Of a stretch of DNA of 47,348 nt, positions 1 to 47,348 are shown in pieces. Within the stretch, counting starts at the first letter, position 1, and each line of letters begins with the position of its first letter. A model generated the notes under the pieces. That model made no database searches, had not been told where the DNA came from, and was given only the letters and a program-made list of their open reading frames with translations. The position numbers were made by a program, and so were the translations under genes. Source of the stretch: Succinatimonas hippei YIT 12066 (lineage in GTDB: Bacteria > Pseudomonadota > Gammaproteobacteria > Enterobacterales > Succinivibrionaceae). The stretch is taken from NCBI RefSeq assembly GCF_000188195.1, contig NZ_GL830963.1, forward strand, positions 1-47,348, in the 5' to 3' direction.

Positions 1-509
1 ACTCCGACGAACAAATAAACCTTATGCTCTTTACTGTGGTCGTAAAGACTCAAGGTTTTGCCCGCCCAATCGACTTCACAGCTTACTCCCGGCTTGCGAA
101 TAATATGACTTGTAAATTCATGCTCTTCAACATACTTACTGTAATCATCACAGAATTTAGAATATTTGACCGGAACCTTATCTTCCGTACGGGCTTTAGC
201 AGTATATTCCTGCCATAACAGCTTCAGCGTAACTCCGACCCGGCGCAGCTCCGCATGGATTTCTCTGTAGTCAGGTTTGGCATAAAAGTCTTCATTGAGA
301 TATCCGTATTTATGCGGATAAATGAGCTTATACACTTCATCTTCGCTTTTAGCGATAACATCCCGATAAGCAATCCCCAAACTTTGGGCTATTTTGCATA
401 CCTCATTAACCGACCGTCGTGAAATATGTCGTGAATTAGCTATTTCGGTTCGAGATAAGCCTTTATCTCTAAGCTCGAGAATTAATTTGACATTTACTTT
501 GCGGATCAT
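1..509 (-). CDS. istA: IS21-family transposase IstA, N-terminal part
   Basis: The gene reads leftwards from an ATG at 509 (SD AGGAGA a few bases upstream) with no stop before the window edge, giving 169 codons. The start MIRKVNVKLILELRDKGLSR is a helix-turn-helix region (residues about 8-45) that would bind the element ends. Further on, YSKFCDDYSKYVEEHEF and then GVSCEVDWAGKTL match the IS21 transposase layout in which the first catalytic Asp sits in a VDWAG or VDYAG motif at the start of the DDE integrase core. The rest of the catalytic domain and the partner ATPase istB are outside the window. The family assignment is from recognised motifs; activity cannot be judged. Confidence 0.8.
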   Translation of the reverse strand, partial: MIRKVNVKLILELRDKGLSRTEIANSRHISRRSVNEVCKIAQSLGIAYRDVIAKSEDEVYKLIYPHKYGYLNEDFYAKPDYREIHAELRRVGVTLKLLWQEYTAKARTEDKVPVKYSKFCDDYSKYVEEHEFTSHIIRKPGVSCEVDWAGKTLSLYDHSKEHKVYLFVG

Positions 510-563
510 AATCGTCTCCTGAATAAAAAACACAAGGCGGTATTACCCTGCTTTCAGGAGCGT

Positions 564-691
564 AAAAGATCCTTTGTCATGAACGACCTGATCCCGGTCA
601 CGGATTGACGGTCTGAAAATTAAAAGATCCCGAGAAAATATCAACGGATCCTTTGTTGCGAATTGCCGGATCCTTTTCTACGTAAGATCCA
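564..691. repeat. Multiple terminal repeats of the IS21-type element
   Basis: Read on the minus strand, the motif AAAGGATC occurs three times (around 565-573, 648-656 and 669-677), interleaved with two CGGGATC copies (near 590-596 and 626-632) and an outermost TGGATC at 686-691. Tandem end repeats of this sort are the transposase-binding sites of IS21 relatives. Confidence 0.6.
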
Positions 692-914
692 GTTTTCTTT
701 TGTTTTTATCGGTGCTAAGCGGTTTAGAAATGCGTTTGTTTGTGTGATTGGTGGTGAAGTAAAAAAATTTAGAGTTTGTGATAAATATTGGAATTAAAGT
801 AAATGTTAAATATTAATTTATTGATTTTATTTATCATGTTCTCATTTTAAACATACAATATACTGTACTCTGATTTGAGATCTATTCATCTTTGCAAAAT
901 ATGAAGGCAAAAAA
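692..914. other. AT-rich gap with no gene seen
   Basis: It lies between the IS end and the small reading frame at 915. I see no coding frame and no RNA. A GAAGG sequence at about 902-906 could serve as ribosome-binding site for that frame. Confidence 0.4.
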
Positions 915-1292
915 ATGAACAATCAATATATTCAAAAAGCCCTTCCGCCGCCGCGCTTCGGATTGGTAGAAAAGTGTGCTCAAACCTTTTCAAAGTTGTT
1001 TTTGTCTATCAAAACTATCTTTTTGATATATAAATCATTTTTTGTATTGATTGCATATTCTTCTATTTCTGTTTTTGTTAAAAAGCATACTAAAGTCTGC
1101 AAATATCGCGTTGATGTCGGATTTTGTAATTTAAGTAAGGTTAATGCAGATTGTTCTTTTGGGGAGCCAAACCGCAAATTTGTAGGCAGCCTGGTAGAAG
1201 TTTTCAATAAAAGTTTAGAGGTTAATTTTAGTAAGGAACATTGTTTAATGTTACCTCCTTACAATTGGAATAAAGCTACTGAATACAGCTAA
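915..1292 (+). CDS. Hypothetical 125-residue frame, probably a decayed autotransporter piece
   Basis: I do not recognise this as a functional protein. It has a plausible GAAGG ribosome-binding site and a hydrophobic stretch (residues about 27-55). Residues 73-79 read LSKVNAD, identical to a 7-residue segment in the beta-barrel of the intact autotransporter downstream (4003-4023). A weak match follows, with G/A-S-L and then S-L at similar spacing. Just after this frame ends, 1320-1523 holds a clear remnant of the same barrel's C-terminus. The simplest reading is that this frame is a frameshifted and internally deleted part of a duplicated autotransporter, with an open frame left by chance. A real small gene is the alternative. 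Confidence is low either way. Confidence 0.3.
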   Translation: MNNQYIQKALPPPRFGLVEKCAQTFSKLFLSIKTIFLIYKSFFVLIAYSSISVFVKKHTKVCKYRVDVGFCNLSKVNADCSFGEPNRKFVGSLVEVFNKSLEVNFSKEHCLMLPPYNWNKATEYS

Positions 1293-1319
1293 TACGGTCT
1301 GATTAGTTATAAGTACTGT

Positions 1320-1523
1320 CTTTGTATGGACAGTGTTAATGTCAGTGGCACGGATGGCGTTTTTGAATTGAATGCAGCGGATATTGAAAGCTAAAGCGGG
1401 ATCTATTCGTTAAACATCTCATAGATTGACGACACCCAAGGCGTTGAATTTATTTCAGAAAACTAAGTTACAGCAAAAAAATATGGGTAAAACCGAATGA
1501 CTGTTTATAACTTGCTTTTTTGA
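1320..1523 (+). pseudogene. Remnant of an autotransporter beta-barrel C-terminus (decayed paralogue)
   Basis: One reading frame (codon at 1341-1343 in phase) with four internal stops aligns to the last ~55 residues of the intact autotransporter at 1693-4503. The remnant has SGTDGVFELNAADIES, stop, SGIYSLNIS, stop, IDDTQGVEFISEN; the intact gene has DADGILHLNGTNIDGG, SGIYSLGISY, TNDAKDIEFSVG. The frame finishes TVYNLLF followed by a stop, matching QVYINWHF and the stop; the final Phe is the usual outer-membrane-protein C-terminal residue. DNA similarity is also visible around AGCGGGAT. This is a dead tandem copy that lost most of its body. Confidence 0.75.
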
Positions 1524-1692
1524 ACTGAAAGTCGTTCCGTAAGCGGGACGTATAACGGCAAGAATCGCCTTAATTCTTTGTTTTTTTTATGAGTTTTAGG
1601 CGGTGTTTTTATTTGTTGAGGATACTGTACTTACAGCTTGGTGTGTTGATAGTGCCGTATGCCTTGTTTTTCATCTTGGATAAGGAAAGTCT

Positions 1693-4503
1693 ATGAAAAA
1701 CGCTTTGACGCAGATGACTCCGCTTGCTGCAGCAACCTCATCGGCGATACTTTATATATCGTTATCGGCAGCTGCTGAGGACACTATTGTGACTTCGCAA
1801 AATTATGCAGAAGACACAACGGTAAATGTACCAGATCGCAATACGGTAAATGTTCCAGTCGGTCAGAATATTACGATTAGTGTCGCCGGTGATAAAACTT
1901 TAACTTTAATTAACTCAATTTCCTCCGACGACCCTCGCGGATCTTTTGCGGTTGCTCAGTCGTACGTTATTGATGCAACTTCAGGTAAATCCTTAACCTT
2001 TTCCGGAGGTAAGGTGGTGCTGCAAAAGCAGGATGCTTTTGCTGATGTAGGCGCTGATTATAATGAGCAGGCTTTTATCAGATCAACGGATGCAAAAATT
2101 CATAATCCCGGTAAAGTCATTTTTGCCAACGATACAACTGTTCTTGAAGGCTCACTTCCATATGGATTTATGCTTAGGGCAGGAAATGTCGAAGTTAATA
2201 ATGATTTTACTATGAATCTCGATCGGCGCTCAGTAACCGCTTCGACGGCAAAAAATGTAATAGGCACCTTGCTTCAGGAAGATGCGATGTTGTCATTACA
2301 CGGAAAAAATCAAATAAACATTATCGGCAGTGCTTATGATTCTACAGTTCAGGGTATTCAATTCGGCCCTGGAGGAAATGCTTTAATTGACGGTGACTTA
2401 TTATTATCAGTAGATGGAAATAATGCAGCGAAAACGTTGTACGGCTTTTATTTTTCTTCCTCAAGACTGTATGCCGAGTATGAGCAGGATATAAATATAG
2501 ACGGTAATCTTGATTTTACTTTACAAAATTCTCCTGAAGGAACGGCATATGCTTTGCCTTTAGTTTCCGATAGAGATTATTCTTTTAATCAAAAAGTATC
2601 TTTTTTTGAAACAAATGTAAAGAATGCTTACGGAATATATACAGATAAGAAAGTTGCAGCAAAGACTGTTAACGTTATACAAAACAATATATTAAATCAG
2701 GCAATAGGTTTATATTTAAAAGCAGAGGCTAATGTAACGATAGAGCAGCTGCAGACAGATATTGATAAGGTACCGAAGGCATGGGCTATATATGCTGACA
2801 ATAACGCTGAATTAACTGCTGATAGTGCTGTATTAAGCGTTAACGGTGCTGATGGCTATGCTATACGAACTAATAGCAATGCACATGTTGTTATAAATAA
2901 CGATTTAAACGTTACTGCCGTAAATGCGATAAGTGCCGGATCTGAAAGTATTGTTGATATTAAGAAAAATTTCAGCAACAACGGTCTTTCCGTTATAGCT
3001 ATGGATAACGGTAGTGTAAACATTAATAGCAGTGGTGAGGGCACGGTAAAATTTTCAGGTATAACAACGGTTTTAGGCTCCGGAAGCTTAAATATGGAGT
3101 TAGGATCGGCCGGCAAGGCAACGGATTCTTATTGGAATGTGGCAGGTTTGTCGGATTTGACCGTTTTTAATGTCGGTAAAAATGCCTCCTTGAATTTTTT
3201 CTTAACAGAAGATCTGCAAGGAATAGTTAATTCCGATGGTGCTGTTATTAAAGTTAATGGTGAAATGCCGGTTGTATTTCATACCGGAGATGATAAGTCA
3301 AAAGTTGCTATCGTTGCACAGGGACTGAAAGCTGATGTCGGTGATGAAATAAGTTTGGTGTCAAGTAAGTCAGGTTTTGCGCTTAATTCTGCTGCAAATT
3401 TGATTTATGCAGGAGCATCGCTTAATGAGCTAAAAACCGATTTGGATTTACGCACTGTTGAAAGTGTTTTGCGAGTCAGAGAAAGTGAAATTAAGGCTTC
3501 ACAGTATGACTTGTTTTTAAAAACCGATGATTTGCTTATTGCTCAAATAAAGTCAGAAGATCCGATTGAGCCGCGTGAAAGCGTAAATCCGGAATCGAAT
3601 GCATTGATGGAATCTTCGGCGTCAGTATATGCAACTATGTTTGCAGCAGATGATTTAATTGTCGATACGGCATTAAAATCACGTAACGGAAAACATGAAG
3701 GTCTGTTTGTAGCGGCAAAGGGCGGAGAGCTTAGGTATAACGATACGATTAATGCAGATATCTTCACAGGAATCGTCGGATATTCGGTTTCTTTCGGATC
3801 TGTTGATTTAGGCCCGTTCTTTGAGACCGGACATACAAAATACCGTACTAAAATTAAGACGGAAGAAGGTAAGAGTCGGCATGATTCCGGCAGTCACACT
3901 TTTGCAGGAGTCGGTATGTATGCCACTTGGCAGACTCCGTATTTGGTAAATATTTCTTCCTATGTAAAAGGCGGTATATTAAAAAACGAGTTTCAAACGT
4001 CTTTAAGTAAAGTTAATGCTGATTTAAGTGAAAGCTCTGCTTATTGGGGTGCGCATCTTGGTGCTTCTCTTGATGCTAAATTATCTTCCCGTTTAAGTGC
4101 GCGTCCGTATTTATCTTATTTTTATGACGGACGATCCGGGGAGGAGCATTTTGTTGCCGGAAACGCTGAAGTAGGCGGAGCCGATTTCAAATATGATGAT
4201 TTGAATGCTCATCGTATTCGGATAGGCTCGGTATTGAATATTAATTTTGATGCTAATTGGCATCCGTATGTGGGCATGGCCTATGAGAGAATCATTAAAG
4301 CTAAAGCTTCCGGTACGGCAAAAGATGCTGATGGCATACTTCATCTAAACGGCACAAATATAGATGGAGGTAGCGGGATATATTCTTTGGGTATATCGTA
4401 TACAAATGATGCCAAGGATATTGAATTTAGTGTCGGAGGTAACGGTTATAGCGGAGAAAGGGAAGGACTTTCCGGTCAAGTTTACATTAACTGGCACTTT
4501 TAA
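1693..4503 (+). CDS. Autotransporter (type Va secretion) with beta-helix passenger
   Basis: This is a 936-residue predicted surface or secreted protein that carries its own outer-membrane pore. Residues 1-28 form a signal peptide (Lys near the start, a hydrophobic stretch, then SAAAED). Residues ~30-615 are rich in Asn, Asp, Val and Gly with short repeating beta-strand units, as in passenger beta-helices. A linker rich in Pro, Glu and Ser (about 620-645) precedes a ~275-residue C-terminal autotransporter barrel with alternating aromatic strands, ending INWHF with the terminal Phe expected of barrel proteins. The start has AAGGAAAG upstream. No protease or lipase motif was seen, so the function is probably adhesion, but that is a guess. 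A dead paralogue lies directly upstream, showing local duplication, and a hairpin follows the stop. Confidence 0.85.
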   Translation: MKNALTQMTPLAAATSSAILYISLSAAAEDTIVTSQNYAEDTTVNVPDRNTVNVPVGQNITISVAGDKTLTLINSISSDDPRGSFAVAQSYVIDATSGKSLTFSGGKVVLQKQDAFADVGADYNEQAFIRSTDAKIHNPGKVIFANDTTVLEGSLPYGFMLRAGNVEVNNDFTMNLDRRSVTASTAKNVIGTLLQEDAMLSLHGKNQINIIGSAYDSTVQGIQFGPGGNALIDGDLLLSVDGNNAAKTLYGFYFSSSRLYAEYEQDINIDGNLDFTLQNSPEGTAYALPLVSDRDYSFNQKVSFFETNVKNAYGIYTDKKVAAKTVNVIQNNILNQAIGLYLKAEANVTIEQLQTDIDKVPKAWAIYADNNAELTADSAVLSVNGADGYAIRTNSNAHVVINNDLNVTAVNAISAGSESIVDIKKNFSNNGLSVIAMDNGSVNINSSGEGTVKFSGITTVLGSGSLNMELGSAGKATDSYWNVAGLSDLTVFNVGKNASLNFFLTEDLQGIVNSDGAVIKVNGEMPVVFHTGDDKSKVAIVAQGLKADVGDEISLVSSKSGFALNSAANLIYAGASLNELKTDLDLRTVESVLRVRESEIKASQYDLFLKTDDLLIAQIKSEDPIEPRESVNPESNALMESSASVYATMFAADDLIVDTALKSRNGKHEGLFVAAKGGELRYNDTINADIFTGIVGYSVSFGSVDLGPFFETGHTKYRTKIKTEEGKSRHDSGSHTFAGVGMYATWQTPYLVNISSYVKGGILKNEFQTSLSKVNADLSESSAYWGAHLGASLDAKLSSRLSARPYLSYFYDGRSGEEHFVAGNAEVGGADFKYDDLNAHRIRIGSVLNINFDANWHPYVGMAYERIIKAKASGTAKDADGILHLNGTNIDGGSGIYSLGISYTNDAKDIEFSVGGNGYSGEREGLSGQVYINWHF

Positions 4504-4545
4504 GTTTATATCCGTCCTGATAAAGTAAAGGGCGGATCGCTATTT

Positions 4546-4591
4546 GGACCGCGAATTTTCTATGTTTCATGAAATTTGCCTCACGCGGTCC
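4546..4591 (+). terminator. Stem-loop after the autotransporter
   Basis: GGACCGCG at 4546-4553 pairs perfectly with CGCGGTCC at 4584-4591 around a 30-base loop; TATTTGTATTATTCGTTTT follows. It sits 43 bases after the stop codon. The T-tract is broken and the loop is long, so this is a moderate terminator candidate. Confidence 0.5.
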
Positions 4592-5002
4592 TATTTGTAT
4601 TATTCGTTTTCTTAATAAATATTTATTGATACTCGATTATCGTTTGCCGTTATTTTTTCTTGTTTTTTAGATATCAGATTTGTTTGTTCAGCTTGGGCTG
4701 ATGTTAATTAGTAGTAAAAAGAATAAAAGAAGATTAATTGCTGGTAAATAACGCTTCAAAGAGTGTAGTGTTTTAGATTTATTTTAACTGACGGTTTTAA
4801 AGTGAGTATATAAATTATTTGTACTTTTGCTACCAATACAGTACTTTCTTGTTATATATCTTTTTCTATTATTTTTTTTATTTGTTACATTAAGTTTTGT
4901 TATTAAACCTAAAAGTAGGATCTTGTTTACCTGTTAAAATTAGTAAGCATTCCCAGATATTTTAGGAACAGACGGTCACGGGCCGTGGTCTCGGTGGTGA
5001 TT
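4592..5002. other. AT-rich gap without genes
   Basis: No coding frame or RNA recognised. A short GC-rich palindrome CACGGGCCGTG (4977-4987) stands just outside the transposase remnant and could be part of the old element's end, but no matching inverted copy was found on the other side. Confidence 0.35.
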
Positions 5003-5419
5003 TTAATTTTTTTTAGCCGGAAAGCTGTCGGGTTTTACTATTGAGATACATTCAATACAGTCAAACCAATCTAAAATCTCATGCAATGATTTATTCTGCA
5101 GCCAACGTTTAAGACTTTGATGAGTTTCTTTAGCCGCAGCGTCAAGATGCTGTTTGTTTAAGACTTCATCAACAGTGATTTTCATTTGTCTTATTTTTTC
5201 ATAAAGAAATTCGTAATAGCATAAGGAAAGAAACTGCACGAACATTCTGCCGCGTAAACAATCACAGGTATGAACGCGGGGCTTGTTGCCGTCATTCATA
5301 TTTTTGTCTTTATTGAAAAACGCTTCGATGCAATTGCGCTTACGGTACGGCTCTAAGGCCTCAAAGGTGTAAATATTAAATATTACGAAACAAATCCTTA
5401 TGTTTCGCTGTGGATGCAA
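5003..5419 (-). pseudogene. IS4/IS1634-type transposase, C-terminal fragment
   Basis: The frame carries YRKRNCIEAFFNKDK, an exact match to the Y-x2-R-x3-E-x6-K signature around the third catalytic acid of IS4-type DDE transposases. PRVHT, CLRGRMFVQF and a C-terminal helical tail follow, as in IS1634-like enzymes. Everything upstream of the signature (first two catalytic Asp, most of ~500 residues) is missing. The first ~20 residues of the frame, to about 5365, do not look like transposase and probably come from sequence across a deletion junction. This is a dead remnant that shows past transposition next to the ATPase-Fic pair. Confidence 0.75.
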
Positions 5420-5479
5420 ATTGAAAAGATTTTAAAAGATGTTGGAATTATTAACTCTACTTTCCGAGATAAAAATTAA
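5372..5479 (+). pseudogene. Possible 3' tail of an unidentified gene cut by the IS remnant
   Basis: Immediately outside the transposase homology, on the opposite strand, 35 codons read NIKYYETNPYVSLWMQIEKI and then a Lys/Asp-containing tail to a stop at 5477-5479. The composition is protein-like and there is no start of its own. It may be the end of a host gene truncated when the element inserted or was deleted. I do not recognise the family. Confidence 0.3.
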
Positions 5480-5624
5480 GATGAAGACTTTGCCGGAAAG
5501 ATTTTGAATTAAATTTCTATCACGTAAATTCAAGTGTCAACAACAATTAAAATATTCCCTTTATTGATTTTAAGACGGTAAAGAGATTTTTTTAGAAAAA
5601 AGATTATATCGGTTTTTATACTCT

Positions 5625-5656
5625 TTATACCCATAAAATTGACAAAAGGGTATAAT
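5625..5656 (+). promoter_or_regulatory. Promoter with overlapping inverted repeat upstream of the ATPase gene
   Basis: TTATACCC (5625-5632) and GGGTATAA (5648-5655) are perfect 8-bp inverted arms with a 15-base gap, so their centres are 23 bp apart, about two helical turns. The right arm contains the -10 hexamer TATAAT (5651-5656); no good -35 is seen at 17 bp. An operator covering the -10 suggests autoregulation by a DNA-binding product, which is inference. Confidence 0.5.
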
Positions 5657-5685
5657 ATAAAAAAGTTTTATGTATGGGGGCTGAT

Positions 5686-7476
5686 ATGACTTTTAATGAA
5701 ACAAACAATCGTATAGCAGAGTTTCAAGAAAAGATTGCTTCGCTGCCAATCGGCTCCATTACCAAGAAAACAGTTAACGGCAAGACATATTTTTATCATC
5801 GTTTTACAGAGAATAAAAAACGCAGAGAAAAATTTATTCCGGCACAAGATTTGGATGACTTAAAAGCAAAGATAGATTTACGTAAGAAACTTGAAAAAGA
5901 AATAAAAGATTTAAAAAAGCAATTGGATGTAGAGGATCTATCTTCTTTACAAGAATCTGGATTTATTACCAATATTCTTATGGGAGAAGATCTGCGCTTG
6001 TTTGCACGTTCTGTAAGAACATATAAAAAACGTGAGTGCTTTAATCAACTTTATGATTATATTTACGGTGATTTTAAAGATAAGGTTTTAATTCTTTACG
6101 GTTTGCGCCGCACCGGCAAGACTACAATGATAAGGCAGATTTTTGCCGATATGCAGAAAAGTGATTTAGCATGTTCAGCTTTTATTCAAATAACGGCAAA
6201 AAATACACTTGCTGAGGTTAATCACGATTTAAAAATTTTGCAAAAACAAGGAATTAAATTTGTATTTTTGGATGAAGTTACCTTAATGGAGGATTTTATT
6301 GAAGGAGCAGCTCTTTTTTCAGATATTTTTGCATCATGCGGAATGAAAGTAGTTTTGTCCGGTACCGATTCTTTAGGATTCATTTTTACCGAAGACGAAC
6401 AGCTTTATGATCGCGGTATTTTGCTTCATACAACCTTTATTTCCTATCGTGAATTTGAAATGGTTCTGGGTATTCACGGTATTGATGAATATATCCGCTA
6501 CGGTGGAACTATGAGCATGAGCGGTATTAACTATAATGAAAATTCTCCTTTTGCCGATAAGAAAAAAGCTGATGAATATGTAGATACGGCAATAGCCCGC
6601 AACATTCAGCATTCGCTTAGGTGTTATCAATACGAAAATCATTTTAGGAATTTAAAAGATTTATATGAAAAGGATGAATTGACAAGTGTAGTAAATCGCG
6701 TCGTAGAGGATATTAACCATCGTTTTACCATTGATGTTTTAACCAAGAATTTTAAATCCCATGATTTGGGTATTTCAGCCAATAATTTACGTAAAGATAG
6801 AGAAAATCCGAATGATATTTTGGATCGCATAAATACATCTAAGGTTACTGATAGTATTAAAAAGCTTCTGAATATTTTAAATAAAGAAGAACAAAAGATT
6901 GATATAAAGCATATTCATGCATTAGAAGTTAAAGAGTATTTAGATTTACTTGATTTGACATGTGATATTGATGTTTTGTTTTTACCCGATGTCAGTACAA
7001 AAACAACACGTACACTAATCTCGCAGCCGGGACTGCGTTATGCGCAGTCTGGTGCCTTAATTAACAGTTTGCTTATTGATAAAGAATTTAGTTCATTGTC
7101 TTTTGCAGAGCGAAAGACAGTGCAAGAGCGCATTTTAAGTGAAATTCGCGGAAGGATGCTTGAAGATATTGTTTTGCTTGAAACCAAAATATCAAATCCT
7201 AAGCAACAGGTTTTTGTTTTGCAATTTCCTGTTGGTGAGTTTGATATGGTGATATTTGATCCTGACGCGGGAAACTGCAAAATTTTTGAGATAAAACATA
7301 GTGATAAAGTAGTATCCACCCAATATCGGCATTTGGTTGATATAAAAAAATGTGCTGATACTGAGCATAGATTCGGAACTATTTTAGGAAAATATGTTTT
7401 ATATCGAGGTGAAAATAAGATAATAGACGGTATTCAATACTTGAATGTTGAAGAATATTTGCGCAATTTAGCATAA
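5686..7476 (+). CDS. AAA-type ATPase with DUF4143-like C-terminus and N-terminal DNA-recognition-like region
   Basis: I chose ATG 5686 because GGGGG sits 5 bases upstream; an ATG at 5674 is in frame but has no ribosome-binding site. The 596-residue product has an N-terminal segment with GSITKKTVNGKTYFYHRF, seen in many phage and plasmid-type proteins, followed by a Lys/Glu-rich helix (about 50-85). An ATPase domain follows: Walker A G139-LRRTGKT and Walker B VFLDE with D196-E197. The C-terminal part has D-MVIFDPD, then FEIK (E535-I-K537), like the degenerate PD-(D/E)XK fold of the AAA_14/DUF4143 family. Substrate and role are unknown; relatives are common in accessory DNA. It is 97 bp upstream of a Fic gene in the same direction, flanked by transposase debris. 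Confidence 0.7.
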   Translation: MTFNETNNRIAEFQEKIASLPIGSITKKTVNGKTYFYHRFTENKKRREKFIPAQDLDDLKAKIDLRKKLEKEIKDLKKQLDVEDLSSLQESGFITNILMGEDLRLFARSVRTYKKRECFNQLYDYIYGDFKDKVLILYGLRRTGKTTMIRQIFADMQKSDLACSAFIQITAKNTLAEVNHDLKILQKQGIKFVFLDEVTLMEDFIEGAALFSDIFASCGMKVVLSGTDSLGFIFTEDEQLYDRGILLHTTFISYREFEMVLGIHGIDEYIRYGGTMSMSGINYNENSPFADKKKADEYVDTAIARNIQHSLRCYQYENHFRNLKDLYEKDELTSVVNRVVEDINHRFTIDVLTKNFKSHDLGISANNLRKDRENPNDILDRINTSKVTDSIKKLLNILNKEEQKIDIKHIHALEVKEYLDLLDLTCDIDVLFLPDVSTKTTRTLISQPGLRYAQSGALINSLLIDKEFSSLSFAERKTVQERILSEIRGRMLEDIVLLETKISNPKQQVFVLQFPVGEFDMVIFDPDAGNCKIFEIKHSDKVVSTQYRHLVDIKKCADTEHRFGTILGKYVLYRGENKIIDGIQYLNVEEYLRNLA

Positions 7477-7573
7477 ATAAGTTTGTGAATATTTAGAATG
7501 CAATAGATGCGTCTTTATTAAAATTGTTAGAAGGTAATTTTAGCTGAATTGATTAAAAATACAGGGAAAAATT

Positions 7574-8965
7574 ATGACGGAGTTAGAACAATTATTTAGT
7601 CAGTGGCAGGATTTGCAGCCTATTAATGAAGTTTATGGTAAAAGGCTGAAGAGAAAATTCATGCTTGAATTTAACTATAATTCAAATCATATTGAAGGAA
7701 ATACATTAACTTATGGGCAGACAGAGTTTTTACTTTTATTCGGTAGGGTTATAAATGAAGCAAACATGCAGGATTTAGAGGAGATGAAAGCGCATAATGT
7801 CTGTCTTAAAATGATTGAAGAACAGGCAAAAAGTAATAATCCCGAAGAGCAAAAACTTACCGAATCATTTATACGGCTTCTTCATCATACGCTGCTGCGC
7901 GAAGATTATGAGGTGTATAGACAATTACCGGGTGGTCCAATATCATTATATACAGTACATGCAGGTAAATATAAAACAAGGCCTAATTCAGTTTTAACTG
8001 CAACTGGAGAAACTTTTGAATACGCCCTTCCTGAGGAAATACCTGCTTTAATGAAAGATCTTGTTTGTTGGTATAACGATGAAGAAGAAAAACAAAAACT
8101 GTCGCCAGTTGAGCTTGCTTCAATATTTCATTATCGCTACATACGAATACATCCGTTTGAAGACGGTAATGGCAGAATAGCAAGATTGCTTGTAAATTAT
8201 ATTCTGGCAAGACACGGATATCCGATGATAGTGATAAAAAGTGATGATAAAGATGCTTATTTAGATGCCCTTTATGAGTGTGATTTAGCAGTAGGTGCTT
8301 TACCCTCGGATGGCGCTCATGCCGTAAAAGAAAAATTATTGCCATTTATTCAATATATGACGTCTTGTCTTATTCGTGCCTTAAAGTTATGCATTAAGGC
8401 GGCTAAAGGTGAGAATATAGAAGAAGATGATGATTTTGCAAAAGAACTTGCAATTATTAAAAGAAACTATAAAAAAGTAATTTCAGCAAAACAAAGATCA
8501 GCAAGTCTTAAAGACAAAATTGAAATATATAATTCATTGTTAATACCTTTGGCTCAAAAAATATTAGACGGTACTAAATCAGCTGTAGAATTGTTTCACA
8601 AACAAGAAATTGTAATCACAATTTACGGTAAAAAAGATTTATTAAATATTGGAAATAAAGAATTACTAGTGTTTAGAAATCTTGACGGCCTGAATTTAAA
8701 TGAATTAACTGAACAGGATAAGTTAATTATAGAAAAAGCAAATAATTATTCTTTTTTGTATATGCTTTCAAATATTAATCGAAATTATAGTATGCGGGAT
8801 ATAAGAATACATATTAGCGAAAATATATCTTTTGAAGATATGTTTTATGTATTTAATAAAAAGGAGTATTTTTACAGGAATTTTCCTTTGCAATCTGATA
8901 TAAACAGTAGAATTCAAGAAATAAAACAAGATGTTTTGCATAAAATTAAAAATGCGATGGTATAG
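7574..8965 (+). CDS. Fic family protein (class II, self-inhibited) with C-terminal extension
   Basis: Fic enzymes transfer AMP or other phosphate-containing groups from nucleotides to protein hydroxyls. The active-site motif HPFEDGNGR starts at His193 and is complete, with the catalytic His, metal-binding Asp and the GNGR anion-binding loop. Near the N-terminus SNHIEG (Ser37 to Gly42) fits the inhibitory S/T-x3-E-G motif, which places it in class II, where the helix lies before the Fic core. The core is residues ~90-280. The last ~180 residues, Lys/Ile/Asn-rich, are not the usual winged helix that I recognise and may define target or partner. RBS AGGGA at 7563-7567. The target is unknown. A two-part module with the upstream ATPase is possible but unproven. 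Confidence 0.85.
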   Translation: MTELEQLFSQWQDLQPINEVYGKRLKRKFMLEFNYNSNHIEGNTLTYGQTEFLLLFGRVINEANMQDLEEMKAHNVCLKMIEEQAKSNNPEEQKLTESFIRLLHHTLLREDYEVYRQLPGGPISLYTVHAGKYKTRPNSVLTATGETFEYALPEEIPALMKDLVCWYNDEEEKQKLSPVELASIFHYRYIRIHPFEDGNGRIARLLVNYILARHGYPMIVIKSDDKDAYLDALYECDLAVGALPSDGAHAVKEKLLPFIQYMTSCLIRALKLCIKAAKGENIEEDDDFAKELAIIKRNYKKVISAKQRSASLKDKIEIYNSLLIPLAQKILDGTKSAVELFHKQEIVITIYGKKDLLNIGNKELLVFRNLDGLNLNELTEQDKLIIEKANNYSFLYMLSNINRNYSMRDIRIHISENISFEDMFYVFNKKEYFYRNFPLQSDINSRIQEIKQDVLHKIKNAMV

Positions 8966-8968
8966 AAA

Positions 8969-8999
8969 TTATAGGGGCTAAATTTTACAGCCCCTATAA
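8969..8999. terminator. Bidirectional terminator between fic and the FGGY kinase gene
   Basis: ATAGGGGCT (8971-8979) pairs with AGCCCCTAT (8989-8997), extended by two A-T pairs, around a 9-base loop. It separates convergent genes whose stops are 4-6 bases away on each side, so it can serve both. Confidence 0.8.
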
Positions 9000-9001
9000 A
9001 T

Positions 9002-10510
9002 TTAAAATAAGTGCTTAATTGATAAATATAATTCTTTATATTTATTGAACATATCGTTATATTTATCGGTAAGCTGGTGATTAGGTTTTTTAATTTTTCC
9101 TTTTAAAGCTAAAATTTTTCCAAAATCAGACTTTATTTCATCAATTTTTAAAGCTTGTGCAGCGATGATGATATCACCTAAAGTTTCGGTTTCCTCCGTT
9201 GCAAGTTGAACAATAGGACGGTTTAAGATATCAGCAAAAATTTGGCACCAGATGTCGCTTTTAGCAATGCCTCCGCCAATCGGAATAGGGGAGTCATTTT
9301 CATTTGTATTAATCATTTCCATACAGTGCCGTATCGAAAACGCAACTCCTTCCATTACTGCTCGAATAAAATCACTATATGTAGTATCAAGGTTAATATT
9401 AAAAAAAGTTCCTCTGGCATTAGGATCCCATATCGGGCTTTTTTCTCCTGAAAGGTAAGGAAGATATATAAGTCCTTTTGCCCCGGGTTGCGATTGTACG
9501 CATAAACGATTCATTTGATCGTAAACACTGATGCCTGCTGATAGGGCATCCGGTAAAACCATTTTACCGAAGGTGTCTCTGAACCATTTAAGTGAAATTC
9601 CGGCATTGTCAGTTGTTTGAACTGCAGTAAACAGATTGGGAAAAGCACTTGCGGTTGACAGAATATGCGGCTTAAATACCGGATCTTTACTGATTTGACA
9701 TATTCTCCCGCTGCTTCCGATGGTAATGGCACAGTCACCGGGATTTACCGCTCCTGCTCCGATAGTAGCTGAAATTGTATCAATGGCTCCGGCAGCAACA
9801 GGCGTTCCTGCTTTAAGACCGGTAGATTGTGCTGCTTGTTTTGTTACATGTCCTACAATTTCACATGAATTAAAAATTGGAGGTAATATCTTTTCCGGAA
9901 TTTGAGCCTTTTTTACTATTTCAGAAGACCAGGTCCCTGTTTTAAGATTGTTTAATAAAGTTAAGCCGCTGCGCGGTTTATCGATGGAATATTTATCGGT
10001 CAGTTTTTTAATAATAAAACCGTTGGGAATTAGAAATTTCTCTGTTTCATCAATAAGATCGGGGCGGTTGTCTATAAACCAGCGCAAAGTCGGTAAAGCA
10101 AAAGATCCTTTAACTATATTATTGCCTGTTATATTAAAGACAGTTTCTTCTCCGACGTTCTCTTTTAGCCAAGCAACTTGGGGATCCGCTCTTTGATCGT
10201 GTAAGCCGATGCCGTTATAAATGATTTTGTTGTTTTTACCAAGAAGCATAACAGCATTGGTGCTGCTGACACCGATACCGACAACGCATGCGGTGTCAAT
10301 ATCATCACTATCAATGCAAAGCTGAATATTTTCTTTTACCGCTTGCCACCACTTGTTAGGATCTTGCTCTGTCCAGTTTTCTTGCGGATGAATCATGCGG
10401 TATTCTTGATATCCGGAGGAAACCGGGGTGCCATGTAAATCGTAAAAAGTACATTTTGCTCCGGTTGTCCCGATATCTATGCCGAGTAAAAGATCTTGTT
10501 TTTTATTCAT
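9002..10510 (-). CDS. FGGY-family carbohydrate kinase (xylulokinase-like)
   Basis: Predicted to phosphorylate a ketose or related sugar with ATP in the cytoplasm. At 502 residues it has the family's usual length. GIDIGTTGAKCTFYD at the N-terminus is the phosphate-1 loop; AGAIDTISATIGAG near residue 245 contains the catalytic Asp; LPYLSGEKSPIWDPNARG and IGGGIAKSDIWCQI are the C-terminal FGGY signatures. It is the last gene of the unit running from dctP at 13990, 20 bases after the class II aldolase gene. In such pairs the kinase makes the phosphoketose that the aldolase or epimerase then uses. Residues alone do not fix the substrate: xylulose, ribulose, fuculose or a related sugar are all possible. 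Confidence 0.85.
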   Translation of the reverse strand: MNKKQDLLLGIDIGTTGAKCTFYDLHGTPVSSGYQEYRMIHPQENWTEQDPNKWWQAVKENIQLCIDSDDIDTACVVGIGVSSTNAVMLLGKNNKIIYNGIGLHDQRADPQVAWLKENVGEETVFNITGNNIVKGSFALPTLRWFIDNRPDLIDETEKFLIPNGFIIKKLTDKYSIDKPRSGLTLLNNLKTGTWSSEIVKKAQIPEKILPPIFNSCEIVGHVTKQAAQSTGLKAGTPVAAGAIDTISATIGAGAVNPGDCAITIGSSGRICQISKDPVFKPHILSTASAFPNLFTAVQTTDNAGISLKWFRDTFGKMVLPDALSAGISVYDQMNRLCVQSQPGAKGLIYLPYLSGEKSPIWDPNARGTFFNINLDTTYSDFIRAVMEGVAFSIRHCMEMINTNENDSPIPIGGGIAKSDIWCQIFADILNRPIVQLATEETETLGDIIIAAQALKIDEIKSDFGKILALKGKIKKPNHQLTDKYNDMFNKYKELYLSIKHLF

Positions 10511-10530
10511 TTTTAAATTTTCTTATCATG

Positions 10531-11139
10531 TTACAGATTATCCGGATCCAATGCCTTATTACCGTTAATGCCGATCTGCAAGGCAATAAGACTGTTTTCT
10601 TCGATTTCCTCAAGCCTGTAGTATGCTTTGGTTAAAGTATCGGAGATTGTAATAAGTCCGTGATGAGCTAAAAGAACGGCATTATGATCTTTAAGTTTTT
10701 CTACGGCTTTTACAGCAAGCTCATGAGAGCCTGCTTTATAGTAGCCTATCATCGGTAGTTCTTTGGTAAAAAGCGCAAATGCAAGCGTATAAGCCGGTGT
10801 AATGTTATCAGGATTGGTGTCAGGCAAGCAGCCTACAGCCACACTATTGGGGCTGTGGGCGTGAACTATACCGCTGATATCAGAGCGCTCTCTGTAGGCA
10901 AAGAGATGCATTGCATATTCTTTTGACGGATTGCCGTCAGAAATAACTTTGCCGCTTTTAATATCCATGGTTACGAGATCTTCAGGTTGTACTGTCTCCA
11001 GATCACAACCTGTCGGAGTTATCAGCATTTTTTCGTCGAAACGGGCACTAATATTGCCATGTGTAGCATTGACAAGATTCTTTTTCCTAAGCTGTCTGCA
11101 GACGAAAATTATTTCATCGCGTATTTGTGCTTCATTCAT
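10531..11139 (-). CDS. Class II aldolase/adducin-family sugar-phosphate aldolase or epimerase
   Basis: A Zn-dependent enzyme of the fuculose-phosphate aldolase/ribulose-5-phosphate 4-epimerase family (202 residues, normal length is ~210). Glu74 in PSKEYAMH is at the catalytic acid position; His93 and His95 in IVHAHS and the His pair at 159-160 in LLAHHG supply the metal ligands. The N-terminal THGNISAR and TPTG motifs bind the phosphate. Its stop is 20 bases before the FGGY kinase, and its start overlaps the stop of dctM at 11139, so it is translationally coupled to the transporter. It probably cleaves or epimerises the phosphorylated product of the kinase. Aldolase is more likely than epimerase, but this is not settled. 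Confidence 0.85.
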   Translation of the reverse strand: MNEAQIRDEIIFVCRQLRKKNLVNATHGNISARFDEKMLITPTGCDLETVQPEDLVTMDIKSGKVISDGNPSKEYAMHLFAYRERSDISGIVHAHSPNSVAVGCLPDTNPDNITPAYTLAFALFTKELPMIGYYKAGSHELAVKAVEKLKDHNAVLLAHHGLITISDTLTKAYYRLEEIEENSLIALQIGINGNKALDPDNL

Positions 11140-12422
11140 TATTTCAAGACCTCAACAAGATACATGGAAAGATCCGGGAAGATGAAAGTTACGGCTGCTA
11201 CTATAGTAATGATTCCGATAATGTACAAAACATCAGGGAAAGTATCTTCTACTTTGCAGTTTAATATACGGCAAGCGGTAAATAATCCTACTGATAGGGG
11301 CGGTGTGATACCTCCTACGGCAAGGTTTGCCATCATTGCAACGCCGAAATGGATCGGATCCATGCCCATTGATACAACTATAGGGAATAGAATCGGGGTA
11401 ACTAAAATAATGATACAGATGGTTTCCATGAAGCATCCTAGTACCCACAATAGGCAGAAGAATACAAGTAGGATCATGTAGGGATTCGTTGTAAGACTTA
11501 AAAGCGCTTGGGTGAACATCTGCGGAACATTTTGGGTGGCCATTAACCAACCGAACGGAGTGGCTGAGGAAATGATAAATAGAATAATGGCAGAGGTAAT
11601 GACGCTTTCAGATGTTGCATCTAAAAAGTCTTTAAAGGTCATTTCTTTATAGACAAAAACTGCAAGAAGCAAGGCATAGGCAGCCGCAATAACAGAGGCT
11701 TCTGTAGGAGTTAATATTCCGCTTAAAACTCCTCCAATAATAATTACCGGCATAAAAAGAGGCAGTAATGCGTCTGCTACAATTTTGATTTTTTCAGCTG
11801 TAGTATAGACAGCAACTTCACCACTGCCGATTCCGCGTCTTTTTGCTATAACACAGTTCATTAAAATTAAAAGTAAAATGATGAAGATGCCCGGTCCTAC
11901 TCCGGCAATAAACATATCGCCTACTGATACGCCTGTGCATCCTGCATAAATAACCATGACAAGAGAAGGCGGAATCAAAGTTGCCATTACGCCTCCTCCT
12001 GCTAAAATGCCGGCAGTGATTCCCATGCTGTATTTTTGTTTAAGCATTTCCTTGCCGACGATGCCGCCGATCGCGGCAGTCGATGCAACTCCGGAACCGG
12101 ATACAGCACCAAAAAATCCGCAAGTTACGAGAGTTGCGGCACCAAGTCCTCCCGGAACCCTGCTTACGAGCATGTTTGCCAGTTTCATAAGACGAGGTGT
12201 ACTGCCGTATGCCATTAAGGCACCAGCAAAAATGAACATCGGCAGTGCCATCATGGTATAAGATTTGGCTCCGTCAACCATTCTTTGCACCATTACCATC
12301 GGTGACGGATAGCCTTGATATAAAAGGAATGAAATAGCGCTAAGACCGATACAGAAAGCAACCGGAATGCCGAGAATAAGACATAGAGCTAGAACGACAA
12401 AAATAATAACTACGGGATCCAT
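11139..12422 (-). CDS. dctM: TRAP transporter large permease, DctM type (system A)
   Basis: The 12-helix membrane subunit that moves the substrate with sodium in a tripartite ATP-independent periplasmic transporter. Signature segments are LALCLILGIPVAFCIGLSAI at the start, GSGVASTAAIGGIVGKEM, GILTPTEASVIAA and VNLAVGG-like AMMANLAVGGITPPLSVGLF near the end. I start it at ATG 12422 (428 residues), one base after the dctQ stop, with AAGGAG inside the end of dctQ; an ATG at 12443 in the same frame would put that SD inside the gene. The 3' end overlaps the aldolase start. The substrate is unknown but should match the aldolase/kinase pathway. Confidence 0.9.
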   Translation of the reverse strand: MDPVVIIFVVLALCLILGIPVAFCIGLSAISFLLYQGYPSPMVMVQRMVDGAKSYTMMALPMFIFAGALMAYGSTPRLMKLANMLVSRVPGGLGAATLVTCGFFGAVSGSGVASTAAIGGIVGKEMLKQKYSMGITAGILAGGGVMATLIPPSLVMVIYAGCTGVSVGDMFIAGVGPGIFIILLLILMNCVIAKRRGIGSGEVAVYTTAEKIKIVADALLPLFMPVIIIGGVLSGILTPTEASVIAAAYALLLAVFVYKEMTFKDFLDATSESVITSAIILFIISSATPFGWLMATQNVPQMFTQALLSLTTNPYMILLVFFCLLWVLGCFMETICIIILVTPILFPIVVSMGMDPIHFGVAMMANLAVGGITPPLSVGLFTACRILNCKVEDTFPDVLYIIGIITIVAAVTFIFPDLSMYLVEVLK

Positions 12423-12423
12423 A

Positions 12424-12909
12424 TTATTTGTTCTCCTTATCAACAGCCATCATTTCGGCAAAATCAGCTTTGGCGCGTATTAAATAAAAGATGCAGATTA
12501 AAATTGTGGCAATGCAGAAAACTATATAGTTGAACGATAATGAGATTTTCATGGCTGGAGACATCGTATGAATATTGGCTACTATAAGTGGATAGCTATA
12601 GCAGCTTAAAGCCAAGGAAAATCCGGCGCAGACGATGTCGCCTAAGGCATAAACCAATTTAGACAAGCGCTTTGGCAACAAATTGACAAAAAGCTCGATT
12701 CTAGTGTGTGCATTTAATGTTGTAGCCAGTGCTGCTCCTAAGAAGGTTATCCAAATCATGCACATTCCCGAGAGCTCCTCAACCCATTTAAAGGAACTGC
12801 CGAAAATATTGCGGTTGATAACTTGCAGCAGAACAATAGTACTCATTAATGCTATTGCAAATGAGCAAATAAACCTAACTAAGGTTTGTATTTTTTTCAT
12901 TAAGTCCAT
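12424..12909 (-). CDS. dctQ: TRAP transporter small permease, DctQ type (system A)
   Basis: 161 residues with four predicted membrane helices. The middle motif SFKWVEELSGMCMIWITFLGAAL is typical of DctQ (W-x-E-E then a W-I-x-F-L-G helix). It forms the membrane complex with DctM and receives the loaded binding protein. It lies 37 bases downstream of dctP and its end carries the ribosome-binding site of dctM. Confidence 0.9.
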   Translation of the reverse strand: MDLMKKIQTLVRFICSFAIALMSTIVLLQVINRNIFGSSFKWVEELSGMCMIWITFLGAALATTLNAHTRIELFVNLLPKRLSKLVYALGDIVCAGFSLALSCYSYPLIVANIHTMSPAMKISLSFNYIVFCIATILICIFYLIRAKADFAEMMAVDKENK

Positions 12910-12946
12910 AGCGCTTGTCTACCTATATTTATTTTTATTACTTGAT

Positions 12947-13990
12947 TTATTCCTGAGATTTCAAAGCAAGTTCGATCCATTCAGGACCGTGTTCTTTGTT
13001 GAAGTGATCCCAAATAGGCTGGACACGTTTAATAAATGCATCTTTATCAACTTCATTAACCTGCATGCCTTTGGCTTTAAGCTCTTCGATCTGCTTATTT
13101 TCATCGTTTAAGTCCAATTCAAGAAGTCTTGCTGAGGCGGCTTCTTCTTTCATGATGGTTTGGATGTCCTGCGGCAGAGCGTCAAACCATTTTTTGTTGA
13201 CTCCGAAAACACAGTTGTCATACATGTGGCCGGTAAGTGACATATATTGTTGAACTTCGTAAAGTGAAGAAGCCAGAATGTTGGCGGCGGGATTTTCCTG
13301 TCCCGAAACTGTTCCTTGCTGTAAGGCAGTGAAGAGTTCGCCAAAAGGCAGCATAATGACGCTGGCGTCCATAGCTTTGAACATCTGTACCTTCATATCA
13401 TTTTCATTAGTACGGAATTTGATGCCTTTCATATCTTCCGGTTTAACAATAGGATGTTCGTTGCAAGTTAAATGGCGGTAGCCTGATTCCCAGTAAGAAA
13501 GAACGTAGGCTCCGTTCGGCTCAATGATGTCTTTAGCAAATTTTGCACCGAATTCACCGTTCCACGCTTTTCTGGCACCTTCTAATGATTTAAAAAGGAA
13601 AGGAATTAAAGCAACATTGGCCGCAGTGTCATATCTTTCCCAAATGGATCCTGTCATAATTACTGATGATTCAAGGGTTCCCAAGTTCATCTGTTCCATC
13701 ATTTCAAGTTCGCCGCCTAACGAGCCGCTATCATAAACATTTACGGCAACTTTACCTTGTGTACGCTCTTCTACTTTTTGTTTGAATTGTTTTAAAGCGA
13801 TATTGACAGGGTGTTCTCCGCCGCCTACGTGTCCGATATTCATTACATATTCTGCATTGGCGTTATTTGTAACTTGAGGCTTGGCTTGAATGGTAGGAGC
13901 CTGTAGCGCAAATGCATTTGATGTGCAGAATAATGCTGCTGCAGCTATTGATGAGACAACAGTTGCTTTAAAAGGTTTTACAAGATTCAT
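12947..13990 (-). CDS. dctP: TRAP transporter solute-binding protein, DctP type (system A)
   Basis: The periplasmic substrate-binding subunit. I start it at ATG 13990 with GGGAG upstream; a longer frame reaches 14095 but would add residues ahead of the signal peptide. Residues 1-27 (MNLVKPFKATVVSSIAAAAL then AFA) are a signal peptide. The mature part has YVMNIGHVGGGEHPVNIALK, then VNVYDSGSLGGELEMMEQ, GIKFRTNENDMKVQMFKAM (with the conserved Arg that binds the carboxylate) and ALQQGTVSGQENPAANI. This is the first gene of its operon. Upstream lie an inverted repeat GTTCCA-N5-TGGAAC and a CRP-like site. Carboxylate ligands such as sugar acids are usual, though neutral ligands occur. Confidence 0.9.
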   Translation of the reverse strand: MNLVKPFKATVVSSIAAAALFCTSNAFALQAPTIQAKPQVTNNANAEYVMNIGHVGGGEHPVNIALKQFKQKVEERTQGKVAVNVYDSGSLGGELEMMEQMNLGTLESSVIMTGSIWERYDTAANVALIPFLFKSLEGARKAWNGEFGAKFAKDIIEPNGAYVLSYWESGYRHLTCNEHPIVKPEDMKGIKFRTNENDMKVQMFKAMDASVIMLPFGELFTALQQGTVSGQENPAANILASSLYEVQQYMSLTGHMYDNCVFGVNKKWFDALPQDIQTIMKEEAASARLLELDLNDENKQIEELKAKGMQVNEVDKDAFIKRVQPIWDHFNKEHGPEWIELALKSQE

Positions 13991-14012
13991 ATTAACTCCC
14001 GAGAATAGCATC

Positions 14013-14029
14013 GTTCCATTGAGTGGAAC
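14013..14029. promoter_or_regulatory. Inverted repeat GTTCCA-TTGAG-TGGAAC, candidate IclR operator
   Basis: Perfect 6-bp arms with a 5-bp spacer, 23 bases before the dctP start in the gap between dctP and the divergent iclR-type gene. IclR regulators bind short palindromes of this kind, often with T-G-G-A half sites. A lone TGGAAC half site occurs again at 14123-14128, just before iclR. Binding by the neighbour is inference. Confidence 0.55.
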
Positions 14030-14080
14030 ACTAATAGAATAAGTCAAATAATGGTAAATATACATTTTTATTGTGATTTG

Positions 14081-14096
14081 CGTGATCGCGATCAAT
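14081..14096. promoter_or_regulatory. CRP/FNR-like site in the dctP-iclR gap
   Basis: CGTGATCGCGATCAAT contains the 12-bp palindrome TGATCGCGATCA. It matches TGTGA-N6-TCACA at about 7 of 10 positions, and also TTGAT-N4-ATCAA (FNR) at 9 of 10. Read towards dctP its centre is ~40 bp before a likely start preceded by TATATT (14057-14062 read on the minus strand). Confidence 0.45.
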
Positions 14097-14178
14097 TATA
14101 TTTTGATATCTGTTTTATAGGTTGGAACATAATATAAAAATATATAAAGATGTTAAAATAACCTCTGCGAGGATAAAA

Positions 14179-14949
14179 ATGGCAGATGTTTCGAATATTA
14201 ACTTAATAAACAAAACGCTTGACGTTGTTGAGCTTTTAGCCTCCGAACCTAGAGAAATGGGGGTAAGTGAAATAAGCCGGCGTCTTAAGATGGTTAAAAG
14301 CGGTACATATCGTATTTTGAATTCTTTAAAAGAGAGAGAATACGTATATCAGAACCCTATTAATAAGCTTTATGGTTTAGGATTAAAATTTTATTTTATC
14401 GGTTCATCAGTGCAGGTAAGATTGCCTTTAGGCAGAGCAGGTAAAGAAGTTTTAGATCCTTTAAGCACGGAGTATAACGAGTGCTTCCAATTGGCGATAC
14501 CTTATTATGTGGCAGGAAAAGAACCTACTCATATTTTGGTGTACGTAAGCGCAGCAACGGAAAGAGTTTTATCAATAAGTTTATCTGCAGGGTTAATCGC
14601 GCCTTCTCATACTTCTGCTGTCGGTCTGTGTATTTTGTCTCAAATGTCTGACTCTGAACTTGAAACTCATAAAGAATCTAAATTAAGTCGCTTTACGGAT
14701 AAAACTATTATTTCATGGAGTGCATTAGAAGAGGAGTTAAATAAAATAAGAGATCTTGGGTATGCTGTTTGTGATGGCGCTTACGAGTTAGGATTAATGG
14801 ATATTGCGGTTCCGGTTTTTGATTCGATGCATTGTTCTATAGGTGCAATTGCGGTATGCGGACCGACAGAACGTTTAAGTAAGATTGAGTTAAAGGGATT
14901 AGTCAGAAAAATGAAGAGGGCTAGTGCGAAGATAGCAGCAAAACTTTAA
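14179..14949 (+). CDS. IclR-family transcriptional regulator
   Basis: I start it at ATG 14179 (GAGG 9-10 bases upstream); an upstream in-frame extension adds a Lys-rich stretch without domain homology. Residues ~8-60 are the winged helix: MGVSEISRRLKMVKSGTYRI then LNSLKEREYVYQN. The rest is the IclR ligand domain (FQLAIPYYV, SAGLIAPSHTSAVGLCIL, GYAVCDGAYELGLMDIAVPV). It is divergent from the system A TRAP-aldolase-kinase operon, so it is the obvious regulator of that unit, probably sensing the transported compound or a pathway product. A hairpin shared with the convergent dctM lies beyond its stop. Confidence 0.85.
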   Translation: MADVSNINLINKTLDVVELLASEPREMGVSEISRRLKMVKSGTYRILNSLKEREYVYQNPINKLYGLGLKFYFIGSSVQVRLPLGRAGKEVLDPLSTEYNECFQLAIPYYVAGKEPTHILVYVSAATERVLSISLSAGLIAPSHTSAVGLCILSQMSDSELETHKESKLSRFTDKTIISWSALEEELNKIRDLGYAVCDGAYELGLMDIAVPVFDSMHCSIGAIAVCGPTERLSKIELKGLVRKMKRASAKIAAKL

Positions 14950-14990
14950 TTAATTTTGTGGTGTTTAAATTGATTTTGCCTCTTAAATAA

Positions 14991-15023
14991 TAAAGGTACC
15001 GTAAAATTAGTTCGGTACCTTTA
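14991..15023. terminator. Bidirectional terminator between iclR and dctM (system B)
   Basis: TAAAGGTACCG (14991-15001) and CGGTACCTTTA (15013-15023) form an 11-bp perfect stem with an 11-base loop, between two convergent stops. Confidence 0.85.
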
Positions 15024-15042
15024 TGTAGTTTATTTTATTCGG

Positions 15043-16356
15043 CTACTGCAAAAGTCCTGTTAACCTCGGCAAATAAAGACTTAATTCAGGAACATAAGTT
15101 ACAACCATTAAGATTGCGATTTCAGCAAAGATAAGCGGTAATAGTGGCTTGATTACTTGTTCAATCTTTAGGTTGCTTACACTGCATCCTACAAACAAGG
15201 CTGTTCCTACAGGAGGAGTTACGATTCCTATGCAGAGGTTGAAGGTAATTATGATACCGAAATGCACAGGATCTATGCCTAATGCTGTAGTAACCGGCAG
15301 GAAGATCGGAGTAAAGATTAATATTGCAGGAGTCATGTCCATGAACATGCCTACAATCAATAAGGTTAAATTGATAATCAGTAAAATTACAATTTTGTTA
15401 TCAGAAATACTAAGTAAAGCTTCACTGATCATTTGAGGCAAATGGGCGTAGGCCATAATGTAAGACATTACGGTTGAAGCTCCGATCAAAAACAGTACCA
15501 TTGCACTGATGTGAATTGTGTCTTTACTGATAGATTTCAAAGTTTCAAGATTAATTGCCTTGTATATCCAAGAAAAAAGCAAAGAATAGAGGACGGCCAT
15601 ACATGCTGCTTCCGTAGCAGTACAAATACCCCCGATAATGCTTCCTATGACTACGATAATGAGACCGAGACTCGGTAAAGCCTGCCAAGTTATTTTTAGT
15701 TTTTCGGACAGTGTATAAGAGACTCTGGTTTGATTTCCTGCAAGTTCAGGTTTTAGCTTAAAGTAGATAAATCCTACGATCATGCATCCAAGTCCCATTA
15801 AAATGCCGGGAACATATCCAGCTAAGAATAAAGCACCGATAGATGTACCTCCGCTTACAACGGAGTAAACGATTAAGCCGTTAGAGGGAGGGATCAGCAT
15901 GCCTGTAGGGCAGGATGCAATATTAATTGCGGATGCAACAGGCAAATTAAGCCCGGTACTTTTAATTTGCGGAAGCAGTGTTTTTCCAACGGCAGCAGCT
16001 GCTGCAACGGCAGAACCGGATACTGAACCAAACATCATGTTGGATAAAACATTTACATGAGATAAAGAACCGGGTATTTTTCCGACAAAAAGGAAGGCAA
16101 AATTAACAAGTCGTTTTGCAATTCCTCCTTGGTTCATGATATTTCCAGCAAGAACGAAGAAAGGAACCGCAAGTAAGCTGAAACTGTCCATTCCTGTTGC
16201 AAGTTTTTGTCCGGCTGTAATTGCAACTACTTTCATCGGCATTACGGAAAGCATTATGCATATGGAAGAACATGCAATAGCTATGGCAATAGGGAAACCG
16301 CAGGCGATTAATATGCCGAATATTACTAATAGATAAATTCCGATTGTTGCGTCCAT
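15043..16356 (-). CDS. dctM: TRAP transporter large permease, DctM type (system B)
   Basis: 437 residues, about 12 membrane helices. Recognisable DctM segments include LLAVPFFVLAGNIMNQGGIA, FGSVSGSAVAAAAAVGKTL, GGICTATEAACMAVLYSL and FNLCIGIVTPPVGTALFVG. It starts 2 bases after the dctQ stop and its SD AGGAG lies in the end of dctQ. It is the last gene of the isomerase-dctP-dctQ-dctM unit. Sequence differences from the other two DctM proteins of the window are large, so the three systems are not recent copies. Confidence 0.9.
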   Translation of the reverse strand: MDATIGIYLLVIFGILIACGFPIAIAIACSSICIMLSVMPMKVVAITAGQKLATGMDSFSLLAVPFFVLAGNIMNQGGIAKRLVNFAFLFVGKIPGSLSHVNVLSNMMFGSVSGSAVAAAAAVGKTLLPQIKSTGLNLPVASAINIASCPTGMLIPPSNGLIVYSVVSGGTSIGALFLAGYVPGILMGLGCMIVGFIYFKLKPELAGNQTRVSYTLSEKLKITWQALPSLGLIIVVIGSIIGGICTATEAACMAVLYSLLFSWIYKAINLETLKSISKDTIHISAMVLFLIGASTVMSYIMAYAHLPQMISEALLSISDNKIVILLIINLTLLIVGMFMDMTPAILIFTPIFLPVTTALGIDPVHFGIIITFNLCIGIVTPPVGTALFVGCSVSNLKIEQVIKPLLPLIFAEIAILMVVTYVPELSLYLPRLTGLLQ

Positions 16357-16358
16357 TT

Positions 16359-16868
16359 CTATTCTCCTGCTTTATCTTCTTGAGGAGTGATGCTTCTACC
16401 TTTTAAAATATCTACAATATTTAAAAATATGTAGATAAGAATAATAAAACCTCCTATTGGAATGATTGAGTATACGTATCCCATTGGGATGTTTATTGCC
16501 GGAGAAGGTTGCAGCATAGTACGGATGCAAAGGTTATATCCGCCGTAAATCATGGCAAATATTGCAAATATGGCAATTACAATGTAAATAATAATGTTCA
16601 AAGTTTTTTGGCTGGCTTGATTTAGCTTATCCGTCACGAAAGTAACGGCAAGATGTCCGTTTCTGCCAAAAAGCAGGGCGCCACCTAATACTCCAAGCCA
16701 CACCATTAAAAATCTGGCACCTTCATCAGTAAATGAAGCCGGATTGTTAAGTATATATCTTGAGGTTACCTGCCATGTTACATCAAGCACCATTAATATT
16801 AGAATTACGCTGCAGATTCGATAAATAAGCAGATCAAGAAATTTTCTTGTCTTAAGGAACGGATCCAT
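16359..16868 (-). CDS. dctQ: TRAP transporter small permease, DctQ type (system B)
   Basis: 169 residues with four membrane helices and the DctQ motif FTDEGARFLMVWLGVLGGAL. It pairs with the DctM just downstream. GAGGG precedes the ATG at 16868. A strong hairpin separates it from dctP, which suggests unequal expression of binding protein and permease. Confidence 0.9.
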   Translation of the reverse strand: MDPFLKTRKFLDLLIYRICSVILILMVLDVTWQVTSRYILNNPASFTDEGARFLMVWLGVLGGALLFGRNGHLAVTFVTDKLNQASQKTLNIIIYIVIAIFAIFAMIYGGYNLCIRTMLQPSPAINIPMGYVYSIIPIGGFIILIYIFLNIVDILKGRSITPQEDKAGE

Positions 16869-16886
16869 CTTTATGCCCTCTATGAG

Positions 16887-16918
16887 AATTCAGGAGATAA
16901 AAAAATATCTCCTGAATT
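16887..16918 (-). terminator. Intercistronic hairpin between dctP and dctQ (system B)
   Basis: AATTCAGGAGATA and TATCTCCTGAATT form a perfect 13-bp stem around six identical bases. No T-run follows in the direction of transcription, so partial termination or protection of the dctP message 3' end is more likely than full termination. Confidence 0.65.
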
Positions 16919-16934
16919 TATTGTCTAAATGAGT

Positions 16935-17912
16935 TTAGAGTTTTTGAATTGCTTCAATAATTTCTTTATATCCTTCCTTTTGCATTTCCTCATCTAAGAT
17001 AAATTTAGTCTTATCACGGAAAGGCTGTTTGTCAGGATAGGATAAATGGATTCCCATGTCTTTTGCTTTTTGCAGGTTCTTTGCATCATTTTCATCCCAA
17101 GCTGTTATACTGGTTTGAGTGCCGACTTTGGCGGCTTTTTTAATGATGTCTTGTTCTTCAGGACTTAAAGTTTCCCAAGTTAAATCTGAAATTAATACTA
17201 CATCAGGTGTCATGGTATGTTCGTCAAAAGAGTAGTATTTGTTGACTTCGCAATGCCTTTGCTCAACGAATGAAGAAATTGAGTTTTCTGCACCATCAAC
17301 AATTTTTTGCTGGAGGGCGGAATAAATTTCAGACCAAGGAACAGGTGTCGGCTGACCTCCCATTGCTCTTACCATACGCATGGACATATCAGATTCCGGA
17401 ACGCGCATTTTAAGGCCTGATAAATCTTCAGGCTTGTCAATTGCTTTGTTGGCATAGAAACTTCTTGAACCTGCTGCAATCAACATTAAACCGATTACGC
17501 CACGATCTTTTGACGAGTGGAAGAAATATTTTTCAGGAAGATCGCTTAACATGAAAGCTTTTGCCTGTTCATAATCACGGAACATAAATGGGATACTCAT
17601 AATTCCGTATTTTGGCTCAAATGTTTCAGCAAGAGATCCGTTAATTTTGCACATGTCAAGAGCTCCTGTAACAGTTTGCTCTGCAGTTTCTCTTTCCCCT
17701 CCCAATTGTCCGTTAGGATAAATGGTAACAGTTAATTCTCCGTTAGAAAGTTTGGCAACCTCGTCAGCAAAGGCCTGAAGACCGATATGTTGTGCATTAT
17801 CAACTGTCATGCCGTGCGCCAGACGCAGTTCTCTGGCTTGTGCTGTTGTCAGACTCATGGCAAGAATTGCCGATCCGATGGTTAAACCTAAAAGTGTTTT
17901 TTGCAATTTCAT
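16935..17912 (-). CDS. dctP: TRAP transporter solute-binding protein, DctP type (system B)
   Basis: 325 residues. Signal peptide is residues 1-27 (LQKTLLGLTIGSAILAMSLT, then TAQA). Family segments are RELRLAHGMTVDNAQHIGLQ, VTIYPNGQLGGERETAEQ, GLKMRVPESDMSMRMVRAMG (conserved Arg) and YSALQQKIVDGAENSISSF. The pattern resembles the DctP subgroup that takes sugar acids such as uronates or aldonates, but the ligand cannot be fixed from sequence. RBS AAGGAG is a few bases upstream, 21 bases after the isomerase gene. Confidence 0.9.
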   Translation of the reverse strand: MKLQKTLLGLTIGSAILAMSLTTAQARELRLAHGMTVDNAQHIGLQAFADEVAKLSNGELTVTIYPNGQLGGERETAEQTVTGALDMCKINGSLAETFEPKYGIMSIPFMFRDYEQAKAFMLSDLPEKYFFHSSKDRGVIGLMLIAAGSRSFYANKAIDKPEDLSGLKMRVPESDMSMRMVRAMGGQPTPVPWSEIYSALQQKIVDGAENSISSFVEQRHCEVNKYYSFDEHTMTPDVVLISDLTWETLSPEEQDIIKKAAKVGTQTSITAWDENDAKNLQKAKDMGIHLSYPDKQPFRDKTKFILDEEMQKEGYKEIIEAIQKL

Positions 17913-17933
17913 AAGTGATATCTCCTTATGTTG

Positions 17934-18781
17934 TTAACAACTTGATGAAACTTTTTGTAATAAAAAAGGTAAATAGTTTTTTATTTCCCTTGGGGAAACT
18001 ATTTTCTTATTTAATACTTCAAGTTCTATATAACCTTGAAAACCGGTATCTTCTACTGCAGCTCTGATTTTCGGAATATCAATAACACCGTCGCCGGGGA
18101 GCACTCTTCCGTAAACTGTATCAACAGTATTAAAGTCCCAATCGGAAACATGAAAACCAAGAATTCTGTTTTTTGCTCTTGTTATTTGAGAGAAAAGTTC
18201 CGGATCCCACCAAGTGTGATAAACATCTACAATAATTCCGAAGCCGTATTCTAAATTAGGATCAAGCTCCTCACACCAATCTATAGATTCCTTGATGGAA
18301 CAAAGGACTGATCTGTTGGCACATGTCATTGGGTGTAATGCTTCTAGGCCTAAAGAAACGTTAAGTTCTTTTGCCTTTTGTAAAAGAGTACTGATGTTTT
18401 CTTTAATGATACTTTTTGTATAGTTAAGATCTTTGTTAGGTAAGCATAAACCACCAACTACAAGACCAAAACACGGAGCTCCTAGTTTTGCAGCAAGATC
18501 GAGATATCTAAAATTATTTTCTAGATTTTTTTTTTACTTTCATTACCTTCTGCTGACATATAACCGCTGCGACTTAGGCAGGAAATTTTTAATCCGGTAT
18601 TATTTAACGCTTTTACAGTATCTCTAATTGATTTTTCATCTGGAAACTCATGAACCCAAGGCCCGATAGCACCTATATGAAATTTACTGCATTCTTCAAT
18701 TAGGCATGATGGTTTGACGCAGTGGTTTATTGTTGCACTGTTAATACTGATTAATTGTGGGGAGGAAATTAAGTCTCTCAT
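17934..18781 (-). pseudogene. Xylose-isomerase-like TIM-barrel sugar isomerase/epimerase, frameshifted at A10
   Basis: Two frames make one protein. From ATG 18781 (GGAG upstream) the first 86 residues read through GNESKKK into a run of ten A (18526-18535 on the plus strand as T10) and stop. One base more, or two fewer, continues as NLENNFRYLDLAAKLGAPCF to the stop at 17934, giving 282 residues, the usual length. The rest carries the family's metal and substrate residues: GLEALHP, IIVDVYHTWWDP, GFHVSDWDFN and GYIELEV. Such enzymes interconvert ketoses or hydroxy-keto acids. It is the first gene of unit B. It may be a true lesion, a length-variable homopolymer, a site of polymerase slippage or -1 frameshifting, or a sequencing error. 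Confidence 0.75.
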
Positions 18782-18829
18782 GCCGTATCTCCATTTATTT
18801 TTAATTTATTCCAAAACTTAATGCAGGTA

Positions 18830-18845
18830 TGTGAAGAACATCTCA
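18830..18845 (-). promoter_or_regulatory. CRP-like site upstream of the isomerase-TRAP operon (system B)
   Basis: Read on the minus strand TGAGA-TGTTCT-TCACA matches the CRP consensus TGTGA-N6-TCACA at 9 of 10 bases. Its centre is about 41 bp before a likely start near 18796, with a weak -10 TAAATT at about 18803-18808, the class II activator geometry. Confidence 0.55.
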
Positions 18846-18846
18846 T

Positions 18847-18866
18847 AATTAACCAGATAGTTAAAA
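18847..18866. promoter_or_regulatory. Second TetR-type operator copy upstream of the system B operon
   Basis: AATTAACCAGATAGTTAAAA matches the 20-bp palindrome at 19688-19707 at 16 of 20 positions and keeps the arms TTAAC-N6-GTTAA exactly. It abuts the CRP-like site, so one regulator could control both the isomerase-TRAP operon and the SDR-flavoprotein operon. Confidence 0.6.
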
Positions 18867-18936
18867 ATGTGCAAATTATTCTTTTCCTTGTTTTTGTTTT
18901 GTTATGGCAAAAAGCTCTTTTATATTAAATGGTTAT

Positions 18937-19569
18937 TTATAGATTTTCGTTTGTTATCCATGAGCCGATAGTATCCATTATGGATTGAAGTCTATTTGTT
19001 TTTTCTTCTTCAGATGTAAGATCTGTCTGGTAAAGTAATGAAAGTGTTGAACTGTTTGTAATGTAGAAAATTACCAGTGCGGCAATAGATATGTTTATTT
19101 GCATTGGATCTAAATCTTCACGAATAGTTTTGTCTTTCTTGCCTTTTTCAATGATTTCTTTGGTTAGGACTTCCCAATTTTTATTTATGTCTAAAAAAGT
19201 TGTTAAATGATCTTTGACATGACGGGCACGCATTAGATTTTCGCTTGACAATAAAAAAATTAACTCGGGATGCTTAATGTAATAATTCCAATTTACAGAT
19301 ACTAAGTTAAGCATTGCGTCATAAGCAGTCATATTATCAATATTAATTTTTTCTTCTTCAGTGCGTAATTGACGATAAGACTCTTTTAGAACTTCTGTAA
19401 ATAATAAATCTTTACTTTTAAAATAGTAATAAATAAGCTACTTGTTAACTTTGGCTTTGTCCGCAATGCGATCCATGCGAGCTCCGTCAAATCCGTATTT
19501 GACGAACTCTTTTTTGGCAGCTAAGAGAATTTTGTGTTGCGATAATATCGGGTCTTTTTTTCGTTTCAT
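18937..19569 (-). pseudogene. TetR-family regulator with an in-frame amber codon
   Basis: From ATG 19569 the frame reads MKRKKDPILSQHKILLAAKK, EFVKYGFDGARMDRIADKAK, VNK, then TAG (codon 44; CTA at 19438-19440 on the plus strand), then LIYYYFKSKDLLFTEVLKES and onward to the stop at 18937, in all 210 residues. The helix-turn-helix is textbook TetR. VNK-Q-LIYYYF is common in the family, so the stop is probably CAG changed to TAG. An internal restart at ATG 19332 would lack the DNA-binding domain. It faces the SDR operon across a perfect palindrome and is likely its regulator, or was. Amber suppression or a sequence error are the alternatives. Confidence 0.8.
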
Positions 19570-19647
19570 TTCTTATATTTTTAAAGTTATTTCTTGTATT
19601 TAATATAAAAGGAAATTTATTTTTTCTATAAAAATTTTGTAATTAAT

Positions 19648-19663
19648 TGTGATATCGATCAAT
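19648..19663 (+). promoter_or_regulatory. CRP/FNR-like site of the SDR-flavoprotein operon
   Basis: TGTGATATCGATCAAT matches TGTGA-N6-TCACA at 8 of 10. Its centre is 41.5 bp before position 19697, which is where a start would fall after the -10 hexamer TTTAAT at 19685-19690 (5 of 6 to consensus). It shares GTGAT-N4-ATCAA with the site at 14082-14095, so FNR is also possible. Confidence 0.55.
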
Positions 19664-19687
19664 CAAGTGTTGTTATTTTTATTATTT

Positions 19688-19707
19688 AATTAACTATATA
19701 GTTAATT
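19688..19707. promoter_or_regulatory. Perfect 20-bp palindrome, candidate TetR operator
   Basis: AATTAACTATATAGTTAATT is identical to its reverse complement. It overlaps the end of the -10 hexamer and the expected transcription start of the SDR operon, and lies in the gap between tetR and that operon. This is the classic repressor position. A 16/20 copy lies upstream of the system B TRAP operon. Confidence 0.7.
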
Positions 19708-19726
19708 TGCTTTTTATGAGGTGAGC

Positions 19727-20507
19727 ATGCGCAAGCCCGTAGCTTTAATAACAGGTTCTTCAAGAGGTATTGGTTTTGCATGTGCTTGTCAGCTGGCAAA
19801 ATCAGGGTTTGATATTGTGATTAATAGTAGAAATTCGCAATCGGATAATCATGATTTATTGCTTGCAAAAGAGGAAATTCATAAGCTAGGTGCAAAATGT
19901 GTAATTGCACAAGGGGATATTTCGGTAATTGCCGAGCATGAAAATATTATACAAACTGTCTTAAAAAATTTCGAAACAATTGACTGTTTGATAAATAATG
20001 CCGGAACAGGGGCAAAAAGGCGCGGTGATTTATTGCATCTTACAGAGGACTCTTGGGATCATTGTCTAAATTTAAATGCTAAGGGACTTTTCTTTTTATC
20101 ACAAAAAGTTGCATCACTAATGCTTGATGATGATTTAAGTACTGGTATAAATAAAACTATTATAAATATAACATCTTGTTCTGCAAAGATTTTATCTCCA
20201 GATAGAGCAGAGTATTGTGTTTCCAAAGTTGCTGCCTCTATGGCAACACAATTGCTTGCTTTGCGCCTTGCAGATACAAAAGTTAAAGTTATTTGAAATA
20301 AGACCAGGAATTATCAAGACGGATATGACTTTGCCTGTTAAAGATAAATATGACGCTTTTATTGCCGATGGTTTAGTTCCTGAGGGACGTTGGGGCGAAC
20401 CTGATGATGTTGCTCAAGTTGCTTCAATGTTGGCACTTAATCCTATGCCTTATACAGTAGGTCAAATCTTTGATGTAGATGGTGGTCTGCATTTTCATAG
20501 CTTTTAA
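19727..20507 (+). pseudogene. Short-chain dehydrogenase/reductase with a one-base frameshift
   Basis: Start ATG 19727 follows GAGG by 5 bases. NAD(P)-binding TGSSRGIG, the INNAG motif, and the catalytic Ser (NITSCS) and YCVSK (Y-x3-K) are all present in the first frame, which stops at 20294-20296 after KVKVI. The next frame continues FEIRPGIIKTDMTLP to WGEPDDVAQVASMLA and YTVGQIFDVDGGLHFHSF, stop at 20507. Removing one base between 20288 and 20294 joins them into ~260 residues, the normal SDR length. The break comes after the catalytic residues but removes the substrate lid and the C-terminal strand, so the product would probably be inactive. It resembles 3-oxoacyl-ACP reductase/gluconate 5-dehydrogenase relatives; the substrate is unknown. 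Confidence 0.8.
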
Positions 20508-20527
20508 TCTAGTTGAGGGAAAAGAAG

Positions 20528-22576
20528 ATGTTGTCATCAAATATCCTGGATAAACTGACTAATGTTAATCTTGAGAATAAATTTAATGAACCATCTGTTA
20601 CAAGTTTTATTGATTGTGACAATAGTTCTTTTCCTTTATATACAGTTAATTCTGTGATTGTAGGGAGCGGAGCTGCCGGGTTAAGAGCTGCAGTAGAATT
20701 AAAGCGTAGAAATGTTGATGTTATTGTAGTGACATCAATGCTGTACGCAGGTACGTCTGCTTGCTCAGGATCAGATAAACAAACGTTATTTACTGCGTCA
20801 ACAGGTAAGAATGGAGATAATGTTTACGCGGTAGCAAAAGCAATCGCGGCTGGTGGTGCAATGGATGGAGATCTTGCCTATGTAGAAGCGGCAGGGTCTT
20901 TTCTTGCTATGGACGGGTTAAGATTATATGGTTTACCTCTTCCTGAAGATAAATTTGGGGCAGTTTTGCGCTATAAAACGGATCATGATGAGGCGGGGCG
21001 TGCTACAAGTTGTGGACCTAGAACTTCTAGATTAATGGTAAAGGCATTATCTAACGAAGCGATGCGTCTTGGAATCAATCTTTTAGATGATTGTACGATT
21101 ATAAAAATTCTTAAAAAAAGTTATGAAGAACGTGTAGATGGACTCATTGGTATATCTAAAAAATTTATAAATGATAACAATAAGTTAGGCATTGTAATTT
21201 TTAAATGCTGTAATGTTATTTTAGCCGGAGGAGGAGCAGGGGAACTTTATAAGCATAGTGCTTATCCCTACGGGTGCGTTGGTACTGTAGGTTTGGCCCT
21301 AGAGGCAGGTATTTCTGTTAATAATATTCAAGAGCAACAATTTGGTATCAGCACTGATAAAAGTACCTTTGCCTGGAATTTGTCAGGAACCTATATGCAA
21401 GCGATGCCGCGAATTTTTTCACAGGACAGAGATGGTAATGTTTATAATTTTTTGAAAAATTATTATCGTTCTACAAAAGAAATTGCTTCAAATATTTTTA
21501 GAAAAGGCTATCAATGGCCTGTGCACGCCCAAAAAATGCTAAATTTCGGATCAAGTCTTATCGATTTGGCAATTTTCCGTGAAATACAAAAGGGAAGGGA
21601 GGTGTTCTTAGATTTTTTACATAATCCTGATATAGGTAATGATGGCAAACCATTTTCTTTAAATGAGCTGGACGAAGATGTATATGCATACTTAAAGAAT
21701 GCTGAAGCGTTATTAGATTTGCCGATTGACCGATTAAATAAAATGAATCCTTTATCTGTTGAATTATATAGAGTAAACGGGATCTATTTAGCAAAGAATC
21801 CTTTAAAAGTAGGAGTAAATCATCAACATTTTAATGGAGGCATTAGAGTTAATATTTGGGGAGAAAGCGAGCTTAAAGGATGTTTTGCAATAGGTGAAAG
21901 TGCAGGAACTCATGGGGTTACAAGACCGGGAGGCTCTGCACTTAATTCCGGTCAGGTATTTGCGATACGAAGCGCTCAGTTTATAGAGAATCAAAATTCA
22001 CACGTCGATGAAGATTCGATTGATTTGAAGAAAATTAAGGAAATTTTAGATTTTGCCGGTAAAAGTTTTAATAATAAAGGTATATCTTTACAAGACTTAA
22101 GACAAAAAGTCCAAACAATAATGAGTGAAAAAGTAGCTTTTATATGTAACATAAAAGGCTTGCAAGAAGCATTAAAGACTATAGATCAGTTAATTGAGTC
22201 TGTTTATAAAGACGGAATTACCGTTAAACACAATTCACAGTTGTTTTCTATTTTTGAATGGAAAAATTTATTAATTGAAGCAAAAGCGATTATTGAATCA
22301 CTTATTTTTTATATAAGCAATGGAGGAGGAAGCCGTGGTGCAAGAGTGATATGCTCAGAAAGTGCATCTTCTATTCCACAGGCTTCTAATGAAGATCTGT
22401 CAGATTTTAGAATTGTTCCTGAAAATATTGTTAAACGTAATGAAATTATTGTTGTTAAATATGATGGCAGTAATACCTTGATCAGAGAAAGAAAAGTAAA
22501 AGACTTTCCGAATTTGGATGATATCTTCTTTGAGAAAAATTGGCCTGATTTTTTAAATGGAGATATTTTTAATTAA
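20528..22576 (+). CDS. FAD-dependent oxidoreductase, fumarate reductase flavoprotein-like
   Basis: 682 residues from ATG 20528, with GAGGGA 7 bases upstream and 20 bases after the SDR stop. The FAD loop is VNSVIVGSGAAGLRAAVELK (residues ~39-58). The distal FAD motif HFNGGIRVNIWGESELKGCF, then AIGESAGTHGVTRPGGSALN, corresponds to the HYxxGG and GE-x-G...R-x-GG segments of FrdA/SdhA, including a candidate catalytic Arg. There is no iron-sulphur or membrane partner next to it and no signal peptide, so it is not a classical respiratory complex. It probably oxidises or reduces a carboxylate or sugar-derived intermediate in the unit B pathway. The C-terminal ~170 residues are helical, as in the family's capping tail. 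Confidence 0.75.
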   Translation: MLSSNILDKLTNVNLENKFNEPSVTSFIDCDNSSFPLYTVNSVIVGSGAAGLRAAVELKRRNVDVIVVTSMLYAGTSACSGSDKQTLFTASTGKNGDNVYAVAKAIAAGGAMDGDLAYVEAAGSFLAMDGLRLYGLPLPEDKFGAVLRYKTDHDEAGRATSCGPRTSRLMVKALSNEAMRLGINLLDDCTIIKILKKSYEERVDGLIGISKKFINDNNKLGIVIFKCCNVILAGGGAGELYKHSAYPYGCVGTVGLALEAGISVNNIQEQQFGISTDKSTFAWNLSGTYMQAMPRIFSQDRDGNVYNFLKNYYRSTKEIASNIFRKGYQWPVHAQKMLNFGSSLIDLAIFREIQKGREVFLDFLHNPDIGNDGKPFSLNELDEDVYAYLKNAEALLDLPIDRLNKMNPLSVELYRVNGIYLAKNPLKVGVNHQHFNGGIRVNIWGESELKGCFAIGESAGTHGVTRPGGSALNSGQVFAIRSAQFIENQNSHVDEDSIDLKKIKEILDFAGKSFNNKGISLQDLRQKVQTIMSEKVAFICNIKGLQEALKTIDQLIESVYKDGITVKHNSQLFSIFEWKNLLIEAKAIIESLIFYISNGGGSRGARVICSESASSIPQASNEDLSDFRIVPENIVKRNEIIVVKYDGSNTLIRERKVKDFPNLDDIFFEKNWPDFLNGDIFN

Positions 22577-22586
22577 AATACCTTAT

Positions 22587-22625
22587 ACAAATGCTGCAGC
22601 CAAAAAACTGCAACATTTGTAAGAA
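22587..22625 (+). terminator. Terminator after the flavoprotein gene
   Basis: ACAAATGCTGCAG (22587-22599) pairs with CTGCAACATTTGT (22608-22620) with one mismatch, followed by AAGAAATTTTT. It separates the convergent flavoprotein and gntR genes and may serve both. Confidence 0.7.
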
Positions 22626-22642
22626 ATTTTTAATACTGTAGC

Positions 22643-23398
22643 TTACTTATTTGTTTTTATACGATTAATTACATCATCTTTTATTTGATTAATATGCAGC
22701 TCCATTGCTTTACTGGCAGCTTCTCCGTCTTTATTTAAGATAGCGTCCACTACCATTTGATGCGTCTGGATTGCTTCTTCAAGAAGAGTACGATTATTTA
22801 AATTAATTATATAATTAATTGCTGCATAAATAATATCCATTAAATTTGGCATAATGGCGTTTGTAGAACAATTTGCGATACTTGAATGAAAAGCAACGTC
22901 TGCAGCTTCATGATTTATGCCGGCATGGATTAGAGATTTAATTTTTTCATGGGCAGCGCAAATAATTTGAATTTGCTCAGGTGTGGCGTGTTCTGCAGCA
23001 TTTCGTGCTAAGCTTGGTTCTATAAGCAGACGTATTTCACATAAATCAAGGCCTAGCTTTAATTTGTCTTTATAAAATCTAAAGCCGAAAGGATCAGGTA
23101 AAACACCGGGATTCTTAGCTACAAAAGTCCCAAGTCCCCTTTTTATTTCAAGAATATTTTGACTTACCAGCTGTTTTACAGCTTCTCTTACAGTACTTCT
23201 TCCTACGCCGAGTAATTTTGCCAACTCCATCTCAGAAGGTAATATTGTTTCTTTTTTAAAGGATCCGTTTTGAATTAATTTTATGATAGTTTCTGAAGCT
23301 AATTCTGCCTTTGATTTTAAGTTATAAGAACGCAACGAATCAGGTAAGGTATTCGTAAGCTGTAATGATAAATTTTCAGAAGAAAAGGTATCTGTCAT
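22643..23398 (-). CDS. GntR-family regulator, FCD (FadR) subfamily
   Basis: 251 residues. The winged helix covers residues ~28-100, with LPSEMELAKLLGVGRSTVRE, AVKQLVSQNILEIKRGLGTF. The C-terminal all-helical FCD domain shows the metal/ligand residues D-x3-H in DVAFHSSIANCS, then His in IQTHQMVVDAI and MELHINQI. Such proteins usually repress sugar-acid or organic-acid operons and release DNA on binding the acid. It is the last gene of the system C operon, 16 bases after the isomerase gene, so it is probably autoregulated through the palindrome at 28385-28399. Confidence 0.85.
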   Translation of the reverse strand: MTDTFSSENLSLQLTNTLPDSLRSYNLKSKAELASETIIKLIQNGSFKKETILPSEMELAKLLGVGRSTVREAVKQLVSQNILEIKRGLGTFVAKNPGVLPDPFGFRFYKDKLKLGLDLCEIRLLIEPSLARNAAEHATPEQIQIICAAHEKIKSLIHAGINHEAADVAFHSSIANCSTNAIMPNLMDIIYAAINYIINLNNRTLLEEAIQTHQMVVDAILNKDGEAASKAMELHINQIKDDVINRIKTNK

Positions 23399-23414
23399 AT
23401 GATTAAATTACAAA

Positions 23415-24308
23415 TCAAAAAAACGAATAGTGATTAATTTTATCATAATTAATTAAAGTGCTTGAGAGCTCTTCAAAAGCACGGTTTATGATTTGCTTCT
23501 GTGTAAAGATTTTTGGATATTTTGGATTAAATACTTCAGTTGAAATCATCCCTTTATAATTAATTGTTTTTAGTGCATTTAAAAAGTTAAACAGATTGAT
23601 GGCATCTCCGTCCGTACAAAATGTACGGTATCTTTGGTCAGTAATTTTTTCAGTGTTTGATACTTTTTTACCGTTCATTAAATGAATAGCAAAAATTTGT
23701 TTGGCATTGATTTTTTCAAATGAGTAACAATCAGATCTTTCTTTTAAATAAAGGTTATATGAATCAAGAACTAAGCCTACATTACCGTTATTTACTTCAT
23801 TGATTATTTCACAGGCAAAGTCTGCGTCTTGCACCAGACTTCTTGACAGTCCTACAGGCTCAAAAATCCATTTAATATAAGGCATTGTTTGGGCTAAATA
23901 TTTTAAGATGCGAACACAGTTTGATTTGATTTTCTCATGATCATAAATTTTGCATTGGCTGTCGTCATCAAGAAGAGGTGCAACTACAATACATTTGTTA
24001 ATATTTACAGTATGATAGAGATCGTCAATTAGATTTAATATTCTTATATTAGTATCTCGTTTTTCTTTAATATCTTTTTGACTTAAAAATTCCGGATAAA
24101 TGTACAGTGCATTTAATGCACTGGGTTTTATTTTTGTGTCGTCAAGTAAGCTCTTAAGATCTGATATTGAATGATTTTCAAGATATTTATTAATACAGTC
24201 AAAGCGCAACTCAATAAGGTCAAATCCGGCATGTTTGGCTAATGTAACATCCTTTTCTAAATCAAGAAAATCTTTGGTGCATGCTTCGTTATAACAATAC
24301 ATAGACAT
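23415..24308 (-). CDS. Sugar phosphate isomerase/epimerase (xylose isomerase-like TIM barrel), system C
   Basis: 297 residues from ATG 24308, chosen because AGGTGG lies 5 bases upstream; a GTG at 24317 would overlap that site. Beta-strand ends carry the usual metal or substrate residues: FDLIELRFD (Glu), WIFEPVGLSRS (Glu), VGLVLDSYNLYL (Asp), IFAIHLMNGKK (His), GMISTEVFNP (Glu). It follows the Gfo/Idh/MocA gene by 42 bases. A dehydrogenase plus such an isomerase is a common pairing in inositol and sugar-acid breakdown. It is only distantly similar to the frameshifted isomerase of unit B. Confidence 0.8.
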   Translation of the reverse strand: MSMYCYNEACTKDFLDLEKDVTLAKHAGFDLIELRFDCINKYLENHSISDLKSLLDDTKIKPSALNALYIYPEFLSQKDIKEKRDTNIRILNLIDDLYHTVNINKCIVVAPLLDDDSQCKIYDHEKIKSNCVRILKYLAQTMPYIKWIFEPVGLSRSLVQDADFACEIINEVNNGNVGLVLDSYNLYLKERSDCYSFEKINAKQIFAIHLMNGKKVSNTEKITDQRYRTFCTDGDAINLFNFLNALKTINYKGMISTEVFNPKYPKIFTQKQIINRAFEELSSTLINYDKINHYSFF

Positions 24309-24350
24309 AATTTCCACCTTTTATTTGACCTTATTAGCTTGGATACATTT

Positions 24351-25445
24351 TTAGTATGAAATATGCTCTTTACTGTGCCACACTAAGTCAGGATTTTTTG
24401 TTATGGTATAAACCGCTTCGCATACCTCTACTGTGGCGCGTCCTGCTTGACCGTCTGCGCATAAAGGTTCGATCCCTAAAATAGCATTGACGAAATTTTC
24501 AATATGACGTTGATGGAAGTAGGTCATACTGTCAACGCTGTTGAAAAAATCACTATCCTCTTTAACAAGATCTTCAAGTTTTCTGTTGTCTCCTGCAATT
24601 TGCCAAGTATCAGTAACAGGAGGCTCTTCAATTTCAGATACACCGGCAATAAACATTTGACCGCCGTCAGTTTGTACGCCGATAGCAGAACCGTTACTGC
24701 CGAATACATGTACTTTACCGTACAGTGCAGGATTTTGGCTGTTGCTTGCAAGTAAAGTGGCAAGACCGCCATTTTTATACTTGATGACTGCAACTGCACT
24801 GTCTTCAACTTCAATATACGGATGGTTGAAATTAGCGCTTAAACCGTATATTGATTCTATTTCTCCCATATACCAATTTAATAAATCAATTTGATGTGAG
24901 GCTTGGGTTACAAGAACTCCTCCTCCTTCTCCCTTCCATGTTCCACGCCATGGGTCACTTTTATAATAATCTTCAGAGCGCCAGCCTAGCATTGTTACTT
25001 GGGCAAGAATCGGTTTGCCTATTTTTCCGGCATTTATGATTTCTTTAATACGCAGACATGGTAAGTAATTACGTCTTTGGACTAAAGTTCCTAGGAGCAC
25101 ATTATTATCTTTTGCTGCTTTTATCATTGCGTCACATTCTGCGACACTGGTTGCAAGAGGTTTTTCTACTAACACATGGCAATGAAGATTGGCACATTTT
25201 ACGGCAATTTCTGCATGGCTCGGATGAGGTGTACAAATAGTAACGGCGTCTAGGCGTTCTTTTTCTATCATTTCTTCAGGAGTTAAATAGCCGTTAATTT
25301 GGTAATCATTGCAAAATTTTTCCAGTTTTGGTTTTGAGTGATTACTTGCGGCAACTAACTTGCAGTTAGTGAGATTATTGATTGCTTTAGCATGAAAGTG
25401 TGCAACTTTGCCGCATCCTATAATACCGATTCTGATTGTTTTCAT
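24351..25445 (-). CDS. Gfo/Idh/MocA-family NAD(P)-dependent oxidoreductase
   Basis: 364 residues. The N-terminal Rossmann fold shows IRIGIIGCGKVAHFHAKAI (G-x-G-x2-A) and VLVEKPLATSVAE carries the EKP motif whose Lys acts in catalysis. The C-terminal domain has GGGVLVTQASHQIDLLNWYM with the catalytic-region Asp and His. Members oxidise or reduce sugars, inositols or sugar acids using NAD(P). It sits between dctP and the isomerase of unit C and follows dctP after a hairpin that may lower its expression. Confidence 0.85.
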   Translation of the reverse strand: MKTIRIGIIGCGKVAHFHAKAINNLTNCKLVAASNHSKPKLEKFCNDYQINGYLTPEEMIEKERLDAVTICTPHPSHAEIAVKCANLHCHVLVEKPLATSVAECDAMIKAAKDNNVLLGTLVQRRNYLPCLRIKEIINAGKIGKPILAQVTMLGWRSEDYYKSDPWRGTWKGEGGGVLVTQASHQIDLLNWYMGEIESIYGLSANFNHPYIEVEDSAVAVIKYKNGGLATLLASNSQNPALYGKVHVFGSNGSAIGVQTDGGQMFIAGVSEIEEPPVTDTWQIAGDNRKLEDLVKEDSDFFNSVDSMTYFHQRHIENFVNAILGIEPLCADGQAGRATVEVCEAVYTITKNPDLVWHSKEHISY

Positions 25446-25477
25446 AAGTAAAACCCTAACTGCTAGATGTTAATTTT

Positions 25478-25502
25478 GGTCGGAACGTATCATGTTCCGA
25501 CC
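25478..25502 (-). terminator. Intercistronic hairpin after dctP (system C)
   Basis: GGTCGGAAC and GTTCCGACC form a perfect 9-bp stem around GTATCAT, 8 bases past the dctP stop. No T-run follows in the direction of transcription. It probably stabilises the dctP message or partially terminates before the oxidoreductase gene. Confidence 0.6.
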
Positions 25503-25509
25503 ATATTTT

Positions 25510-26511
25510 TTAGTATTTACGTTGTAGAACAGTGTCCAAAATTTCTGGATTGTCCATTTTTTCTTTTACTAAATCGTATACTTTTCCGTCAATGGCTTGT
25601 TGTCTCCATACAGCCTTTTCATCAGGAGTAAGTTCAATAACTTCATTGCCTAAATTACGGAACTTAGTGATAAGTTCATTATCGATTTCAACTGCACGGC
25701 TACGCTGGAGTTTTGTGGCCTCAACTATAGCTTCAAGCAGTGCCTTTTGATGATCTTCAGATAAACTGTCAAATTTTTCTTGATTTATCATCACAAAATG
25801 AGGACCGTAAACGTGACCTGTTAGTGAAATATATTTTTGAGCCTCATAAAAATGATTAGAGTCAATCAACGCTAAAGGATTTTCCTGAGCGTCAATTGTT
25901 CCTTGCTGCAGTGCTGATAAAACTTCGGTAAACGCCATTGGTGTGGGGTTTGCTCCCCAGTTTTTCCACATGGCAAGCTGTATCTCATTTTCCATGGTTC
26001 TGAGTTTTTGATTGGCAATATCTTTAGGAAGTTTTACCGCTACTTTATTGTTGGTGTAATGACGGAAACCGTTTTGCCATACCGCTAAAAGTTTAAGTCC
26101 TTTTGTTTGTACTACGCTGTTAACTTTCTGTCCGGTTTCACTATCAAACCATTTGAAAGCCTGATCTGAATCATCAAAAAGAAATGGTGCATCATATAGA
26201 TATAAATTAGGCATCATATTGGCAATCGGAGATGTCGGAGTGTTGACCATATCAATTTCGCCTAAGATAACCGATTCAGTTGCTACACGATCGTCACCGT
26301 AAGAGTTGTCGTTGTATAAGTTAATATCCAAAGTGCCGCCGGTTTTTTCAACTACAAGCTTTTTAAGTAAAGCTCCGGCTTCTTTACCTGATTGATTGGC
26401 AACGTTTGCAAATTGAAGCACTACTTTATCTTCGGCATTTGCCGGAGCTGAGCACCATAAGGTTACTGATGCAATAGCTGCGCATAAGACTGTAAGATTA
26501 AATTTTTTCAT
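25510..26511 (-). CDS. dctP: TRAP transporter solute-binding protein, DctP type (system C)
   Basis: 333 residues with a 26-residue signal peptide (NLTVLCAAIASVTLWCSAPA, then NAED). Family segments: VVLQFANVANQSGKEAGALL, DINLYNDNSYGDDRVATESV, QKLRTMENEIQLAMWKNWGA (Arg for the ligand carboxylate) and VLSALQQGTIDAQENPLALI. RBS TAGGAG. In this operon the order is dctQ-dctM-dctP, unlike units A and B, where dctP comes first. Ligand unknown. Confidence 0.9.
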   Translation of the reverse strand: MKKFNLTVLCAAIASVTLWCSAPANAEDKVVLQFANVANQSGKEAGALLKKLVVEKTGGTLDINLYNDNSYGDDRVATESVILGEIDMVNTPTSPIANMMPNLYLYDAPFLFDDSDQAFKWFDSETGQKVNSVVQTKGLKLLAVWQNGFRHYTNNKVAVKLPKDIANQKLRTMENEIQLAMWKNWGANPTPMAFTEVLSALQQGTIDAQENPLALIDSNHFYEAQKYISLTGHVYGPHFVMINQEKFDSLSEDHQKALLEAIVEATKLQRSRAVEIDNELITKFRNLGNEVIELTPDEKAVWRQQAIDGKVYDLVKEKMDNPEILDTVLQRKY

Positions 26512-26565
26512 AATTAACTCCTAATGTTTAATTAAAAAATCGTGTTGCAAATTTAATGTTCTACC

Positions 26566-27843
26566 TTACAGATTCGGCAAGAACATCACGACTTGCGGTA
26601 TAAAGGAAATTATCAGCAAGTTAATAATCATGATGATTAAGAAAGGAACTATACCTTTTAAAATTACCTCCATAGGTGAATTTGATATTCTTGAAGCAAC
26701 GAATAAATTGATGCCAAGCGGCGGGGTTGTAAAGCCTATAGCTAAGTTAACAACCATGATTAGACCGAAATGAACAGGGTCAAGACCAATAGTTTTAGCA
26801 ATAGGCATAAGTATCGGGGCTAATACTAAAATTGCCGGGGTTGTGTCCATAAAGCAGCCGACAATGAGAAGCAATATGTTGATTAATATTAGAAGGACGA
26901 CGCCGTTTGAAGTTAAGCTTAAGAATCCGTTGGTGATAAGAGCCGGGATCTGCTCTACCATGATGATTTTTGTAAAAGCTGAAGCGCAGCCTAAGATTAC
27001 CATTGTGGTTGCGGTCGTAGAGCAAGAGGTGGCAACTGCTTTTAAGAATTTAATTATGCTTAATTCTCTATGGAAGAAAAATCCGCATACAAAAGCATAA
27101 ATTGCGGCAACGGATGCAGCTTCTGTCGGAGTAAAAATACCTGCATAAATACCGCCTAAGATAATGATTGGGTTAATAAGAGCCCATTTGGCGTCATAAA
27201 TAGCATGTAGAGCCTGTTTTTTAGTTGGTTTTTCTCCATTGCCGCCGATGTTGCGTTTTTTGCAATGATAATAGCAATAGGCAATAAGAGTTAAACCAAT
27301 CATAATGCCGGGAATAAATCCGCCCATAAATAATTGGGTAACAGAAGTTTCTGTTGCAACGCCGAAAATTACCATTGGAATGGATGGTGGAATAATTACT
27401 CCGATGGAGCCGGCTGTTGCTACCAGCGCTAATACGAATTGTTTGCTATAACCTTGACGTAACATGGTTGGAATTACCATAGTACCTACAGCAGCAACTG
27501 TAGCAGGCCCCGAACCTGAAACTGCAGCAAAGAACATGCAAACGAGTACGGTTACGATGGCAAGTCCGCCGGTGACTCTTCCGAAGAATACATTACAAAC
27601 ATTTAAAATTCTTGAGGATACACCGCCAGCGCTCATTAAATCGCCAGCAAGGATGAACATTGGTATAGCAAGTATAGGGAAAGAGTCACAGGATGTAACT
27701 AGTGATTGAATAAGTGAAATTAAAGTTAAAGAGGTACTGCTTGCTATAATTGCCATCATAGCTGAAAAGCCTAAAGCAATACCTACAGGAACGTTTAAAA
27801 TCAGCAGTAACGCCAATGAGGCAAACAATATTGTTACGGTCAT
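26566..27843 (-). CDS. dctM: TRAP transporter large permease, DctM type (system C)
   Basis: 425 residues, about 12 helices. Segments FPILAIPMFILAGDLMSAGG, SGSGPATVAAVGTMVIPTML, GIFTPTEAASVAAIYAFV and VNLAIGFTTPPLGINLFVAS are typical. AAGGAG lies upstream of the ATG, 11 bases after dctQ. It works with the DctQ and DctP of the same unit. Confidence 0.9.
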   Translation of the reverse strand: MTVTILFASLALLLILNVPVGIALGFSAMMAIIASSTSLTLISLIQSLVTSCDSFPILAIPMFILAGDLMSAGGVSSRILNVCNVFFGRVTGGLAIVTVLVCMFFAAVSGSGPATVAAVGTMVIPTMLRQGYSKQFVLALVATAGSIGVIIPPSIPMVIFGVATETSVTQLFMGGFIPGIMIGLTLIAYCYYHCKKRNIGGNGEKPTKKQALHAIYDAKWALINPIIILGGIYAGIFTPTEAASVAAIYAFVCGFFFHRELSIIKFLKAVATSCSTTATTMVILGCASAFTKIIMVEQIPALITNGFLSLTSNGVVLLILINILLLIVGCFMDTTPAILVLAPILMPIAKTIGLDPVHFGLIMVVNLAIGFTTPPLGINLFVASRISNSPMEVILKGIVPFLIIMIINLLIISFIPQVVMFLPNL

Positions 27844-27854
27844 GATGTCGCTCC

Positions 27855-28367
27855 TTAAATATTAAGCTCTTCAGAAGGATCGTAATTTTTGTTATCTTTT
27901 ATTTGTTTTATTCTAAAAATGATGGTTTGAATTTCTCTGAATGCAGTTAATGCAAATCCAACACCAGGAGCGGCATAAACAATCCACATCGGCATGCCGA
28001 TAGCTGGTGATGTTTGATCAAGTAATAATTGGCGTTGCACTAAAGTAATTGAATAGTAAATGACAATAATGCAAAAAATTAAGAATAAACAATCACCTAT
28101 GATTACAACTTTAGCTCGCCATGCTTTAGGAAACATATATAAACTGGCGTCAATTTTTATATGTCGCATGATTTTGGCGCCATATGAAATACCTACATAG
28201 ATAAGCCAAATAAACATATATCTTGATAATTCTTCTGACCAAGATAATGAATCCTGCATTACATAACGCATAAACACTTGAAGTCCCAGAATTACTGCAA
28301 TAGCAATCATCAAAACTACGCAGATCGACATTTCAAGATATTCATCGATAAGTTTAAGAATTTTCAT
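27855..28367 (-). CDS. dctQ: TRAP transporter small permease, DctQ type (system C)
   Basis: 170 residues from ATG 28367, chosen because GAGG stands 7 bases upstream and the product then begins MKILKLIDEYLEMSICVVLM, as DctQ proteins do. A longer frame to 28433 would run through the operator and likely start site. Four membrane helices, with SLSWSEELSRYMFIWLIYVG as the DctQ motif. It is the first gene of the system C operon, which continues to gntR at 22643. Confidence 0.9.
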   Translation of the reverse strand: MKILKLIDEYLEMSICVVLMIAIAVILGLQVFMRYVMQDSLSWSEELSRYMFIWLIYVGISYGAKIMRHIKIDASLYMFPKAWRAKVVIIGDCLFLIFCIIVIYYSITLVQRQLLLDQTSPAIGMPMWIVYAAPGVGFALTAFREIQTIIFRIKQIKDNKNYDPSEELNI

Positions 28368-28384
28368 ATTCAATCCTCGACAGC

Positions 28385-28399
28385 TGACGTCTGACGTCA
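28385..28399. promoter_or_regulatory. Palindrome TGACGTC-T-GACGTCA, candidate GntR operator
   Basis: Perfect 7-bp arms with a 1-bp centre, lying between the likely transcription start (~28401) and the dctQ ATG. A GntR/FCD gene closes this same operon. Repressor binding just after the start point would block transcription. I found no second perfect copy in the window. Confidence 0.6.
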
Positions 28400-28407
28400 T
28401 ATGTGTA

Positions 28408-28450
28408 AGTATGGTGTAAGATTTTATTTTCAACTGTGAGGTATTTCACG
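28408..28450 (-). promoter_or_regulatory. CRP-like site and promoter of the system C operon
   Basis: Read on the minus strand CGTGA-AATACC-TCACA (28435-28450) matches the CRP consensus at 9 of 10. The -10 candidate CATACT is at 28408-28413, which puts the start near 28401 and the CRP centre at about -41.5. Confidence 0.6.
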
Positions 28451-28686
28451 ATTTAATATTTTCGCCTTTAGGCAAAGAAAGAAGTTGAAAATGTATTAAT
28501 TCTAGATATAAATGTAATCTATTGATTTTACGTGTGTTTTAATATAAATAAGCTTTGCGCTATTAGAGGCAAAGAGAATTAAAAACGGGTAGAATAATTT
28601 AAAGCATTGAATTAATTTAAGAAGAAAGATTAAATATTAAGATCTTTCATAGGGTAAATCATGGTTGATTTGACTAAATTACTTAT
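28451..28686. other. Gap without recognisable genes
   Basis: AT-rich DNA between the system C promoter and a nuclease-domain fragment. A short frame from ATG 28663 (15 codons) overlaps that fragment in another phase and is not convincing. Confidence 0.35.
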
Positions 28687-28949
28687 ATGGAATATCAAAC
28701 GGCATTAGGTCGCAGTGATCTATGTTTTGAAGATGATAAAAATCTTTATATCTGTGAGTTTAAAGTTATAAGAAAGGTAAATAAAGTTCAAAGTAAAATT
28801 GATGAAGCTAAAGCTCAAATAAGGAAAAAAAGTATTCTTTAATGATTTTCGATAAAAAAGTGGCGGCTCCTGTAGTGATCATCATTAATGAAAATAAGAG
28901 TAAAACAAACACTGCGTTTAGAGAGGTTGCTGCAGTAGAAGCAGTTTAA
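28687..28949 (+). pseudogene. Fragment of a PD-(D/E)XK nuclease-domain protein (DUF1703/AAA-ATPase-like)
   Basis: From 28687, 51 codons read MEYQTALGRSDLCFEDDKNL, YICEFKVIRKVNKV, then EAKAQIRKKSIL. GRSDL, EDDKNLYI and EFK match the D...E-x-K core of the C-terminal nuclease domain found on gut-bacterial AAA-ATPases, which usually continues into A-x-x-Q-I-x-x-K. The stop overlaps an ATG at 28842 whose 35-codon frame (APVVIIINENKSK) could be the frameshifted last strands. The ATPase domain and the rest, several hundred residues, are missing. It is the decayed tail of an accessory gene. Confidence 0.6.
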
Positions 28950-28953
28950 TCGG

Positions 28954-28990
28954 TGAAAAAACTACCTTGCCGAAGATTATTTCGGCAAGG
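28954..28990 (-). terminator. Terminator of the dehydratase-activase genes
   Basis: CCTTGCCGAA (28965-28974) and TTCGGCAAGG (28981-28990) form a perfect 10-bp stem. In the leftward direction it is followed by TAGTTTTTTCACC, an intrinsic terminator 13 bases after the stop at 29003. Confidence 0.9.
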
Positions 28991-29002
28991 CATTAAAGAG
29001 AA

Positions 29003-29818
29003 TTAAACGTTTTTAAAATTAATGGTTTCTTTATTTACCGCTTCTATCTCTTTTGCTTGAGTTAAGAAAAGTTTTAAGCGGTTAGAAACGTTTGACTGGG
29101 CGGTTCCGGCCTCAAAGTCGATACTGCAAAGATTGGCAGTAGCGTATTTATCACGCACAGCGCGCATTACGCCTTTGCCGGTTACGTGGTTGGGCAGACA
29201 GGCAAAAGGCTGTACGCAGAGAACGTTATTGATGCCGTGTTCAATAAAGTCAACCATTTCTGCAGTTAAAAGCCATCCTTCACCGGCTTGCTGACCGATG
29301 CTGACAAGACCTTCTATAGCCTGCTTATATTCATTAAATGGCGTTAGGTTCTCAAAATGAGAGTCACTTAGTGCTTTCATAATGATATTGCGCATACGAT
29401 TAAAGCGCGAGGAGATGATCCAGGAGCCCAGGGCCTTAACGCGCGACCCCTTAAGATGGCGGGCCTGGTAGATGCTGTCGTTAAAGCAATAAAGTACGAA
29501 GCTTGAGATATCTCCTAATACCGGCTCGGCACCTTCATCGATAATTTTCTGCATTAAATCAAGGTTTGCCTTGGGGTGGTATTTAAGCAGAATTTCACCG
29601 ACAATACCGACTCGCGGACGCTTTTCATCGCGCAGTTTAATTGAAGTAAAGCGTTTGATAATAGCACGTACCGTCTTGGTGAAGACGTGCTTTTTCTTGC
29701 TCTTTATGGCCAAAAGACAGTCTTGAGTGCAGCTCTTTAGCGCGGCATCACTGTCGCCTTTATTGATCTCATAGGTTTTGCAGTAGAAGTACAGTTTTTG
29801 GATAAGATCTCCGTACAA
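29003..29818 (-). CDS. C-terminal part of a large 2-hydroxyacyl-CoA dehydratase activase-related protein (split gene)
   Basis: 271 residues if started at TTG 29818. The sequence LYGDLIQKLYFYCKTYEINK, RVGIVGEILLKYHPKANLDL, GAEPVLGDISSFVLYCFND and VLCVQPFACLPNHVTGKGVM matches the last quarter of the ~1,420-residue activase-related proteins of anaerobes. It is in the same frame as the upstream 1,145-residue gene, separated by that gene's TAA and 7 codons (SKLLRAV) that read as normal protein. So the two are one gene interrupted by a stop, or a rare two-gene split using a non-ATG start. AAAGGA lies just before the TAA and could serve a CTG at 29831 or 29828. Function is linked to the large piece. 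Confidence 0.75.
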   Translation of the reverse strand: MYGDLIQKLYFYCKTYEINKGDSDAALKSCTQDCLLAIKSKKKHVFTKTVRAIIKRFTSIKLRDEKRPRVGIVGEILLKYHPKANLDLMQKIIDEGAEPVLGDISSFVLYCFNDSIYQARHLKGSRVKALGSWIISSRFNRMRNIIMKALSDSHFENLTPFNEYKQAIEGLVSIGQQAGEGWLLTAEMVDFIEHGINNVLCVQPFACLPNHVTGKGVMRAVRDKYATANLCSIDFEAGTAQSNVSNRLKLFLTQAKEIEAVNKETINFKNV

Positions 29819-29839
29819 TACGGCACGCAGCAGTTTGCT

Positions 29840-32800
29840 TTATCCTTTAAGACCGAGCTTTAAGCGTAAGGCGTCAGAATCTATATTGGAGCTTGATAGC
29901 GTGACGATTGGAACGTTGTTGTAGCCCAGATCGTCAAGAGCCCATTTAAGCAACGCTGGATAATTGGTGGCACGGCACGGTCCGCAGGTTTGTGACAATA
30001 AGAAAGCAGTACTTCTGCTGTCGAGTTTTCCCGAGACTAAAGATTCAATTAATTGGCCGATAACGACGATAGCCGGATAACAGGCATCATTGTTAACGTA
30101 CTTAAGACCCAGCTCAATCGCTTTATCCGAAACTTCAGGCAAAAGCTTGACGCGATAGCCTAAAGAAGCCAGAGCTTCAGTTAATATCGGGAAATGAATA
30201 GGGGCCATTTGCGGAACATAGAGAGTTCTCGGGAACGGCAGATTATTATTCATGAAATTGAAGTTTTGTAGTGACGGCTCGTTGTCTTCTTCAATTTCCG
30301 GCTCTTCAGGAGCATTACCTACGGCACACAAAAGAGATTTAAGGCGGATCTTGGCGGCGCCTAAAGTATCGCCTTCATCAATTTTAAGCATCGTGTAGAT
30401 GCGATCATTCTTTTCCAGCTGTTTTTTGATTTGCTCTGAAGTAATAGCGTCAATACCGCAGCCGAAACTTACAAGCTGTACAAGCTCTGCATGCGGATTT
30501 TCAATTACTACTTGAGCCGCACGATAAAGTCTTGAGTGGAAAGCCCACTGATTGATGACGTCAAGTTTTACTTTATGCGCTGCCAAATGGCAGATTGCAT
30601 CTTCAGTAACGATGGCAGCTCCCATGGAATCAATTAAAGCGGGAATGCCGTGGTTGATATGCGGATCGATATGATAAGGACGACCGGCAAGAACAATCAG
30701 GGTTTGCCCTTTTTCTTTAGCCGTATAAAATATTTTTTCACCTTCTTTACGCAGTTCGTTGCGATATTCATCAAGTGTTTCTCGCGCTTTTCTTATTGCC
30801 AGCTTGATTTCATGACGCGGGATATCGGGGAAGCATTCTAAAACAGCTTTTAATACCGTACTGTCTTTAGTGAGATTTAAAAACGGCGTGAATATTTTAA
30901 GCCCGGGATATTGCTTGATGACGTTAAGACGCAAAGCTTCAGGATAGCCTGCAACTACCGGGCAGGCATATGTGTCGACGCTTTCTTCAAATACTTTACC
31001 TTCACGCGGGATGCAGGGCAGGAAGATGTTTTTAATGCCCAAAGAGGCAAGGTAAACGACATGACCGTGGGTAAGCTTTGCCGGATAACATAAGCTTTGT
31101 GATGGAATCGTGAGATTGCCAAGTTCAGCTATCTGTTTGCTGCTTGCCGGGGATATCTCTACTTTGAATTTAAGCTCGGTAAATAAGCGGTGCCAGTACG
31201 GATAATGCTCATAGATGTTAAGAACGCGCGGAATTCCGATAACGCCGCGGACAGCTTTATCATCGGAGAGAATCTCGCGAGAGAATAGTTTTTTAAGCTT
31301 CCAATCGATAAAGGCACTTTCTTTAACTTTATTGCCGCCGCGTTTTGCAAAGTCGCAGCGGTTGCCTTGAATCAGCTTTTGACCTGATTTAAAAGTATTC
31401 ATGGTCAAGAGGCAATGATTATTGCACCCCTTGCAGCGGAATTGTCTGGTGGTTACTCCGTCAAGACTTAAAACTTCATCGGTAAGATTAAGTTCTTTGG
31501 TGTCGGCGGTAGTACGGTCTTTTGCCAAGAGCGCAGCGCCGAATGCACCCATGAGTCCTGCGATATTGGGGCGAATGACATTCTTGCCGACGAGCATTTC
31601 AAAAGCGCGCAGGATAGCGTCATTTAAGAAAGTACCGCCTTGTACTACAACATGATCGCCAAGCTCTGAAGGATCGTGAATACGTAAAACCTTATATAAA
31701 GCGTTGCGAACAATGGAAAGGCACAAGCCTGATGCGATATCTTCAATTTTAACGTTGTCACGCTGAGCTTGTTTTACTTTTGAATTCATGAACACGGTGC
31801 AGCGCGTTCCCAAATCACAAGGGGATTTTGAAGATATTGCTTTGTTTACGAAGTCTTCAAGTTTTAAATTAAGCTGGTTGGCAAATGTTTCGATAAAAGA
31901 TCCGCAGCCGGATGAGCATGCTTCGTTAAGCTGCATGCCTTTGATAACGCCGTTTTTGACTTTGATGCATTTCATGTCCTGACCTCCGATGTCGATGACA
32001 TAAGAGGTTTCAGGATCGAAAGCATAAGCGGCTTTCTGATGAGATAGAGTTTCTACTTCGCTAAATTGGGCATTTAAAGCAGCCTTTGCCAAATCGGCAC
32101 CGTAGCCTGTCGTGCAGATAGAGCGGATATGGGCTCCCTGCGGTAATTTTTTTAACAGATCTTTAATCTTGGGCAGCAGACGCTTTAACGGTTCGCCTTG
32201 GTTGTTGGCGTAAAAGCTGTCAACCATACGGCAGTTTGCATCGATTAATACTGACTTAATGGTAGTTGAACCTAAATCAATACCTAAAAAGAGATCGCCT
32301 GAAGCTTCGCTTAATGGCAGTTCTTCAATCCTTTCTTTATTGTGCCTTTCTTTAAAGGCTTTAATCTCGTCTTCATTGTTAAAAAGTGCAGGGAAAGGAA
32401 CGGTTTGAGTCTTAAAATCAGCCGTATCCAACGCTTTAATGATGTCTGCAAGATTAACGCCCTGCGATTTTTCTTTTAAAAGAGGATCGTTTATTTCATT
32501 GATTAATGCTAAAGCCGATCCTTTGGCTATGGCGTATTGAGAATCTTCAACTTCAAGAAATTTGGTGTTTTTGTCATTAAGCTTGTCTTTAAAAGATTCT
32601 TTAAGCTCGCTTAAGAATGTAAGCGGTCCGCCTAAAAAACAAACATTGCCGCTGATGGCACGACCGCAGGCAAGTCCGCCGATTGCCTGTTCACATACGG
32701 CATCAAATACGGATTTGGCTATATCTTCACGGCTTACGCCTTGATTTAGTAAGGCTACGAGATCGGTTTTGGCAAAAACACCGCAGCGCGAGGCAATCGG

Positions 32801-33277
32801 GTAAATTTTTTGGGCTTTTTTGGCAAGTTCATTAACTCCTGCAGCATCGGTGTTAAGCAGGGTTGCCATTTGATCGATAAAAGCTCCGGTACCGCCTGCA
32901 CAGGCTTCGTTCATGCGCAGTTCAACTCCGTTTGTCAGGAAGATGATTTTTCCGTCCTCTCCGCCTAATTCAACGGCTGTATCGGCAGGCTCCGGTAATG
33001 ATTTTAAAAAGGCTGTAGCGGCGATAACTTCCTGAATGAAGGCTACTTTTAGGTGTTGAGCAAGGTAGAGGGCAGAAGAGCCCGTCAGATTGATGTAAAC
33101 ATCGGTTAAATTGAATTTGTCATTTAAAGATTTAAGACAATTCTGTAATACCGGAATAACAGCGCTTTGATGTCTGAGATAGTCTTTAGCGAGGACTTTT
33201 TTACTGTTATCTAATAGAACATATTTAACAGTTGTCGAACCAAGATCAATTCCTAAAAAGTAAGAGCTCTGTGCCAT
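29840..33277 (-). CDS. 2-hydroxyacyl-CoA dehydratase activase-type protein, duplicated BcrAD/BadFG ATPase domains
   Basis: 1,145 residues. Two ASKHA ATPase domains begin FLGIDLGSTTVKYVLLD (residue ~6) and FLGIDLGSTTIKSVLID (~330). Each has the two Cys positions that hold the [4Fe-4S] cluster in HgdC: NEACAGGTGAF with SRCGVF, and NEACSSGCGSF with TRCTVF. A Cys-rich link (FRCKGCNNHCLLTMNTFKSG) leads to a DUF2229/HgdB-like region (GIPRVLNIYEHYPYWHRLF, IPSQSLCYPAKLTHGHVVYL, FLLSQTCGPCRATNYP). Activases use ATP to send a low-potential electron to a dehydratase; the real partner of these fused forms is not known. It ends in TAA exactly where full-length relatives continue; the next gene supplies the missing part. 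Confidence 0.85.
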   Translation of the reverse strand: MAQSSYFLGIDLGSTTVKYVLLDNSKKVLAKDYLRHQSAVIPVLQNCLKSLNDKFNLTDVYINLTGSSALYLAQHLKVAFIQEVIAATAFLKSLPEPADTAVELGGEDGKIIFLTNGVELRMNEACAGGTGAFIDQMATLLNTDAAGVNELAKKAQKIYPIASRCGVFAKTDLVALLNQGVSREDIAKSVFDAVCEQAIGGLACGRAISGNVCFLGGPLTFLSELKESFKDKLNDKNTKFLEVEDSQYAIAKGSALALINEINDPLLKEKSQGVNLADIIKALDTADFKTQTVPFPALFNNEDEIKAFKERHNKERIEELPLSEASGDLFLGIDLGSTTIKSVLIDANCRMVDSFYANNQGEPLKRLLPKIKDLLKKLPQGAHIRSICTTGYGADLAKAALNAQFSEVETLSHQKAAYAFDPETSYVIDIGGQDMKCIKVKNGVIKGMQLNEACSSGCGSFIETFANQLNLKLEDFVNKAISSKSPCDLGTRCTVFMNSKVKQAQRDNVKIEDIASGLCLSIVRNALYKVLRIHDPSELGDHVVVQGGTFLNDAILRAFEMLVGKNVIRPNIAGLMGAFGAALLAKDRTTADTKELNLTDEVLSLDGVTTRQFRCKGCNNHCLLTMNTFKSGQKLIQGNRCDFAKRGGNKVKESAFIDWKLKKLFSREILSDDKAVRGVIGIPRVLNIYEHYPYWHRLFTELKFKVEISPASSKQIAELGNLTIPSQSLCYPAKLTHGHVVYLASLGIKNIFLPCIPREGKVFEESVDTYACPVVAGYPEALRLNVIKQYPGLKIFTPFLNLTKDSTVLKAVLECFPDIPRHEIKLAIRKARETLDEYRNELRKEGEKIFYTAKEKGQTLIVLAGRPYHIDPHINHGIPALIDSMGAAIVTEDAICHLAAHKVKLDVINQWAFHSRLYRAAQVVIENPHAELVQLVSFGCGIDAITSEQIKKQLEKNDRIYTMLKIDEGDTLGAAKIRLKSLLCAVGNAPEEPEIEEDNEPSLQNFNFMNNNLPFPRTLYVPQMAPIHFPILTEALASLGYRVKLLPEVSDKAIELGLKYVNNDACYPAIVVIGQLIESLVSGKLDSRSTAFLLSQTCGPCRATNYPALLKWALDDLGYNNVPIVTLSSSNIDSDALRLKLGLKG

Positions 33278-33767
33278 AGTTTTATTTTTATAAACCGAAT
33301 TATTGTTATTGGTTAATTTTTAAAAGATTTTTCGAAAGAATAATGTAACTTAATTCTTTAATTTTTTCTTGTTTGCTTGTTAAAAAATTGTCACAAATCA
33401 CAAAGAAGAAATTAAGTAAAAGTTTACGAGTATGTTTTGGGGAAAACAAAGATAATTTTTTTCAAAAATCATGAAATTATAATTAATAATTTGAATTTTT
33501 GTAGAAAAAATCAAAAATTATGTAAAAAATGGCATTCATGAAATATTTGCGCATTGTCACAATTTTTATGTAAAGATTTTTGTTTGTTTGTGATTTTTTG
33601 AAAAAACTTGTTGTCTGATACAGAACCTGTCGTTAACGGCACGGCATAGACGAGAACGTTTTAAAAAGCATTTTTCGAGAGGATAGCGGTTAAATTAACG
33701 CACTTTTTCAAGTGACTGTTAAGTTGGATAATCAATGATAGATTTATATATATATTTACGGAATGTA
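33278..33767. other. Long AT-rich upstream region of the dehydratase-activase gene
   Basis: No gene or RNA recognised in ~490 bp. ATTGTCACAA occurs twice (33387-33396 and 33553-33562); it contains TTGT-C-ACAA, a small inverted repeat. A longer TCACAAATCACAAA tandem is at the first site. These could be regulator sites for the leftward gene but no family can be named. Confidence 0.35.
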
Positions 33768-33795
33768 AAAAGCCGGGATGCTAGCGGCATCCCGG
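33768..33795 (-). terminator. Terminator of galM
   Basis: CCGGGATGC (33773-33781) and GCATCCCGG (33787-33795) form a 9-bp stem with a 5-base loop. In the leftward direction CTTTTTAC follows directly. It is an intrinsic terminator 10 bases after the galM stop. Confidence 0.9.
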
Positions 33796-33805
33796 AGATG
33801 TCGAA

Positions 33806-34831
33806 TTAGTTGGTTGTAAATTTATAGCAGATGGTGCGAGAAAGAGGCGCATCCGGTCCTACTAAAGGATTTTTAGCTGCAAATTGCGGCAGATGCGGTG
33901 CATCCGGATAATATTCAGGCTCCAAGCATAAACCTGCCTGATTGGGATACTCTTTGCCGTCGTCGCGGGCGATGATCGGATCGCCTGCGTGGACATAGTT
34001 TCCGGTGTAGAACTGGGTGGCCGGATAGTCGCTGGATACGCTTAAGGTTAATTTACCGTCATCTGATGTTACCTTGGCAAAAGGAGTAGAAAGATCGCCG
34101 TCGATAAGATACGGGTGATCATAGCCGCGGCTTGGTATCATCTGTGCGTCATTCATAAAATCAAGGCCGACTTGCTTTGCTGTATTGAAGTCGAAAGCAG
34201 AGCCTTTGATATCGCGGACTTCTCCTGTAGGAATTGAGTCTTCATCAAGAACCAGGATTTTATCAGACTTGATTTCAACGGTGTGGTTTAAAATTGAACT
34301 GTTGTAACCGTTTAGGTTGAAATAAGCGTGATTGGTAATACAGGACGGGCATTGGGCGTCACATTTGCCTAAATAATGAACGCTAAGGGAGTTGTCATCA
34401 TTTAAGGTATAGGTGACGGTCAAATCATAGTTGCCGGGGAATCCCATATCTCCGTCAGGGGAATGAAGCTGCAGGGTAAGAGAGTTTTCTCCGACGTCAA
34501 TAAAGGTGAAGCGGCGTTTGTCAAAGCCGTCGATGCCGCCGTGCAGGCAATGTTTGTTATTGGAGCTTAAAACATAATGTTTGCCGTTAACGTCAAAAGA
34601 AGAGTGAGCGATACGGTTTGCGTAACGGCCGATAGTGGCATTGAAATAGCAGCTTTGAGTAGACCATTTTTCAGGATCTTTAACCCCCAGCAATACTTCG
34701 CGCGGCTCTTTTTCACCGGGAACGGGGATTTTGATGGATAAAAGGGTGGCACCCCAGTCCATTACGGTGACTTTCATACCTGCAGGATTTGAAATTGTAT
34801 GAATGATGGGATTTAAAGAATATTGAGACAT
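33806..34831 (-). CDS. galM: Aldose 1-epimerase (mutarotase)
   Basis: Interconverts alpha and beta anomers of glucose, galactose and similar sugars. At 341 residues it has the family length. NHAYFNLNGYNSS holds the catalytic His, and GLCLEPEYYPDAPHLPQF holds the catalytic Glu; the N-terminal RYANRIAHSSFDVNGKHYVL and HGGIDGFDKRRF motifs are also standard. It lies downstream of pfkA in the same direction but after a strong terminator, so it probably has its own promoter in the 34832-34890 gap, where I could not place one with confidence. Confidence 0.92.
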   Translation of the reverse strand: MSQYSLNPIIHTISNPAGMKVTVMDWGATLLSIKIPVPGEKEPREVLLGVKDPEKWSTQSCYFNATIGRYANRIAHSSFDVNGKHYVLSSNNKHCLHGGIDGFDKRRFTFIDVGENSLTLQLHSPDGDMGFPGNYDLTVTYTLNDDNSLSVHYLGKCDAQCPSCITNHAYFNLNGYNSSILNHTVEIKSDKILVLDEDSIPTGEVRDIKGSAFDFNTAKQVGLDFMNDAQMIPSRGYDHPYLIDGDLSTPFAKVTSDDGKLTLSVSSDYPATQFYTGNYVHAGDPIIARDDGKEYPNQAGLCLEPEYYPDAPHLPQFAAKNPLVGPDAPLSRTICYKFTTN

Positions 34832-34892
34832 GTCGAATTCCTTATGAATGAATTGCAGAAGAATAAGGATTTACCGGTTTAAGCATTATCTT

Positions 34893-34918
34893 AAACAAAA
34901 GGCACCGCAAGGTGCCTT
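34893..34918 (-). terminator. Terminator of pfkA
   Basis: AAGGCACC (34899-34906) and GGTGCCTT (34911-34918) with a GCAA-type 4-base loop, followed leftwards by TTGTTTAAG. It ends the tpiA-pfkA unit. Confidence 0.85.
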
Positions 34919-34932
34919 CTTTAAGTTTGCTA

Positions 34933-35898
34933 TTATCTTAAAGCGTATGCCAAATCGTACATTTCGCTTCTGAACTGATGCTTCATGGTATTGAGGCATT
35001 CAATAATATCATAGTGAACTAGAGCTCCGCGCATAATACCGATGCAGCGGCCTGATTGTCCCTGATGCAGAAGTTGTACGGCATAAGCCCCCATACGGCT
35101 TGCCAGTACTCGGTCAGCAGCAGACGGGGTACCGCCGCGCTGAATATGACCTAATACGGTAGCACGGGTTTCAAGACCGGTTCTGGCTTCAAGTTCACTT
35201 GCCATTTGATGTACGTCGGTCTGATTTTCACAGACGACGATGATGGCGTGACGCTTGCCTCCGGCAATACCTTCTTCGATTTGGTGGTAAACAGTTTCTT
35301 TATCCCACGGTTTTTCAGGTACCAAGACGGCTTCAACACCGCAGGCAATAGCTGCTGACATGGCAAGGTCACCGCAGTGACGGCCCATAACTTCAACAAC
35401 AGCAATACGCTTATGTGAAGAGCAGGTATCACGCAGACGGTCGATGCAGTTTACTGCGGTATCAAGCGCGGTATCAAAACCGATGGTGGTATAGGTGCCG
35501 GCGATATCATTATCGATAGTGCCCGGAAGTCCGATGCACGGATAGCCCATCTCGGACAAGAGTTTAGCTCCCATGTAAGAACCGTCACCACCGATAACTA
35601 CCAAAGCATCAATACCGTGATCTTTCATCACTTCGATGCATTCGGCGCGTACGCTTTCGATTTTGAATGCAGGAAAACGTGCGGTACCTAGGAAAGTGCC
35701 GCCGCGATTTAAGATATCAGATACGGAGGTACGATTGAGCTCAATGATATTTCCTTCATGCAAGCCTAAATAACCGTCTCTTACGCCGCATACCTGATAG
35801 CCTAAATCAAGTCCGGTACGAACGACGGCTCGAATTGCCGCATTCATTCCCGGCGAGTCGCCGCCGGAAGTCAAAACACCGATCTTTTTTATTGCCAT
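34933..35898 (-). CDS. pfkA: ATP-dependent 6-phosphofructokinase
   Basis: Phosphorylates fructose 6-phosphate to fructose 1,6-bisphosphate in glycolysis. 321 residues, the E. coli PfkA length. [20 protein letters not shown] is the ATP loop, [15 protein letters not shown] and [20 protein letters not shown] carry the catalytic TIDND Asp, and [19 protein letters not shown] binds the sugar phosphate. Gly at the GGDGS position indicates ATP rather than pyrophosphate use. AAAGGAC lies upstream of ATG 35898. It is 44 bases after tpiA, likely one operon. Confidence 0.96.
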
Positions 35899-35942
35899 TT
35901 AATGTGTCCTTTAATTATTTAATCTTAATGCTATTAAGCAAA

Positions 35943-36707
35943 TTAAGCATTAGCTTCAGCAGCTTCGATGATAGCGGTAAAATCCGGAGCTTTAAGTGAA
36001 GCGCCGCCGACTAAGCCGCCGTCGATATCAGGCTGCTTGAAGAGATCGGGAGCGGTTTTGGCATTGCATGAACCGCCGTAAAGAATACGAACGCCGGCTG
36101 CTACATCGGCATCAAATGATGCAAGATAGGCACGGATGTCAGCGTGAACTTTTTCAGCAATTTCCGGGGTAGCGGTTTTGCCGGTACCGATTGCCCAAAT
36201 CGGCTCGTAAGCAATAACTGCGTTCTTGAATGATTCGATGCCGCATAAATCGATAACTGCTTTAAGTTCGGCACGGACAATGTCCATAGTGCGGCCGGCA
36301 TCAAATTCAGCTTCTGATTCGCCGACGCAAAGCACCGGAATAAGAACGTTTTCCTGAGCTGCCTTATATTTTGCAGCAACGCATTCGTTTGACTCTTTAT
36401 GATATTCACGACGCTCGGAGTGTCCTACGATTGCATAGGTGCAACCGAATTCACGAAGCATGGTCGGGGAGTTTTCACCGGTGAAGGCACCTTTGGTGTG
36501 GACGTCGCAATCCTCTGAACCCCACTGTAATTTTGATCCGGAAGCAAGATCTTCAACCATTCCGATGAATACGGCCGGAGCGCAAACGGCAACATCTACT
36601 TTGGCTGCGGCTTTATCGGCCGGGGCTTTGAGAGCATTTACCAATGCGGTGACAGATTCTTTAGTTCCGTTGAGTTTCCAGTTGCCCATTACAAGAGGTT
36701 TTCTCAT
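35943..36707 (-). CDS. tpiA: Triose-phosphate isomerase
   Basis: Interconverts dihydroxyacetone phosphate and glyceraldehyde 3-phosphate. 254 residues. Catalytic motifs are all present: GNWKLNGTK (Lys), YAIVGHSERREYH (His) and IAYEPIWAIGTGKTATPEIA (Glu plus loop 6). GAGG about 10 bases before ATG 36707 is the ribosome-binding site. It leads the tpiA-pfkA pair, so two glycolytic steps that flank the aldolase reaction are co-expressed. A LacI-type operator candidate lies ~155 bp upstream. Confidence 0.96.
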   Translation of the reverse strand: MRKPLVMGNWKLNGTKESVTALVNALKAPADKAAAKVDVAVCAPAVFIGMVEDLASGSKLQWGSEDCDVHTKGAFTGENSPTMLREFGCTYAIVGHSERREYHKESNECVAAKYKAAQENVLIPVLCVGESEAEFDAGRTMDIVRAELKAVIDLCGIESFKNAVIAYEPIWAIGTGKTATPEIAEKVHADIRAYLASFDADVAAGVRILYGGSCNAKTAPDLFKQPDIDGGLVGGASLKAPDFTAIIEAAEANA

Positions 36708-36859
36708 GATTGATCGTCCTCATTAAAAATGATTAAAAACTAAGGTTATGCAGATATTAGCTCATCTCAATAAGCTTAATCAAGTTTGCAAGATGTGAGA
36801 ATATTCCGCATTCATCCTAACTTAACTTAGGTTTATTTTACATCTTTTAAAAGGATATA

Positions 36860-36873
36860 TGTAAACGTTTTCA
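36860..36873. promoter_or_regulatory. LacI/GalR-type operator upstream of tpiA-pfkA (Cra-like)
   Basis: TGTAAACGTTTTCA is palindromic around the central CG (TG-N-AAACGTTT-N-CA). That is the form used by LacI-family regulators including Cra and CcpA. On the minus strand it overlaps a TTTACA -35 candidate. Cra controls glycolytic genes in enteric bacteria, which fits the target; identity of the regulator is inference. Confidence 0.5.
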
Positions 36874-37054
36874 CAAATTAATCTCATATTTATGAGCTTT
36901 AAGTATGAGTGTTAAATTTATGAAAAGAACTAATTGGCTGAAATAGTAGATTAAAGTGGCAAATTTTACCGGGAAAACAAAAAAGCATAATTAAAGAATA
37001 CGGAAAAATATTTCTTTCTTTTTAAAAATAGGTGTCTTTTTTGGTGCAATCCGT

Positions 37055-37083
37055 TTGACAAAGGGGCTTGCTACAGTAAAAAT
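37055..37083 (+). promoter_or_regulatory. Promoter of the thrABC operon
   Basis: TTGACA (37055-37060), 16-17 bp, then TAAAAAT (37077-37083). The -35 is perfect and the -10 is fair. It is ~50 bp before ATG 37136. Confidence 0.6.
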
Positions 37084-37135
37084 GGTGTATTTACATAACA
37101 TAATAGTGATTGATGTTTAAATAACAGGAGCATTT

Positions 37136-39598
37136 ATGCGCGTTCTTAAGTTCGGCGGTACTTCAGTAGCGAATGCCGAGCGCTTTTTAAATGTTGCGGA
37201 CATTGCAGCAAATACGGCAAAACAGACTGAAACAGCTTTAGTATTGTCAGCTCCTGCCAAAATTACTAACCTTTTGGTCTCTTTGGTCAAAAGTGCTGTA
37301 AGCGGCAAGGACGGACAGGAAGAGTTTACCGCGATCCGTAATATTATTGAGCCTCTTATCGCATCCTTAAAGAAAGAATACCCTGAGTTAAATCAAGATT
37401 TCTTATTAAATGAGTTCAATACTACATTAGATCTTATAAATAGAAGAGTTCACGGTATTGCATTATTAGGGCAATGTCCCGAGCTTGTCGAAGCCTTTAT
37501 CGAAAGCCGCGGCGAGAGTTTTTCTATAGCGATTATGGGCGAACTTTTGCGCGTGCGCGGGCATAAGGTCAGAATTATCGATCCTGTTGCCGTGCTTGTA
37601 ACCGAAGGCGGGATCATGGAGTCTTCGGTAAATATTGACTTGTCGCGTCAAAGATATCAGATGCTGCCGAAGATTGAAGGGGCCATTACTTTAATGGCGG
37701 GATTTTGCGGCGGCAATCAGAAGGGCGAGCTCGTTCTTTTAGGCAGAAACGGCTCTGATTATTCAGCGGCTTGTCTTGCTGCAATATCAAATGCCGAATG
37801 CTGTGAGATTTGGACTGATGTCGACGGAGTATACAGCTGTGATCCGCGTGCGGTTCCTGATGCGGTATTGTTAAGAAGAATGTCTTATAAAGAGGCGATG
37901 GAACTTTCTTATTTCGGTGCTAAAGTGCTGCATCCCCGCACTATTTCTCCGATAGCAAGATTCCATATCCCGTGCCTTATCAAAAATACCATGAATCCTC
38001 AGGGTGAAGGTACTTTAATTGCGGAAGAAACCGATCGTTCCATGCCGATAAAAGGCATTTCCGACTTAAAGAACGTTTCTTTGGTCAACGTGTCGGGCCC
38101 GGGAATGAAAGGAATGGTGGGCATGGCCGGAAGATTGTTCACTGCAGTATCCCAGGCTCAGGTATCTTTGGTGCTTATTACCCAGTCATCTTCAGAATAC
38201 TCGATTTCTTTTTGTATTCATACTCAGGACGTGATGCGCACAAGACGCGCAATTGAAGATGAATTTGCTCTTGAGCTTCATGAAGGTCTTCTTGATCCGG
38301 TAGAGATTGTCGACAAATGTGCGGTAATTTCCGTAGTCGGTGACGGCATGAAGACTTTAAGGGGTATTTCAGGTAAGTTTTTCAGGGCATTAGCTCAGGC
38401 AAATATCAATGTAAGAGCTATAGCGCAAGGTTCATCCGAGCGTTCAATTTCAGCAGTAATCGGTGAAGCAAAAGCCGCCGAGGCCGTTGCCGTTTGCCAT
38501 ATGAACTTCTTTAATTCCCGCCAGATTTTGGATTTGGTGGTTGTAGGAGTAGGCGGAGTTGGCGGAGCTTTGCTTTCGCAGGTTAAAAAACAGCGTCAGG
38601 AGCTTTTGGATGCTCACGGTATTGAAATAAGAGTTGTCGGCATTGCTAATTCAAAGCATTTTATTACTAACGCAAGCGGAATTAACCTGGATAACTATCT
38701 TGAAGAACTGACATCCTCAAACAGCAGGCCTTTTTCAATTGCTGATGCAAAATCGCTTATTGAGGATTCGCACCTTGTTAATCCTGTTTTCGTCGATTGT
38801 ACCTCAGATGAAAGAATTGCCTTATCTTATATAGAGTTGATGCAGATAGGTTATCACGTCGTGACTCCGAATAAGAAGGCTAATACCGGTACTTATGATT
38901 ATTATGAAGGCCTGCGGCATACGGCTCGTCTTTGCCATCGCAAATTCTTATATGAGGCTAATGTCGGCGCCGGTCTTCCCGTGATCGGAACACTGCAGAA
39001 CCTGCTTGCAGCAGGCGACAGCCTGATTGAGTTTTCCGGCATTATGTCAGGAACCTTATCTTATATTTTCGGACTGGTCGAAGACGGCATGACCTTATCT
39101 GAAGCTACTAAGGATGCTTATGAAAAAGGATTCAGCGAGCCCAACCCCCGTGACGATCTTGAAGGTATGGACGTCGGTAGAAAACTGCTTATTTTGGCCC
39201 GCGAGTGCGGCTGCAATCTAGAGCTTTCCGATGTCGAAATAGAAAGTGTCGTACCGCAAAACTTTTTGCAGGGATCAAATGCAAAAGAGGTTCTTGAAAG
39301 TTTGAAAGGAGCGGACGATATTTTTGAAAAGCGCGTCAAAGAAGCCAAGCGTGACGGTAAAGTTCTGCGCTATGTTGCAACCATTAAAAACGGAAAATGC
39401 ACTTGCAAAGTTGAGGCTGTAGGATCACAGAATCCTTTATTTAAAGTTCGCGGCGGCGAAAACGCTTTAGCCTTTACCTCTGCTTATTATCAGCCGATTC
39501 CGCTGGTTATTCGCGGATACGGAGCCGGTACGGCAGTAACAGCGGCAGGTGTGTTCTCGGATATTCTGCGTTTGCAGAACTGGACTCGTGAGGGTTGA
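37136..39598 (+). CDS. thrA: Bifunctional aspartokinase I / homoserine dehydrogenase I
   Basis: Catalyses the first and third steps of threonine synthesis. 820 residues, the same as E. coli ThrA. The kinase part starts RVLKFGGTSVANAERFLNVA and contains GRNGSDYSAACLAAISNAEC and SYFGAKVLHPRTISP. Two ACT domains (about 310-460) carry threonine feedback control (ISDLKNVSLVNVSGPGMKGM; KCAVISVVGDGMKTLRGISG). The dehydrogenase begins VVGVGGVGGALLSQV, with SGTLSYIFGLVEDGM and DVGRKLLILARECG. AGGAG precedes the ATG by 5 bases. It begins thrABC, and thrB starts 3 bases after it. Confidence 0.97.
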   Translation: MRVLKFGGTSVANAERFLNVADIAANTAKQTETALVLSAPAKITNLLVSLVKSAVSGKDGQEEFTAIRNIIEPLIASLKKEYPELNQDFLLNEFNTTLDLINRRVHGIALLGQCPELVEAFIESRGESFSIAIMGELLRVRGHKVRIIDPVAVLVTEGGIMESSVNIDLSRQRYQMLPKIEGAITLMAGFCGGNQKGELVLLGRNGSDYSAACLAAISNAECCEIWTDVDGVYSCDPRAVPDAVLLRRMSYKEAMELSYFGAKVLHPRTISPIARFHIPCLIKNTMNPQGEGTLIAEETDRSMPIKGISDLKNVSLVNVSGPGMKGMVGMAGRLFTAVSQAQVSLVLITQSSSEYSISFCIHTQDVMRTRRAIEDEFALELHEGLLDPVEIVDKCAVISVVGDGMKTLRGISGKFFRALAQANINVRAIAQGSSERSISAVIGEAKAAEAVAVCHMNFFNSRQILDLVVVGVGGVGGALLSQVKKQRQELLDAHGIEIRVVGIANSKHFITNASGINLDNYLEELTSSNSRPFSIADAKSLIEDSHLVNPVFVDCTSDERIALSYIELMQIGYHVVTPNKKANTGTYDYYEGLRHTARLCHRKFLYEANVGAGLPVIGTLQNLLAAGDSLIEFSGIMSGTLSYIFGLVEDGMTLSEATKDAYEKGFSEPNPRDDLEGMDVGRKLLILARECGCNLELSDVEIESVVPQNFLQGSNAKEVLESLKGADDIFEKRVKEAKRDGKVLRYVATIKNGKCTCKVEAVGSQNPLFKVRGGENALAFTSAYYQPIPLVIRGYGAGTAVTAAGVFSDILRLQNWTREG

Positions 39599-39601
39599 TT
39601 T

Positions 39602-40570
39602 ATGACTAAGGCATATAGAGCTTATGCTCCCGCGTCAGCGGCTAATTTATCCGTAGGCTTTGATTTGCTCGGCGCTGCTTTAAGACCGATTTCAGGTCAG
39701 CCTTTAGGTGATTTTGTTACCGTAAATGAAAATCCGGGATGTAACGGCTGCCAGGTAACGACCAAGGGCAGATTTGTTCATAAATTGCCAACCGACCCCA
39801 GAAAGAATATCGTTTTTGATGCGTATAACGCATACAAAAAAGCTCTTGAGTCACAGGGGAAAAAAGCGCTGAATTTATCCATTGTGCTTGAAAAAAATCT
39901 TCCCGTATGTTCGGGATTGGGGTCAAGCGCAGCATCCGTCGTGGCTGCCGTTGTAGCCCTTGACGCCATTCACGGCAATGCCCTCGGGGAAGAGGGAAAG
40001 ATTAAATTAATGGGTGAGCTTGAAGGAAAAATTTCAGGTTCTATTCATTATGATAACGTTGCTCCCTGCTATTACGGCGGATTGCAGTTAATAATCGGAG
40101 AACACGGTGTTATAAGTCAAAGTCTTGAGCCGTTTAAAGATTGGTATTGGGTGTCATGTTTCCCCGGCATAAAAGTTTCCACTGCGGCGGCCCGTTCTAT
40201 ATTGCCGGCGCAATATCGCAGACAAGATGTAATAACTTATGGCAGACGTTTGGCGACTTTCGTTCATGCCTGTCATACGCGTAATGAGAAATTAGCTGCT
40301 GCCTGCCTTATTGATGTTATTGCCGAGCCGTATCGTGCGCAATTGATTCCGGGATTTGATCTGGCAAGAAGCTACGGAGCGGCTTTGGGTGCTTTGGCGA
40401 CAGGGATCTCAGGTTCCGGATCTTCGATTTTTTCAATTTTTACCGATAAAGATGATGCTTTTGAAATGAAAGAATGGCTTGAGCGTAATTTTATTGCCAA
40501 TGAGGACGGTTTTGCTCATGTCTGCTTTATTGATGAAAAAGGATCAACAGTGGAAGAGGTTGAGATTTAA
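39602..40570 (+). CDS. thrB: Homoserine kinase
   Basis: Phosphorylates homoserine with ATP, the fourth step to threonine. A GHMP kinase of 322 residues: PASAANLSVGFDLLGAAL at the N-terminus, LPVCSGLGSSAASVVAAVVA is the phosphate loop, and GISGSGSSIFSIF the C-terminal signature. The start follows thrA by 3 bases and the stop overlaps the thrC ATG by one base, so the three genes are translationally coupled. Confidence 0.96.
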   Translation: MTKAYRAYAPASAANLSVGFDLLGAALRPISGQPLGDFVTVNENPGCNGCQVTTKGRFVHKLPTDPRKNIVFDAYNAYKKALESQGKKALNLSIVLEKNLPVCSGLGSSAASVVAAVVALDAIHGNALGEEGKIKLMGELEGKISGSIHYDNVAPCYYGGLQLIIGEHGVISQSLEPFKDWYWVSCFPGIKVSTAAARSILPAQYRRQDVITYGRRLATFVHACHTRNEKLAAACLIDVIAEPYRAQLIPGFDLARSYGAALGALATGISGSGSSIFSIFTDKDDAFEMKEWLERNFIANEDGFAHVCFIDEKGSTVEEVEI

Positions 40571-41850
40571 TGGAATTATTTAATTTAAAAGATAAAAGTG
40601 AGCAGGTTAATTTTGCGACTGCAGTAAAACGCGGGATCGGATCTAATCAAGGGTTGTTTTTCCCTGATGAAATAAAACCGCTTGACAATATCGATAATCT
40701 GCTTGAAATGCCGCTTGTAGAACGTTCTCAGGTTATTTTAAGACATTTAATCGGAGATGAAGTTCCTGAGCTTGAAAGTATTATCGCAGACGCCTTTACT
40801 TTTAAAGCTCCGCTTGTTAAAGCAGATGATCGTATTTATGCTCTTGAACTCTTTCACGGTCCGACGTTGGCTTTTAAAGATTTCGGAGCGCGCTTTATGG
40901 CTCGAGTATTGTCAGCCGTGCGCGGTAATAAGCATTTGACTATTTTGACCGCAACATCCGGTGATACCGGAGCTGCTGTTGCCGATGCGTTTTTTAAGCA
41001 GTCGGGAATTGATGTAGTGGTTTTGTATCCTAAGGGAAAAATTTCAGAGCTGCAGGAAAAATTAATTGCCACTTTAGGCGGAAATATTCGTGCCGTGCAG
41101 ATTAACGGAACGTTTGATGAATGTCAGGATTTGGTGAAAAAAGCTTTTGATGATGCCGATTTTAAAGAGAAGGTAGGTCTAAATTCTGCAAACTCCATTA
41201 ATATCAGCAGATTGCTGGCTCAAGTTTGCTATTATTTTGAAGCAGCTTCTCAGTTGTCTAAAGCGGAGCGTGACAAGCTTGTGTTTTCGGTTCCGTGCGG
41301 TAATTTCGGCAATATTACTGCAGGTCTTATAGCTAAAGCTTTAGGTCTTAAGTGTCGTTTTGTAATTTCCTGTAATGCAAATGATACTGTACCTCGCTAT
41401 CTTAAAAGCGGTAAATGGGATCCTCATGCCACTATTCCGACGCTGTCAAATGCAATGGATATATCAAGACCTAATAACTGGCCGCGTGTCGAAGCTTTAT
41501 GCAGGATGGAGCACTGGGATCTTGATGCATTTGGTTACGGCTCATTAAATGATGATGAAACCATGGCAGCCATGCGTGAGCTGCATAATAAGACGGGGTA
41601 CGTGTTAGAGCCGCATGCCGCAATCGCCTGGAAAGTTCTGTCATCACATTTAAAAGAAGATGAAGTGGGTATTTTCTTAGGAACTGCGCATCCTGCTAAG
41701 TTTAAAGCAGATGTTGATAAGGTTTTAAGTATTGATGTAGCTTTGCCTGAGGCTCTTGAAAGACGTAAGAATTTAGACAGTAAATCAGTTACTTTAGATC
41801 CTGATTACACGAAGCTTAAAGATTACATTTTAAAAGAGCTTAATATTTAA
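40570..41850 (+). CDS. thrC: Threonine synthase
   Basis: PLP enzyme that converts O-phosphohomoserine to threonine. 426 residues, close to the E. coli protein. GPTLAFKDFGARFMARVL carries the PLP lysine; TATSGDTGAAVADAF and VPCGNFGNITAGLIA bind the phosphate of PLP. The N-terminus MELFNLKDKSEQVNFATAVK is typical of the gammaproteobacterial form. It ends the operon, followed at 13 bases by a strong terminator. Confidence 0.96.
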   Translation: MELFNLKDKSEQVNFATAVKRGIGSNQGLFFPDEIKPLDNIDNLLEMPLVERSQVILRHLIGDEVPELESIIADAFTFKAPLVKADDRIYALELFHGPTLAFKDFGARFMARVLSAVRGNKHLTILTATSGDTGAAVADAFFKQSGIDVVVLYPKGKISELQEKLIATLGGNIRAVQINGTFDECQDLVKKAFDDADFKEKVGLNSANSINISRLLAQVCYYFEAASQLSKAERDKLVFSVPCGNFGNITAGLIAKALGLKCRFVISCNANDTVPRYLKSGKWDPHATIPTLSNAMDISRPNNWPRVEALCRMEHWDLDAFGYGSLNDDETMAAMRELHNKTGYVLEPHAAIAWKVLSSHLKEDEVGIFLGTAHPAKFKADVDKVLSIDVALPEALERRKNLDSKSVTLDPDYTKLKDYILKELNI

Positions 41851-41862
41851 TTAGACATAAAT

Positions 41863-41892
41863 ACAAAAGGTAAGCTATTGCTTACCTTTTGT
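41863..41892 (+). terminator. Terminator of the thr operon
   Basis: ACAAAAGGTAAGC (41863-41875) and GCTTACCTTTTGT (41880-41892) form a perfect 13-bp stem around TATT. The A-rich and T-rich stem base makes it usable in both directions. Confidence 0.9.
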
Positions 41893-41945
41893 GATCAATC
41901 GGTCAAGATTATGGTTAACAGCTATGTCTATTAGCTGGAAAAAAG

Positions 41946-41951
41946 TATAAT
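41946..41951 (+). promoter_or_regulatory. Likely -10 of pgsA
   Basis: Perfect TATAAT 27 bp before ATG 41979; no clear -35 at the right distance. The A/G-rich AAAAAGG before the ATG is the ribosome-binding site. Confidence 0.45.
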
Positions 41952-41978
41952 ATTAGGATAAAGAGAAAAAGGTTATAT

Positions 41979-42596
41979 ATGTTAAATCTTCCTAATATAC
42001 TTACACTATTGCGTGTGGTCATGATCCCTGTGTTCGTGGCCTTATTTTATTATCCGACCCCAAGATCTAATATGATTGCGGCATTTGTGTTCGTGCTCGC
42101 GGCTTTAACCGATCTTCTTGACGGATACTTAGCAAGAAAACTCAAACAGACCACGAAATTCGGCGCTTTTTTAGATCCTGTTGCCGATAAAATCATGGTG
42201 TGCACTGCGTTAGTGTTAATCGTTGAATATTACTCAGTTCACGGACGTGATTTTATAACTGATTTTAGTTTCAATCTTTTGATCTCGATTCCGGCGATAG
42301 TCATTATTTCACGCGAAATTTTAGTGTCAGCTTTGCGCGAGTGGATGGCGGAAATAGGTAAGAGAGCCGTAGTTGCGGTAAGCAAAATCGGTAAGTGGAA
42401 GACTACAATTCAAATGATAGCAATTGCAGGTCTTATATGGCGCCATAATAATATTATGATTTATTTGGCAACTGTTTTATTAATTGTTGCTACGATTTTA
42501 ACTATTTGGTCGATGATTGTTTATTTAAAAGCCGGTATCAGTAATATGATGGAGCCGGTGGATCCTGCCAAATCTGCTATTGTCAGCAATAAATAA
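41979..42596 (+). CDS. pgsA: CDP-diacylglycerol--glycerol-3-phosphate 3-phosphatidyltransferase
   Basis: Makes phosphatidylglycerol phosphate at the inner membrane, the committed step to phosphatidylglycerol and cardiolipin. 205 residues. The CDP-alcohol phosphatidyltransferase motif D-x2-DG-x2-AR-x8-G-x3-D-x3-D is exact: DLLDGYLARKL then FGAFLDPVADK. Start MLNLPNILTLLRVVMIPVFV is typical of PgsA. About five membrane helices. Single gene with its own -10 and terminator. Confidence 0.93.
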   Translation: MLNLPNILTLLRVVMIPVFVALFYYPTPRSNMIAAFVFVLAALTDLLDGYLARKLKQTTKFGAFLDPVADKIMVCTALVLIVEYYSVHGRDFITDFSFNLLISIPAIVIISREILVSALREWMAEIGKRAVVAVSKIGKWKTTIQMIAIAGLIWRHNNIMIYLATVLLIVATILTIWSMIVYLKAGISNMMEPVDPAKSAIVSNK

Positions 42597-42601
42597 ATAT
42601 A

Positions 42602-42632
42602 GTGCTCTTTAAGAATTTAAAGAGCACATTTT
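42602..42632. terminator. Bidirectional terminator between pgsA and tusE
   Basis: GTGCTCTTTAA (42602-42612) and TTAAAGAGCAC (42617-42627) around GAAT, followed by ATTTTTC. It lies between the two convergent stops. Confidence 0.9.
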
Positions 42633-42646
42633 TCATTTCCTCTTGT

Positions 42647-42979
42647 TTAGATGCATTTTACGGGTTTGGGCAATCCTGCAAGTTTAGCTGCGGTTTTTGC
42701 AGCTCCGTCGGGAAATAGCCTGGCAAGTGTTACTGATGACGCCAAATCCGTATGTCCTTTCTTTTTTAAGGTTGTGATTAACACTCGCATGGCAGGAGTT
42801 GTCGCGTACTCTTTATAATAAGCTCTTACTTCATAAATAACGATTTTATGCTGCTCAGTAAGGGTCAATCCTAGGTTTTGCGCCATAAAAAGCATCAAAT
42901 TTTCGGACCATTCATCCTTATTTAATAAAAAACCTTCACTATCTGTTAAAAAAACTCTTCCATTATAAGAAAAACTCAT
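42647..42979 (-). CDS. tusE: Sulfurtransferase TusE (DsrC family)
   Basis: Passes sulfur from TusBCD to MnmA for 2-thiolation of the wobble uridine in tRNAs for Lys, Glu and Gln. 110 residues; WSENLMLFMAQNLGLTLTEQ, ATTPAMRVLITTLKKK and RLFPDGAAKTAAKLAGLPKP are DsrC/TusE signatures, and the penultimate Cys in the ending KCI is the sulfur carrier. The second Cys of true DsrC, ten residues earlier, is absent, which supports TusE over the sulfite-reductase partner. Confidence 0.93.
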   Translation of the reverse strand: MSFSYNGRVFLTDSEGFLLNKDEWSENLMLFMAQNLGLTLTEQHKIVIYEVRAYYKEYATTPAMRVLITTLKKKGHTDLASSVTLARLFPDGAAKTAAKLAGLPKPVKCI

Positions 42980-42980
42980 A

Positions 42981-42993
42981 TATAATGCTCTCC
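42981..42993 (+). promoter_or_regulatory. Promoter -10 of tRNA-Ser with GC-rich discriminator
   Basis: TATAAT (42981-42986) followed by GCTCTCC, a GC-rich discriminator as in stringently controlled stable-RNA promoters. It overlaps the start of the divergent tusE gene. Confidence 0.5.
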
Positions 42994-43003
42994 GTTTTCA
43001 GAC

Positions 43004-43093
43004 GGACAGATGGCAGAGCGGTTGAATGCAACGGTCTTGAAAACCGTCGAGGGTTTACGCCCTCCGTGAGTTCGAATCTCACTCTGTCCGCCA
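43004..43093 (+). tRNA. tRNA-Ser (anticodon UGA)
   Basis: 90 nucleotides with encoded CCA. Acceptor stem GGACAGA (43004-43010) pairs with TCTGTCC (43083-43089), then discriminator G and CCA. Anticodon stem-loop ACGGT-CTTGAAA-ACCGT gives anticodon TGA. The long variable arm GAGGGTTTACGCCCTC is the class II feature of serine tRNAs, and GTGAG-TTCGAAT-CTCAC is the T arm. Confidence 0.97.
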
Positions 43094-43290
43094 TTCATCT
43101 AAAAATCCTTCCTTTTTAAATCTAGCTGTTAAAGCACAATTCAAAAGTTTATAAAAAAAATATATAAATTTTAATATATTGTATATTTTATATTTATATT
43201 TTGCCGATTCTGCTGTTTTTACCGTATTCTTTGTTTAGCCTAATAAAAGAGTTTACAAAGCAAAAACAAATAATTTCAGAATCAGACAAA
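43094..43290. other. Gap after the tRNA
   Basis: About 200 bp, very AT-rich. No gene, integrase or attachment-site duplication of the tRNA 3' end is seen here. Confidence 0.4.
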
Positions 43291-43316
43291 CAAAAAGTCC
43301 GCTCTATTGTCGGACT
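43291..43316 (-). terminator. Terminator of ribA
   Basis: AGTCCG (43296-43301) and CGGACT (43311-43316) with a 9-base loop. In the leftward direction TTTTTGTTTG follows. 34 bases after the ribA stop. Confidence 0.75.
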
Positions 43317-43350
43317 CTTATATAGCGGGCAAACTGCAGAAAAACAGAAA

Positions 43351-43950
43351 TTAGTCCTGATGATGCAGTAAATGACCCATTTTTGATTCTTTAGTGTTTA
43401 AATAATTCTCATTATAGGGGTTGCGACCGTATTCAAGGGCTTCTCGCGCAATGACCTCAATGCCATGGCGCTTTAAATCGTCAATTTTAGCCGGGTTATT
43501 GGTCATAAGAATCACTTTGGTAAAGCCGCATTGGCGCATGATGTCAGCACAAATATCATAATGCCTGCCGTCTGAAGGAAAACCCAATCGCAGATTGGCT
43601 TCGACGGTATCAAGCCCTTCGTCTTGAAGGCGATAGGCTCTTATTTTATTGAACAAGCCGATGCCGCGGCCTTCTTGGCGCATATATAATAAAGCTCCGC
43701 GTCCTACTTTAGCGATTTTTGCTAATGCAGCGTCGAGCTGAAAACCGCAGTCACAGCGTAAGCTGCCTAATGCGTCGCCGGTCAGACATTCGGAGTGGAT
43801 TCGGCATAAAACAGGTTCGCCGTCCTTTAAATCTCCCATGGAAAGAACTGCGTGGTCGAGCAAGTTCTTGTCTCTGAAAATCGTAATGTCGAAAACGCCG
43901 TGTTTGGTCGGCAGTTTAGCAATAGGTCCTTGTTGTAATATATCTGACAT
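43351..43950 (-). CDS. ribA: GTP cyclohydrolase II
   Basis: First step of riboflavin synthesis: opens GTP to the diaminopyrimidine, releasing formate and pyrophosphate. 199 residues, a stand-alone RibA and not the RibBA fusion. The Zn site C-x10-C-x-C is in RIHSECLTGDALGSLRCDCG; YMRQEGRGIGLFNKIRAYRL and LMTNNPAKIDDLKRHGIEV complete the active site. There is no FMN riboswitch sequence upstream; the region holds AT-rich palindromes (for example GAATATT-TAA-AATATTC at 43993-44009) of unknown role. Confidence 0.95.
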   Translation of the reverse strand: MSDILQQGPIAKLPTKHGVFDITIFRDKNLLDHAVLSMGDLKDGEPVLCRIHSECLTGDALGSLRCDCGFQLDAALAKIAKVGRGALLYMRQEGRGIGLFNKIRAYRLQDEGLDTVEANLRLGFPSDGRHYDICADIMRQCGFTKVILMTNNPAKIDDLKRHGIEVIAREALEYGRNPYNENYLNTKESKMGHLLHHQD

Positions 43951-44096
43951 TAGTAGCCTGTTTGGTTTAACCAGTTGTTTTTAAAAATTAAAGAATATTT
44001 AAAATATTCATTTTAACATATTCGATATGCATGATGATGTAAAATCGGCTCTTAATAATACATGAAAGCGGACTGTACTAATGTAGGATAATCGGA

Positions 44097-44483
44097 CTAA
44101 TCATCATCCCATGGTTCATCGTCTTCAAGATCATCGCTTAAATCGTCGCTGTCGCCGTATCTGCCACGATATCGTTGGTTGTCGTCCCAATCATCGTCCT
44201 CTTCCCAATCGTCATCATCCCAGTCATCATCGTCATCATCCCAATCGTCGTCATAATCGTGATGATTTCGTTCATGCTTGTATCGTCTGTTATGCTCATT
44301 CCAATCATCGTCAATTTGCCGAAAAGAAACGGAAGCATCGGGAATAAACAGTGCTTGCCGAGTAAAATCGCGGATTTCGTTATTGTCGGCTGCGTATGCA
44401 TTGACGGATACAAGTAAAGATCCGGAACAAATAAGCGCAGTTGCGACAGCAAGAGAAAGGCAAGGCCGAACAGGATGGGGCAT
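44097..44483 (-). CDS. Secreted Asp/Trp-rich low-complexity protein
   Basis: 128 residues from ATG 44483, chosen for its AAGGAG site; a longer frame to 44513 would include that site. Residues 1-29 are a signal peptide (LSLAVATALICSGSLLVSVN, AYA). A short folded-looking part, DNNEIRDFTRQALFIPDASV, is followed by a Tyr/His/Arg-rich stretch (residues about 60-75). The rest is a run of D, W and E in an irregular repeat of the form D2-W-D5-W, ending EPWDDD. I do not recognise the family. The net charge is strongly negative, so cation binding in the periplasm is a reasonable guess. It stands alone between ribA and cmk. Confidence 0.65.
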   Translation of the reverse strand: MPHPVRPCLSLAVATALICSGSLLVSVNAYAADNNEIRDFTRQALFIPDASVSFRQIDDDWNEHNRRYKHERNHHDYDDDWDDDDDDWDDDDWEEDDDWDDNQRYRGRYGDSDDLSDDLEDDEPWDDD

Positions 44484-44675
44484 AGAAATCTCCTTAAAAT
44501 CGTTTAGTGTCATACGGTTTAGTATATAAGGTGACTTAAAACTTTTAAGTTAAATAGTTTTAAGCGTTTCATGTTTTTACAAAAAGTTTTTAATATAGAA
44601 ATTTTTTAAGGACGGTTTTTTCATGAAATACGGAAAAATAAGCTGCAAAATTATTTAGAATCTTATTTTTAAACC

Positions 44676-44684
44676 TGATATAAT
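44676..44684 (+). promoter_or_regulatory. Extended -10 promoter of cmk
   Basis: TGATATAAT: perfect TATAAT (44679-44684) with the TGn extension, 30 bp before ATG 44714. The rest of the 44514-44675 gap is AT-rich and shows nothing further. Confidence 0.6.
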
Positions 44685-44713
44685 AGCCAAATTTAGATTT
44701 TAAGGATTTTTAA

Positions 44714-45391
44714 ATGTCAAAACCGATTGTTATTGCTGTAGACGGTCCGGGCGGTGCGGGCAAAGGCGAGCTGACGAAGCGTCTTGCTCGTTCTTTAGGA
44801 TATGAACTGCTTGATTCCGGTGCTATCTATCGTGTTTTGGCATATGCTGCACGTAAAGCTGGTCTTGCTTTGTTTGATGAGGATTCATTAGTTCAGGAAG
44901 CTTTAGTGGTTAATTTGGCTTTTGAACCTCAAGATGACGGCGTTCACGTTATTTTAAACGGTGAAGACGTTTCTTTAGCAATTCGTACTGAAGAAGCCGG
45001 AGCTAATGCCAGTAAGGTAGCCGTTTTACCGAGAGTCCGCCAGGCGCTGCTTGCAAGACAGCGCGATTTTCGTCAGGAGCCAGGTTTGGTCGCCGACGGA
45101 CGCGATATGGGAACCGTAGTGTTTCCTGATGCACAAGTTAAAATCTTTCTGGATGCTTCATGTGAAGTACGGGCAAAACGCCGTGTGCTGCAGCTTGAAA
45201 GTTCCGGAAAAACAGCTGATTATGCAGCTATTTTGCAGGAAATAACCGAGCGCGACGAACGCGATCGTAATCGTAGTGTTGCTCCGTTAAAGCCTGCAGA
45301 CGATGCAGTCATCATTGACTCATCAGATATGACGGTTGAAGAAGTTTTCAACAAAGCTATGGAAATCGTCAAAGAAAAACTTGATAAATAA
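44714..45391 (+). CDS. cmk: Cytidylate kinase
   Basis: Phosphorylates CMP and dCMP with ATP in the cytoplasm. 225 residues. P-loop GPGGAGKGELTKRLA at residues ~11-25 (family usual GPSGAGKGT), LLDSGAIYRVLAYAA and LVADGRDMGTVVFPDA bind CMP, and DERDRNRSVAPLKPADDAVI is the lid region. AAGGAT is the ribosome-binding site. Linked to rpsA as in most proteobacteria. Confidence 0.95.
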   Translation: MSKPIVIAVDGPGGAGKGELTKRLARSLGYELLDSGAIYRVLAYAARKAGLALFDEDSLVQEALVVNLAFEPQDDGVHVILNGEDVSLAIRTEEAGANASKVAVLPRVRQALLARQRDFRQEPGLVADGRDMGTVVFPDAQVKIFLDASCEVRAKRRVLQLESSGKTADYAAILQEITERDERDRNRSVAPLKPADDAVIIDSSDMTVEEVFNKAMEIVKEKLDK

Positions 45392-45399
45392 AGATTTCA

Positions 45400-45456
45400 A
45401 ATCATAAGCATAAGTTTATGATTGAACCTTGCCGTCACGGATGACGGTGTTTTTTA
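45400..45456 (+). terminator. Hairpins between cmk and rpsA, second one terminator-like
   Basis: AATCATAA (45400-45407) pairs with TTATGATT (45416-45423). Then CCGTCA (45432-45437) pairs with TGACGG (45442-45447), followed by TGTTTTTTAA. The second is a short intrinsic terminator or attenuator for cmk transcripts. Confidence 0.65.
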
Positions 45457-45511
45457 ATAACCCCTCGAAGGCACGGAAGCTTAGAGGCGCAACTGGAAAT
45501 TTGTTACCTTA
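45457..45511 (+). promoter_or_regulatory. rpsA leader without a usable Shine-Dalgarno, possible S1 autoregulation site
   Basis: The ~30 bases just before ATG 45512 contain no purine-rich SD at the right distance (the bases are AAATTTGTTACCTTA). CCTC (45463-45466) can pair with GAGG (45484-45487). In E. coli the rpsA leader similarly lacks a good SD and is folded for repression by S1 itself. Whether it applies here is inference. Confidence 0.45.
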
Positions 45512-47185
45512 ATGGAATCATTTGCACAACTCTTTGAAGAGTCTTTAAAAGAAATTGAAACCCGTCCGGGTTCTATGGTCAAAGGCAAGATCGTCGCTAT
45601 CGATAACGACTATGTAATCGTTGATGCCGGTCTCAAATCAGAGTCCACCATTCCTGCAGAGCAGTTTAAGAATGCTCAGGGCGAGATTGAAGTTAAAGTC
45701 GGCGATGTTGTTGACGTAGCTTTAGAGTCTGTAGAGTCAGGTGACGGTGAAACTGTATTGTCCCGTGAAAAAGCTAAGCGCAACGAAGCTTGGGCTAAAC
45801 TTGAAGAAGCCTTTAAGAACAATGAAGCCGTTGTCGGCGTCATTGACGGCAAGGTCAAGGGCGGCTTTACCGTTCAGTTGGGCGGTATCCGCGCTTTCCT
45901 CCCGGGTTCATTGGTTGATGTTCGTCCGGTACGCGAGACTACTCATCTTGAGGGCAAAGAGCTCCAGTTCAAGGTGATTAAACTTGACCAGAAGCGCAAC
46001 AACGTAGTTGTTTCTCGTCGTGCCATTATTGAGTCTGAAAACTCAACCGAGCGTGAGTCAGTACTTGCCAACCTTCAGGAAGGTCAGGAAGTTAAGGGTA
46101 TCGTTAAGAACCTTACCGATTACGGCGCATTCGTTGATTTGGGCGGTGTTGACGGCTTGCTCCACATTACCGATATGGCTTGGAAGCGTGTTAAGCACCC
46201 GAGCGAAATCGTTAATGTCGGCGATGAGATTACCGTTAAAGTTCTCAAGTTTGACCGTGAGCGTCAGCGCGTTTCCTTAGGCTTGAAGCAGTTAGGTGCT
46301 GATCCTTGGGCTGATATTGCAGCTCGTTTCCCGATCGGTTCCAACATCGAGGGCAAGGTTACTAATCTTACCGATTACGGCTGCTTCGTTGAAATTCAGG
46401 AAGGCGTTGAAGGCTTGGTTCACGTTTCCGAGATGGATTGGACCAATAAGAACATTCACCCGTCTAAAGTCGTTTCAGTAGGTGACGTCGTTACTGTTAA
46501 AGTTCTCGAAATTGACGAGGAGCGTCGTCGTATTTCCTTGGGTCTTAAGCAGTGCAAGCCTAATCCGTGGCTGCAGTTTGCCGAGTCCCACTCTAAGGGA
46601 GATCGCGTAACCGGCAAGATTAAGAGCATCACCGATTTCGGTATCTTTATCGGTCTTGAGGGCGGTATTGACGGTTTGGTTCACTTGTCCGACATTTCTT
46701 GGCAGCAGTCAGGTGAAGAAGCTGTTCGCGAGTTCAAGAAGGGTGACGAGATTACTGCTGTAGTTCTTCAGGTAGATCCTGAGCGCGAGCGTATTTCTTT
46801 AGGCTTAAAGCAGATCGAAGAAGATCCGTTTGCAGATTATCTCTCAACTCACCACAAGGGTTCAATCGTATCCGGTACTGTTGAGTCTGTTGATGCACGC
46901 GGCGCAAATGTTAAACTTGCCGAAGGCGTTGTCGGTTATATCCGTGCCTCCGATTGCTCTCGTGATCGTGTTGAAGATGCTACCACCGTATTGAAAGAAG
47001 GTGACAGCGTAGAGGCTAAGCTTGTCAACGTAGATCGCAAGACCCGTCAGTTGACTCTTTCTATTCGCGCTAAAGATGAAGCCGAAGAGAAAGAAGCTTT
47101 AGAAAACCTCAACAAAAAGCAGAATAAAGAAGCAGCTCCTACTGCTATGGCCGCAGCTTTTGCCGCCGCAGGTAAGACTGAATAA
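45512..47185 (+). CDS. rpsA: 30S ribosomal protein S1
   Basis: 557 residues, equal to E. coli S1. Six S1 (OB-fold) repeats are visible: the first two (residues ~18-170) bind the ribosome, and four more closely similar repeats have the pattern G-x-V-x-N/S-L/I-T-D-Y/F-G-x-F-V/I followed by G-L-V/L-H-x-S/T (for example [60 protein letters not shown]). S1 melts structured mRNA leaders at initiation. The tail is Lys/Ala-rich. Codon use is more biased than in the neighbours, as expected for a highly expressed gene. Confidence 0.97.
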
Positions 47186-47197
47186 TTATTCTTATGA

Positions 47198-47267
47198 AAA
47201 ACCTGCAGTAAAAATCCTGCAGGTTTTAATTGCAGCCTCGAATTTTATGATTCGGGGCTTTGTTTTT
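47198..47267 (+). terminator. Tandem terminators of rpsA
   Basis: First stem AAAACCTGCAG (47198-47208) with CTGCAGGTTTT (47217-47227), then AATT. Second stem AGCCTCGAA (47234-47242) with TTCGGGGCT (47251-47259, one G-T pair), then TTGTTTTTTT. No complete gene is seen in the remaining ~80 bases. Confidence 0.9.
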
Positions 47268-47348
47268 TTATGTAGCTTAAAAATTTTTGCATCAATAATG
47301 GAGAACAAAGATAGTTTTGTTTATCAAAAAAGATCAGCGGCTAAAACC

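Follow-up and report, generated by a model that had tools for sequence, protein, structure and literature searches.

Two palindromes flanking a broken tetR gene in Succinatimonas hippei: probable paired operators of an inherited transport and catabolism regulon

A tetR gene in Succinatimonas hippei lies between a TRAP transport operon and an SDR-flavoprotein operon with a palindrome on either side, which raises the question of whether these are the operators of the intervening regulator and whether they once joined uptake and catabolism in a single regulon. The whole stretch of DNA that was analysed (47,348 bases) is called the window, and its features are given in Table 1. Reading the sequence bears out what had been claimed for the sites themselves: copy 1 is its own reverse complement, copy 2 agrees with it at 16 of 20 letters with identical TTAAC and GTTAA arms and the same N6 spacing, and the tetR frame does lie between them. 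The string TTAAC-N6-GTTAA occurs in the window at exactly these two places (0.14 expected), a number reached in one of 100 shuffles. The whole 2.3-Mb genome has eight such places, the remainder being on C137 (one), C51 (one), C41 (three) and C99 (one). The C137 site is inside an open frame, as judged from its place in locus L008, and so is probably a chance occurrence; the C51 site is followed, about 230 bp on, by an open frame whose translation looks by eye like malic enzyme. Copy 1 ends 19 nt before the ATG of the SDR gene (by reading). It had been proposed to sit over the -10 and start of that operon; a TATTAT hexamer at 19680-19685 does adjoin it, in view of which copy 1 may cover the start site, but no promoter for the SDR operon was called at this place by the promoter scanner. 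A further perfect 20-bp palindrome, the AT-only AATTAATTATATAATTAATT, is found at 22801-22820 within the gntR frame.

Table 1. Coordinates of the features discussed, in the window unless a locus is named
Feature	Position	Strand	Remarks
TRAP large permease	15043..16356	minus	51% to E. coli cluster large permease
TRAP small permease	16359..16868	minus	39% to E. coli cluster small permease
TRAP solute-binding protein DctP	16935..17912	minus	Pfam
Xylose-isomerase-like TIM-barrel gene	17934..18781	minus	First gene of TRAP operon; frame broken between ~18533 and 18551
CRP-like site	18830..18845	.	TGTGAAGAACATCTCA; 1 mismatch to consensus; directly adjoins operator copy 2
Operator copy 2 (probable)	18847..18866	.	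AATTAACCAGATAGTTAAAA; between tetR stop and isomerase-TRAP operon
tetR (TetR_N + TetR_C_29)	18937..19569	minus	210 codons + stop codon; in-frame TAG at codon 44 (19438-19440)
Weaker CRP-like site	19648..19663	.	TGTGATATCGATCAAT; 2 mismatches; upstream of SDR operon; weak
Operator copy 1 (probable)	19688..19707	.	AATTAACTATATAGTTAATT; perfect 20-bp palindrome; tetR/SDR divergent intergenic region
SDR gene	19727..20507	+	Frame broken near 20290; E. coli SDR aligns in two frames
FAD-binding flavoprotein (FAD_binding_2, fumarate-reductase-like)	20528..22576	+	Open frame; 50% identity to E. coli cluster protein
E. coli island between ytfB and rplI	L134 4143-13926		TetR-SDR-TIM-hydratase-CoA transferase-flavoprotein-TRAP
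Rhizobial variant palindromes	L141 5801 + 8251; L142 5802 + 8304		Not matched by the widened pattern

The tetR gene is divergent from the SDR-flavoprotein operon and co-directional with the isomerase-TRAP operon. Its 210 aligned residues span 18940-19569 (the stop codon extends the gene to 18937) and contain both a TetR_N helix-turn-helix domain (51.3 bits against a cut-off of 24, with X read at the internal stop) and a TetR_C_29 C-terminal ligand and dimer domain (92.1 bits against 26.2). The frame is not intact, the one TAG falling inside the helix-turn-helix. RutR of E. coli is a TetR-family regulator whose operator, TTGACCA-NN-TGGTCAA, has a similar geometry; identity with RutR was rejected, as the two NCBIfam RutR models gave 47.6 and 40.1 bits against cut-offs of 368 and 230. 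The other window proteins were named by Pfam, and the two TRAP permeases by homology to the E. coli cluster. The TRAP operon opens with a TIM-barrel isomerase gene and so has a catabolic gene too; the ATG of this gene was placed at 18781 by reading, where the alignment of the E. coli isomerase (in two frames overall) begins. The solved structures matched by DctP are TRAP receptors, many generic and some binding sialic acid or isethionate, and those matched by the TIM protein are called 'sugar isomerase' or 'xylose isomerase'. We note that three TRAP transporter clusters, the outer two named by eye, are found in about 17 kb (11139-28433), near IclR-, TetR- and GntR-type regulators.

A search of genome contigs for tetR relatives gave at least 397 confirmed, of which the best 80 were used, and the best relatives among the matches listed are of the Polaromonas type (39-42% identical). 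Alignment of 15 Polaromonas-type tetR upstream regions, with no motif supplied, gave a near-invariant block, AATTCACCAAACAGTTAAATT, whose arms and spacing equal those of the window; it reads AATTAACCAAACAGTTAAATT in L030 and has small spacer changes in L016, L017 and L020. Each of the eight Polaromonas genomes examined has a single match to the pattern AATTMACYNNNNRGTTAAATT, at tetR, and none to its reversed form; downstream copies of the GTGAATT form fall outside this pattern. Matches were found in 91 of 200 genomes from the family to which one Polaromonas genome belongs; the best 30 loci and 16 earlier ones, less the duplicates L108 and L129, make up 44 distinct loci. A copy with nine or ten of the ten arm letters stands upstream of tetR in 43 of the 44, and one lies within 220 bp past the tetR stop in 41. 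Both flank the gene in 41, against 7 of 975 equally long control tiles elsewhere, counts that (like the paired matrices below) have some circularity, as the sites behind them were chosen by their TTmAC arms. The original prediction was to be refuted if the palindrome was not conserved next to orthologous tetR genes, and these counts fall on its side. The exceptions are L125, which is without either copy, and L126 and L127, which have the upstream copy only. In 38 of 41 loci the second copy ends ahead of the first long frame in the same direction that a mechanical search gave; such a frame starts earlier in L017 and L117 and overlaps the copy in L128. In all seven loci scanned, the second copy is followed by a gene for transport, which encodes a TctC receptor in six and an ABC permease in one.

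Matrices built from these relatives return to the same two places in the window. The matrix from upstream copies (30 distinct) ranks copy 1 first and copy 2 second, at 23.8 and 20.1 with the next position at 7.3, and the matrix from downstream copies (34 distinct) preserves this order, at 21.1 and 16.3 with the next at 6.7. A matrix from five distinct Polaromonas-type sites puts 18847 first and 19688 second among window positions; it and the motif-free alignment of 15 regions are independent of the downstream copies. Because related regulators in other bacteria have the same paired layout next to their genes, the palindromes are very probably docking sites of TetR. We consider it highly probable, from comparison of sequences, that they are the paired operators of the intervening regulator. 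The ancestral TetR dimer would bind TTmAC-N6-GTkAA; on copy 1 it would repress its own promoter together with the SDR-flavoprotein operon that diverges from it, and on copy 2, beside the CRP-like site, it would control the isomerase-TRAP operon. A compound of the pathway would release it, and CRP would activate when the sugar supply is poor. Binding, repression, ligand and CRP action are each what we infer. Such a local, autoregulated layout, with one putative operator at the regulator's own promoter and the other at a neighbouring operon as in the related loci, is of an ordinary, well-known type.

More distant relatives show variants of the arrangement. Homologues of all seven window genes are found in E. 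coli, in an island between ytfB and rplI that has TetR, SDR, TIM isomerase, flavoprotein and three TRAP genes. Unlike in the window, the genes from SDR to TRAP all run in one direction, the operator arms are variant, and there are an enoyl-CoA hydratase and a CoA-transferase, neither of which gave a tblastn match at E 1e-3 within the window. Like the window, the island has a palindrome beside a CRP-like site: the single copy follows the CRP-like site in the tetR/SDR intergenic region and is kept in four aligned E. coli sequences. Its regulator is presumably ytfA, judging by position. Among 5,426 complete genomes, 3,110 have a match that covers at least 80% of a query made from the TetR-SDR-TIM part, whether or not these genes are intact. 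One K-12 record has a mere tetR remnant between ytfB and rplI, which may be why the island is little studied. One report lists ytfA among genes that only some strains have (PMC6790063).

SDR, TIM isomerase and flavoprotein genes, in some cases with TRAP genes, lie beside tetR in L165-L167 as well as in the E. coli locus L134. L165 is from a genome of the same order (G867), with 48% identity for TetR, 48% for SDR and 49% for the flavoprotein, plus the isomerase; two palindromes are seen by eye between SDR and tetR, one of which matched the widened pattern. Plasmids of Erwinia, Chimaeribacter and Pseudomonas silvicola (L138-L140) encode a TetR about 44% identical (the L140 match falls in two pieces) and have two YCAAC-N6-GTTGA palindromes upstream of tetR, on the isomerase-gene side. 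The rhizobial loci L141 and L142 (Sinorhizobium meliloti and Ensifer; TetR 41-42% identical) each show a variant palindrome twice, around CTAACTAGTTAC or CTAACCAGTTAC. The best match of the Polaromonas matrix is one of the tetR-side sites in L139, and is not the tetR-side site in L134, L138, L140, L141 and L142.

The widened pattern, which was composed after the Enterobacterales-type loci were seen, is absent from 32 of 78 distinct loci with TetR relatives. These comprise 22 loci with more distant relatives (L026, L027, L032, L091-L094 and L150-L164), the two rhizobial loci and eight of the Polaromonas family, seven of which pass a laxer arm score. At 1e-25, TetR is matched in 18 of 394 genomes of the order, the window's own counted; the three best of 18 other order-level matches (L147-L149) have the widened motif and the 15 weaker ones (L150-L164) are without it. 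Across bacteria, nine or ten of the ten arm letters occur within 200 bp upstream in 37 of 85 relatives (16 of the 37 Polaromonas-type) against 1.4% of random stretches, a control that may contain real second copies; the strict pattern occurs in 2.4% of random stretches, a figure that includes real second copies. In the 481,701 bases outside tetR upstream regions there are 43 widened and 37 strict matches, and 34 of the latter sit 636-735 bases past the tetR start. Inspection of the helix-turn-helix by eye in 24 loci is suggestive of recognition-helix residues going along with the operator motif. Where the motif is present, the recognition helix of the regulator mostly reads NK ahead of a LIYYYF-like stretch; TSKRM and TTKRM regulators are without the motif, as are L091 (NTRM) and L032 (QKNV), and L134, L143 and L148 combine SKQTVYHHF in this helix with a CAACC variant.

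It is doubtful that the circuit still works in this genome. Isomerase, tetR and SDR are three adjacent broken genes in 18525-20300, and the flavoprotein and TRAP frames are open, a distribution that suggests local decay or sequence errors; intact homologues of the broken genes are found elsewhere. The flavoprotein (query 20543-22576) has no match at 1e-40 in 55 other genomes of the family, which yield a single, distant TetR match (3.4e-12), and at 1e-60 it is found, among 369 drawn genomes of the class, in the window's own genome alone; within the order it is present in the genomes of L165-L167. The locus thus looks isolated within its family, through gain or loss. All of this fits a dead circuit, in which the palindromes are intact remnants and the operons are now constitutive or under CRP alone, and the K-12 tetR remnant is an example of a similar fate. 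However, the arms are perfect in both operators, the TRAP and flavoprotein genes have stayed open, and the frame breaks may be sequence errors, such that we see the case for a dead circuit as evenly balanced. It concerns present function only and is compatible with the paired-operator identity of the sites. With tetR and two of its targets broken, it is probable that the operators are now relics or that the operons have become constitutive. The claim that one regulator controls uptake and catabolism as a single regulon is therefore supported as an inherited design, by the paired conservation and the matrices, and not as a circuit working today, because of the stop in tetR and the breaks in isomerase and SDR.

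The CRP consensus is TGTGA-N6-TCACA, and the window has three places that match it with at most one mismatch; the CRP-like site predicted next to copy 2 is indeed there. An equally good site lies beside the operator in eight of ten such composites (the window, L134, L138, L139, L140, L143, L145 and L167, with one mismatch each in L138-L140), the other two being degenerate, with two mismatches in L166 and three in L165. The spacing between CRP-like site and operator is equal in the window, L138, L139, L140 and L165 and, by reading, 3 bp longer in five E. coli-type sequences. The CRP-like site faces the catabolic operon in the window, L138, L139 and L165, and faces tetR in E. coli. This positioning suggests that CRP may act at these sites. 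It also allows that TetR was an activator, or a partner of CRP, at the TRAP promoter and not a simple repressor: as seen from the isomerase gene, copy 2 lies farther upstream than the CRP-like site. However, most TetR proteins are repressors, and SiaR, which would be the precedent, belongs to a different regulator family. In Haemophilus influenzae, SiaR and CRP are reported to cooperate in controlling the adjacent nan and siaPT operons from one operator set, which resembles our proposal of one regulator and CRP over adjacent transport and catabolic operons (PMC2946308). Argued from this analogy, an activating role is conceivable and on the whole unlikely.

The palindromes could instead serve another regulator, namely the GntR (22643-23398) or IclR (14122-14949) protein or a TetR encoded elsewhere in the genome. 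These further regulator genes are close by, but the pair flanks relatives of the window tetR itself in 41 of 44 loci, a TctC receptor or ABC permease comes next in the seven scanned, and the upstream form is found once, at tetR, in each Polaromonas genome; we regard this explanation as very improbable. Chance palindromes in AT-rich DNA (the window is 39% GC) are rejected as barely credible: the best Polaromonas-matrix score in 30 simulated windows reached 20.5 (mean of bests 13.3) and so exceeds the 19.3 and 19.1 of the real sites, for which reason a single site is not decisive, but here two sites flank tetR in the layout of its relatives and both the count of paired loci against tiles and the matrix rankings set them apart.

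Returning to paired operators of the intervening TetR, a known layout of this kind is that of BkaR in mycobacteria. BkaR is reported to be a TetR-type autoregulator of catabolic genes whose palindrome of 16 bp, GTTA(N)T(N4)A(N)TAAC, occurs twice in a divergent intergenic region and again before another gene (PMC3920632). By layout it is like the window regulator in its autoregulation, repeated 16-bp palindrome and catabolic genes; it differs in the opposite order of the half-sites and in its other target genes. A more general picture is perhaps an even call. In it, a portable layout would belong to a TetR subfamily that is spread over Enterobacterales, Burkholderiales and rhizobia and has the E. 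coli island regulator among its members: paired 16-bp operators flank or face the regulator's own gene, and in several Enterobacterales-type loci they are fused to a CRP-like site. This layout would have stayed while the transporter type (TRAP, TctC, ABC or MFS) and the pathway genes were swapped, and the window would be a split-operon version that has lost its regulator. No description of the operator or regulon of this subfamily was found among the open-access papers listed, and we propose here a specific operator, TTmAC-N6-GTkAA, and a regulon for a group on which little was found. We also note that in a Vibrio penaeicida plasmid (L137, 7001-14957) TRAP genes, with a DctP 49% identical to that of the window, have type I-F cas genes and a gene of the TniQ family as neighbours, and are possibly cargo of a CRISPR-associated transposon.
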